A stretch of DNA of 64,000 nucleotides from the NCBI RefSeq assembly GCF_022201045.2, contig NC_068564.1, positions 28,425,001 to 28,489,000 on the forward strand, written 5' to 3'. The notes under the pieces were generated by a model. The model searched no databases. It worked only from the letters and a program-made list of their open reading frames with translations, and was not told where the DNA came from. The DNA comes from Citrus sinensis (taxonomy: Eukaryota; Streptophyta; Magnoliopsida; Sapindales; Rutaceae). A program made the position numbers and the translations under genes. Shown piece by piece: positions 1-64,000 of this stretch (positions are counted from its first letter, which is position 1; each line of letters starts with the position of its first letter).

Positions 1-9
1 CCCAATATT

Positions 10-31
10 GAGAGAGAGAGAGAGAGAGAGA
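10..31. repeat. (GA)n microsatellite
   Basis: A run of about eleven GA dinucleotides lies at the left edge, downstream of the last visible TIM50 exon. It is a simple repeat with no other signal. Confidence 0.9.
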
Positions 32-282
32 CCAAAAAATAAAACATCATTAGACAGTATCCAACCCCAAAATTTTAGATCCATGTCGACAATTGCTAAC
101 AAAAGATACTCATGTGTTTGGTCCGGTATTTTAGAACTGTTGGGGTAACTTTGACAACTTATTGAAAAGCAAGGGTTTCAAAATGTCATTATTCCCATTT
201 GAAATAAATACATATGGGAAGAATTGATCTTCATACCCTCTAGTGCGATTCAATCACCCACAAAATCAGGTACACACTTTAC

Positions 283-1313
283 CTTTGATAGTCTTTAGAG
301 CGCTCAAGGAACTCTTTTGCAATATCTTTTTTTTCATATGATGCTAGTACCGCTCTGATATCAGCTGGACTATTGCGGGCAACGTCTGCAAACCAGGAAT
401 AACAAATGTACCAGCAGTTTTGACAATAGAAACAACCTGATAAAACATAACTATTGTTGAAATATTCTGAGCTACTTGATGAGCACAAGATACTTACATT
501 CAAGGAATGGAATAAGATCCAGCAGTGCTGTATCATCAGGCTCAAGCTTATACGGCTTTATCGGAACACAGTTTTCCGGCTGAAGACTCGACTCAAATGC
601 ATGGCCACTCACATATAAAATTTTAGCGGGGTCTCTATTCAACTTAGAAAGATCCTGCCAACCAGAACATGTTAACAGCATTGTCCATTACACAGAAGTA
701 GTAGGTCTAAACATGGCATTTAGAACAATTGCACCAAAAGAAATTGGTGTTTGAAAGAACCCACACAAAAGCAGAAGTTGTATATCAGAAGGTGAAATGA
801 TATGACGGAAGTAATGGATTGCATACCCTATAATGCTTGCCATCCTGATACTTGGTAGCGCCCCTTGATAGCCTGTACCGTATACAATGGTTCGTATCCA
901 ACCGCTCACAAACAGGATCAACATACTGCACAAGGAAAAGAGTTAATGAGATACATAAAACAAATCATTTACAGGGAGCAACCATAAAGGTTAAAAATCA
1001 AATTACCATATTAAGCTGGTCAGAGTAAACAACAATTTCGTAGAACTTTGCCATATGCTCCAAGAAAGCATCAACTCCAGGTCGTTTGAATGTACGCCAG
1101 CCTCTATCACGCTATAAACACCAAAAAAGAAAACATGACAACCACAAAGCACTTACAAATCCTTCATGCACAGCAAGCATAAATAAATGAGAGTCTATTT
1201 ATGCAACATGGCCAGAGAGAGGCCAGCATACAACTTGAACTTTCAATTGACGAGTGAACCAATCAAGAAGATTTAGAACTAGTTTAGTTCAATTGCAGTT
1301 TTTTTTTTTGGTT

Positions 1314-1351
<38 letters not shown>

Positions 1352-3328
1352 AACTGACATCAGGTTACTGAACTAACCTATAAAGAATTTTGAAAACCTA
1401 TATATAATTTAACTATCAATGTGGAAGGCGCAAGCCAGTGCATCTACCATATGTTATGCATAAATGTATATCATGTTGGATTTGTTATCAATCCAAAAAG
1501 AGTATGAAATAACTCATAAAAAATCATGCCAAATAATATTATGCATTCTAGAATCTAGAGCCTCCAACATGAAAGCTTAAAAAGAGTGAAAAACAAAGCA
1601 ATTTTTTCAAATGTAATACTTACCTTCCAATCAGAGTAAAGCAATGTTTCGTTCAGATCTAGAACAAGTGTGAAAACATGTTGCTCTGCAGGATGCAAAT
1701 CTGGAAGAAGCTTATCAGAGGTTGGTTCAGTAAACCCCTATGACAAATCAAGAACTTTCAATCAAAATAATGACCATAAAACCAAAACAGAGGGAAATAC
1801 AGACAAATAAGATGATAACAGAGAAAACATAACACTCACTCTAACTTGTTCTTCAATAAGCCTCCTTAGATCCAAGTAAATTTCAACTGCTTTGGCAGGA
1901 ACTGAAATATCAAAGACAAACATCTATAAGAATCTTTTTGAAAATTTCAGTGGGGATGAGAATCCTCGCCCACTAAACACCAGCCCTTTGGTAAACATCA
2001 ATAAGGAAAGATAGATGGTCTCTGATATCTAAAATATAAGAGCATTTGCAAACATTACAATTAATAAGGTATGTAGCAATAGCAGACACCATTAACAAGC
2101 CCATGTCAGCCCAACAAAAACAGAAGGCAAAACTTTCCTTGAAAATAATAGTTGCATCCAACAATACCAAAATCACTACAACTACAGACCAAAGCTTAGA
2201 TTAAAAAGCGCATGTTTATAAGCTTTTGTTGAAAATATAGTCCAGGAAACCTACCTGTCATTGCAGCTGAGTAAAGCAAACCCTGATATTTCTGCACAAA
2301 CGTATTAACATTAGAGTGTTATTCCCTGACATCTCACTTTCAAAATGTGAACAAGCAAAGCTTCCAATCGCACTTACCTCAGAAGCAGATGTGTCATCCC
2401 CAGCAGTATAATTCACTGATTCTCTTAGTGACCTTGTCTTCTCCTCTATCTCATCAGTGCTGTATGCTGCAGATAAACATAGAAAATAAAAATTATTACC
2501 TTTCCCCGTATTGAATAAGAAATTAAAAACAGTAAAACTTCAAGAAGCGCAATAACCATGTCACCCTTAGATGAGTTACATGTAAGACGCTAGCCATTTA
2601 GCATCGAAAAAATAGCAATAGCACTTTCAGAAATGCTAAATTATCAGTAATAGTCCACAACTCAGAAATAGTAATAAAAATTGAATCTATTCAGTTATCA
2701 AGATTAACATTTTTGCTTTAATCGATGCAAATTTGTGATATAAGTCCGCTAAATGAAAATTCAAATACTCAATGTAGTTTCCTGGCGTCAATGAACATAC
2801 ATGAAAGTAAAACAAAAATTGATTTTCGAATCACCAAAATTGCAACCATAAAGAACACCAACAAATAAAACATCCCAAAATGAAGTCCTTTCGAAGAAAA
2901 CCAAATCAAGGCAAAATCTTGTCACCAAGAACATTAAAAACGCAAAATAATATAACAGCCCGCATATCAAGAAAAACATTGTAAGCCCAGATTCCAAAAA
3001 TAAAATAAAAAGGAAAAAAAAGAACTTCACCATAAGTAAGATAACCAGCGCCAGCAGTAACGCCGGTCAGGGTGGCAACAATTCCATACGTGAGAAACCT
3101 CCACGACGACTTCCGCACTTCATTTGGCGCGGCCGCCTCCCCCGCTGCCTCAACCTCCGGCGGCGCCGAGATGTCGCCGACGATCGATTGAGAAGCAATG
3201 ATCGGCTCCTTCTTCGGAGCACCAGAAACGGTGTCGGAGCTAAAACCTCTTCTGTATTTACTGCAATTACGATTACTTATTTTCGATAAAATTTGAAATA
3301 TTCGAGGCCGGACAACATTTGAAGACAT
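283..3328 (-). CDS. TIM50: TIM50, mitochondrial inner-membrane translocase subunit (3' end outside window)
   Basis: This is the receptor subunit of the TIM23 presequence translocase; it sits in the inner membrane and binds preproteins in the intermembrane space. I can trace nine coding exons on the minus strand: 3328-3031, 2466-2378, 2291-2255, 1901-1840, 1737-1624, 1111-1007, 925-827, 654-498 and 385-283. All junctions are GT-AG and the frame stays open for about 354 residues. Plant TIM50 is usually about 375 residues, so a short last exon lies beyond the left edge. The N-terminus is basic and serine-rich, as in a mitochondrial presequence. A hydrophobic segment lies at about residues 76-97, followed by the FCP1-like (NIF/HAD) domain. 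Its HAD motif reads D-L-N-E-T at 189-193, so the second aspartate is missing, as is usual for a non-phosphatase TIM50. The intron between exons 5 and 6 holds a 35-base G tract. Confidence 0.92.
1316..1350. repeat. Poly-G homopolymer in a TIM50 intron
   Basis: There are 35 consecutive G on the plus strand, preceded by a T run. It is poly-C in the TIM50 transcript. The true length is doubtful because homopolymers this long are poorly sequenced and assembled. Confidence 0.9.
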
Positions 3329-3563
3329 TTTCTTTTACATTCGGGAAGGAAAAAATATTTGGCTTTTTTTTTTGGGGGTTTCTTTATTTTATGGGGTTTT
3401 TATTTTATGGGGTTTTAGAGGTGTTGGGGGGGCCGTCGTAGGGTTTTGAGTTGGCTGTTAAGTACTAATTACGATCGATCGAGAAAGATTGGAGGTGTTT
3501 GGGAGTCGGTTTAACGAGACCTTCTTACATAAAAATAAAATAAATTTTTAAAAAAGAATGGAA

Positions 3564-3648
3564 TGGGGTGAGAGAGGCTCGAACTCTCGACCTCAGGATC
3601 ACTCAGAAGCTATGAGACCTACGCGCTAGCCAACTGCGCCACCACCCC
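3564..3648 (-). tRNA. trnM-CAT: tRNA-Met(CAT), elongator type, with intron
   Basis: Read on the minus strand, this folds as a nuclear tRNA: acceptor GGGGTGG pairs with TCACCCC (one G-T pair) and the discriminator base is A. An A-box-like segment is followed by anticodon CAT, and the T arm carries GTTCGA. The anticodon arm is extended by roughly 12 bases after CAT, which is the short intron normal for plant elongator tRNA-Met. It lies about 240 bp upstream of the TIM50 start, in the same orientation. Confidence 0.93.
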
Positions 3649-5529
3649 GGTTGTGTTGATTTTTACTTATATTAATTGATATTTCGCTTCTAGTTAACCT
3701 AATCACATTCAACGCTTTTTGCAAAGGTCCACTACTAGTTCTAGAGAATAAGATCCGTGCTGCCCCAAACGGCTCCTAAATGGTAAAATGGGCTTAGACT
3801 TGGATTGAAAACAATTTGCTTTGCTTGTACCAGCTTTCAGTATGTATTTTTACCCTTGATCTTCTTGCATTTTGAAATAAAAACGTTGAAATGATTTTTC
3901 CACTAGCTTTAAAAAAATAAAAATAAAAATTGATCTTTCATATCAGCAATCCTAGCTTTTCCAGGTGAAATTGCCCAAATTTTAGCATGCTTGGGTAAAA
4001 TTAGAACAGTTTTATTTGGGCAAACTAAATCTTTGAAGGAAGAGGAGAGAATAGCACATGTTGAAAAGATAATGATGTAAGTTGATTCGACCACAGAAAG
4101 TCTTTTTTTTAATACTTATTACACATCAAATTACTGTATTACACGTATATTTATAACTGTTATTAGAGCATACATTACACTGATATTTACCATCATATAT
4201 ATAACTTGAGATTTACATTATTATATTAATTTTATGAAGTACATGCTTAGACATATAACATTCACAGACGAGAGATGTTTCTGCTCCACTCACATTTCGC
4301 AAGGAATAAAAACTTACAAATTAACTCCATACAATTTTTTGTTTAATTGAGGGAGATTGAGCCTATGGAGAGTCGAACCACTTTTTCAGGTGAAATAATC
4401 CTTAATTTTGAGAGTAGTGGTTCACCACTGGGCTAAAGCTCAAGTGGCCACAAAAAGTCTATTAAAGTGATACAAGAAGCAATCTTGCAATTGAATCTCA
4501 TTAAGAATCGGATTGATTATATAAATCACGTTATTGTTTTCTATTATAAGATTAAAAAACGTTTGCTTATAATTATGTCAATTTTTTTTAACTTTGAACA
4601 AATTCACGTGAAAATTAATTATAAATTTTAAAATTAATTTCATAACCATGGTTTTAAATATTCAACCTGTTAATATTTTTTTTATACTTATTATGTTTAT
4701 TGCATCAAGTTTAATATGAATGTAATATATATTACTTTTTTATTTTATTTGATTTCTTTTTTCACTTTGTATAATTGTACATGTTTTAAAAAGAAAAAAA
4801 AACATATCTAAACATCATTAAATATACTCCAAAAAAATAAAAAGTAATTTAAACTTATGTTTATTTTAGTCATTATATAATAGAATAATACATTTGTAAT
4901 AAATTTTACCAAACGCATATGCAATACTTTTTCAAACTCACAGCAACTGCAACAACATAGTTTACCAAACATCAAATTTTTTTTTAATCAGCTGCTTATT
5001 GCATCCACACAGTGAAAGCAGCTTATTTAATCAGCAATCGCAATCCTAAACTGACCCATAGATAGTTCAATGGTACATCACACGTCACTCACGTGAATTG
5101 TGATGAGAAATTGTTTTGAATACAGTAATATCTTCATCCTGTTTCTCCAATCTTTTTCATACGAAATTAATGAACATATGAAGACATTTTTGCAGACATT
5201 TATTTTGGTCCTTGTTTGCGTCGCTTTAAACAACATTAAATGATTCATTTCCTTAGAATGAGCACCACCAACTTAAATTTAACAACCGCAGTGGGAAATC
5301 ACTAGAAAAATGTTTGAAAAATACACATTCATTTATTTAAGCGCTTTCAATCTAAGCTAGCTTTAATTAGCTGGTGACTTCAAAAGATCAAAGCGACTGA
5401 CAACTACTAGAATATGGTAGCTGCCCCATGAATTTTCTGGAAACCAAAGATATTTTGACAACAACTTCATTTAGAAATCATGTAGCTTTCTAGATATAAA
5501 TTCATCACCTAGCTAACGAACTATCTTCC
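3649..5529. other. Intergenic, AT-rich
   Basis: No convincing gene. The only structure I see is a SINE-like segment near 4335-4440, listed separately. The rest is AT-rich sequence with short random ORFs. Confidence 0.6.
4335..4440 (-). mobile_element. Possible tRNA-derived SINE head
   Basis: On the minus strand, an A-box-like TAGCCCAGTGG (4435-4425) is followed about 45 bases later by a B-box-like GGTTCGACTC (4379-4370). This is the internal RNA polymerase III promoter layout of tRNA-derived SINEs. The segment does not fold as a full tRNA. I could not define the 3' tail or a target-site duplication, so the boundaries are approximate. Confidence 0.45.
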
Positions 5530-5538
5530 TATATATAT
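5530..5538 (+). promoter_or_regulatory. Probable TATA box of the DUF7722 gene
   Basis: TATATATAT lies about 70 bases upstream of the ATG at 5606, followed directly by a (CA)n run within the presumed leader. The position fits a core promoter for the small gene. Confidence 0.45.
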
Positions 5539-5605
5539 GCACACACACACACACACAAGGGCAGATTTTTCTTTGCTTTGAGTTCTTGAGTCTTGTTGGC
5601 TCCGG

Positions 5606-5917
5606 ATGATGGCTTTCAAATGGGTTCTTTCATTCACTCATGTTCTTGGCCACACCGAAAATCTCAAAGTTCTCAACAAGGACACCGAGCTGAAAGCAGC
5701 TAATAAATCCCGGGTGAAAATGATGAAGCAAGAGGAGTATCCAAATGGATTTGAAATGCCACTTCATTATCCGAGGTACAAGAAGTCAGATTATGAGAAG
5801 ATGGAAGAATGGAAGCTGGACTTGCTTTTGAAACAATACGGCCTCAGTTTCCAGGGAACCCTTGATGAGAAAAGGGCTTTCGCTATGGGAGCTTTCTTGT
5901 GGCCTGATCAATTTTGA
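5606..5917 (+). CDS. Small DUF7722-family protein
   Basis: A single-exon frame of 103 residues. The C-terminal half, about residues 48-103, has the conserved core of the plant DUF7722 family: a FEMPLHYPRY stretch, then a Lys/Glu-rich helix around MEEWKLDLLL, then YGL and a closing AFAMGAFLWPDQ motif. No signal peptide or membrane helix is visible, so it is probably soluble. The family has no established function; related proteins are short and plant-specific. Two Met codons are adjacent at the start and either could be used. The family is recognised from memory of its motif, so the name is less certain than the reality of the gene. Confidence 0.8.
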   Translation: MMAFKWVLSFTHVLGHTENLKVLNKDTELKAANKSRVKMMKQEEYPNGFEMPLHYPRYKKSDYEKMEEWKLDLLLKQYGLSFQGTLDEKRAFAMGAFLWPDQF

Positions 5918-7114
5918 TTTTAATTTGGCAGCCCTTATCTCTACTTGCATTATTTCATGTAGATTCATATGATTTAAGTCTTTCTATTGATCGTATTTCA
6001 CCTCATATCTGCTGCATGCCTTGCAAGTAACAAAAAATAGTTAATATTATTCTTTTTTCGTTTTTTTTTTGTCAATTTAGAGTATAAAATGAATTCATTA
6101 TCTTCTTCATATTATTATCATTACTTTGGTAATTTTGACTTTTTGCTTGCCAATTAACTAATGAGTGATTTACTAATTTGTATTAAGTTGGAATAGAGGG
6201 ACAAAAAATAAAATAAAATAAAATAAATCTTTAGCCTTAAACAATTCATTACAATTGTTTATTACACGTAGCTTATATATTCAGACCATAGATGACATGT
6301 TTACTATTTCGTACTTTACAGTAAAAATAGTACGACACTGTTTATAAATTCATTGACAAACTTATATTTACATGTTGTTTATAGTTTCAGCACATGGATG
6401 GCATGTTGTAAGCTTTTGGAAGCCATAGATCTTGTAAATTCAGGTTGGGCTATGTAAGCCATGAATTTGAGTAGTCCAAACAAATTATCGTTTCTACCAA
6501 GTAAATTGAATGCAAACTCCAAATTTTGAAGACGAATTTGGGATTTTTTGTGGGTATTTTCAAGGCTCTCTTTCTGTTCTTAAAAGAATGGTGTTATGGT
6601 GAGGATGGACTTGTGGTAGTGGTTATGGTGATGTTAAAGAGAGAGAGAGAGAGAGAGAGAGGTGTGTGCAGATGAGAGAGAAAATGATATTTTTATTAAG
6701 TGTAATTTTAGAAATTAATAGAGTTAATATAGAAGTAGAGGCTATATATATATATATCACTACTTAAAAGCTATTTTACTTTACTCTAGCTAGGAATAAG
6801 AGACAAAGTTAATTTTAGGCAGAGTCCAAAAGATCATTAAAAACTTTGATAAGTGTTTTTGATCTTTTAATAGCCAAACCAAACATACACATAATTTGTA
6901 AGTTACAGCCTTTGCAAAATGTGTAATTGAATGTGAACAAAAGAGAAAAGACTGTATCTTACAGATTATGCAAGATAGCATGACCCTCGAGTTATCATTG
7001 AAAATATTTGATACTTCCAAATAATTAATTATATTTGTTTTTTGCTCCACAATGCTGTTAAGAATTCCAGATTATATGTTCTGCTATTTGCTTCATTATA
7101 TTCTGCTGTGGTAG
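5918..7114. other. Intergenic, AT-rich, with (GA)n near 6637-6661
   Basis: No gene is recognised. A (GA)n microsatellite lies at about 6637-6661. The ORF-sized frames here have no protein-like composition. Confidence 0.6.
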
Positions 7115-7768
7115 TGTAGTGAATTGGGTGCTTTAGAAAACAATGAACAACCCAATACACTGCGCAAGATCACAAATCAGACCAACAAGATGCTAAGATC
7201 CTAAACAATGAAGTTTTAAGTATTAACAGAACCTTTAAAAAAAATAGTTGTAATCAGAAGACACCAAGAACCAGAATTAAAAGCTAATCTGTCTCAGAAA
7301 CAAGAAAGAGTTTTACGTGGTTCAAATGTGCAGAGGAGCACAATCTACATCCACGGGAGAAGCCAACAGAACAAGCTTTATTGATGATTCAAGCAATCTT
7401 TACAGTGTAATACAAGAGCTAACTACTAGGATCAAGACTAAGCTTTCTCTCTATCTTAACTCTCTCTATCATGCTCTCAGATCATTGTTGAAGCTGCCCC
7501 ATTAACCAGCTTATATAACAGCTGATATCAATTCCAGAATGCACAGATTCTTGCCACCTGTACTAACAGCTTTGTAACTAACTTGATTCTCCTCTTCACG
7601 TGCACTCCACATGTTCCACTTAAGCCTTTGTTCAAAACGTCATAAGTCCCTGCCGTTTCAGACTTAAGTAACCCACATGCCAAGCTCATGATACCTGAGC
7701 TCATTAGACACAACTAAAACGCTGCCGTTTAACATGCTCAAGTTTTGGATTCACCATTTTAGTCTACA
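7115..7768 (-). mobile_element. Solo LTR, Copia-like
   Basis: Read on the minus strand, the segment has LTR anatomy: a TGTAG start and CTACA end (inverted termini), a TATATAAG promoter-like site, an AATAAAG polyadenylation-like signal, and the ACCACGTAAAAC motif common downstream of R in plant Copia LTRs. No gag or pol lies next to it, so it is a solo LTR. The 5-bp flanks I read (GGTAG and CAATT) do not match, so either the ends are off by a few bases or the duplication has decayed. The same ACCACGTAAAA motif recurs in the solo LTR at 36,496-37,657. Confidence 0.65.
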
Positions 7769-9612
7769 CAATTAACTGATAATTTTTTTTTAGACAAAAA
7801 TTTATTGATTGATTTTCACTATAAAAAAAAAAAATATTCTCTTTTATGGATAAATGAATAAAGCAAATTTATTAAAATTGTAAGGCAAAAGAACATACTT
7901 TTAACATTCAGTAAGGTTCCTTCTTCTATGCCGAACAAGATCAAAAGGTGGGGTTCATAGACAGAATCATTCAAATTAGAAAGTAAAAGTAAAAATAAAG
8001 TAGAGGGTCAAAATCATAATAAAAGAAATTTTCAGAGGGTAGACACGTAGCCTTCGCTTCGCATCAACGAAAAATTGAGAATTATTCCAGGTGATTAATA
8101 AGAAAATGTACACATTTTTTACGCAAAAATATATTTACTTGTATCTTATTTTCAAATTTGTGGTATAATTAAGGGCTAACAATTATATACAGAATAATTG
8201 AGAGATACTTTAGACATGTGCGTGGTGAAGAGAATAGTTCTCGTGTCGGCTTTTGCTTGTAAGAATATTTATAATGTCTGAGAATACTTTTTTTTTTTTT
8301 TTGGCCCAATTTTATTCGATTTTTGCTTGTCTGTATACATGGATTAGCTTTTAAGGAAAGAATCTTGAGACAGTCTATTCATAGTAGAATTAGAGCACTT
8401 CAATTGGGTGGAGCAAAATGCTTCAACTAAGGAATGTTTTGGAGAAAATTAACAATGAAGTTGAAACTCAATATATCCATGATCAAAATCTAGAAGTTTG
8501 GGGAGATTCTTTTTCACAAAAGAAGATTGTGATGTGCCAAAAAAAGAGATGGGAAATATAGAATTTGGATTTCTCCAAGAAATTAATTAAAAGATAGATT
8601 CATCTTTACAAAAAGTTTGAAATAATTAAAGCAGGTGCACTAAAGAATATTGCTACAAGGCTTTCTTAGAATCTTTTCTTACAATCTTCGAAGATTAAAT
8701 CTAATATTAACAAGACAATGAAAGCAAAACCCTTCTCGTTTAACTATTGATTGAATATTTCTTATCTTTCAATTTTGCTCATATCTAAGACAATGAATTG
8801 CTTAAATTTTCTTATTAAAAATAAACCCCCACCTAAGCATTTTTGTTGTTCCTCAATAATTACTATAATTACCTAATACTTGAAACTACTTGAAGAGAAA
8901 ACATGAGTAATTTAGATCAAGGCATCAAATACACGAGCTTAAAAGTCAAGTACCAATGCACCAAATCCAAATTTCCACAGTTACCATTCCTTTTTTCTTT
9001 AGATTCCAACTGAAACCCCCAAAAGTAGAAGGAATCATCCATTACCCAAAAAATGAAACAGAAAAAAAAGAAGGCTACAGAGTCTTGTACATTTGGAACA
9101 TCCACAAAATCATTGGGGATTTTTGTACTAATCCAAATACCAAGACGTATATGAGATGACTCTTGAAAATGCTCTCTCTTTTAATCTTATAGCTAGGGTT
9201 TTGGTTCCAGGATGATAATTAAATACCACCCTCTCAATCATGTAAGCCAAAAACTATTGGTCAAGCACTCATCAAATTGGTAAATAAGAAGATAACTCTT
9301 ACCTAATTTTAATGGGTTTTGGACACCTAGACTCGATTTGTCCCACAAGTCTCAAGGGTAGGTGGGGTTACTTGAAATTCCATTAAAAGATAATATTTAA
9401 GGTATGTACATCTCCTACGGACACATGTTGAGGAGGAGACTTTCAGAACGGACAAGATAAGTTGGAAGTTATCTTAAAAAAATATTAACCACTTAAAATG
9501 TGTGCTCCGGAGACACAAATTAGAAGGAATCAGTTTGTGAATTTTTTATCGCATGCAAAAAGTAGTGAGGGTATTTTTGTAAACTTGATCCAAACTCTCT
9601 ATCAAATTTCCC
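7769..9612. other. Intergenic, AT-rich
   Basis: Nothing recognised. Short frames at 8956-9159 and similar places look random. A T homopolymer lies near 8288. Confidence 0.6.
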
Positions 9613-9619
9613 TATATAA
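9613..9619 (+). promoter_or_regulatory. Probable TATA box of the acidic membrane protein gene
   Basis: TATATAAG lies about 165 bases upstream of the ATG at 9781, which allows a leader of about 130 bases. It is the only good TATA in this interval. Confidence 0.5.
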
Positions 9620-9780
9620 GCACCTTCGTGGTTTCTTCATTCACACACTCGAACCAACCAAACCAGCTTATTAATTCATAAAACAATTCAACTGCTTTCC
9701 CACATTTCCCCTCGTTCATCCAAAGAGCCAAAAATATTCAAAGAGCCCAAAATAGAAAGATAGAAAGAAAGAAAGAAACC

Positions 9781-10575
9781 ATGGATACTCAAAATCAAGG
9801 GGAGCAATATTACCAAAAACAAGAGAGCTTGAGTCAGTTCATAAACTCCCAGTTTCTGAGGAAAGCTGTTACCAAATTAATAGTATCAGTTTCAGTATTT
9901 TCCCTTTTCTTTTCTCACACAACCTTGATCTCTTTTCTCCATTATTTCAACTTCTACTTCTCAACTTTACCCTTGAAATTGTTCAGCCACACTTTGGACA
10001 AAAACTGCACATTCCTTCTTTGTAATGGCCTCTTAGTTTTTTTGGCAAAGTACTCTGGCTTATTATCTGTATCATCATCGCCATCACCATCAAATAATAA
10101 CAAGTATAATCTTACGGTTGATCATCATGAGTCTTTCAAGAACTACGAAGATGATCCGCAGCCCCAAATGACCATCATCGAAACAACGACAGATGAAGTT
10201 CCAATGACGTTGGAACAAGAAGCTGAGCTGGAAATTACTCAAACGCAGCAAAAACAAAATGCGGAGGAGCAAGAAAGTGAAAACACAGAAAGTGAAGCGG
10301 CGATAACAAAGACAGAAACAGAGGAAACACGTGAAGAGCAAGAAAAAGAAGAAACAGAAGAAGAAAGTGCTGTTCTTGAAGAAGATGAAGAAGAAGAAGC
10401 AGAAGCAGAGAGCAGCTTTTTTATTGATGAAGTTGAAGAAGGAGAAGAAGAAGAAGAAGAAGAAGGAAATGGGAAGTTGACTGATGAGGAATTGAACAAA
10501 AAATTTGAAGATTTTATTAGAAAGATGAAAGAAGAATTAAGGATTGAGGCTAGACAGCAATTAATCATGGTTTAA
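9781..10575 (+). CDS. Acidic plant membrane protein, DUF761-like C-terminus
   Basis: An intronless frame of 264 residues. Hydrophobic stretches at about residues 30-58 and 76-98 look like two membrane segments or hairpins. A long Glu-rich region (about 130-230) follows, with runs of up to eight consecutive glutamates. The protein ends in a compact basic/acidic helix with the core ELNKKFEDFIRKMKEELR, the kind of C-terminal motif seen in plant DUF761/DUF4408-type proteins, with Val as last residue. Function is unknown. The clear TATA box, long leader and conserved C-terminus argue that it is a real gene. The glutamate run is a trinucleotide GAA/GAG repeat and may vary in length. Confidence 0.72.
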   Translation: MDTQNQGEQYYQKQESLSQFINSQFLRKAVTKLIVSVSVFSLFFSHTTLISFLHYFNFYFSTLPLKLFSHTLDKNCTFLLCNGLLVFLAKYSGLLSVSSSPSPSNNNKYNLTVDHHESFKNYEDDPQPQMTIIETTTDEVPMTLEQEAELEITQTQQKQNAEEQESENTESEAAITKTETEETREEQEKEETEEESAVLEEDEEEEAEAESSFFIDEVEEGEEEEEEEGNGKLTDEELNKKFEDFIRKMKEELRIEARQQLIMV

Positions 10576-13500
10576 GGAATACACATATCATTTTCTAATT
10601 AATATTGATATATATATAAATATATAATTAAGCAATTAGTGAATCATTAACGCCTTTTCAGCTGTACATAGAGATTCTACTACTTTTTTTTATTATTATT
10701 CTTGCTTTATTCTCTCTTTCTTTTTAGCCTTTTGTTTTTATGTCTAATAATATATGTTTGTTTATGGTTTATCTCCTTTCTAATTTTATATTATGTTGCC
10801 ATCTTTGGTACTTAAATTAGATTCCAATGCTCATAGTCGAAACAGCCAAAATGATCATTAATTAATTCAATTAACTGCATGAATATATGCAGACATGCTG
10901 ATAGCTATATCACTAATCAAACCAAAAGGCACTTCCCATGTTCAACCTTTGCTTATTAAATTATGATCAAAGTAATTTTATCAAATAGGGTTCATAATAT
11001 TTTCTTTCCTGGGAGGAGTTCAAAAGGAATCAGAATGGCTAGCAGTAATTAATTAATTTTCCTAGATAAAATTTTGCGTTAAGCTACTGTAAAAATTTTT
11101 TATAAAAAAAATTAGAGAATACAAAGTGAGCTGGCCGAACCCAGACCATGATTTCGACACCCAAAATCTACTGATTAGAGGTCAACCAATGAAATGTCTC
11201 ATACTGATCCCACAATAATAATGAGAAATAGTGTACCATATAACATAATAATGCCATGTGTATAGTCTTTGGTTCCCTTCGTTTATTTTAATGAGTTGCC
11301 GGTTAATTTTTCTGATTGCTTTCGTATTAAGTGGCAGGAGCGCCAAGGCCCTTCTATCATTCAAGAAAATTTAAGTAATTACTTGTTATCTTCGTATTGG
11401 ACACAAATGTTCATCCGAAAATGATAGTCAATTTAATTAATTAATCAATCAAAAATTTTTGCGGTGGATAAATGCAGAGGTTATTAGGATGTCAATGCGG
11501 TGGGTTTGGGGTGGAGAAGCCTATCCACTCTCCATCCTATTAAAAACTTTTACTTTCCTTCTCTACCTTATTCTCTAAAAAAATTATTGGGGCCATGTGA
11601 AAAATAATTTTTTCATCTCCACATTATTTTTTATTTTCCTATTTTATAATAGATATAGATACACAATTTTAGTAAATTAAAAATTAAAGACTTAAAATAA
11701 AAGTATCACCATACTATAAAAATATTTAAATTATTTTTAAAAAAAACTCTAAAAGCTTAAAACAATATCTTAAAATGATATCAAAACTAAAAAATATTTG
11801 AAGAGAACAACACCATAAAAAAGAAAAAAATATAACAATATTTTAGAGTTGAAAAAGAATTATATTATAAGGTTTTCTTTTAGTTATATCATGTTTATAT
11901 TACATAAAAATAAAAAGAAAATTTATTAATTGACATTATATTTGATAAAATAAAAATTATTAAATAAGAATAAAAAAATATTTATATATAATGGGAGTGG
12001 GGGGATGGAGTACAAAACTAAATCTCACCCTGTTAAGAATTCAGGGATTATTTTTTCCCAATTTTCTAAAAATTATTCAAATTTTTCTCCATTTAGTGTG
12101 GGGCTCCATAAGATCCTTGGAGATTATTTAATCAAATACGAAATTAATGGGGGGCTTTGCTCATGTCATATTTAGATATTAAGCAATATCATTAACAAGC
12201 CTCCACTTTACAATTTTTTTAGGATTATCATTTTCAGTGCTTCGTAAAGATTTTCCCCTTGACTTGGGAATTTTGTTTTGGATGAGCGACAAATTAAAAT
12301 GAAGTGGAGGCAAAACTTATCAAATAAGTCTAATGATTAAAATTCAGAACACAAATGATGAAAAGTAATGACTCAGGGGATTTGGTCGGCTATGCTTGTT
12401 GTCTAAACCACGGCAATTTTAAGGTTTCAAATAATTGTGTTAGGTCAAGCTTAAGTTGGTGATTGTCATAGTGATGATCATCTTTAGTAAATTCAATGAT
12501 GCATTCATAATGTCATAAAACTCAATTACTGTAGATACACGAGTCATGTTCTCTTGTACGGGTGTACAAATCAATGTGAAACCAACTGTATTTTGATATA
12601 TATATTATATAATTTTTTATATATCATGAGGCTCGAAGACCATGTGGGGAAAAAAAAAAAAAAGATAAGGTCTAAAATTTTATTTAAATTAAACTGACCA
12701 AACATAATCAATTTAAATTTAACTCAAATTAGTTCAGTTCAGCTCATTCAATTTTCTTTATGTTTTTCATTGTTTCCAAAAACCGAAGAAAACTAGAAAT
12801 TTAACCTGTTGGTTTCATCATTTTAAAATTGAATCTACACCGATTAAAAAAAAAAATTAAATTCTTGAATCGAAAAACTGAACCAAACCGAATGCCTACA
12901 TTCAATTCACTAAATTGCATAACTTTGTCAAAGAAATTGAACATATGAGATTAGTGATAGGGTAAAATTTACAAAACTTAATAAGTGATGTTATGCTTAT
13001 GAAATGACTAACATGTCAAATATGTGGATCTATTTTGATAAAATATTTTAATTGACTAACATGTGAAATATGTAGATCTATTCTAATCAAATATTTTAAG
13101 TTACGTTATAATAGAATTATTTGAATCCAACAGTCTGTCTTCAAAGGTAAACTAATTAATTGGTGCCTCTTACGACATCAAAATCCTAATTACTCCTAGT
13201 CATCATCTACAACCAATCATATTAAATTTCATCTCACTTTCAAGACATCATTACTTAAAACTGTTTAAGAATGTGATTCACGGCCATATTTAAGAGATAG
13301 ATATCATTGAACAGAAAATACAAACAAGAGATATATATATGTGTATTTATGTATGTACGTGACCCCTAATGAGGCTTTACACGTGCAGCTAGTCCTTTGA
13401 ATTTGAACGCCACTCAGCTACCGGTACTTGTATAGCCACTTATTGTGGGGAACAAACCAAATTAGGATGTGACGCTGTTTCTTTTCTTCTCCCAAAATTT

Positions 13501-15697
13501 GCAAATAAATTTCTGCTAAGAACAAGCCCTTTTATTTTTATTTTTATTTTCAATGAGATATTATAAGAAACAGATAAAAAGGAAAATATGCTTATGATTT
13601 GCTGGGGAAGCATATTTAAAAGCTTTGACAGTGCCACAAGTACTTTCAAAATGGACCAACTGATAGTCTCATACTTAAGTCATATTAATCTGTTCACTCA
13701 AGAAAAACACTATAAGTTTAATGGTCCGGCTCGCTAATAATGTGGTTACAGAAAAAAAATGACACTTAAAATATGCTCTTCTGGCCGAAAAAGATTGAAA
13801 CTGCCATCTACTGATACAGGTGGCAGAATGATCCCACGAGCTCTTTACACTTATGTGGTCATAATCTGAAGAGCTTTCGTTTTCAACTTCTTCATCCTTG
13901 TATTTGGATTTACATCAGAGCATGTTGTTAGTCCAAGATTGGGTCCTCTTTCTTCAAAGTGAAATCAATTTCGCATTGAATGAAGCAGTATTGTCTGGTT
14001 CACTCAAATTTGGCACATCGATCAGCAGTGAGTATCCAGAAGCACCCAACACCCCCACTCTATGCGAAAGTAGGCATAGGTATAGCATTTTTAAAAAATG
14101 ACCAAAAATTTTCCTATCTTCAAGCCTAAAAATATTTCAGGGTGCCAAAATCTGCAATCCCGGGGCCCCGGATCAGGCGTGCACGTATCAGATGAATGTG
14201 GGGCGGCTGTCAAATCAGTCATCTGAATTGATGAGTGATCAGGGAACTGAAACTATTTTGATTGAATGCAAAGTGAATAATGAGGGATACACATAAGAGT
14301 GCAATCAAAGACTTAAGGTTTGTCCAATTCCCGAAATAATGCAGTGTAATCAAAGACTTAAGGTTTGTCCAATTCCTGAAATAATGCAGTGTAACAATAC
14401 AAATTCAATCAATTATGAGGTGTGGGGTATGTGAGAAAGGAATAGATTGGCCCAAGAGGGAAACCTAAACATATCATTTCGAGTGCCAATAATTTACCAA
14501 AAAATCTGTAAAAGAAACAAAAAAGGGCAATAACTTTTATGTATCCTGACCAGAATGATGCATATCATGCATTGATTTGGAGATACGAGTCCCAATAATT
14601 CTGAATAGAACCTCCCAACACCCGTCATTGAAGGAGCTGTTTTAACTGTTCCAAGGTCATGCAATTTTCACAGGATATGATCCACAAGTGAATATGGTGA
14701 CGAGATATGCTCGCATTACTTCCCAGAACGTGTACCACAAAATGCAATCGGGCTACATCAATTCAAGACTTTCTGTTCAATTATTGACATCGACAAATCA
14801 ATTAAGTCTAGTTTTCTCCTCAAAGCATGAATTAATGAAATTTGAACTGATCAAAGTACAAGAAATTGAGGGCAGCATAGCATGATGCCAAATTCATGAT
14901 GTGATTTTGCATCTGCTTCGAAGCAAGATAGAAAAATTCATTCTGCATACAAGCGTTAATGCATATATCAAGGAACTGTGGCCTCATCAGTCCGGTCCCC
15001 TAAAATTTATCGTATTTGCTTGTAGATTTTTCGGTCAATAAGAATCCAAAAAACAGCAACGATCTGTTTCGTTCATTTTCATAGCAGATGAAAAAGGCCA
15101 AAGAAAAAGAAAAGAGGAAAAAAGAAGTATACGTGTTCCTATGATTGCCAAATGATCTCGATACTGTGTTGTGGGGCAAGCAACCGGCTGGTGATTATGA
15201 CTGCACACAGATAAATCCAATTTTACAGATTCCTGAGCTGCAATATTAAGCTTCTTGATCTTGATAAAGTTATATGGGTCCCTTGTACTTGGTTTGCAAA
15301 GAGACAAAACCTTTTGCATTTCTTTGTTTTCATTAGCCGTATATAGATGATACATTGACCATATCCAAATCGGCCTAATCATGAAATGAACCTCGCCGCA
15401 CCAAATAAAACAAGCCGATTTCTGGAAAATTTTATCGGCTTTATATTGAACCTCTGCCTCTTGGATAACATAATCAATCATTCGTTGGTGGAAAGCTCAA
15501 CAAAGGACTCAATGCTTTGGACACTGTAATCACATGATTCAGATGATGTGCTGTGTGCCAATACCATTACATTTGAAACAAGGAAGAAAGGAACTTGGAA
15601 CATGCAAAAAAAATCTATTAATTAAAATGCCACAATGATCCGCTAGTAAACCACCAATGAGGACAAAACCTGCCAAAATTTATCTAATTAAACATTT
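10576..15697. other. Long intergenic stretch
   Basis: I see no recognisable gene in about 5 kb. A minus-strand frame at 15,035-15,481 (148 codons) has no recognisable domain and was not called. A 45-bp tandem duplication is listed separately. Sequence near 11,490-12,150 has G-rich ends around an AT-rich core and may be an old non-autonomous transposon, but I could not match its ends. Confidence 0.5.
14303..14392. repeat. 45-bp tandem duplication
   Basis: Two direct copies, 14303-14347 and 14348-14392, differ at one position (C/T). They are non-coding and look recent. Confidence 0.9.
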
Positions 15698-16484
15698 TCA
15701 CATTATGGTACAACATTTAGACTTCTGACTTGGGGTTACGGCCTTCGCTTGTGGGGCTGCTGATGAAGTTTCACTAACTGCTGGTGGTGGTGGTCGTGGT
15801 GGCGGAGGTCGAGGTGGCAGAGGTGGTAATGGTGGCGGCGGCGGCGGTAAGAATGGTGGGTACCTTTCATAATATGAAAATTCAGGCCCCAGCATTGGAT
15901 ATGATGAGTAAGGCACAGGCACCCTAGGTGGAATATATCCATGATCTCCATAATAATAACAGTGATCATTTTCCACATAATTATTTTTCTCAACTTGACC
16001 ATGAAATTCAAGACATGAGAACTCTGCATGTCTCCCATTCTTATCAAGAATCCTCAACATTGTATTTGGATTCACTTTACCTGAAATATTCACTGTTCCT
16101 TTTTCTGCATCTATCACAACTGAATATACTCCTGCAACCAAAAACTTTTAAACGTTTTAAAAAAAAAAGAAGCGTCATGCAGCACAAATTGAACTATATG
16201 TATTAATACAAGCTTAGGGCAATAGTATTTCATAGTTTAATTAGACTTTGATGAATGGATTAATATTTATTAAAATGAAATAATGGAAAATAAGAAATGG
16301 CGTGTTACCATGGAGATTCTGCAACACTTGCATAACCTTCCTTTTACATATATCACAATGGATGTTTACTTTCAGATTACAAGTCTGCATATATTTAACC
16401 AGCGAAAATGAGAATCAAAATTCAAAGTATAATGATAGCAAAACATCAAGTTATAGATGATACCATTTCTGCCATGGGCTCCAT
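15698..16484 (-). CDS. Heavy-metal-associated isoprenylated plant protein (HIPP)
   Basis: Three exons on the minus strand, 16484-16464, 16384-16309 and 16131-15698, with GT-AG junctions, give a 176-residue protein. An HMA domain starts at about residue 8 and contains the metal-binding CDIC (CxxC) motif at residues 17-20. Its beta-alpha-beta continuation crosses into exon 3. A tyrosine-rich linker and a long polyproline stretch (about residues 110-150) follow. The last four residues, CTIM, form a CaaX box, so the protein is predicted to be farnesylated and membrane-anchored. HIPPs act as metallochaperones or scaffold proteins in metal and stress responses. Here the exact partner metal cannot be inferred. 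The ATG at 16484 gives a six-residue leader before the domain, normal for the family. Confidence 0.9.
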
Positions 16485-17254
16485 TGGAACAATTTCTGAT
16501 TCTCTTAGGGAAAAATAATAAACTATGACGCTATGACCATGAGAATGTCAAACTGTTAACGGTGGTCTCAATGTTTGACTTAAGAGAAAATACAGAAGGG
16601 TGTTGCAAAGCCAAATAGAGCAACGAGATTAAAATACCAAATTAAGCATTAAAAAATGGACACAAATCTGTTCTAGAAATTATGTTTTCCATAAATAAAT
16701 AATAGTAATCTTGATTCCTCAAAATTTTCATTCCTCTGTGAGCTGTCACTCTCACATTTATTCCTAAATCTCTCTACCCTTTTTAATTTCCCTTTGTTAA
16801 ATGGAGATTAATTTCTTTGATCAGTGGCCAACGCAATTTTTTGGTTTCTGCAGTTGACTTGTTTTACTTTGAATCTTGAATTCATTTGACGTATTTAAAA
16901 GAATTAATAGATGATAGTATATAGTAAATATAGTTTTTTTATTATAATTTTTAAATAATAATTTTGATAAAAATAATAAATTTTTAGCTAGTGGAGAAAA
17001 TATCTCCAAATATCTGAAACATGCAACTTCAAAATTGAACAACAAAAAAGTTCAGACCTTGAATGGTTACATCAACAGCCTTGGAAAATACAAGATACAT
17101 TTCAATTCCAAAGACTCTACTGCCGCCACCCTAATCACGTGGAACAATAAGACGATGTCCTACAACTCCGAAGCAATATTTCAAACTGCTAGCCTCTCAA
17201 ATTCTGCGAAAATTGTAATCATTTGTTAGTATAATCAAGTGTAGCCTCAAGCTA
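16485..17254. other. Intergenic between HIPP and SPO11-1
   Basis: No gene is seen. It contains the promoter side of the HIPP gene and the downstream side of SPO11-1. Confidence 0.6.
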
Positions 17255-20200
17255 TTAAATGCTTAGGAAATGGACTCCACCTTGAATCTTGGATGGTATG
17301 TACTTCTCTGACAAGAAGGAAAACGAGCAGGCGCAGAATGCCTCAATCTCGAATTTCACTCCTGATTGCAGCATCAACTCTAATTCGGACCTATCATGGG
17401 AAAGCGCGGCGGGTTAGTACTATGAAAATAACAGCTTTATATGATGCTTTGTGAAGGAATTCTACCTCCAGTGTGGAACTTCTCTTTGCAAGTAGCACCT
17501 ATGTAACATGGCTTCAGTTTTTCTCGTATCTAACAAGAGTCCCGGTACAATTACACAAACTTGGGTAAGGGCAACAATTAAAAGAAACCCATCTCAAAAA
17601 GGCCTTAGTTCACATCTACCTCACCTTCCACTGTCAATTTAAGGCGACAATTCTTAGGAAGACCATATTTCTCGAAATCTGAGGGAAAAGCACCAAGCCA
17701 ATGCATCTCTGGGATGCGCAAAAACTTTGCATCATAGGCCATTTGCTTCAAACAAAGTATAATAAGAGAGGAAACAATTTAAGGGTAGTGAATAACGAAA
17801 AGCCTTGGTGCCATCTTTTGCTAGTCTATTGTAGTAACCTTAAATAGCTACAGAGTATGAAGCTAGCAAGCAAAGAAGTTGCAAATTATAAAACAAAAAC
17901 CCTACCATTGAACCAAACCGGTATGTGGTAAGGATGTCAAAGCCGTATGGATCACAATCTACCAGGCAAAAGGTGGGCAGACGTAACTTCTCGATGAGGA
18001 GTCGCAAAAACCTGAAAGCAGAGGATATGCTCATATTTACACAAATACAAGCAGATGATAGAGAAACCAAAGCATGAGAGTTGCCCAAATTTCCACACAA
18101 ACATTATCCCTATTTCCTTTCAAATATACAAGGGGAGTTTCCTACCTTCTTGTGGAGATATCTGGATACCCTCTCCCCTAGAAGAAAACAAAGAAGAGAT
18201 ACTTAAGAATGACTTTAAGAAGAGAAGATGAACAATATATTTACTTACTGTGATGACAATGCAGCGGTTTCTGGTGCAGTATTGATCATTTGCTAAACGA
18301 TGGAACACTGCATCCAGGATATACATAATAATGGTTTCATGAGAATAGCAATCCTGGAAATAAATTCCTCTTCCAAAATTATGAGAAACTTATGAACATT
18401 GAGAATAAGAGCCGTTACCTGATTCTTTCTCTACAACTAGTATGTAATTGGCGGTACTAACAATATCTACACAGAAGCAAGAATCAAGGACCACTTATCT
18501 CTTACAGCTTTAATAATGTAGATTATAAGCAACAATCGCAAGGGTGCTTATCAAACAACTTTTTCTATTAAAGCAGTTTACTACAAGTTAGTATTGATAA
18601 TATTATTATAATTATTTATAAATATATGTATAAATATAGTTCAAGCCTCTGTAATTTCCTTTTTAGTTTTTTTTTTTCTTATTAAAGCGTAACACCAAAA
18701 ACCAATGTTCATAAATGCAATGACAGTCGATAGTTTGGATGCCTTTGACTTTCTCAACGAATGTAGGAATTGGATGGGCCTGCAAATGAATCAGATAAAC
18801 GATTATAAACTAGTCACTGATGCAAGCAAATGTATATATCATTCTTCCACTCACATCATTGGGACTGTTTATACAATCAAATTTAGCTCCAGATTCCAGG
18901 AATCTTAACCAGCCCATCACCATTCTACAGCACAGTGAAATGGAATGGTAAATATTCACATCCAATTTTCGCCCACTATAACTTGAATGAGAATCTAAGA
19001 AATAAGCAATTGAGCACATACGAAACATGATAGAACAACAAATTTTCCAGGTTTTTCAGGTAAGAAGAACTCACCCTTTCCCAGCAGATACCTGCACGAA
19101 GAAGACATGAAGTAAATTATAATACACAGCAGAAATTCTCTTTGCAAATAACCTGTAACTTTTATTTTACATGGGTAGAAACCAATATCCAAACATCGAA
19201 TAAAAACTGATGATTAATTGAAATGGATTAAATGTGGTATTCTACTTGAAATACTAATCATCATCATCTAACAACATATCATGCTTCAGCGTTGTATTGT
19301 ATGCTAGCCGCATCGCTCATAGATTAATTCACATAACGAGGCAAAATCAAAAGTTCAAGTGAAGTACCAACCACATTTATGTTGTGGCGACTGCACTGCA
19401 GAAGGATGCATATGTCATTAATTGCTTGGTCCACAATTGACTGTTCTGCATTCCAAAATAAAAGGAAAAAAGTAAGGTAGCAGAACCAATATTGTCCCAA
19501 AAGCCATGACATCTTGAAACAGACAATTGATATCCACCTACAAGCCAAAGCTTCACCGATGTCAATTAGCACTAACTCATTAGAACTCAGAATATTAGAT
19601 TAAACCACACCAAAATGTGCCAGTAAAGTTAGCAGGTAAGAAGACAATTATGGATTTATGGTGCTAAGCAACTGTAAATGGTATTTTTTACAATGTCCTT
19701 AAGCCACGATACAGAATAACTGAGAATATGAATACCATGTGATTACAACTTACAGTAAAAACACAAGGGATGTTAAAGCTGCAATTCATCCAGATTCACC
19801 TGAATATAGAGATGGATGCATGTAATATATATCTCTCTTTGACATATGTATATTTTCTTGCAGAAGTTTTTGCACAATCAGTAGCACACTCAGCAAAATA
19901 TCTGAAAACAAGGACCAACAAAATTTGAACCTCACAATAATCAGTCTGCAAAAAGCATGTAAATTACTTCATCAAACAAGCCCTTGACTCAATTAATCTA
20001 ATGACACTTCACTCACCAATTCTACGTGCATGGCATTGCTTCTCAAGTGTGAGAATTTCCTGCCCCTGTGGAAAATCATAGCTGCAGGAGCTGCATAAAC
20101 CAATAGTAGGGCATGAAAAACACATAAAATCACACAGAAACAACTATGCAAGTCTGGAAGTGATACACACATATATTTTACTTTGTCTTTGTTGTAGAAA

Positions 20201-20863
20201 GAAAATTGGAAATGCTTCCTACGAAAGCACTTTCAGATAAAAAGCACTTCAATTGTATTTTGCAAGATTTTTATTTTTATTTTTCTTTTTTCTTTTTAAT
20301 TTTTTTGGGGTAAAAAAGCACTCATAGGTAACTTTTTTCTGAAAAATATATTCAAATACAGAACAAAATGTTAATTAATTAATTAATTAAATTTGTTGAA
20401 AGATAATCAAAATAGATTACCCAAAAGTGCTTTCTACTGAGCACTTGGCCACTTCCAAACACAACTAAATTAATTAACAACTATTTCAATTCACTCCAAT
20501 TTTAACTGTAATTTAACATAAAACTTAAAAAATCATGAAATTAAGGTTATTAAACGAGCAGAAGAAGCAATGATCAAACCAGTGAGCGTCTAGATTCTTG
20601 CAGTAGTTTCTGAATTGATTGATTGAAATCGATAGTGATCGTCTCTCTGTTATGTCTTTCAAAATTGATTTACAGAACTCTGCAAGCGCAATTAAACACA
20701 AAACAGTATATAAAATTTCAGAAACGAAAGCTATTTGATTGAAATGTGAGTGCATTTGTTTATTCATTATCATTTTGTTATTATTGTTGCCACTAAAATT
20801 ACCTTTTATTTTTCGAAGCAAATCGTGGCGTTCTAAGTGTGAACGCCGACGATTTCCCTCCAT
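17255..20863 (-). CDS. SPO11-1: SPO11-1, meiotic topoisomerase VI-A-like transesterase
   Basis: SPO11-1 makes meiotic DNA double-strand breaks with SPO11-2 and MTOPVIB. I can join 15 exons into a complete 366-residue frame: 20863-20803, 20679-20580, 20090-20017, 19901-19800, 19445-19372, 19091-19075, 18924-18855, 18779-18743, 18466-18419, 18307-18249, 18177-18146, 18011-17906, 17745-17625, 17529-17466, 17390-17255. Arabidopsis SPO11-1 also has 15 exons and 362 residues. The winged-helix catalytic motif DIYYMHPS holds the active tyrosine (Y104 or Y105). The Toprim fold shows VVEKE and VDCDPYG (D243 and D245). Exon 6 is only 17 nt. The intron after exon 8 starts with GC instead of GT; the frame and the match to the family both require that site. 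Intron 2 carries a MITE-like insertion. All key residues are present, so the gene looks functional. Confidence 0.95.
20200..20462. mobile_element. MITE-like repeat in SPO11-1 intron 2
   Basis: Imperfect inverted ends: near 20,206-20,236 there is TTGGAAATGC followed by GAAAGCACTTT, and the complement of 20,425-20,460 reads TTTGGAAGTG followed by AGAAAGCACTTTT. The interior is AT-rich and non-coding. Ends and target duplication are not precisely defined. Confidence 0.4.
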
Positions 20864-22560
20864 TTTCTTGCTTTGCTTCCACTTCAACATCTACAAAGAA
20901 GCAAACATGGTCAATCATTTTCAACCGGGATCGATTTATACCACTGACCAGAATCATTGGGCCGGGCTGATATGTCGTCCAAATGGTCAATCAAAATTAT
21001 AAAACAGCTGGCCCAGCCCAATCTCTAATTATTTTTATTTCTTTTTCATTTCACAATATAATAAAAATTTTCAACCATTAAGTCATTAACTTATTAAGCT
21101 ATTTTTAAAAAAAATTTGCTTAATACAAAAAGTCTGAATGATATCATTAAAGATATTATCTAAAATATCTCTATCTAAGTAATTAATTTTTATCCTTACG
21201 TAAATAAAATTTAATAATTTACATTATTACCCATCTATATATAACTTGTGATAATATATAATTGTAGACCATTAAAATTATGGATATTTTTCATATAAAA
21301 CATCATGAACTACAATAAAATTGATTTAACATATCCTAATTTAGAATATTAAAGGGTTGTATTCAATTGAACATGATTTATATTATAATAATATATTATC
21401 TTATTTATGTTATTTAAGATGTTTATTATTTGTTTAACATTTATGGTTTGTAAGGGCACAAATGTAAAAATACTAGTTTTCAAAATTTTTAAGTTAAAAA
21501 ACAAACAACTTACTATTTATTTTTAGCGATTCAAACAAAAAAAAAATCCAAATTTAGACATTAAGCTCTATTCAAATTTAAGACTAATTCAAGTTTATTC
21601 AAATTTCAGACAAAAAAAATAAATATCACCTTAGTCTATGAATTACTCTTAAAGAATCAATATTTTTATATTTAACAATGAAAAGCAAATAGCTTATATG
21701 ATAGAACGAAAATATAAAGATTGATAAAAGGTATGGAAACAATTTTTTTTAAATTAAGAATATTTTTTAATTAATTCTTAATGATAAATAGGATTTAAGG
21801 CCCTTTTATATTAATCCTAACTAATGCAAATTTATCAAAATAGACAAATCTAAATTGTTATTACATACTAAAATTCCACTATTTGGAATAAGAAAAACAA
21901 AATAAATGGCAGTTAAAGATAAAAATCCTCAAAGTAAAAAGAAAATCAAAATCATAGAGTCAAGACAACCTAGTGCCAGTGGGTTAAATTCATTTATAAC
22001 AAACTTCGAAATGATATATATTATTATAAGCCAAAAATGAATATTTATAGTTCAAGTTATTATTCTAGAAAAATACTCTATATATTCTACACAACCATCC
22101 TACATCATTATATGTTTTTCATCGTAAAACGTTTTGGATATTTTAGAAAAAAAAAAAAATCCTGACACATGTAAAATTTGAATTAGATTGGATTAGGTCA
22201 GCTTTTGAGGGCTTTTGGCAAGTGTATCATGCTGTAAATAATTTATAAGGGTATCTTTATCGATAACAACTATATATTTAGAAAAACTAACGAAACTAAC
22301 TTCAAATTTAGATGTAGACTTTGAGACACGTAAATAGAAAATATAATTAAAAACTTAATTATATTAAAAGAGCAAAAGACTTGAATAGTATTTCAATCAA
22401 TGGTATTAAAAAAAAAACAATTAAAAAGTAAAGAGCGAAATAAGACTTAAAAAAAGTAAAAATTATTTTTTATGTCAACCACATTAAATACAAATTACCA
22501 ACGTTCATGATCAGTAACAGCTATCAAAATTTTTCATAATCAAAGATAATCACTTTCAGA
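20864..22560. other. Intergenic, very AT-rich
   Basis: Upstream of SPO11-1 and before the TPK array. I see nothing beyond AT-rich sequence. Confidence 0.6.
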
Positions 22561-22919
22561 AGCTTGAACTTCCTGATTGCACCGGGGGATCAAATTGCTT
22601 GAATTACCCTCGATTTTTCAGAGTAGTTGCAGCTACAAGCCAATTATTTTCTTTGGAAAAGCACTTGGAATTGGACTTATAAAGCTGCTTTCTTTGCTTG
22701 ACCTGCAAGTCTCACAAGACAGACGGACAGTAAAGTTTCTTGCTTGATCTGGCTGGATTTGGTAGTTAGCTTTAGCAGTGGAGCTCTGAGCTTAATTAAT
22801 GATGAGAATATTCTAATTTGATGTAATTAATTAGTTTTGTAATATTCGGTACAAATTGAACGATTATTTGCTGCAGGTCCGCCCGAATATTGCTCCATCT
22901 CTTTAATTTTGCTAATCTA

Positions 22920-23837
22920 ATGGCCTGCAACAATGCAAACCGTGAGCCATTGCTTTCAGGATTAGTAGATGAGCCGTTGGACTTTACATTAGCAGAATTA
23001 AAAAAATAAAACAAATAACAAAGATGCTCCCAATGGAAGAAGAAGGAGCAGCCTTCGTCGCAGTGCAAGTGCCCCTGCAGCTCCATTACCATACTCAATT
23101 CCTGCTCCTGAATCCATTTTTGCTATAAGTCTCCCAAGTATTCGCAAGGCGGTTGTGTTCCTGACCATCTATCTTGGCATAGGCACCGCCTGCTTCTACG
23201 CCGCCAAGAGCCAAATCAAAGGAGTAAATGGGACCGTAGATTCTGTCCATTTCTTCGTGGTGACAATCACCACCATAGGTTACGGGAACCTTCTGCCTAA
23301 TAGTGTCCTCTCAAAACTACTTGTGTGCGCTTTTGTTTTCACATGAATTGTTCTCTTCCTACTACTAATATTGACCAATGCAGTCGAGTAACTATTCAAT
23401 AAGCATGAAATTTTGATGGTTAAAGCACTACACAGTACACGCGTATAAAATAGCTGATCTAAATGGTATCATAAATGAGATTGACACAAGCAAAGTGACA
23501 TACAAATGCATCAGGATGTTGATCATTTTGTTGCTTCTCATGCTTGTCGGTACCGTCATCCCAAGTTACCGTTGGTAAAATGGACGTTGTTGATGCATTC
23601 TACTGCGTTTGTGCAACCATCACGACTTTAGGCTATGGTGGCAGGAGCTTGTTCTCCACGTCAGGAGGACGTATTTTTGCTGCAGTTTGGATCCTGGTTA
23701 GTTGTGTTTCATTAGCTCTGCTATTTCTGTATGTTGCCGAGCTCAGTATTGAAAGAAGATTGAGGCCACTCGTCAAGTGCATTCTTGATTTTAAAATGCA
23801 AAATGATGATTTGGAGGCACGTTTACCTGATTTCTAG
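22920..23837 (+). pseudogene. TPK copy 1, two-pore potassium channel pseudogene
   Basis: It starts at the ATG matching the other copies, just after a conserved leader-intron acceptor ending at 22,876. A frameshift and stop follow within about 30 codons. Further stops (TGA at 23,344, TAA near 23,388) and frameshifts near 23,450 and 23,560 break the rest. The 14-3-3-type motif RSASAP is present. Pore 1 reads GYGN and pore 2 GYGG instead of GYGD. There is no EF-hand exon. A non-coding leader homologous to the other copies lies at about 22,570-22,760, so the duplication unit included promoter and 5' UTR. Confidence 0.88.
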
Positions 23838-24921
23838 TTGCAACTTGCAAGTGTTCCCCTCATGGCCATATATCTGTGCGTGTGTCAATAGTTGACACAC
23901 ACACACATATTTTGCTTTCTATTGCGCATTTCATGCGTATCTAAGTTAATTAAATCTTATATTTCACATATTACTGTATTTGCTTTTATTTTCTCAAGAT
24001 AAAATGCACAACACACACTGCCGGTGTTCATTTCATTTCAATGTTTATATACAAAGTTCATATCTTGCTGAGCAAGATGAGTGTTGTACCATTATTACAG
24101 CTCTACACCCGATCCAATGGTCTATATGAGTTCAATCAATGGCTATTAGACTCGCCTTTTCATCCTTACAGCTGCTCATTTGTCTTCGTGGATCTTTTAT
24201 CTTCCTGTGAATCCTTGGCATAGGCTGAGTTTCTTTACAGATGAGCAACATCTGATTACATGTTAAGTGATTCTGGTTTTCACAATTTCAAACTGATGCT
24301 TGATGAGGATAGATACTGAGGCAATTCATCAAACACTCTCATTCTCTGGAGCTCATTGGATTAGATCAGCGTTTGAAAATTTTTGCCGCGTGTATCGTAT
24401 TGTAAATAAATTATGAGGTTGTTTTTATCCATGCCAACTGCTAAGTTATATAAATTAAACATCAATGGTCAAGCCTTACATTTTCCATTAGCAAATATTC
24501 AAATAGAAAAAAAAAAAAAATGAATACTTCTTCGGTCAATGTTAGAAAATAATAATAATAATAATAATGACAAGTGATTGTACAAGGGATCAAATTGCTT
24601 AAATTTTTTCCCAAATATTTTTCTTTGGAAGAGCACTTGGAATAGGATTCGTAAAGCTACTTGCTTTGCGTCATCTGGTAATTTTCATAAGGCACTCACT
24701 TTGGTAGAGTTTCTTGCTTGATCTAATGATCTGCTTCTTGTGAGAACTTAAATAACGATTTTTGAGGATACCCATTTGGTTTGTTTAGATTATTGTCCTC
24801 CTCTATGTGCTTTGGTTTTCATAGCAATAATTAGATTGATATACTATTTGATATAAACTGAATGAGTAATTTGCAGCACGTCCCTGCGAATTGTGCTTCA
24901 TCGCTTAAATTTTGCTATCTA

Positions 24922-25842
24922 ATGGCCTGCAACGATGCAAATCTTGAACCGTTGCTCTCTGGACTAGCAGATGAGCAATTGGCCTCTGCATTAGTAGGAT
25001 CAACAAATCAAACAAACAACAAAGATGCTCCCAATGGAAGAAGAAGAAGGCTTCATCGCAGTACAAGTGCCCCTGCAGCTCCACTACAAAACTCAATTCC
25101 TCCTCCTGAATCCAATTCTGCCATACGCCGTCCAAATACTAGGAAGGCGGTTGTGTTCCTGGCCATATATCTTGGCATAGGCACCATTTGCTTCTACGCC
25201 GTCAAGAGCCAAATCAAAGGAATGAAAAATGATGGAATCCTAGACGGAATCATAGATTCCGTCTATTTCTGCGTGGTGACAATGACTGCTATAGGGCATG
25301 GAGATCTCATGCCTAATAGCGTCCTCTCAAAACTACTTGTATGTGCTTTTGTTTTGACAGGAATGGCTCTATTCGCACTACTAGTGCTGGCCAAAGCAGT
25401 CGACTATCTATTCAATAAGCATGCAGTTTTGATAGTTAAAGCGCTGCACACGTATGAAATAGCTGATCTAAACGGCATTCTGAATGAGATCGAGACAAGC
25501 AAAGTGAGATACAAATGCATCAAGATATTGATCAGTTTGCCACTTCTAATACTTGTCAGTGCCGTCTTCCAAGTTACCATTGATAAAATGGATGTCGTTG
25601 ACGCAATCTGTTGCTCATGTGCTACGATCACGACTTTAGGCTGTGGTGACATGAGCTTCTCAAAGTCAGAAGGACGAATTTTTGCTGTGTATTGGATCTT
25701 GATCAGTTGTATTTCTTTAACTCTGTTATTCCTCTACGTTGCTGAGCTAAATATAGAAAGAAGATTAAGTTCACTCGTGAAGCGGGTTCTTGCTTATAAA
25801 ACTAGACATGAAGATTTGGAGACATGTGTAGCTGATGCCTGA
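24922..25842 (+). CDS. TPK copy 2, intact TPK-like channel with altered filters
   Basis: An open frame of 306 residues in the TPK family, whose members form dimeric K+ channels mostly in the vacuolar membrane. I start at 24,922 because the in-frame ATG at 24,862 lies upstream of the leader-intron acceptor (ends 24,876) shared by all five copies. The 14-3-3 site RSTSAP is perfect. TM1, pore 1, TM2, TM3, pore 2 and TM4 are all recognisable. The selectivity filters are GHGD and GCGD instead of GYGD, so normal K+ selectivity is doubtful. The protein ends at a stop just before where TPK1 continues into its EF-hand exon, so calcium control is lost. It may be a non-conducting or modifier subunit, or a young pseudogene. 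Confidence 0.85.
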   Translation: MACNDANLEPLLSGLADEQLASALVGSTNQTNNKDAPNGRRRRLHRSTSAPAAPLQNSIPPPESNSAIRRPNTRKAVVFLAIYLGIGTICFYAVKSQIKGMKNDGILDGIIDSVYFCVVTMTAIGHGDLMPNSVLSKLLVCAFVLTGMALFALLVLAKAVDYLFNKHAVLIVKALHTYEIADLNGILNEIETSKVRYKCIKILISLPLLILVSAVFQVTIDKMDVVDAICCSCATITTLGCGDMSFSKSEGRIFAVYWILISCISLTLLFLYVAELNIERRLSSLVKRVLAYKTRHEDLETCVADA

Positions 25843-26566
25843 TATATGGCAGAATGCAACTGTTTCCCTAAGGGTTATATACATTCATATGTCAATAAAG
25901 TTGGTGTGAGAACGCATGGAAATATTTTGCTTTTTTATTGAGCATTTCATGTTTATCTAATTTAAATAAACCTAGTATTTGGCATATTACTAGATAATGT
26001 ATATACAAAGTTCATTTCTTGCTGATCAAGATGAGCGTTGTAATAATACAGTTATGCAACCGATTCAAAGGCCTATATGAATTCAATCTAATGGCCATTA
26101 CACTTGGCGTATCGTGGTTCATCCTTGCTGCTGCTCATTTGTCTTCTTTGAATTGTTGATCTTATATTCATGTTTCCTGTGAATTCTAGGCATGTGATGA
26201 GTCATTTGCATGTCTGCATCATCTGAGTACATGTCGCTTGACTCTGGTATTCTAACTGATGCTTGAAGAGGATGGATATTGGAGCATGCTTCATTGAGGC
26301 AGTTCATCAAATTCAGTATATTCGCCCAAGCAAACAAGATTAGATCAGCTTTTGAATATTTTTGGCTTTTTGCCCAGGTGCATCGTATTGTAGATAATTT
26401 ATAAGGATGTTTCTATCCGTGCCGACTCTCAAGTAAACAAAATTGATAATAGTAATAAAAACTTCAATTGTTAAATCTCAAATTTTCTAATATCAAATGT
26501 TAAAATAGAAAAAAGATTTGAATACTTCAATCAATGTAACAATAGATATTAACAATTAAAATACTG

Positions 26567-26645
26567 ATGAGTGATTGCACAAGGGATCAAAATTGCTTAG
26601 ATTTTCCCAAATCCTTTGTCTTCAAAAGCACTTGGAATTGGATTC
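26567..26645 (+). pseudogene. TPK copy 3, 5' leader fragment
   Basis: This matches the non-coding leader of the other TPK copies (GATTGCACAAGGGATCAAA and the following block). It stops abruptly at 26,645 where the Tat retrotransposon begins. The sequence resumes at 38,290 on the other side of the element. The flanks GATTC (26,641-26,645) and TATTC (38,290-38,294) are a 5-bp target duplication with one mismatch. Confidence 0.85.
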
Positions 26646-27320
26646 TGTTGATGCGAGATTCTGGTTACACTCTTCCTACGACCAGGATATCTGCTCGACC
26701 AACCTCACCTCGATCAGGATCTCTCCTCGTACGCTTTCTACTCCAGGTATTCCTGCGTCCACAGAAACAAGTCAGAGCACGCCGGTTGTTTTTCCGGCGT
26801 AAACCCTCCGACGCTCAAGTCAGATATGAAGGTTCCGGGAACGCTTGCCACGGATCTTATGGCTTTTCTGTAATCTCAGTTCTTTAGAGTTCTCTTTTCT
26901 TAGTTCTAAATAGCAAAAATTCTAACATTTTTACCTTCGTTGGCTACCTTTTTATAGGCTTCCTCTGAATCCCGGTCTTCCGCAGTCTACGCCCGTCATT
27001 CTCCCCACTCTCGGATGTGGACGCCCCATTATCGCCATTGTGGGCGAATGGAGTCGGACCTCGTGCCTTAATTCTCGGATAGGAACGCACGTCCTGCCAA
27101 CTGTCGTTGACTGGGTCTCCTCGCCTCGACCTTTAGCATGAATGACCTTATGCCTCTAACGGGAGTTCGGCCTCGCGAATGGCATATTCGTGGATGAGCA
27201 GAATATTTCTACTCCTATTCCCTTGCTACTTGGCTCTTACAGGACACACCTGCTCGCAGAACTCTGCCACCAGACACCTGCTCATCACGTCTGGTCTCCT
27301 CGATATATTTCCCTCGAACA
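26646..27320 (-). repeat. 3' LTR of Tat copy 1
   Basis: 675 bp. In element orientation it starts TGTTCGAGGG and ends GCATCAACA. It matches 36,448-36,495 plus 37,663-38,289 almost base for base. Confidence 0.93.
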
Positions 27321-27780
27321 CCGGTCCCCCAGTTTCTGGTGTTGGGTAATGTAATGGACCAGCAGTAGAAACTCAATAGCTCTTGCTCGCGTGGGACTGG
27401 GAAAGGCTGCTAAGAGTCATATCGCATTTAATTGCGGAGAAGGTGAGGTGGCAGAAATCTGCCCCTCCATTCGAATTTCAAACCAACGGTTACGAGGCCC
27501 TTAGGATTTGGTGCCGTTAAATGCTGGCAACCCAAGAATCCGTCCCCATTAGGTAACCCATATCCTTTCGAATCGGCAAACTCATATTTCCCTCCGTCTT
27601 CGTCTCTGTCTCTCCGGCGAAGAAGTTCCGGCATAAAGGCCTCCATCTCTGTCTTTCACCGACTGAACCATTACTTCAGGTATTTCTTCTATCTCCTTCG
27701 TCTCGGATAGTTATAGATAATTTCTCTTCTCTTTTGTTTGGGTAGTAGTTGGTGGTAGTGTTGTGGTTAGAGCTTAGGGA

Positions 27781-29794
27781 ATGTCGAAAGGTAAAGAAAA
27801 AGTCATTGAGGTTGACGACGGTGGGTTGGACTTCCTGCCTAGTCTGCTCACCGATCCTGCTTTTGATCCCGGGATCCCCTTGGAGCCTATTAGATCCAGT
27901 GTTGGCACTAGCGCTAGGAGGATGTCCCCCCAAACAACCTCCTCGAGCGGACATAGCGATGAAGAATGGTCTTCAGGCTCGGAGAACACCTTGAGTGAGG
28001 GTCGATGAGATAATTCTGGTGAGGTGTCCCCATCAGGAGCGTCGCGACCAGAAGGGCAGAGTACAGTAGGGGGTAGAGCCCTATTGCGGGATTACGCTAT
28101 TGATTATATGACGTGCACGACCACGTTTGGCGAGCTCGATGACCTCCGGCTTAGGTATAGCATTCATGGTGAAATAATTCTTAAGGTCCCAAGAAAGAAG
28201 GATACCCTTAGCCGGCCTTCTAGGGGTTATGTTACCTTGTTCTTGGAGAGTTTCAGGCACGGGCTGAGGTGTCCTTTGCAACCCTACTTTGCCCGGATTC
28301 TTAACGGGCTAAATCTAGCTCCTGGTCAGCTGAACCCAAACGGGTGGAGAGTGCTCTCTGGTCTGTTCATACTGTGGGACAGATGTTGCCAAAGCGAGCC
28401 CACGGTCGATGAGGTGAAGCACCTATACCAGCTGAAAAGCAGCCCCAAAGACACCGGCTGGTATTACTTCCAATCAAGTACCAAAACCAGGAAACCCATA
28501 ACTGATCTTCCTACTGGTGGTGGTGGGAATTGGAAGAGGAAGTTCTTTTTTGTAGGGGGTCCCTGGGGTCAAGTTGCACAGGTTGATGGGCAGAACTTCC
28601 GCGTCCCACCCCGTTTCGTGGTCCCAGGTTGCCTGCTCGTATTAGACGTCTTGTCTCCCTTCTTGTTTGCACTTTACTGGTTTGTCCCTAACCAAGAGTT
28701 TGTTTGTGTTGCAGGTTCTTGGGGTGTTCACTTCCCGCTCAAACCTGACCAGCTTAAACGGGTCGAGGCTGTACTGGCCAATTCCTGCTCGAGCCGAGAA
28801 CTGCTAACTACATACAACCAGGAAACGTTCTCGTCCTCCAGCCACGAAGAGGGACCAGAGTAAGGACGCCCCTACTGCAAAGCGGGCCAACATCGTGCAG
28901 CAGGTCTCTCCCTTGAAGACTTTGCCTCCTCCTCCTGCCAAAGCCGGAGAAACTAGTGGAGCAGCCACTGATCCTGTTTCCTCTTCTCCTCCTGTTGGGC
29001 CTCGGTTTCGTCTACCTGACAACCGAGCAGAGCATTTGGCCCCCTATCTCAACGAGCTTTCCAAACTCGTGAGCAAGAAAGACCTCGAGGATTTTGATGG
29101 CTGCACCTTAGGCGAGCTGGTGGGAGCCATGCAGTACAACGCTTTCCATCTCAGCTGCATGACCACCTACTATAAGGCCAAGGTTGGACGCTACGACCGG
29201 AAGATGAAGGAGGATATTCAATCGGCGACGACCAGAGCTGACGTTGCCGAGAAGAAAGCAAGGGAGCTGAATGTTGAGAACCTCAAGCTGATAGAACAAG
29301 AATCTCTTACTCAAGCAAAAGCCATTACCCTCGAGGAGGAGCTGAACAAGGTCAAGGAGGATCTGCGAAGGCAGAAGGCTATGTATGAGGCTCAGCTCGA
29401 ATCTCTTCGCGATTCCCACCGAGCTCAGGTCGAAAACTTGGAGAGGGAAGCCGACAACCAGTACGACCAGGGACTTCGGCATTCCTACCGTTGTATTATG
29501 GCCGTCCTCGGGAAGCAGCACCCTGATCTGAAGATGGATGACCTTGCAGCTGGTGTTGCTCAACATATGGATGAGGAGGCGGCCAAGGAAGATGCCGAAG
29601 GGATAGAACCGATCGTGATTGAGGAGGAAAATTCTCCTCCACGTGTAGTCCCTACTGACGTTGGCGAGGCGAGCACCCCTGCCGTCGTTGGCGAGGCGAG
29701 CACCCCCCCGGACGCAACTGGTGATACTCCCCCTGCACCTGAGGAGGTCCAGCCAACTGATGCTGCTCGGCTTACCGATCCACCATCTTCTTGA
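27781..29794 (+). CDS. Antisense ORF of Tat copy 1 (Transposase_28-like), spliced
   Basis: It lies between pol and the 3' LTR on the strand opposite to gag-pol. A 28,024-28,863 frame has the conserved 'putative gypsy type transposon' (PF04195-type) core near RHGLRCPLQPYF and LSGLFILW. A good intron, 28,628-28,714 (donor CAG/GT, acceptor TTGCAG), restores the expected VVPGSWGVHFPL junction. A frame change near 28,820-28,890 separates it from the C-terminal part (28,895-29,794), a long coiled coil (about residues 90-190 of that frame) with an acidic tail. An in-frame TGA at 28,006 interrupts the N-terminus. Such antisense ORFs are known in Tat elements such as RIRE2 and Grande; their role is unknown. 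An AATAAAG signal lies near 29,865. Confidence 0.75.
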
Positions 29795-29925
29795 ACATAT
29801 TTCTTGTGTTGTAATGAACAATGTTTGTGAAGATTACCTCTTCTGTTAATTATTAACAAATTAATAAAGATGTTTTTGATTACTTTCTTGCGTTGGAATC
29901 ATGAGTTATTTTCCGTTTGAGAATC

Positions 29926-30600
29926 TGCTCGTCTTCGTCTGGTTGAGCAGGTTCTAGCTTGGCATATGGTTTTGCCACATGCCTTAGAGAATTCTTCAAT
30001 GCTTGGGATTCTGCTCGCCTTCGCGTGGTCGAGCAGATCCTGGCATGCTTGGCTTCCGGTCTCGCCATGGCGCAGGCTTTGAGACTTGACGAGCTTTTGC
30101 ATGTCTTAGAACTTTTTTTGAATGCTTTGGAGTCTGCTCGCCTTCACGTGGTCGAGCAGATCCTGGCACGCTTGGCTTCTGTCTCGCCATAAAACAGGCT
30201 TTGAGACTTGACGAGCCTTTGCGTGCCTTAGAACTTTTTTCGGATGCTTTGGAGTCTGCTCGCCTTCACGTGGTCGAGCAGATCCTGGCACGCTTGGCTT
30301 CTGTCTCGCCATAAAACAGGCTTTGAGACTTGACGAGCCTTTGCATGCCTTAGAACTTTTTTTGAATGCTTTAGAGCCTGCTCGCCTTCACGTGGTCGAG
30401 CAGATCCTGGCACGCTTGGCTTCTGTCTCGCCATAAAATAGGCTTTGAGACTTGACGAGCCTTTGCATGCCTTAGAACTTTTTTGAATGCTTTGGAGTCT
30501 GCTCGCCTTCACGTGGTCGAGCAGATCCTGGCACGCTTGACTTCTGTCTCGCCATAAAACAGGCTTTGAGACTTGACGAGCCTTTGCATGCCTTAGAAAT
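29926..30600. repeat. ~122-bp tandem repeat block in Tat copy 1
   Basis: Units begin at about 30,011, 30,134, 30,256, 30,378 and 30,499 (spacing 121-123 bp), with a divergent unit before them at 29,926. Each full unit has TCTGCTCG and CGAGCAGA separated by about 12 bases, a perfect 8-bp hairpin. It is non-coding; the frames seen inside are by-products of the repeat. Confidence 0.92.
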
Positions 30601-30732
30601 TTTCACGGTTTCCAGTGACTGAATTTCCTCGACGTTCCATTAATTACAGGATTCAACTTACATGGAATTGTTTGTACATAAAATAAATAACGGCAAATAC
30701 TAACAGAAAGAACTTGAAAATATTAACGACTC

Positions 30733-33700
30733 TTACTGGAAATATTTCCTGAGATGTGCTACGTTCCATGGGCGCTTCACCTCGTGGCCATCCATACGAA
30801 CCAGCTTGTACGCTCCTGGTCCAACTAGCTGCTTGACTCTATATGGTCCCTCCCAATTCGGACCGAGCACTCCCTGAGTCAAGTCTTTGGTGTTCTGATT
30901 TACTCTCCTTAACACCCAATCTCCGACCTTGAACTGCCGTACATTCACCTTCTGGTTATAATATCGGGCAACCCTCTGCTGGTAAATGACTGATCGCTCG
31001 GCTGCTTGCTCCCTTTTTTTCCATTAGCAAATCCAAATTCAAACACATCTGCTCGTCGTTTTCTTGCTCGTTGAAATGATCTGTTCGGTGTGTGGTCGTT
31101 CCTATCTCAGCTGGTATGACCGCTTCATGTCCGAAAGCCAAGGCGAACGGTGTTTCCCCCGTTGCTGTCTTATGGGTTGTCCTGTATGCCCATAGTACGC
31201 CTGATAGCTCATCAACCCAAGCACCTTTCTTTGCTCCAAGCCTGGTTTTCAAAAGCCTCTTGATGGTTTTGTTGGCTGCTTCTACTTGTCCATTCGATTG
31301 GGGGTGAGCAGGCGAGCAATACTTTAGCTCTATCCCGAGGTTCTGGCAGAAATCCCTGAAGCTGTGATTATCGAACTGCCTGCCATTATCCGTTACCAAG
31401 GCATAAGGGATCCCGTATCGACAGACCAGGTTTCTCCACATAAAGTCTGTTGTTTTCTTCTCTGTGATCTTGCTAAGGACTTTTACCTCTATCCACTTCG
31501 TGAAGTAGTCTATAACAACTATTGCATGTGTTGCTGCTCCTCGTCCCTTTGGCAGCGGGCCGATCAGGTCAATTCCCCATTGAGCAAATGGCCAAGGGGA
31601 GGCCATAGAGGTGAGCTTCTCTGGTGGCTGGTTGGAGAAACATGCAAAACTCTGGCAGCTTACACAGCTCCTGGTCTTCTTTTGTGCATCCTGGTGTATT
31701 GTCGGCCAGAAATATCTCTGCCTTAAAACCTTGTGGGCCAAGGACCTCCCACCAGCATGATTCCCGCAAATTCCTTCATGTACTTCTCTCAGTACGTAAT
31801 CTGCGTCGTCCTCATCCAAACATCGCAGGAAGGGTAATGTATATCCTCGCCGATACAATACCCCGTCGATCATCGTGTATCTTGAGGCCTGTGCTTTAAT
31901 CTTCCGAGCTCGCAGCTTATCTGGTGGCAATACCTCGTCTGTAAGGTATGAAGTTATCGGATCCATCCACGAGCATTTTCGTTCTATCTGCAATACCCCC
32001 AAATTCTACTCGATACTCGGGCTGGACTTCACTTCTAGAGGGATTGACTTTGGCATTTTTGGGTCTGCTACCGCTGCCATCCTGGCCAAAATATCTGCTC
32101 TACTATTCTGCTCCCTAGGGATTTGTACCACCTCCACTGCTTCAAATTTCCCTATCATCTGCCTGACTATCTTCAGGTATTGTTCCATCTTCTCCTCTCT
32201 TGGTTGAAATTTTTCACTGACATGATTCGCGACCAGCTGGGAATCAGTTCTGATCTTAACCCTATCTGCTTTCATGGCCTTAGCTAATTCCAATCCTGCT
32301 ATCAAGGCTTCATACTCTACCTGGTTATTTGTGGCCGCGAATTCTAATTTTATCGCATAAGAGATCTCCTCCCCCTCTGGGCCTTCTAAGAAAATTCCTG
32401 CTCCTGATCTCTGCTCCCCTGATGACCCATCTACTGACATATGCCATATTCGGGCTTCGTTGCTATCTAAGGCAACATCCAGTAGGTCCAAGCATATTTC
32501 AGGCTCTGCGAACTCTGCTACGAAGTCGGCCATTGCTTGCGCCTTTATCGATGCTCGGGGTTTGTAGTCTATGTCGAACTCGCTCAGCTCTATAGCCCAT
32601 TTGACGAGCCGACTAGAAGCATCTGACTTGTGCAGAGTTTGACGTAATGGCTGGTTTGTTATTACCGAGATGGGGAATGCCTGAAAATATGGCCTCAATT
32701 TCCAAGCAGCAACCACAAGGGCAAGCATCCATTTCTCCAACGGTGGGTATCTGGTCTCAGCATCGAGTAGGGCCTTGCTGGTGTAGTATATCGGATACTG
32801 AACTCTCTCTTCCTCTCTCACCAGAACAGAACTGACGGTCCGATCCGATACCACTAAATACAAAAATAACTTGTCCCAATCTCTCGGTGTAGATAGCAGA
32901 GGGGCTTGCTGCAAATACTGTTTCAAGTTCTGGAAGGCTTCCTCGCATTCTGGAGTCCATTCTGTTTTCTTTCCCCTCCTTATTACTTGAAAGAATGGCT
33001 GACACTTATCTGTAGCCTTGGATATGAACCGACTCAATGCCGCCAATCTCCCCGTAAGGCTCTGCATCTTCTTCAGGTTACGAGGAGACCTCATCTGCAC
33101 GATCGCCTGGATCTTCTCGGGGTTTGTTTCAATCCCCCTATGGCTTACCATGAATCCAAGGAACTTCCCTGACTCGACCCCAAAAGCACACTTCTCCGGG
33201 TTGAGCTTCATCTTATACTTCCTCAAAAGCCCGAATGTCTCCTCGAGGTGTCCGACATGATCCTTCAGGATTTTGGATTTGGTGATCATGTCATCCACGT
33301 ACACCTCCATGGTTTTCCTAATCAACGGCTTAAAGACTTTATTCACCAGCCTCTGATAGGTGGCCCCAGCATTTTTTAGACCAAATGGCATTACCCTGTA
33401 ACAGAATAAACCTTGGTTAGTGATAAAAGCAGTACTCTCCTCATCCTGCTCGTACATGGGAATTTGGTTATATCCCGAGAACGCGTCCATGAAACTGAGC
33501 AGGCCGTGCCCAGCTGTTGAATCTACTAGCTGGTCGATTTTTGGCAAAGGGAAGCTATCTTTCGGGCATGCTTTATTAAGATCTGTGAAGTCCACACACA
33601 TCCTCCATTTGCCGTTTGCCTTCTTTACCAACACCACATTCGATATCCACTCAGGATAATTGACTTCCCGAATGAACCCTGCTCTTAAGAGCTTTTCCAC

Positions 33701-36370
33701 CTCGCCATTTATAGCCTCATACCTCTCCTGGTTGAAGTACCTCCTTTTCTGCCTTACTGTTCGAGCACCTTTCTTTATTACCAGCTTATGACATGCTACC
33801 TCAGGATCAATCCCTGGCATGTCTTCATGTGTCCAAGCAAACACATCTACATGAGCCTGTAAGCATTTCACCAACTCCTGCTTATGCTCTTCCTGAAGTC
33901 TCGACCCGATTTTGATCGTCTTTCCCGGATTCTCTGGTCCCAGGCTTACGGTCTCCAACTCCTCTACGGGTTCTTGTCTACCATTCTTGTTTTTCACTCG
34001 GGCATCAAGGGATGTTATCTACATTGCTTCCCTTGCTGCCGAGGAGTAACAGCTTCTAGCGATTCTCTGGTCTCCTCGTACCACCCCGACTACCCCGTTC
34101 ACCCGGTACTTGAGAGCCAGATAATGGTTAGACAGTACTGCTTTGCTCATCCTCAGAAACGGCCGACTTAGGATCATCTGATATGGACCTTCTTCATCCA
34201 CCACCACAAAGTCTAGTATCATAGTTCTTTCTATCGGGGAGCTCCCAATTGTGATAGGCAGCTCGACCACACCTAGGGGGACCAGCTTTCCTCCTCCGAA
34301 TCCCTTCAAGGAGGTATTGGTGTATTCCAACTTCAGGTCTGTTATTCCCATTTCCTCCAGGGTTGACTTAAACAACACGTCAACTGAGCTCCCTGTGTCA
34401 ACCAGTATCCTGTCAAACTTCTTGCTAGCGATAGTGGTCTTGATGACCAAAGCATCCTCATGGGGGTACAGAATTCTTTCTTCATCCTCATCTGTCCACA
34501 TAATTGGCACTTGCCTGACTCTTACACGTTTGGCTGCTGGGGTGTTGAAGAATACATTTTTGCTAGTCATGGCGTATCTAGCATAGTTCTTCCTCGACTT
34601 GTTGGAATCTTCGGCCAATGTTGGGCCCCCAGCTATCACCCTAACTGCAGGCTGCTCGCGTCTCAAGTTCCTGTCTCTCTGCTCCCCTTCACTTGTCGAG
34701 GCTACCATTGGGAAGGTCCCATCTATAAACTCGTCCAGGTACCGATTTCTCACCAAATCTTCAACCTGGGTCTTGAGATCTCTACACTCTGCTGTGGTAT
34801 GGCCATGAGTGCCATGGAACTTACAATAGCGTCCTTTATCTCTCCTGCCGGGTAGCTTTATTATTGGGGCATGGAGGTACAGCAATCTTCGGTCTTTTAT
34901 GGCCTCGTACAGCTCGTCCAAGGACATCTTCAATGAAGTATACCACCCATAGTCCTGGTTCTGGTCGATCAGGTGTACTGCCCTTTCTCTATTTGCTCCG
35001 TTTTGAGTTGGGGGTAGTGGCAGCACTTCTGGTCTGCTCCCTCTACTGCCGTGGGAGTATTGATGAAGACCACCATATGTCGAATCATGCCTTTTCCAAG
35101 GCTCCCTAGCTGGGGAACGAGGAGGCTGCGCCCTGCTGCGCTGATATTGTGGTGGCCTCTGATGAGGCTGGTAAGCTGTTACCCGACCTCCTGCTCCACT
35201 ACCTGAGGCCTGGTGGTCCCTCCTCTTGATCGGCCCATTCCCTGGTGGTGCCCTCTTCTCTTTCTTTTCCAACCCTTCTAGCTGGTCAGTCTTAATCCGA
35301 GCCGCCTTTTCTTCCTCGATCTCTATGTCTTTTTTAGCCTGCTCATATACGGCCGCATATGACTGAATAACTGGGCTTCTCAAGTTGTACCACAGCCTTC
35401 CTATCTTCACTCCCTCTTTCAATCCCCTTAGTGCCTGAGGATGGTTGAAGGCTCCCAAATCGAGGACAGCACGATGAAACCTCTTGATGAATTCCCGAAG
35501 GGTTTCTTGCTCCCCCTGTTTCATGCTTTTCAGCTCCATCATGTCATCTTCTGGTGCCATCGCCCCACTAAACTGCTCTGCGAATTCCTGACACATCTGC
35601 TCGAAGGTTTTAATGCTGCCCCGAGGAAGTTTCCTGCACCACTCTCGTGCACGTCCCTCAAGGGATAGTGGGAACACCCTGCACTTTTGGGATTGAGATA
35701 ATCATTGTACCCCAGTTATCTCGTTGAAGCGCTCTATGTGCATCAACAGATCAGTTCTTCCTGCGTATCTAAGGTCTGGGAGGCGGAAATCCCTTGGAAT
35801 AATTGCCCTCATGATCTCTGCTGCGAGCGGTGATTCTCCGTCCAGCATTATCCTCCAACCAGGAGCTCTGCTCCTTCCTTGCATGTAGTCAATTATCTGC
35901 ACTAGTCTGCGCACTTCCTCCTCCAGCTGCACTGCACGACCAGGGTCACGTGTTGCAACTTGATTCCGCTCTTGCTCTACATCATGCAAGTGTTGCCTCA
36001 ACTCCGTTTCCTCTGCATTCGCCACCCCGTCGTCCTCGTCAAAAATCTGTCTTGCTGGGGACTGCTCTTCCTCTCTATGAAATTCTCCCCGCAGAGGTAT
36101 GTTATCTCTCTCACCACCAAATCTCCCAGTTGTTTGACTTCTCCTCGCACTATCAGGACCTGGTGCCACTCCACCACCTCTCACCCTTTCCTCCTGGGTT
36201 ACCCTGCGTTCACTCCGCAGCTCATGTAGGATGGTTGTCAGGGTCTCCATTTGCTTTTCCATCCGGTCGAACATGGCTTTTTCCCGTGCTTCACTGGCTA
36301 TCTCCCTCAGCGTCACGGAATCGTTAAGCCTAATATCACCCCCTTGTGCACTGCTTCCTCATGTGTCCAT
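30733..36370 (-). pseudogene. gag-pol polyprotein of Tat copy 1 (broken)
   Basis: One ancestral frame runs from the ATG at 36,370 through gag, protease (DTGSS), reverse transcriptase (YVDD near 33,290-33,303), RNase H, a second archaeal-type RNase H, and integrase (HHCC, then D, D and E motifs). It is cut by TGA at codon 4 (36,361-36,359) and by in-frame stops at about 35,704, 34,018 and 32,005. An extra T in a seven-T run at 31,014-31,020 shifts the integrase C-terminus into the frame ending at 30,733. The second Tat copy keeps sense codons at the first three positions. The element cannot make its own polyprotein. Confidence 0.9.
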
Positions 36371-36426
36371 TGCTTTTCACTTGCTTAACTCATCTTCTTG
36401 CTATCAATAGAAGCTTTTTGCTCAGT

Positions 36427-36444
36427 TCCCCACAGACGGCGCCA
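36427..36444 (-). other. Primer binding site of Tat copy 1
   Basis: In element orientation TGGCGCCGTCTGTGGGGA begins three bases after the 5' LTR. Its first part matches the 3' end of plant tRNA-Asp; this variant is typical for Tat elements. Confidence 0.75.
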
Positions 36445-36447
36445 AAA

Positions 36448-38289
36448 TGTTGATGCGATATTCTGGTTACACTCTTCCTACGACCAGGATATCTGTGAAA
36501 TATAAGTGTGCAACCCAAGAGGGGGGTGAATTGGAAATTTAAAAATTATCCTAGCAAATCCACACAACAAGCAATCTAATGTCTTAATAAAAATTGAAAG
36601 CAATAAGTTTAATAAAGGCACAATAATTAAAAGAGTAAGGGAAGAGAAAAACGAACACAATGATTTTTACGTGGTTCGGCTATCCCCGCCTACGTCCACG
36701 CCTCCAAGCACACCGGGCTTGAGGATTTCACTATCCAAGCCTTTCCAAGGCTTCAACAATTACAATTGACTTCGAGGTGTCAATAAACCTTTACAACAAA
36801 GAGATTATCTCCCAATCTCTTCACTCAAGTGTCTCACACACTCAAACTCTTACAAATGAAATGAAGAAATGAAAGTTACAATCAAACTCACTCAATGAGT
36901 AGATATTCAAAGATGAAGAACAATGAATGATTCAATGTTTTGTGTTTTGCAAGTTGTAAGTTCAAGATATCATGTGTGCCTTTTGTTTTTGCTTGTTGGA
37001 GAGCTTCAAAATGAGTTGGATTTGAGTTCTTATAGCTTGAGCTCGAAAACTAGCCGTTATTCACATTCTGGGCTATCCGGTTTGCCGTTTAATGGAATCC
37101 GGTAAGCCGGATTTATGTTACCGTTAAGGCAAAATTCAAAATTTTGCCTAACCGGCTTGCCGGATTCGGAATCCGGTAAGCCGTTTTCGTTCTGGTGCTT
37201 ACTGCCCCGAATTCGGCTTGTCGTTTATCAGTAATCGGTAAGCCGCTTGCTACAGTAACCTGCTACAGTAAAATATTTCCCGAAATTTATAGTTTAACCC
37301 CAAAACTTTATAAAACTGTAGTATGGCCTAAAAAGTTATAAAAGTTTACAAACAGGTCCAATTTCAGAATTTTAAATAATGCTTTCTCAATCCCACAATT
37401 TTTTGAAATTATGACTTCGCCCAAACTTTATGAAATTACAGAATGGCCCAAAAATATTTAAATAGTTTCAAATAGGTCCAAATCCGAAATTTAAAACACT
37501 ATTAAAGATTTTGAAATTACTTTCATTTTAGTCCAAAATGCTTTAATTCCATAACATCATTTTCTTATTATAAAAGCACAATTCATAAATCTTTACTCAA
37601 TAAATACATGTGGTTTGTTATCATCAAAATCAATATTTATAGCCATATAGGCTAACAATCTGCTCGACCAACCTCACCTCGATCAGGATCTCTCCTCGTA
37701 CGCTTTCTGCTCCAGGTATTCCTGCGTCCACAGAAACAAGTCAGAGCACGCCGGTTGTTTTTCCGGCGTAAACCCTCCGACGCTCAAGTCAGATATGAAG
37801 GTTCCGGGAACGCTTGCCACGGATCTTATGGCTTTTCTGTAATCTCCGTTCTTTAGAGTTCTCTTTTCTTAGTTCTAAATAGCAAAAATTCTAACCCTTT
37901 TACCTTCGTTGGCTACCTTTTTATAGGCTTCCTCTGAATCCCGGTCTTCCGCAGTCTACGCCCGTCATTCTCCCCACTCTCGGATGTGGACGCCCCATTA
38001 TCGCCATTGTGGGCGAATGGAGTCGGACCTCGTGCCTTAATTCTCGGATAGGAACGCACGTCCTGCCAACTGTCGTTGACTGGGTCTCCTCGCCTCGACC
38101 TTTAGCAGGAATGACCTTATGCCTCTAACGGGAGTTCGGCCTTGCGAATGGCATATTCGTGGATGAGCAGAATATTTCTACTCCTATTCCCTTGCTACTT
38201 GGCTCTTACAGGACACACCTGCTCGCAGAACTCTGCCACCAGACACCTGCTCATCACGTCTGGTCTCCTCGATATATTTCCCTCGAACA
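36448..38289 (-). repeat. 5' LTR of Tat copy 1, split by a solo LTR
   Basis: The LTR parts are 36,448-36,495 and 37,663-38,289, together 675 bp once the 5-bp duplication is counted once. A 1,162-bp solo LTR sits between them. Confidence 0.92.
36496..37657 (-). mobile_element. Nested solo LTR (Copia-like) inside the Tat 5' LTR
   Basis: 1,162 bp with TG and CA termini and a perfect 5-bp target duplication ATCTG at 36,491-36,495 and 37,658-37,662. In minus orientation it starts TGTTAGCC and contains the ACCACGTAAAAATC motif typical of plant Copia LTRs. No internal coding region is present. It is younger than the Tat insertion that holds it. Confidence 0.9.
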
Positions 38290-38945
38290 TATTCATTTAA
38301 AGCTTGCTCCGCTTCATCCGGTAAGTCTCACAATGCTTGGTCTGGGTGGATTCTTGTGTGTGAACTTCAATAACGATTTTTGAGTATACCATTTGTTTTG
38401 TTTTAATTAATTACTGTCTCTCAAAACTACTTGTGTGTGCTTTTGTTTTCACAGGAATGGCTCTAATGGGACTAATAATAATACTAAAAAAAGCAGTCGA
38501 GTACCTTATCTAGTCAATAAGCAGGATACATCGCTGGTCCAAGCCTTGGATATGAATCAAATAGTTGATCTGATTAATATTCTAAAGCAGAGTGAAAGTG
38601 AAACGAGCCTAGTGTGGTATAAATGCATCGGGATGTTGATCATTCTGTTGCTTCTTATACTTGCTGGGGCCATGTCCAAGTTACTGTTGACAAATGGACA
38701 CTGTTGGTGCATTCTGTTTCGTTTGTGCAACCATCACAGCATTAGGCTATGGCGACAAGAGCTTCTCAACTACAACTGGACGTATTTTTGCTGGATTTTG
38801 GATCTTGGGCAGTAGTATTTCCCTTAGCTTGGTTTTCTCTCCATGTTGTTGAGCTCAATACTGAGAGAAGATTAAGAGCACTGATCAAGTAGGTTCTTGC
38901 TCAGAAAATAATAGATGAAGATTTCGGAGGCATAGCAGAAGCTGA
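38290..38945 (+). pseudogene. TPK copy 3, truncated two-pore channel pseudogene
   Basis: The sequence resumes in the leader/intron region of the TPK copy. At about 38,415 it jumps directly to the segment after pore 1 (SKLLVCAFVFTGM), so the N-terminus, TM1 and pore 1 are deleted. Stops and frameshifts follow the TM2 region (TAG near 38,513). Pore 2 still reads TALGYGD, so the ancestor had a normal second filter. It cannot make a channel. Confidence 0.88.
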
Positions 38946-39530
38946 TATTTTGATCTACCTAGTTGCACGCCGTGCAAGTAAATTTCAAACTTAGATGTGG
39001 ACTTCCAGACACGTAAACAAAAAATATAATTTTTTTTTTTTGGAGTTAAATCTAGCAATAAAATTTTATATTAAAATTGAAGAAGATTTGATTACATCAA
39101 AGTTAAAAAAATGTTATAAAAAGTAATTAACAAATGAAAAAACTGAGAAGCTATTACACAGGGGGAAGCAAATTGCTTGAATTCTTTTTCTTTGGATGTG
39201 GCAAGTCTCTCACAAGGCTATAACCACCAATTTCTTGCTTGATCAGTGTGGATTTGTGTAACTTAAATAATGATTTTGGTAGATACCCATTTGGTTTGTT
39301 TTGATTGTGATAGTTGTTTCTTTAATTTTTGTGAAGCATTTAGTTGACTCAATTTAACTCGAGTCTCTGAATTGTTCTTTTGTTTTTGGATGGTGATTCA
39401 TTGTAGAAATCCTGCATATGTTGGAATTATTTTTGGTTTTTTTTTTGTTATTTTAATTCATCATCATTTATTGAATGATTAATTTGCAGGTCCGGGTAGT
39501 GGTTCACTTTTGCTGTCCTCTAAAGCTCTA

Positions 39531-40419
39531 ATGGCCCGCAACACTGCAGGGCAGCTGTTCCTCTCAGGATTTGTTGAATCAACCTCTCAAAGAACCAACA
39601 AATTAGATGCTTTTAATAGAACAAGAAGAAGGCTTCAGCGGAGTACAAGTGCTCCTGCAACTCCATTGATTACAAACTCAATTCCTCCTCCTGAATCCAT
39701 TATAATACACGCCCAAATATTAGGAAGGCGGCTGTGTTCCTGGCTAACTACCTTGGCATAGGCACCATTTGCTTCTATGCCGTCAAGAACCAAATCAAAG
39801 GAGTGAACGCTGACAGAATCCTAGACGGAATCATTGATTCTGTCTAGTTCTGGGTGGTAACAATGACCACCATAGGTTATGGAGACGGTGTGCCTAATGG
39901 TATCTTCTCAGAAGTACTTGTATGTGCTTTTGTTTTCGCAGGAATTGTTCTATTTGCACTAATAATACTGAGCAAAGCAGTCGAGTATCTATTCAAGAAG
40001 CATGAAATTTTGCTCGTTAAAGCCCTGCCCACGTATCAAATAGATGGTCTGAATGACATTCTAAATGAGATTGAGATGACAGGCAACGCGAGAGCTACAA
40101 ATGCGTCAAGATGTTGATCGTTTTGTTGCTTCTCATACTACTTGGTGCCGTCCACCAAGTTACCATTGGTAAAATGGCAATTGTTGATGCGTTCTTTTGC
40201 GTCTGTGCCACCATCACGACTTTAGGCTGTGGTGACAAGAGCTTGTTCTCGAGGACAAGACGTAGTTTTGCTGTGTATTGGATCTTGTTCAGTACTATTT
40301 CCTTAGCTCTGTTTTTCCTATATGTGGCCGAGCTCCGTATTGAAAGAAGATTAAGGGCACTCCTCAAGTGGGTTCTTGCTTTTAAAATGACACATGAAGA
40401 TTTGGAGGCGCAGGCATAG
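39531..40419 (+). pseudogene. TPK copy 4, two-pore channel pseudogene
   Basis: ATG at 39,531 after a shared leader-intron acceptor ending at 39,489. A frameshift at about 39,700, an in-frame TAG at about 39,846 just before pore 1, and another frameshift near 40,085 break it. Pore 1 is TTIGYGD (normal) and pore 2 is TLGCGD, the same Tyr-to-Cys change as in copy 2. The 14-3-3 motif RSTSAP is intact. There is no EF-hand exon. Homologous leader sequence lies at about 39,160-39,300. Confidence 0.88.
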
Positions 40420-40937
40420 CTGATGTTGAATGAATCATGGATGTGTTACCCACATGACCATACATGCCATTAGTTGGTGTGCAAATGAATGAGAATATTT
40501 TGCTTTTTATTGAGCATTTCATGCGTATATCTAGTTTAATTAAATCTTGTGTTTCACATATTACTGTAAAATATATATATAATACTCTGTTAAGGGTGCT
40601 TAATAGAAATAGAATCACCCTGGTGTGTTCGATGAAATGTCAGCATTCAGCAGTTCAAAGAGTTCGCTTAAACCGCAAGCAAATTGGATCAATTTACATA
40701 TCCTTGCTCGGATATTTTGGGCTGGGCCAACGTGTCCAACATTGTTTTCATAAGAGGCATCAATGAAACGTTTCATCCAACGTGCTATTTTTTTGGGTAG
40801 TGCCTAACGTATTACTATTTTTTTTTTTCTTGATGGGGGCTAATGTATTGTTACTATTACTATTACCATTTATTTATTTGATTATCCTTTGTGGTGTTCA
40901 TGCCGCGTGAAGCCGACGTAATTGATCAATAAATTAT

Positions 40938-41586
40938 GGGAAATTATCACCGCATTATTTTTATTTTTTTTTATATTTATTCAATCATTATAAAATTTTA
41001 ACATGTTTATTGTACTATTTTTTTAAAATTTGTATTAATTAATCACTTTTATACTAACACTATTAAATAATTTAAATTAAATAATAATTTTATCTCTAAA
41101 TAAATTAAAAGATCATTTTATTTTATAAAAACTTTAAAAATAAAAAAATATTATTATAAAAATACCCATAGATTTAATAAAATTAAATTTCAAAATTAAA
41201 TTTTTTTATTTTTTAATAAAAAATATAATTATAAAAATAATTGTAAAATTTTGAGATTTAATAAAAATTTCCTAAATTATTAAAATTTAGGATTTATTTT
41301 TTTAATAAATAAATTCAACTGAGCACCTCTATTTGAAATTGTTTTTATTAAACTTAGGAATATTTTTATAATTATAATTTTATTTTTTAAAAATTTTATA
41401 AGATAAAATAATTTTTTAATTTATTTAAAAATAAAATTATTATTTTATTTAAATTATTGTAAGGGTATTAGTATAAAAATAATTAATTGATATAAATTTA
41501 AAAAAATAATATAATAAATATATTAAAATTTTATAATAATTAGATAAATATAAAGTTCAATAAAAATGGTGCAATCGTAATTTCCC
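40938..41586. mobile_element. Long inverted-repeat (foldback/Mutator-like MITE) element
   Basis: The left arm starting GGGAAATTATCACCGCA and the complement of the right arm starting GGGAAATTACGATTGCA match imperfectly over about 300 bp, with a centre near 41,260. It is AT-rich and has no coding capacity. I did not find a clear target duplication. It lies between TPK copies 4 and 5. Confidence 0.7.
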
Positions 41587-42834
41587 ATATAACTATTAAT
41601 TTACAGCGAACAAACTTTTTGATAAAACAGATTAGAAAGCAGACAAAATGCTTAAGCCAAGCCAAGCACTTCAGATCTTCAAGATAAACTAAACTAAACA
41701 ACCACTGTAGGATTCATTTCGCAGATTCTGTTACAGCTTCACTACACTGTCTGAAGGTGGAAAAAAGCAACAGCCTTTTTTTCATCCCAAAGAGTACATA
41801 TTCAGAAGCTGGCTTTGGTAAGCTGAAAGCAGACAAGTGATTGCACAAGGGATCAAATTTCTTGAATTTTCCAGGAATTTTCAGAGAAGTTTCTGGCCAT
41901 GTTCCTTTCTTTGTCAAAGCCCTAGGAATTGGATTTATAAAGTTGCTTCCTTTCGCTTGATCTGGTAGGGCTCACAACACACTCACTTCATAAAGTTTCT
42001 TCCTTGATCTGGGGGTGGTCTTGTGTCAGCTTGATAGTAAGTGTTCTAAACTTAAATAATGATTTTTATGCATACCAATTTGGTTTGTTGAGATGATGTT
42101 TCTTTTATCTGGATATCATTTACTTGACGTATTAATTTGATAGTCTCTCAATAATAGTTCTTTTGTCTATAGTGCTTATTAGGAATGGAATTATGGAAAT
42201 TTCCTGTTGTTATTGTTTGTGATTAAGTCATCACTGTAGGAATCTTGCATATGTTGGAATTACGATTTGTTCCATTATATTTTTTTTAGTTATTTCAGCT
42301 AAGTTTTCCTCAATGGTTATGAAAGGAAGTGCTACCATATCATGATTTGGATTATTTAGTTATTTTCCAATCATTGTTTCAAAAGGGTCAACTCAGATAT
42401 GAATCAGGTTTTTATTTTCCACACATTAAGTTTGGGTTGATTTTGAAGAATTGTCTTGTATATGTTTTCTTCCTGTTGATTTGGGAATTAGGACTGGAAA
42501 GTAAGAGGATTGGATAATTTTGATAAATATTTGGTTGTTTATCTGTCCCTCTTTGTGAATTGTGATTGTGATCTTAATTTTTGTTATGCTAGATGAACTC
42601 TAGAAGAATATAAACTGATTTTCCACTGGCAATTATGTTTATAATGTAAAGTTAACTCCCCAGAAGTATTGTATATCATCTGATATCCTTGCAGTGACTG
42701 TGTTCATAATTCTAAAGGCAATACATCAATTTCTGGGTGACATTTACTAGAAGTTGGGTCTGAAAATGTTGCCAAGTTTATAATTTAGTATTGTAATTGG
42801 TTTGCAGGTCTGAGTCTGCTTTTGCTATCCTCTA

Positions 42835-44017
42835 ATGGCCTCCAATGGTGCAAATCAGCCGCTGCTCTCAGGATTTGTTGATTCAACGCCTCAAACAAAT
42901 AATAAAGATGCTCCCAAGAGAAGAAGGCTTCGTCGGTGTAGAAGTGCTCCCCAGACTGATGTTGCTGCTCTAGACATAAATGAAAAAGACTCAACTCACC
43001 TTTCTGAGTCCCTTTTTGGCAAACCCCGCCCAAATTTTAAGAGGGTACTTGTCTACCTGGCTGCCTACCTTGGTGGGGGGTCATTATCCTTCTATGCTGT
43101 CAACAGTCAAATCGAAGGACTAAAAACCAATGAAATTCTAGATTCTATTTATTTCTGCATCGTGACAATGACCACTGTAGGGTATGGAGACCTTGTGCCT
43201 AATAGTGTCGTTTCGAAACTACTTTCCTGTGCTTTTGTTTTCACAGGGATGGGTCTAGTTGGTATGTTTCTGAGCAAAGCAGCCGACTATCTGGTCGACA
43301 AGCAGGAAATATTGCTGGTTAAAGCCCTACACAGGTATCAAAAAGTTGGCCCGACTGATATTCTAAAGGAGATTGAAACCAACAAAGTGAGATACAAATG
43401 CATCATCATGTTGGTCCTTGAGTTGGTTCTCATTCTCGTTGGGACCATCTTCCTGGTTGTGGTTGAGAAAATGAGCTTTGTTGATGCGTTCTATTGTGTT
43501 TGTTCTACCATCACCACCTTAGGCTATGGTGACAAGAGCTTCTCAACTACGGGAGGGCGTGCTTTTGGTGTAGTTTGGATCTCAAGTAGTACTATGACCT
43601 TAGCACAGTTCTTTCTGTACGTTGCCGAGTTCAATACTGAAAAAAGACAAAAGGCACTCGTCAATTGGGTTCTTACTCGAAAAATGACCCACGTTGATTT
43701 GGAGGCAGCTGATATTGATGAAGATGGGGTTGTCAGGTAAGTTGATTTTCAGTAAGTTCAAGCTTATGCTTTCTTTCCAATTACTATATATCTTGTTTAT
43801 TGCCTTCAATTTAAACTACCGCCGATTCTTTTTTCCCGCGCTCTATTACTGCAGTGCTGCTGAGTTCATAATATATAAGCTGAAAGAAATGGGCAAGATT
43901 AGCCAAGAAGATATTGCACTAGTAATGGAGGAGTTTCAGGATCTTGATTTTGATCAATCCGGAACCTTGTCGCCGTCGGATCTATTTCTTGCCCAAGATT
44001 CTCAAACAAAGAGCTGA
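42835..44017 (+). CDS. TPK1: Two-pore K+ channel, TPK1-like (complete)
   Basis: Two coding exons, 42,835-43,736 and 43,855-44,017, with a GTAAGT donor and TGCAG acceptor, give 354 residues (Arabidopsis TPK1 has 363). The family forms Ca2+-activated, voltage-independent K+ channels of the tonoplast. TM1 is at about 71-90, filter GYGD at 116-119, TM2 at 126-147, TM3 at 190-210, filter GYGD at 230-233 and TM4 at 243-266. Two EF-hands follow, beginning DIDEDG (about 293) and DLDFDQSG; the intron lies inside the first. The 14-3-3 site is R-C-R-S-A-P (34-39), with Cys where the duplicates have Ser. A non-coding leader at about 41,840-42,060 and an intron ending at 42,807 precede the ATG. It is the only fully normal copy of the five in the array. 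Confidence 0.95.
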
Positions 44018-46362
44018 GCTGACTGCTCCGTCACATTGTTGCTAGTGACTCCTTGCATTCCGGGAAAAATAATCTTATCTTACGGCTACTTTTTGTACAT
44101 ATGAAGGTCGCTCGCTTGTGATTTATCTACACTACCGAAGATTAAAACGTTATTCGTCCATGTTCCTTTCTTTGAGTTGGCTGGGCCTGGACTGGATCCA
44201 AAACAACTCCTTGCATGCGCCTTATCTATGGGCTTTCCTTTATTGCAGCGCTGTATGGCCTTTTATTTATAGTATACGTTTTGACAACTAATAAAAAATG
44301 TCTCGAAATATTAATTGATTAATTATTATTATTATTTTTCATATGAAAATGCGTACATATAAATGATGCCTAGAAGTTTGTGGTGAGTGCAATTCACCTC
44401 CCCTGCCCAATCTTGTAATGGTGGAACGTACAACTCTCCATAGAAATCCTTGTAACGCCCGTTTTGAGTTCTATTCCCTCAATTACACAACTGAATTTAT
44501 AAAATACTAGCCTATAAAATTAAAATCAACCATTTTGTCATTAATTTTCACCTTAAAAAAAGTATTTCTTTTGAATTTTTATTTGTAAATGCACACAAAT
44601 CTTAAAATTTTTAAATATTTTCTGCTTGTTACGTAATTTCTATCTCCATAATTGTTAGTTCTTAAAAAGTTTGTCAAAAAATATTTAATTAAAATTTAAA
44701 ATATAAATATAAAAGTAAAAAAAAAAATCATTCTTTTTAATAATTTATTTTAGGTGTTTAATTAAAATTTTGTACTTAAAATAATAAAAGTTAATTTATC
44801 TTTAATTATCTAACTAATTTCAATTAAAGAATGATTTTATAAAGAAGTTAGAAACGGGTAAAAAGGCTTACTCATCTTGTGAACTTCAGACCGGATCCGC
44901 CCCCCCAAAAAAACAGAAAAAAAAAACACTGAAGAAGAAACAAAACCACACGTAAACCCAACGTCAAGTTTTGAATGATTGTAAACTTGTGGGGCCCACC
45001 GGTCCCTGTGGTCTGGTCCGCATCATCCATTCATCATCATCTAGAGAATGATCACGCAGCATCTTGAACTTAAACCTGGCCACATTAAAGTAGGCCCCAC
45101 TTTACCCACTAGATGACTGGATCCATTGTTTGACCGTACAGGCACCTAACGAGTAGACAAACAATCAGATTGGTCAATTGATGATCACATCATAGTTACC
45201 TTTTGTGCCCCACGTTGGAAGTGAATCTGACGTAAAATATTGAACGGCATCAAACAGAGAGTAGGCTAGCGTAGTACCTAACCAAAGCGTTCCGGGGCCA
45301 CGTCCCACATGGGAAGCACAACGCAAAAGGTATCTGTACAAGGTACAGTCACAAAGTATGAAAATTCTCGAGAATCCACCAATTTTTTTTTTTAATATGC
45401 CGATTTTTTTTTAAAAAAAGTACTTTCTTTGAATCAAAACAAGATTTTTAATATTTATTTCGTCATGATCAACACAAAAATTATTTTTTTATGTTAATAT
45501 TAAAAGGATTTAAATTCCTTAAGGAATCTATGCAGAGAATGACCAGATTTTTTAGGGCATACGTGGAAGGCTACCACAGCGAGAGCATGATTCGAAAGTT
45601 TACTTTAACATTTTTAAAAAATCTTTCTGAAGATTAAGAATTTTCTAATGGAGTTGTGTTAATAAAGAGTTTAAACATCTTTTAACTTACCTCTTAATTA
45701 AATAACTTAACGGATCTCCCATCAGAACATTACTACAATCAACATAATCTGGACATTTCAAGTGGTATTATCAATTAACGACTTATCCTAATTAAGAATG
45801 TATTTTTTTTAACTATTATTCATGATATAACGGTGAAAAGACAAAACGTTTTTAAGATTTGAATAATTGGGGAATTTTATTGAAAATCTTTTAAAATTTT
45901 CCATTATTTTGATCGAATCTTAAGAGTATGTTTACATACATAATAGTGAATCACTCATTAATTAGTACGAATAGATTTGCTTGGCACGTGATCAAGCAGC
46001 ACACAGACAGGCCCCCTGAAATATGAAATATGATTGCTCATTCGTATGGTCGTAATACTGTATTTTTAATCAACATCAATAATTTAGTCAAGTGGTCCAA
46101 CTAACATCATCATCATCATCATCATCTTGAAATCAAACGATATATGAAGATAAAAAGTAAAAAAAAAAAAAATTGCATAAATTTTATCTATTTGCAGTAG
46201 TAAATAATATCATTATTTTTCCCAGAATCTACAGTTCACATTCCGCCAACAGAGTCCAAATGGGAAGAAAATAAAACCCAAAAGAAAGTTAGAGATAATA
46301 ATAATTATTATTACTATTACACTGTAGAATGAAAAATCAGGTCTCTAGGGTTACCTAAGAGA

Positions 46363-46399
<37 letters not shown>
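44018..46399. other. Intergenic, AT-rich
   Basis: No gene is recognised. An ATC microsatellite lies near 46,103-46,125, and (GA)n at about 46,366-46,396 directly abuts the stop codon of the next gene. Confidence 0.6.
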
Positions 46400-46400
<1 letters not shown>

Positions 46401-46744
46401 TACTCAGACTCAGACTTGGCGGTTTCTACTGAAGCTTCATGATGGGGATGATGAGGTTGTACAAGTTCAACGGCGGGGTGGTGGCCGTGGTGGCCAGCAA
46501 CATAATCAAGAAGGCCTTCAGCAGAAGGAGAAGAATCAGCAGAAGCGGGGGCCGAGGTTTTGCCAAAGAAGAGGACCGTGACCAGAAAGAGAGCTGTCGA
46601 GAGGAACAAAGGCCAAAAGTAGGCTAAAATGGTGAGGAAGCTTGGTGCTAGAACGATGACCGAGATAAGCACAATAGACAAAACCAGGGCGAGTATTATG
46701 TGGTACTTGAACTTGAGAAGCTTTTCTTGGATCTCCATGGCCAT
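46400..46744 (-). CDS. Small plant membrane protein of unknown function
   Basis: A single-exon 114-residue frame. After a short basic N-terminus (IQEKLLKFKYH) there are two long adjacent hydrophobic segments, at about residues 15-37 and 40-62. A hydrophilic tail follows, rich in Ser/Ala and then His (HHGHHP and PHHPHH), ending in an acidic ESE. The layout is a two-helix hairpin with a cytosolic or lumenal His-rich tail. Similar short uncharacterised proteins exist in plants, but I know no function. Met1 and Met3 are both possible starts. The upstream region has GA-rich sequence suited to a leader. Confidence 0.75.
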
Positions 46745-48408
46745 TGATTCTTGATCTGATCAGATGAGAGACTCAAAAGGAGAGTGATTGAGAGTTTTGT
46801 TATTGGCGTGTTGGTTAAAGTGTGAAAAAGATAGAGAGAGAAAGTGAGAGTGAGAGTGGGGGTGTGTGGGTGTGGGTTGAATTTGATTAATATTATTGTT
46901 GTTTTTATCTCTTTCTGCACAGAGATTCTCTGGTTTTGTTGGGCCTTTGATTTTGAACAGAGGAGACTGGTAACTGGTAATCTTTGAAGCCCTTTGACAA
47001 AATTGTTTGCTTAATTAGTTTGGTTTGGTTACTTTTTATGGCTTTTTTACTGTCTGTCCGTCCGTCCGTCTGTCTGCTTGGGCAGTGAAATTTTGGTTTC
47101 CTAAAATGCCCATTTGTTGGGTTGGTGCAACAACTGTACAGTGGAGTGAAATTGACTGTCTTGCCGTCTGCCCAAGTAGTAAAATTTTACTACACATCTT
47201 AAATTATTATTTTTTTAAATTTATCTTTTATTAATTGTTTAATAATGATGCTATAATTAATTCACTTATATCTTATAAAAGGTTACTAATCAATCAATTA
47301 ATGATATATCATTTAGAATAGAATTTAAAATGAAGAATTTAGAATTCTTATCGATACCATATGTGCATTTGTTATTTATTATGTTAGTTATAAATACTTA
47401 TTTTAGAGATGAGTCACAATCTCTTGTCATTAAAATTTTTCTAAAATTTAGGTATAATAATAAATGAATTTGTAAGTTATTAATTATGAATGAATATTTA
47501 TTATTATTATTATTATTATTATTAAAATATTATTGAAAGACATCGTTATTCGTTCAAAGTTTTTTTTTTTTAAAGAAAAAAGAAAATCAAACCTACTATT
47601 TTTGTTTGATTTACATCAAGCACCAAAATGCAAATAGTTAGGATACAATGCATGGATTCCAAATATTGATATGACACTTGTTAGTAATTATCATTAGTCG
47701 GGTTAATCAATTTTATAATTGTTGTCTATTACAATAATCACAAAATTTTTATTACAGTTTTGAATTGTTTGTTGCGTTTCTAAAAGTTTATTTTAAACAC
47801 CTAATTATAAATTAAGACATAAGTTCCACACAAAATTAAAAAAATGGAAATGTAATGATTAATGAACAATTTGCGGTAATTGAAAATTATGTTAGTATTT
47901 TTAATACTGATAGTAATTTGAAATAAAACAAAAGAAAAGAGAATGAAGGGTGAGAATGACATTTCACCGATTGAATTAATTAAATTTTTTCGAGGTTTAC
48001 TTTTGGTCGATCTTCATGTACCCTCTTTGTCGTTTTACTGAAATAGTTTGTCGGCTATTATTTGTTTTTTAAATGAAATTGATTCTACTTTTTAACCAAA
48101 GTTTTTGTAAGCTTGTGGAGGAGATATGATCTGGCATGCATTGATTGGGAGAAATTCGAGGCCCAGCGGCTGTTCCAATTTGGAATAATTCCCCTTCTGA
48201 AATATTTTAATTTAAGATTAGGGGACGGCTTGAAAATTTGGTTTCGACAAAATGGAAATAATTCATGCCCCTGTCATTTATTGCTTCCGGCCTTTTTAGC
48301 TTTCCTGCAGCAAAAATTAGAAGATCGATTCTCCCAAATTGAGATTTTGTTTTATGGGTTCTGATGCTGTAACTTTTTTTTTTTTTTTTTTTTACAGTAT
48401 CAATAATG
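46745..48408. other. Intergenic with microsatellites
   Basis: A TCTG/TCCG tetranucleotide run lies at about 47,049-47,080, an ATT run at about 47,500-47,525, and a T homopolymer at about 48,376-48,393 just left of the next LTR. The frame at 48,113-48,364 has no recognisable domain. Confidence 0.6.
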
Positions 48409-49167
48409 TGTTTGGGAAAAATTCATCGATGAGACCAACTATACCCTGGACGAGGAGCCAGCTTCCTTATAAGCGAGCAGGTGGGCAGAAATCTGGTGGC
48501 AGGTATCAACGAGCAGGAATCTTCTGCTCGGTCACGAGGACGCCCTCTTCTGGACCATAGCGCGTGTCGGCCTCCTGTTAGGAGCTGAGAGCCATTCTTG
48601 TTGAAGACCTGAGCTAACAGACCCGATCCATAACGATTAACGAGATGTGCACTCCTATATGAGAATCTAAGCACGAAGCCCACTCAGCCACAACTACGAT
48701 AGTCAAGTACCCACTTCCGAGAGCTGGTGGAAGTTATGGACGTGGATCGTGGGGGGGGGGGATTCGTAGGAATGCTATAAAAAGGTAATCAACGAAGGTA
48801 AACGGGTTAGACATTTTCACATTAGAATTTAAAGAAAAGCATCTTTATTGAGAGAATAAAGAAAAACTCAGAGGCATTTTTTATTGTCTAAGAGATTAAA
48901 GAACAGCCACGAGATTAGTGGCCAAATTTCCCACAAAAGTAAACTAACATTTTTGACTTGAGCGTCAGAGGGTTTACGCCGGAAAAACTCCCGGCGTGCT
49001 CTGACCAATTTCTGTATGCGTAGGAGTCTGGTAAAGTAGAAGTCATACTAGGCATTGTTCTGCTCGGTTAGAAGGGTTACGAGGAGAATCTGCTATTGGT
49101 CGTGAATTTGAGAGTTGAGGAAAGATCCTAGTCGTGAACGAGCAGACACCAGAATCTCGCATCAACA
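48409..49167 (+). repeat. 5' LTR of a second Tat element (copy 2)
   Basis: Starts TGTTTGGGAAAAATT and ends CTCGCATCAACA. It aligns at both ends with the LTR of Tat copy 1 read in element orientation, but is clearly diverged. The PBS follows directly. The 3' LTR is not in the window; it must lie beyond the Athila insertion. Confidence 0.85.
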
Positions 49168-49170
49168 TTT

Positions 49171-49188
49171 TGGAGCCGTCTGTGGGGA
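49171..49188 (+). other. Primer binding site of Tat copy 2
   Basis: TGGAGCCGTCTGTGGGGA begins four bases after the LTR. It differs by one base (C to A) from the PBS of copy 1. Confidence 0.75.
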
Positions 49189-50684
49189 GCTGAACAAAAA
49201 GCTTCCGTTAATAGAGAGGAGAAGAAGAAAAAGAGTGAGGAGACAATGGACGTTGGTGGGGGTAGTGCCCAAGGGGGTTATTTGAGGCTTAACGAGTCTG
49301 TGACACTGAGAGAGATAACCAATGAAGCACGAGAAAAAGTAATGTATGACCGGATGGAACAGATGGAGAAACAGATGAAGACTCTGACAATTATCTTACA
49401 CGAGATGAGAAATGAGCGAAGGGGAATTCAAGAGGAGGGGATGAAAAGTGGTGGAATAACACGAGGGCACGTTGACAAAAGGAACAACAATGACATGATG
49501 AGAGGTAGGACCACCGGGGGATTTGGTGGTGAAGCGGGTAACCGATCTCTACGAGGAGAAAGTCATGGGAGAGGAGATCAATCCCCGGAGAAACAGGTCT
49601 TTGATAATGATGACGAAGTTGTGAATGAAGAGGAAAGGGAACTCTGGCAACACTTGCATGACGTCGAGCAAGAACGAGATCGAGTTGCAGCACGTGACCT
49701 TAGTCGAGCCATACAACTCGAGGAAGAAGTGCGCAGACTAGCGCAGATAATAGATGACATGCAAGGACGGAGCAGAGAACCTGGTCGGAGGATAATGTTG
49801 GACGGTGAATCGCCCCTCTTGGCAGAAATCATGAGTGCAGTCATCCCGATGAATTTTTGCTTCCCAAACCTAAAGTACTCAGGGTGAACCGATCCATTGG
49901 TGCACATAGAGCGCTTCAATGATATAATTGGGGTACATGGATTATCTCATGCTCAAAAGTGCAGGGTGTTCTCGCACCTTAAGTCATTCGAGCAGATGTG
50001 CAAGGAATTTGCAGAGCAATTTCGGGGGGCAATGGCACCTGAAGATGATATGATGGAGCTGACAAGCATGAACTAAGGAGATGATGAAACCCTTCGAGAG
50101 TTCATCAAAAGGTTCCATCGCTCTGTCATTGATTTGGGGGCCTTCAACCATCCCCAAACATTGAGGGGATTGAAAGAAGGGGTGAAGATAGGACGGCTGT
50201 GGTACAATTTGAAGAGACCAGCCATTTAGACATATTTTGCAGCTTATGAGTAGGCCAAGAGAGATATAGAGGTTGAGGAAGAAAAGACAGCAATGATCAA
50301 GACAGACCAACTGGAAGGGTTGAGAATGAAAGAGAAGAGAGCCCTACTAGGAAATTGGTCGATTAAGAAAAAAGACCATCATGCCTCAAGCAGTGGTACA
50401 GGAGGCCGGGTCACCTCTTACCAACCTCATTAGAGGCCACCCCAATATCAGCGTAGCAGGATGCAATCTCCTCGTTCACCAGCCAGAGATTCCTGAAGAA
50501 GGCATGACCAGACATACAGTCATCCTTATCCACACCCACACGGTGGTAGAGGAAGCAGACCAGAGGCACCGATGCCCCCTCCAGCTCAGAACGGCACCCA
50601 CAGGGAAATGGCGGTGCATATGATCGACCAGGGCCAAAGCTATGGGCGGTATACTTTCTTGAAGGTGCTCCTGGATGAGGTGTA

Positions 50685-52311
50685 TGTTGAGTGTTAGAAA
50701 ATGCATATTTATAAAGGAGAAAATCATCATTTTACACTTTAAGTCTTACTAACACCCTTACTTTTATATAATTAAGCTTCTTGTGATTTAATTACGTGTG
50801 TTTTATTTTAATTAAGTATTTTATATATTTTAGGGGCATTATGATCATTTCACAATGAACGAGAGATCAGACGGCAAAACGTACATCACTTTTGAACTCA
50901 GGATGGTTGAAAACCTTAGGAAGAGTATAAAAGGAAAAATGACATTAGAGATGGCAAAACCCCGGGCCGGGTCCAGGTATTGCCATGATCGAACCCTGCC
51001 CGGATGCAACCGGTCCGGGTCCGGGTTCGGGCCGGGTTTTAATCCGGGTACCCGGATTTTATATTTTTTAATATTTTATGTGTATATATTTTTTATTTTT
51101 TGGTAATTTTATAAGTTTTAAATTTATTTCAATAAAATTTGACATGAAAATATAAACTTTAAGTGTTTAAAACTTTATATATGTATAATAAATAAGTTAA
51201 ATAAATATAAAATATTTAAAATAATATATATTTTATAATTTTTTTTAATAAAATCAGGGTTCCGGGTTTATCAAGTGATGCCCAAGACCGACCCGGCTTC
51301 ATACCCGGGCCGGGTAGCAATGCCTGGGTACGGTCTGGGTCCGGACCGGGCGGATATTTTTGCCACCTCTAAATGACATTATTCACATGTACGGTACTGT
51401 CTACGTTACTGTTCACGACACTGTTGGCATAGACGAATCGATGACGTGGCATTGACCGATGATGTGGCATTGACTGATGAGGTGTCACGATCCTGTTGGA
51501 CTAAAATTCTTATGCAATGTTGATCGATGACGTGGCATTATATCAGTGGACCAAAAATCTCACGTATGGTACATGCATTACACATGATTATTTTCAACAA
51601 AACTGCGTCATTGTTCAAGCTGGATCAAACCGTGTTACTGTTCACCCGCGTGGTCAAACCGCGTACTGTTGACTGATGACGTGGCGCAATCTTGAGCGTC
51701 CGAATTATTTTCAATCCAATGGTCATGATTTACTCAATGTATCTATAAAAAGGGGGCTCTCCCCCCCTAATTTGATATATCTGAATTCATTTTTGGACTC
51801 CATTTTCTGTAATTCCCTCTCCATCTTGTATTTTCTACGTATTTTAATAAATTTTCTTTTTGCCCCTAGTTCAATTATGAGTCGACAAATAATAATAATC
51901 TTGTCTAGATACCGCCTTGGTTTCACCGGCTCTTTAGTACAAGATTATTATTATTTGGCACGATAAGCCTTTAGCACCATATTGATTAGAGTGTGGTTCA
52001 TGAGGTGTGGATTCCCCCCTCATGATTTAATTGGTATTAATAAAGAATATTTAGCCCATGGTGCATGTTGATACGGATCCAGATACCCAAATACGTCAAT
52101 TTAATAGACTTTCACTTCAATTTACTCTTGCCATCTTAATTTGAATTTTAGGATAATCCAAATCATTTTCACCACAAATCCAATCACATTCATACAAAAT
52201 TAATTCTACATATAATTAAAATCCACCTCTGCGTGGGATCGACACTCGTCACCATTGATCTATACTACAATAGATTCGTGCACTTGCGAGTTCAATAAAA
52301 TTTACACAACA
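50685..52311 (+). mobile_element. Solo LTR of the Athila family, nested in Tat copy 2
   Basis: Starts TGTTGAGTG and ends ACACAACA, flanked by a perfect 5-bp duplication GTGTA (50,680-50,684 and 52,312-52,316). It is the same family as the LTR at 54,813-56,154. About 1,193 bp remain once the internal MITE is removed. A TATA box CTATAAAAAG lies at 51,743-51,752. Three TGACGTGGC boxes lie upstream of it at 51,442, 51,528 and 51,677. Relative to the other copy it lacks about 120 bp near 51,885. Confidence 0.92.
50946..51371. mobile_element. hAT-type MITE inside the solo LTR
   Basis: 426 bp with terminal inverted repeats TAGAGATGGCAAAA and (complement of the right end) TAGAGGTGGCAAAAA. It is flanked by a perfect 8-bp duplication AATGACAT at 50,938-50,945 and 51,372-51,379. 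Subterminal regions are packed with CCGGGT/ACCCGG-type repeats and the centre is AT-rich. There is no coding capacity. The homologous LTR at 54,813 lacks it. Confidence 0.93.
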
Positions 52312-54812
52312 GTGTATGAGGCCATAAAGGACCGGGGATTATTGTACCCTCTACACCAATAACAAAGCTGCCCAGCAGGAGAGATAAGGGGTGATATTGT
52401 AATTTTCATGGTACCCACGGTCATACTACGACCGAATGCAGGGATCTTAAGACTCAGGTTGAAGATTTGGTAAGAAATCGTTACATGGACGAGTTTGTAG
52501 ATGGGGCTATCTCGATCGTGAGTTCGTAATGTGAAGGGGAGCAGAGTAATAGAAACATAAGCCACGAGCAGCCGATGGTAAGGGTAATCGCGGGGGGCCC
52601 AACGTTGGCGGGAGTCTCCATCATATCGAGGAAGAACTACGCTAGGTATGCCATGACTAGCAAAGAAGTGTTCTTTAATACCCCAATAGCCAAGCGAGCA
52701 AGAATCAGGCAAGTGCCGATCATGTGGACGGATGACGATGACGAGGGAATTCTATATCCACATGAGGACGCCTTAGTCATTAAGGCCACCGCAGCCGCCA
52801 AGAGGTTTGATCGGATCCTGGTAGATACGGGAAGTTCAGTCGATGTCCTGTTCAAGTCAACTCTGGAGGAGATGAAAATAATAGACTTGAGGTTAGAGCA
52901 TACCAATACCTCCTTGAAGGGGTTTGGTGGAGGAAAGCTGGTCCCTCTAGGCATAGTCGAACTGCCCATCACAATTGGTAGCTCACTGACAGAAAAAACC
53001 ATGATCTTGGATTTTGTGGTGGTTGATGAAGAGAGTCCTTACCAGATGATTCTGGGCCGCCCCTTCCTGAGGACGAGCAAAGCAATGCTCTCCAACCATT
53101 ACTTAGCTCTCAAGTATCGAGTGAATGGAGTAATGAGGGTGGTACGAGGAGCCCATAGAATTGTCCGAAGCTGTTACTCCACAGCAGCAAGGGAAGCAAT
53201 GCAGATCACATCGTTTGATACTCGAGTGAAAGTCAAGGATGGCAGACAAGAGCCGGTTAAGGAACTCGAAACGGTAAATTTGGAACAAGGTGACTCGAGA
53301 AAAACAATATGAATCGGGTCAAAGCTTAAAGAAGACCAGAAGCAAGAGCTAGTGCATTGTCTGTGGGCTCACATAGATGTGTTTGCTTGGACACATGAAG
53401 ATATGCCAGGAATCGACCTTGAGGTGGCTTGCCATAGGTTGGCAATAATAAAGGGTGTTCGACAGGTAAGGTAAAAAAGAAGATGTTTCAATCAGGAGAG
53501 GTACGAAGTAATAAATGGTGAAGTAGAGAAGCCCTTGAAGGCGGGGTGCATTCGGGAAGTCAACTACCCCGAATGGATATCGAATGTTGTTATGGTAAAG
53601 AAGGCTAATGGGAAATAGAGAATGTGCATTGATTTCACCGACCTCCACAAGGCGTGCCCGAAAAATAGTTTTCCCTTGCCGAAGATCGACCAGCTGGTTG
53701 ATTCAACAGCCGGTCATGGGCTGCTTAGCTTCATGGATGCATTTTCAGGATATAATCAAATCCCAATGTACGAGCAGGATGAGGAGAGCACGACATTTAT
53801 CACTAACCAAGGTTTGTTCTGTAACAGGATAATGTCATTTGGTCTAAAAAATGGGGGTGCCACATACCAGAGGTTGGTGAACAAAATCTTTAAATCGTTA
53901 ATTGGAAGGACGATGGAGGTTAATCTTTAAGCTGTTGATTAAGAGGATGATAGAGGTTTATGTGGACGACATGATAACCAAATCGAAGAGCCCGAATGAA
54001 CATGTCATGCATCTCGAGGAGACATTTGAGCTTTTGAGGAAGTACAAGATGAAGCTCAACCCGAGCCTTTGGGGTCGAGTCGGGAAAATTCCTAGGATTC
54101 ATGGTGAGTCATCGGGGGATCGAGGCAAATCTTGAAAAGATCCAGGCAATCGTGCAGATGAGGTCCCCTCGTAACCTGAAGGAGATACAGAGCCTTACGG
54201 GGAAGTTGGCAGCACTGAGTCGATTCATATCCAAGGCGACAGATAAGTGTCAAGCCTTTTTTCAAGTGATAAGGAGATGAAGGAAAACAGAATGGACCCC
54301 CGAATGTGAAGAAGCCTTCCAAAACTTGAAACAATATCTGCAGTGAGCACCTTTGTTGTCCACGCCGCGGAAGGAGGACGTATTGTTCCTATATATGGCG
54401 GTATCAGATCATTCTACGAGCTCGGTTCTAGTGAGAGAGGAAGAAAGGGTTCAGTATCCGATATATTACGCAAGTAAGGCCCTACTCAATGCTGAGACTA
54501 GATACCCACCGTTGGAGAAATGAGCACTTGCTCTTGTGGTTGCTGCTCGAAAGTTGAGACCATACTTTCAAGCATTCCCCGTCTCGGTAATAAAAAACCA
54601 ACCGTTGCGGCAGACTATACACAAGACAGATGCTTCTGGCCAGCTAGTGAAATGGGCCATAGAACTGAGCGAGTTCGATGTAAGTTATAAACCCCGAGCA
54701 GAAATAAAAGCCCAGGCAGTAGCAGACTTCGTGGCAGAATTCACAGAGCCCGAAGTAGGTTTCGACCAGCTGGGTGCTGCTACAGTCATCAACGAGGATC
54801 GGGTATGGCAGG

Positions 54813-56154
54813 TGTTGAGTGTTAGAAAATGCATATTTATAAAGGAGAAAACCGTCATTTTACATTTCAAGTCTTACTAACACTTTTACTTTTATGAATT
54901 TAACATTCTTCTGATTTAATTCCGTTTGTTTTATTTTAATTAAGTATTTTATGTATTTTAGGGGCATCATAGTTATTTCACAATAAACGAGAGATCAGAT
55001 GGCAAAACGGACATCACTTTTGAACTCAGGACGGTCGAAAACCTTAGGAGGAGCATAAAAGGAAAAATAGCACTATTCACATGTACGGTACTATTCACGT
55101 GTACGGTACTGTATACGTTACTGTTCACGACACTGTTCACATAGACAGACGATGACGTGGCATTGACCGATGATGTGGCATTGACTGATGAGGTGTCACG
55201 ATCCTGTTGGGCTAAAATTCTTATGTACTGTTGATGGTGATGTGGCAGCATATCAGTGGACGAAACATCTCGCGTACGGTACATGCATCACACAGGATTA
55301 TTTTCAACCAAACCACGTTATTACTCATCCGGGTCAAACCGTGTTACTGTTCATCCGCGTGGTCAAACTGCGTACTGTTGACTGATGACGTGGCGCAATC
55401 CTGAGTGTCCAAACTGTTTTTAATCTGATGGCCATGATTTACTCCATGTATCTATAAAAAGGGGGCCTCTCCCCCCTAATTTGATATCTCTGAATCCATT
55501 TTCTGTAATTCCTTCTCCATCTTGTATTTTCTTCATATTTTAATAAATTTCCATTTTGCCCCTAGTTCAATTATGAGTGGCTAATTTTCTTTCAAGCTTG
55601 GATTGAAGGTGAAGTCTCAACATGTGTCATGGGTTTTATTTGGTAAATTTATTTTCTCTTCCCCTCTAATTTTTGTGGATGTTTTGACTTCTCGTCGACA
55701 AATAATAATAGTCTTGTCTAGATACCGCATTGGTTACATCGGCTCTCTAGTATAAGGTTATTATTATTTGGCACGATAAGCCCTTAGCACCATATTGATT
55801 AGAGCGTGGTTCATGAGGTGTGGATTCCTCCCTCATGATTTAATTGGTATTAATAAGGAATATTTAGCCCATGATGCATGTTGATACGGATCCAGATACC
55901 CAAGTTCGTCATTTCAATAGAATTCTCTTCAATTTATTCTCACCATTTCAATACCAATTTTAGAATTTATTCTCGCCATTTTAATTTAAGTTTTAGCATA
56001 TTCCAAATCATTTCCACCACAAATCCAATCACCCATTCACAAAATTAATTCTACACAATTAAAATCTACCTCCTCGTGGGATCGACACTCGTCACTATTG
56101 ATCTATACTACAATAGATTCGTGCGTTTGCGAGTACATTAAAATTTGCACAATA
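54813..56154 (+). repeat. 5' LTR of the Athila element
   Basis: About 1,342 bp, starting TGTTGAGTG. The terminal CAACA of the family has become CAATA here. TATA box CTATAAAAAG at 55,452-55,461. TGACGTGGC boxes lie at 55,153-55,161 and 55,386-55,394, and a third site near 55,239 is mutated. Short direct repeats of TACTGTTCAC type cluster at about 55,070-55,140. Confidence 0.9.
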
Positions 56155-56160
56155 AGTTTT

Positions 56161-56178
56161 TGGCGCCGTTGTCGGAGA
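56161..56178 (+). other. Primer binding site of the Athila element
   Basis: TGGCGCCGTTGTCGGAGA is complementary to the 3' end of plant tRNA-Asp with two mismatches; this is the usual primer of the Athila lineage. Confidence 0.85.
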
Positions 56179-56186
56179 GGTAAGTA
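56176..56186 (+). promoter_or_regulatory. Candidate 5' splice site after the PBS
   Basis: GAGAG/GTAAGTA is a near-perfect donor with the intron starting at 56,180, directly after the PBS and ahead of gag. Paired with the acceptor at 61,894 it would remove the whole gag-pol region. Confidence 0.5.
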
Positions 56187-56544
56187 ATTTTAATTCATAG
56201 AATTAATTTGTGTGAATAATTTCTTTTAAATTGTTGTCTTGTATTTTTTTTTTAAAAAAAGAAAAAAAGTGAATCTGCATTTAGAGGTTAGTATTTCTTT
56301 TCTTTCTCTATTCTTTACAATTATGCAATTTAATTTTAAGTTATTTTTCTTTGTAATTTTTGTTTATCTTAATTTAATTTTCTTTATTAAGTTTTAATTT
56401 AATTTTTAGTTAATTTCATGTATTTGTTTTTGTGTATTTTTATAGAAAGGTTGTAATAGCGCAATAAGGTTAGTATCGTAATTTCTCACTCTTCTTTATT
56501 TTTATTTGTTTTGTTCCCATCTTTATTTTTTTTATTTGTTTTGC

Positions 56545-59500
56545 ATGCATGGTCGTAGGTCATTATTACCTAATCTTGAACCTATAGACCTTGAACTAGA
56601 AAAAACACTTCCCACGCACAAGAACGTTAAAAATAAAATGGATTTACAAGCACCACAGGAGAGCCCATTTAAGGACTATTTTAGTCCCTTAGCTAATTTG
56701 AGCACATCATGCATAAGATACCCAAATGTAGCTGCTAGGAGTTTTGAATTAAAACCCAGTATGCTAAATTGTCTCCCAACATTCTATGGCCTAGAAAATG
56801 AGGACCCATATAATCATCTGAATGATTTTCATGCCATTTGTCAAACTTTTAAATATGAAAATTTTTCAGACGATGATGTTAAACTTAGACTATTCCCATT
56901 TTCTTTAAAAAATAGAGCTCGTTCATGGTTAAATACTTTACCTGCTAATAGCATTTCATCATGGGAACAAATGGTAACGAAATTTTTGAATAAATATTTC
57001 CCAGTGCATAAAACCAATGCTATTCGCAGGGAAATCTCAGAGTTTACTCAGAGAGAAGACGAGCAGTTTTTTGAAACATGGGAGCGATTCAATGGGCTAC
57101 TCTTGAAGTGTCCACATCATGGGTATGAGAAATGGCACAAATGCCAATACTTTTTAGAGGGATTACTGCCGAATGTGCGAGAATGGCTAATGGCAAAAAG
57201 TGGAGGAGAATGGCTAATCGATCACTCAGGAATACTAGAAGAATTAAAGGAGTGAATGAGGTTCACATTGGCGAGTCAACTTCGGGAATCAAAGAAGTCA
57301 AGGAGATGGTTGAAGGTCTTGCTCGACAAATAGCATCGTTATCGACTGCTAAATCAACAAAGCCATATGACCCTGACTCATATCCAGATCAAGCCAATGC
57401 CATAGGTGTAATGAGAAAGCCATCAAATTATAACCCATACTCCAACACATATAACCCTGGATGGAGAGACCACCCCAATTTTTCATGGTCTCAAGGACTT
57501 CAACAGAATGGACCAGCAGCTCCAGCTCTACCAATGCAACCAATTCCTCAAATTCCTCAAATTCCTCAAGCCTCTCAGCCCCCATTTAGACCATACAATC
57601 AGAACCAGAACTACACTCAGCCCAGACCATGGGAGGATTCATTCTAGAATCTTAAGAATCTTACTCACTCCACGATTGAGCAACAGAACCGCACCATTGA
57701 TGGACTACGAAATGAGTTGAGAGCAAGCTTCAATTCACAAGCCCAATCAATTTCAAGCCTTGAAAAGATGGTGGGATAACTTGCTTCTTCAGTTCAGACC
57801 TTGGCAATGACTGTTGAGAAAGGCAAATTTCCAAGTCAACTAGTGCCTAATCCTAAAGGAGTGCATGAAGCAAGCACCAGTTCACCACAACAGCATGGAG
57901 AAGTCAAAGCAGTTATGATCTTGTGAAAAGGAAAAGAAGTCGACAACAAAGTGGAGATGCCGGTGACAAAAAAAAATCAAATTGTACCTGTGAGTGTTGA
58001 CGACTCATCACCGGAGGAGAAAGAAGAAACCAACCCACAAGAATATGTTCCTAAGGCTCCATTTCCTCAGAGGTTAGCTAAAGGAAAAAAGGGAAAATCC
58101 ACAGGTGAGATTCTTGAAATCTTCAAACAGGTAAGTGTTAACATCCCTTTGCTTGATGCTATTAAACAAGTTCCATTTTATGCCAAGTTTCTTAAAGACC
58201 TTTGTACTAAAAAGAGAAATATGCATGTTCAAAATAAGGTATTTTTAACAGAAAACGTTAGTTCTATACTCCAACATAAAATTCCTTTAAAATGCAAGGA
58301 CCCAGGCTCCCCCACTATCTCATGTAGTATAGGGAACCACACAATTGAGAATGCTTTGTTGGATTTAGGAGCTAGTGTAAATCTATTGCCTTACTCAGTA
58401 TTTTTTAAACTTGGACTTGGAGAATTACACCCAACTCCAGTGGTGTTACAACTTACAGATCGGTCCACGAAAATACCTCGTGGTATTGTGGAGGACGTGC
58501 TTATCCAGGTAGACAAGTTTTATTTCCCTGTTGATTTCATTGTAATTGACACTCAACCAATACAAGATTCAAGGAAGCACATCCCCATTATTCTAGGCCG
58601 ACCTTTCTTAGCAACTGCGGATGCTCACATTCAATGCAGGACTGAAAATATGCAGTTGTCCTTCGGCAACATGACTATGGAACTGAACATCTTCAACATT
58701 GCCAAACAACCTCACAATGCAGATGATGGAATTGTTGATGTGGATTTAATTGAAGCATTAGTTGATGACACTTTTCTTTCAAATCTTAGTGATGATCCTT
58801 TACAAACATGTTTAACTCACTTTGGTTTGGATTTTGATATTAACAGATCAGTAGATGAGGTTAATGCCCTACTTGACTCAGCACCATCCATGGACACTAA
58901 TAAATGGAAGTCAAGAGTTGAACAACTAGCACCATCAGAAAAGAAACTCATCCCATCATCAGAATCACCACCGAAACTCGAGCTCAAACCATTGCCCAAC
59001 ACTCTAGAATATGCATTTTTGGGAGAAGAAAGCACTCTGCCGGTTATCATTTCATCATCCCTCAATGACGAACAAAAAGGTAAGTTGTTGGATGTTTTAA
59101 AAGAGCACAAAGGAGCATTAGGATGGACCATAGCAGACATAAAAGGTATAAACCCAGTAGACTGCATGCATTACATTCACCTTGATGAAAATGCTAAAAC
59201 TACTAGGAAAATGCAACGTTGGTTAAATCCTAACATGAAAGAAGTTGTTAGAACTGAAGTCCTTAAGCTATTAGATGCAGGTATCATTTACCCAATTTCT
59301 GATAGTTCATGGGTCAGTCCTGTACAAGTTGTCCCTAAAAAGTCAGGAGTCACAGTAGTTACGAATGTTGATAATGAATTGATACCCACTAGAGTAACTA
59401 CAGGATGACGTGTATGCATTGATTATAGAAAATTGAATTCTGTCACACGTAAAGACCATTTTCCTTTACCATTTATTGATCAAATGCTCGATAGATTAGC

Positions 59501-61879
59501 AGGTCATGAATTTTATTGCTTTTTAGATGGCTACTCAGGATATAATCAGATTCTCATAGCACCAAAAGATCAAGAGAAAACTACTTTCACTTGCCCTTTT
59601 GGCACATTTGCATATAGGAGAATGCCATTTGGATTATGTAATGCACCTGCTACATTTCAACGATGCATGGTAAGCATTTTTTTTGATATGGTCGAACGAT
59701 TCCTTGAAGTCTTTATGGATGACTTTTCTGTCTTTGGTGATTCGTTTGATCAATGTTTACATCATCTAACACTAGTTCTGCAGAGATGTATCGAGAAGAA
59801 CTTGGTCTTAAATTGGGAGAAATGCCATTTTATGGTAAAACAAGGTATTGTTCTCAGTCACATCATTTCGAGCAAAGGTATTGAGGTTGACAAAGCCAAG
59901 GTAGATCTCATTTCTAATCTTCCTCCACCCAAAACAGTCAGAGAAGTAAGATCTTTTCTTGGGCATGCTGGTTTCTATAGACGTTTCATTAAAGATTTTA
60001 GCAAAGTTTCTAGACCCTTATGCAATTTACTTGCTAAGGATGTACCTTTTATCTTTAATGATTCATGTCTTGTGGCTTTTGAAAAATTAAAACAGTTGTT
60101 GACATCATCACCCATCATTCAGGCCCCGAACTGGAGCTTACCATTTGAGCTCATGTGTGATGCATCTGATTATGCAGTATGAGCAGTTTTAGGACAAAGA
60201 GTTGATCGAATTCCCCACGTTATTTACTATGCTAGTATGACATTGAATGATGCACAGTTGAACTATTCAACTACTGAAAAAGAAATGCTAGCAGTAGTGT
60301 TTGCATTAGAAAAATTTCGATCTTATCTCATTGGTTGTAAAATAATTGTGTTCACAGATCATGCTGCTCTTAAATATCTTCTCACAAAGAAAGATGCAAA
60401 AGCCAGACTAATTCGTTGGGTGTTACTTTTGCAGGAATTTGACTTGGAATTCAAAGATAAGAAAGGGACAAAAAATGTTGTGGCGGATCATCTCTCTCGT
60501 CTCCATTTTGACACAATTACAGAGCCATTAATATTGAATGAGTCATTTTCAGATGAACAATTAATGAGTGTGGAAGTATTACCTTGGTATGCTGATATAG
60601 TTAATTATCTTGTTACAGGTAAACTTCCAGAGCATTGGACCAAGCAAGACAAGGCTAAATTCTTTGCAGAGATAAAAAATTTCTTTTGGGATGACCCGTA
60701 TTTGTTCAAGTATTGTGCTGATCAAATTGTTAGACGATGTGTCCCAGAAAATGAAATTCATAATATTCTTTCATTCTGCCATGAACAAGCTTGTGGAGGC
60801 CATTTCAGTGCTAAGAAAACAGCAACTAAAGTTTTACAATGTGGTTTCTATTGGCAAATTATATTTCGAGACGCTTACACTTTCTGTTCTTCATGTGATA
60901 GGTGTCAACGAATGGGGAGCATTACGCGAAGGAATATGATGCCACTAAATCCAATTTTAGTGGTTGAGATTTTTAATGTATGGGGTATTGACTTCATGGG
61001 ACCATTTCCCCCGTCTTTTGGCCATCAATACATATTGGTTGCTGTTGACTACATATCGAAATGGGTAGAAGCAATTCCATGTAGGACCAATGATCACAAG
61101 GTGGTGATAGCATTTTTGAAAAGCAATATTGTTTCACGCTTTGAATTCCCTCGAGCGATAATCAGTGATGGTGGTGCCCACTTTTGTAACAAAGCATTCA
61201 AAGCTCTTTTGACAAAGTATTCAATCACACACAAAGTGGCAACCCCATATCATCCGCAAACCAGTGGCCAAGTTGAGATATCCAATCGAGAAATAAAGCA
61301 CATATTAGAAAAAACGGTGAGGCCAAACAGGAAAGATTGGTCATCAAGACTTGATGATGCATTATGGGCATATAGAACGGCTTTCAAGACCCCGATTGGG
61401 ATGTCACCCTACAGGCTAGTGTATGGAAAAGCTTGCCACCTACTTGTGGAACTCGAGCATCGTGCATATTGGGCCATCAAGAAATTCAATTTTGACATGC
61501 AGCAAGCCAGCTCAGAAAGAAGATTACAGCTGACAGAACTTGAAGAAATTCGCAATGAGGCATACGAAAATACCAAGATTTACAAGCAACGAATGAAAGT
61601 CTTCCATGATAAGCAAATTATGAGAAAATCGTTCACTCCAGGTCAGAAAGTGCTTTTATTCAATTCTCGCTTGCACCTATTCCCAGGTAAGCTACGCTCT
61701 CGTTGGTCTGGCCCATTTATTGTTCATACTATTTTTCCACGTGGGGCAATTGAAATTAAGGACCCAAGAACGGTGTAACGTTTAAAGTTAATGGTCAAAT
61801 ATTAAAGCCATATCTAGAATACCAACCACATGGAGAAGACATCGAAATAAATTTGAGAGACCCACCAAATTTGAATTGA
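56545..61879 (+). pseudogene. gag-pol polyprotein of the Athila element (broken)
   Basis: Gag starts at the ATG at 56,545. A frameshift lies near 57,240-57,265. From there one frame carries the rest of gag, protease (DLGAS), reverse transcriptase (FMDD near 59,715), RNase H and integrase (H-H-C-C near 60,770-60,910, then D, D and E motifs). In-frame stops occur at 57,645, 57,777, 57,924, 59,406 and 60,180. Another one-base shift near 61,765 precedes the natural C-terminus ending at 61,879. The domains are otherwise well conserved, so decay is recent. Confidence 0.9.
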
Positions 61880-61894
61880 TTTTTTTCTTTTCAG
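61879..61894 (+). promoter_or_regulatory. Candidate 3' splice site after pol
   Basis: A strong pyrimidine tract, TTTTTTTCTTTTCAG, ends at 61,894, only about 15 bases after the pol stop. The first ATG downstream of it is the start of the accessory ORF at 62,007. Confidence 0.5.
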
Positions 61895-62006
61895 TGATTT
61901 GATTTTTTCTTTCTTTCTTTCTTTATATTATTCTTTTGCTAATTGAAATTATTTTTGCATAAGTGTGTTTGTTTAACTATTAAGTTTTCTCTTATCATTT
62001 TTAATC

Positions 62007-62240
62007 ATGAGTACCTTACTTAGACCGTTCCTCCTGAACATTCTTAAACCACTTCAACGTGTCAAAACTCATCTCAAAAGGCAGATTCAATTTTGTAAAA
62101 CACATCGCATTTGGGCTCTACAGCCACCAGAGTTAGTAGCCTATGTTGAGGGTTTAAAAAGCCAACTCAGAGACATTGAGAGAAGTGTTTATGACATCCA
62201 GTTGGAGCTTGAGGTAAATTCAATAAGAGGACGATTTTAA
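62007..62240 (+). CDS. Accessory ORF A of the Athila element, small basic protein
   Basis: 77 codons. The first half is strongly basic (KTHLKRQIQF and neighbours) and the second half looks like a short amphipathic or coiled helix (VEGLKSQLRDIERSV). I recognise no domain. It is the first ATG after the putative splice acceptor, which makes a genuine product more credible, but it is short and could be chance. Confidence 0.4.
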   Translation: MSTLLRPFLLNILKPLQRVKTHLKRQIQFCKTHRIWALQPPELVAYVEGLKSQLRDIERSVYDIQLELEVNSIRGRF

Positions 62241-62381
62241 TTTTCTTTGTGTGTTTTAATTTATTTTTCTGTTTGTGTGCTTTAGTTTGTTACCCCAGTG
62301 AAGTGGCGGATAACGGTACTCCGTGACAATCAAGTCGGTTACTTCAGTTTCCTATAATAACTGATATTCTGAGGTGAAAGT

Positions 62382-63008
62382 ATGGACAGAAACGATACTC
62401 TAGCGAAGCTTCACAAGCGATTCCCTTCACTTACTCAGAATGCCCTCCTTATGATTTATAAAGCTCGGTCCGAACGCATGCGATTGCTCATGAGGAATAA
62501 CATACCTGCTGATATCCGTTGGTTAATTGAGGCGAAAGTACGATCGGCTGGTGAGTTGCCTCCAAAATTTATTGCATACATGCCTGGTTGTGGTAAAGGA
62601 AATTATGCAAGAAAACGACGAGCTCGAAGAATTTCTATTGCTTGTCATAAGTGTGCCAGAATGAGTTGCAATACAAACCCATGTTCTTTAGGAATGGTGT
62701 CTGATAACAGGGAAGATAAAATTCAATTCATTAGGGATGACTTGAATAAGGAGTCATTGGATGATATCCTTTTGTCTCTTGAAACACATCCCAGTGGATA
62801 TGTGCAAGGAGCGATTCTCCAGTTATGGCCATTATTCCAGAAAGAGCATGCACGATATAGCCTCGGAAATCTGACTGTAAACGACCATGTTTGCCAGTTT
62901 ATAAGAAAACTGGATATGAAGCCTATCCTCGACCCATAGAGGGCGTTCAAGCCGTTTCTGGACGTAAAATTAGAGGAAGATGTGAGCCACAGTCGCAACT
63001 ACCTGTAA
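62382..63008 (+). pseudogene. Accessory ORF B of the Athila element, basic cysteine-cluster protein
   Basis: Open from 62,382 to a TAG at 62,937; the same frame continues with protein-like sequence to TAA at 63,006, so the TAG may be a late mutation. The N-terminal half is helical and basic. A run YARKRRARR lies at about residues 75-83, then CHKCARMSCNTNPC, four cysteines with the CX2CX4CX4C spacing of a retroviral zinc knuckle but Cys in place of His. An acidic, helix-rich C-terminus follows. This suggests nucleic-acid binding. A basic run directly before a four-cysteine cluster is also the layout of small cysteine-rich proteins of some plant RNA viruses. No homology is proved. It occupies the position of the env-like ORF. 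Confidence 0.55.
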
Positions 63009-63260
63009 ATATTCTTTCACTTTACTTTTTTTTTATTTCACTATTGCTTTATTGTGTGTATTATTGTCTTTAATAATTTTATTACTGTTTGCTTTTTCTT
63101 TTTTTTACTGTTTCCTTTTTTACTTGCGAGCCCCGTGCTTTACGCGTTATTTGACACTGACATGTTACCTCATACACAACTATGACCCACTGTCACCAAG
63201 ACTCTTAAATGTGATTTTTTTTGTCAAGCACTTACAAATTATTTTTTGAGAAGTATCCCA

Positions 63261-63929
63261 ATGGCAACTACTCCAAATAGACAATTCAAGAACATTTGTG
63301 TGCTTTCTGGATTTACATATGGCAAACATAAAGAGTTCGTTGAGGCAGCCATAGATCTTGGTCGCAGCATAGCAGCGAGAAAATTACACTTGGTGTATGG
63401 AGGAGGTAACCGAGGGTCATAAAAAATGGTCTCAGAAGCAGCTTTTATCAGAGGAAGTCAAGTGTTAGGCATCATCCCAAGAGTCTTAAAACCATTGGGC
63501 AGTTCGTCTGACTCATCAACTGGAGAAGAGTTAGTCGTCTCAGGTATGCAAGAAAGAATAACTGAAATGCTTAATCATACTGATACTTTTATTTTCCTTC
63601 CAGGAGATCTTGCAACACTAGAGGCACTTATCACACTAGCATCTTGGGCCCATTTGCACATCCACTAGAAACCCATCGGTTTCTTAAATGTCAATAACTT
63701 TTATGATGGCTTTATCGCATTTCTTAACCATGCAATAAAAAACTATTTCATTCCTTCTAATGTGAAAAAACTTTTTATTTGTGCTCACACTGTTAATGAG
63801 CTACTTGATCTGTTACAAGCTTATAAACCGGAGCCAGACCCATGGACCTTTGTGTTGGAGCGCCCAAATAATGATGGTAACAGTAGCCGCAGTAAGAAGT
63901 ACAAATTAGATTTAACTCTCCGCTTGTAA
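63261..63929 (+). pseudogene. LOG-family (cytokinin phosphoribohydrolase) coding sequence captured by the Athila element
   Basis: One frame of 222 codons matches LOG proteins from end to end; intact LOGs are about 215 residues. LOGs release active cytokinin bases from nucleotide precursors. Visible landmarks are the start ICVLSGFTYGKHKEFVEAA, the VYGGG loop, GIIPRVL, the MQERITEM helix (Arg kept) and KPIGFLNV. The catalytic PGGxGTxxE motif reads PGDLATLEA, with both middle glycines changed. In-frame stops are TAA at 63,420 and TAG at 63,666. No introns are present, although plant LOG genes have several, so the copy came through RNA. It lies inside the element, after pol and two other ORFs and before the (unseen) 3' LTR. 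Confidence 0.85.
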
Positions 63930-64000
63930 ATATTTTCTTTTGTGTTACACCACCCAGGTGATGTCTTCTAAACTCTACTTCTTTCCTTTCAAACATTGAG

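Follow-up and report, generated by a model that had tools for sequence, protein, structure and literature searches.

A captured LOG sequence in a family of Athila-like Citrus retrotransposons: a probable conserved pseudoenzyme encoded beside a carlavirus-like cysteine-rich protein

Why would a plant retrotransposon carry a sequence related to LONELY GUY (LOG), a family of cytokinin-activating phosphoribohydrolases? The question is raised by a 64,000-nucleotide stretch of the Citrus sinensis genome (C9:28425001-28489000; genome size 299.7 Mb, 11 contigs; hereafter the window), in which an intronless LOG frame of 222 codons plus stop lies on the plus strand at 63261-63929. In the window copy, the frame is interrupted by two internal stops, at codon 54 (TAA, 63420-63422) and codon 136 (TAG, 63666-63668). 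The first-pass annotation described the frame as a hormone-activating enzyme captured by an Athila-type element and considered this copy to be dead, both because of the stops and because of an altered active-site motif. When plant LTR retrotransposons capture a gene, the event is commonly regarded as passive transduction. In the present case, the active site has been replaced and the sequence is nevertheless conserved, and therefore the element probably uses the LOG protein for a purpose other than hormone production.

The capture of LOG by Citrus Gypsy elements is already published (PMC9289625). According to section 12 of this paper, which cites Steinbauerova et al. (2011), the consensus sequences of Gypsy elements contain a YgdH (LOG) domain in C. 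sinensis, in C. clementina and, without a copy filter, in Populus trichocarpa. Another case of capture by an LTR retrotransposon given there is that of an orchid RNA demethylase (PMC9289625). The LOG-bearing elements reported in that paper share with the one studied here the LOG-family domain captured in Citrus Gypsy elements. However, section 12, as far as it goes, makes no statement on catalytic residues, selection, a C-terminal tail or a neighbouring gene for a cysteine-rich protein (CRP). Moreover, the literature searched, in which few subscription journals were covered, returned no report of lost catalytic residues, selection on LOG, the tail or a carlavirus-type CRP.

The boundaries of the element could be defined by examining 6 kb of DNA across the right border of the window for a 3' LTR. 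The 5' LTR (1342 bp; 54813-56154, plus strand) pairs with a 3' LTR that lies beyond the window at C9:28490797-28492839, equivalent to window positions 65797-67839. The two LTRs are 96-97% identical, and the 3' LTR carries a 681-bp insert. A 5-bp target-site duplication, GCAGG, abuts the start of the 5' LTR (54808-54812) and, outside the window, the end of the 3' LTR. Between the two LTRs, 46 of 1342 aligned sites differ (K2P 0.0353), which corresponds to an age of about 1.4 million years at an assumed rate of 1.3e-8 per site per year. The primer-binding site TGGCGCCGTTG (56161-56178, plus strand), as read from the sequence, is presumably of the tRNA-Asp type. The gag and pol genes run to about 61778, upstream of three small genes. 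On the plus strand, they comprise the protease region of the polyprotein, which is an open frame (57951-59408; PF13650, E 4.4e-5), the reverse transcriptase region, which is closed by a stop in the window copy (59433-60182; PF00078, E 1e-24), and the RNase H and integrase region (60237-61778; PF17917, E 7.5e-24; PF00665, E 1.1e-15). Thus, the LOG frame is located between pol and the 3' LTR, in the env position, as the first-pass annotation had it, and the 3' LTR that it expected to the right of position 64,000 is present and belongs to the same element.

The order PR-RT-RH-INT of pol within an LTR pair flanked by a 5-bp target duplication, together with the extra frames between pol and the 3' LTR, identifies a Gypsy retrotransposon. 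This part of the earlier classification stands, and the Athila label derives from the primer site and the layout, for which reason the element may be called Athila-like. A second (archaeal-type) RNase H, a mark of Tat elements, does not appear in the general Pfam list of the pol pieces. Steinbauerova et al. reportedly described in 2011 two Athila-like elements with similarity to LOGL4.

The surroundings of the element contain further repeats. A solo LTR that belongs to the family of the element's own LTRs, in pieces 87-90% identical to 54813-56154, lies at 50685-52311 between GTGTA target duplications (50680-50684 and 52312-52316), and its host is another Gypsy element. Within the solo LTR, there is an insert of ~430 bp (about 50941-51372) with GC-rich ends, inverted ends AGAGATGGCAAAA / TTTTTGCCACCTCT and flanks AAATGACATT, which by its appearance we take to be a hAT-type MITE. 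The other Gypsy element, judging from its frames presumably of the Tat/Ogre type, is present in two diverged copies (75-81%), at 49148-54780 and, inverted, at 32472-36467; both the LOG element and the solo LTR are nested within or adjacent to the plus-strand copy at 49148-54780. In addition, two uninterrupted frames about 18 kb apart (24862-25842 and 42835-43740) have the pore motifs GYGD and GHGD, from which we assume that they are two-pore potassium channel-like genes.

The LOG frame is a trait of a large family of elements. With the LOG protein P0123 as the query, 2106 first-look candidates were obtained genome-wide, of which 150 were scored and a single one contained an internal stop; the queries P0222 and P0217 led to further subfamilies and to more broken copies. 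A set of 69 copies (68 loci plus the window) was divided into the subfamilies A (L001-L008 and the window), B (L010-L039), C (L050 and L052-L069) and D (L040-L049 and L051). An intact LOG frame (215 aa or more) is found in 38 of the 69 copies, which confirms the earlier supposition that intact copies exist elsewhere in the family. The CRP gene is located upstream of LOG in 64 copies, was not found in L016, L017, L028, L035 and L037, and is intact (at least 178 aa) in half of the 64, namely in 32; over the whole genome, 1826 first-look candidates were obtained with a CRP query. The third small gene, a family-conserved ORF of 77 aa (62007-62240, plus strand) with no convincing domain, has a match in 60 of the 69 copies, and in 33 of these the frame is open over 77 aa. 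Some Citrus gene models even fuse CRP with LOG (P0005, P0116, P0165, P0194 and P0204). Subfamily C is near-uniform, with a 224-aa LOG frame and a mean dS of 0.016 within the group, and thus stems from a recent burst.

A degenerate DNA pattern for the altered active-site motif in its alanine form matched 1001 places in the genome (507 + 494), and the reversed-pattern control matched none. Because at least 1001 genomic places carry its altered motif, the LOG frame can be regarded as a family gene that other copies carry as well, just as the first-pass annotation had proposed. The LTR pair, the matching target duplications that enclose the frame and the 1001 places also refute the idea that a processed LOG pseudogene came to lie beside the element by chance. 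Given in addition the CRP gene upstream of LOG in 64 of 69 copies, we assign practically no probability to it. A nested insertion was likewise rejected on the basis of the LTR pair, the target duplications and the 1001 genomic places.

The frame was said to match the LOG family over its full length and to be free of introns, and both statements hold. When it is split at the stops, pieces 2 and 3 match PF03641 (E=7.1e-12 and 9.9e-7, respectively), and piece 1 alone gives a sub-threshold SLOG match (E=0.029). A protein search with X at both stops revealed 475 proteins at E<=1e-3; among the best 120 of these, many are 85-95% identical over 100% of the frame, and all named rows are from Citrus. 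A search with P0217, which aimed at LOG-bearing elements outside Citrus, returned 556 proteins, and again the named rows among the best 120 are all from Citrus. PF03641 was found in 20 of 20 element-encoded LOG proteins (retro-LOGs) at E<=1e-3, and four of four exceeded the TIGR00730 cut-off of 96.35 bits (121.9 for P0123; 124.4, 122.9 and 120.7 for the others). By these profile matches, the retro-LOGs can be assigned to the LOG superfamily (Rossmann-type, TIGR00730 / PF03641).

The best relatives of known structure over LOG residues 7-191 are the plant LONELY GUY phosphoribohydrolases AtLOG3 (2A33, E 1.3e-43) and AtLOG8 (1YDH, E 7.6e-39). An AlphaFold model of the LOG protein had a mean pLDDT of 40.4 and was too poor for use. 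In a 14-row tree, the retro-LOGs form a single clade (100/100), the stem of which measures 1.21 changes per site, and their join to plant versus bacterial LOGs is unsupported either way, the branches being long. It is thus because of the PDB scores, rather than the tree, that a plant origin of the retro-LOGs seems probable. The long stem is as expected if a phase of rapid remodelling came after the capture and constraint set in later. In contrast to the intronless frame of the element, host LOG loci in the same genome consist of several exons. For instance, the loci L072 (C5:38.2 Mb) and L070 (C7:1.41 Mb) encode ...MHQRKAEMA... and GYGTLEE or GFGTLEE spanning exon borders, and both retain the canonical motif.

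The residues of the active site are numbered here according to CgLOG (PMC4979012). In this enzyme, Arg99 and Glu122 are catalytic, and other residues participate in AMP and prenyl binding (PMC4979012). It is also reported there that replacing crucial active-site residues of a bacterial LOG by alanine almost completely abolishes the phosphoribohydrolase activity, with the exception of Ser19 (PMC4979012). In the window copy, codons 114-122 (63600-63626, plus strand) encode PGDLATLEA in place of PGGxGTxxE, and the position of the catalytic glutamate is occupied by alanine in most of the family. Of the best 120 relatives, 108 have Ala at position 122, five have Thr, one each has Asp, Ser, Gly and Val, three have a gap and none has Glu. 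The same relatives show exchanges of His97 to Gln (104), Lys100 to Ile (106), Gly116 to Asp (115), Gly118 to Ala (106) and Glu125 to Thr (115). The equivalent of Arg99 has been retained in 99 of the 120 best relatives and in 37 of the 38 intact genomic copies, and Met96 and Trp129 are largely retained as well. None of the 38 intact copies has Glu122: alanine is present in all copies of subfamilies A (8/8), C (19/19) and D (1/1), and subfamily B drifts at this position (n=10; Ala 6, Thr 2, Val 1, Ser 1).

The genomic motif counts, for which degenerate DNA patterns were used, agree with the alignment; when a short protein sequence was used to search for the exons of host LOG genes, element copies overwhelmed the result. 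If the remainder of the motif is kept constant, the glutamate form occurs at four genomic places compared with 1001 for the alanine form, and its reversed-pattern control gave no match. The canonical G(Y/F)GTxEE pattern occurs at nine places (control 0), which include the two LOG loci L070 and L072. These counts indicate that PGDLATLEA is the fixed state of the family and not damage to the window copy. Intact copies also have no catalytic glutamate, because all four subfamilies share the altered motif. The altered motif can therefore not serve as a sign of a dead copy; of the two grounds given earlier for calling this copy dead, the internal stops remain, which are particular to the window copy.

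The loss of the catalytic glutamate throughout the family also makes a hormone-activating enzyme an unlikely cargo. If the intact copies did encode an active LOG, the element would raise the level of active cytokinin in the cell. The fold family is indeed clear from the TIGR00730 and PF03641 matches, Arg99 has been retained in most relatives, and public databases name P0123-type rows cytokinin riboside 5'-monophosphate phosphoribohydrolase. However, the glutamate and the glycines of the phosphate loop have been replaced nearly family-wide, and alanine exchanges in the active site abolish the activity of the bacterial enzyme (PMC4979012). Moreover, four retro-LOGs failed the LOG equivalog model of NCBIfam, a library built for prokaryote annotation, with 87.9 (P0123), 87.9, 82.7 and 77.4 bits against the 300 bits required. 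Overall, we regard the production of active cytokinin by these proteins as quite improbable. Since Arg99 is retained in 99 of 120 relatives, the proteins may yet act on some substrate.

Purifying selection on the LOG frame is shown by pairwise Nei-Gojobori comparisons of the sequences, which were performed with our own script. The analysis comprised 38 intact LOG copies of the 69, which had been chosen by protein similarity to three queries; the 31 copies with a frame of less than 215 aa were dropped. The dN/dS comparison between copies that had been suggested by the first-pass annotation yielded low values for all pairs of subfamilies (AB 0.180, AC 0.224, AD 0.172, BC 0.236, BD 0.201 and CD 0.207) at mean dS values of 0.52-0.87, and the codon bootstraps of five comparisons stayed within 0.11-0.34. 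Out-of-frame readings of the LOG alignment (representatives) gave 0.52-1.09 and 1.44-2.05. Within the groups, dN/dS is 0.07 (AA, a value biased because the best matches were picked), 0.54 (BB) and 0.22 (CC). The new residues have been kept through synonymous changes, namely GAT/GAC at position 116, GCA/GCG at position 122 and ACA/ACG at position 125.

The CRP gene is under purifying selection, too, with dN/dS values of 0.22-0.25 between subfamily A and B, C or D. The signal is weaker when B, C and D are compared with one another (0.33, 0.36 and 0.54, with a wide bootstrap of 0.26-0.92 for CD), and the six pairs within B gave 1.08. Relative to LOG, the spacer that separates it from CRP shows no clear excess of divergence but contains more gap columns (11-58). 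In the rows compared, A differs from C and D at 0.19-0.29 of the sites of the spacer and at 0.21-0.23 of those of LOG, and C differs from D at 0.11-0.15 and 0.16, respectively. Between C and D, the dS of CRP is 0.145 and that of LOG is 0.517, a contrast that suggests module recombination between subfamilies. With one intact copy of each gene representing D, such an exchange between C and D is to be taken as a lead. Recombination and purifying selection have been reported for Athila elements of Arabidopsis (PMC2410132).

Selection also bears on the view that LOG is hitch-hiking cargo that appears conserved merely because the copies are young. Many copies are young indeed, as is evident from subfamily C and from the LTR pair, and stops are present in many copies. 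However, the subfamilies are 0.52-0.87 synonymous substitutions per site apart and have a dN/dS of 0.17-0.24 in frame and much higher values out of frame, and we thus consider a neutral passenger to be very improbable. Taken together, the family-wide loss of the catalytic glutamate and the purifying selection lead us to the view that the LOG-derived protein is, with good probability, a conserved pseudoenzyme and not a cytokinin activator.

The LOG fold could also have been given a rebuilt active site, by which the protein would act as an enzyme or as a ligand binder for another nucleotide or substrate. This would fit the retention of Arg99, Met96 and Trp129 and the fact that residues 96-130 are 34% variable among eight representatives, which puts the motif region, in its new state, roughly on a par with the remaining core in conservation. 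We know of no activity for PGDLATLEA. The drift of position 122 in subfamily B and the conservation of the C-terminal tail, which comes after a variable linker and points to an interaction role, speak against a rebuilt site. We regard such a site as conceivable and rather doubtful, and a pseudoenzyme that is retained for its fold and its tail is the reading that we prefer.

The tail, KKYKLDLTLRL (63894-63926, plus strand), contains the motif LxLxL, which is one form of the EAR motif. Among eight representatives, the last 11 residues of LOG are 27% variable and the linker after residue 190 is 71% variable. The last 12 residues include LxLxL in 98 of 140 listed proteins and in 54 of the 60 that have a length of 222 or 224 aa; many of the listed proteins without it are truncated or have a different ending. 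The motif was noticed post hoc, and it occurs in 1.5% of the shuffles of P0123, a figure that is uncorrected for the choice of the motif. It is absent from the readable tails of the host LOG loci L070 and L071, of which the latter seems to be broken; the tail of L072 is unreadable past an intron. The downy mildew protein HaRxL21 binds TOPLESS via a C-terminal LxLxL (PMC7446885). Its motif, LMLTL, resembles LDLTLRL of the element LOG in kind and position, but the two proteins are unrelated, and the same study tested ten effectors containing LxLxL without observing TOPLESS binding for any of them (PMC7446885). The binding of TOPLESS by the retro-LOG tail is therefore a prediction from analogy, which we put forward as a hypothesis.

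The CRP gene, the 77-aa ORF and the LxLxL tail had been missed by the first-pass annotation. The CRP gene (62382-62939, plus strand) is open in the window copy and encodes a cysteine-rich zinc-finger protein of 185 aa, in which a basic stretch is followed by a four-cysteine finger. A protein search with this ORF gave 246 matches at E<=10, and the best 120 of them include named rows from Citrus, Xanthoceras, Acer and Populus with identities of 61-87%. The alignment comprised 47 of the best 120 relatives, selected because they are nearly full-length. Cys91 and Cys96 do not vary among these, and Cys88 and Cys100 are at least 90% conserved. PF05515 (Viral_NABP) was detected in 41 and PF01623 (Carla_C4) in 40 of the 47 relatives (E<=0.01, best 1.1e-8), and the CRP of the window scored 16.7 bits, below the gathering score of 20.9. 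Residues 33-121 of P0018 align to positions 111-202 of PF05515, i.e. over about 90 residues. The AlphaFold model of CRP (mean pLDDT 55.9) was too poor for use, and the sole match in the PDB (E=0.18) was taken as chance. Viral contigs scanned with the LOG and CRP proteins and with their alignments contained no confirmed relative.

By profile match, the CRP thus resembles the cysteine-rich nucleic-acid-binding proteins of carlaviruses, allexiviruses and mandariviruses (PF01623, PF05515), with which it shares the basic stretch and the four-cysteine finger. It differs from the carlavirus-type proteins in being encoded by a retrotransposon and in having a C-terminal part that is conserved although the Pfam matches do not cover it. 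Viral CRPs have been described as silencing suppressors, and the CRP of chrysanthemum virus B as a transcription factor that induces hyperplasia (PMC12172455).

The mechanism that in our view would most likely link these observations can be outlined. The LOG-derived protein may act as a scaffold in the host nucleus, whose C-terminal LDLTLRL would engage TOPLESS-type corepressors. The CRP may bind nucleic acid and dampen silencing or alter transcription, as viral CRPs do, and both proteins would aid the expression of the element. Proposed by analogy, this TOPLESS/CRP mechanism is tentative. The explanation as a whole, i.e. a pseudoenzyme kept by selection, with a TOPLESS-engaging tail and a CRP partner that aids the expression of the element, appears moderately likely to us. 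Going further, one may speculate that both genes form a two-protein module for host manipulation, in which a zinc finger shared with viruses and a disarmed hormone enzyme serving as a TOPLESS-recruiting scaffold are kept by selection. The zinc-finger gene would have moved between carla-like RNA viruses and retroelements, in either direction, and the benefit could be an escape from silencing or a cell state that favours the copying of the element. We regard this extension as rather improbable.

Compared with the plant enzymes AtLOG3 and AtLOG8, in which the nearest solved structures are found and whose catalytic arginine is mostly retained, the element LOG is intronless, has replacements of the catalytic glutamate, Lys100, His97 and the loop glycines, possesses an extra tail and is separated by a stem of 1.21 substitutions per site. 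Another system for comparison is found in the env-like frames of Athila and the further additional ORFs that occur in plant LTR retrotransposons (review PMC7264820). In contrast to these, two extra genes of the element studied here have recognisable relatives, one being virus-like and the other a disarmed host enzyme. The cargo is therefore better described as a conserved pseudoenzyme that travels with a virus-like gene. A captured enzyme that is devoid of the catalytic residue known for it and is nonetheless conserved across subfamilies suggests that the element is under selection for a different role of this protein. Moreover, the likeness of the CRP to a viral silencing suppressor turns the presence of virus-like anti-host genes in plant retrotransposons into a testable question. 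Finally, the family is a hazard for genome annotation, since about a thousand element copies share their domain with the nine places that have the canonical LOG motif, and P0123-type rows (P0123 alone has 705 member sequences) carry the name of a cytokinin riboside 5'-monophosphate phosphoribohydrolase in public databases.
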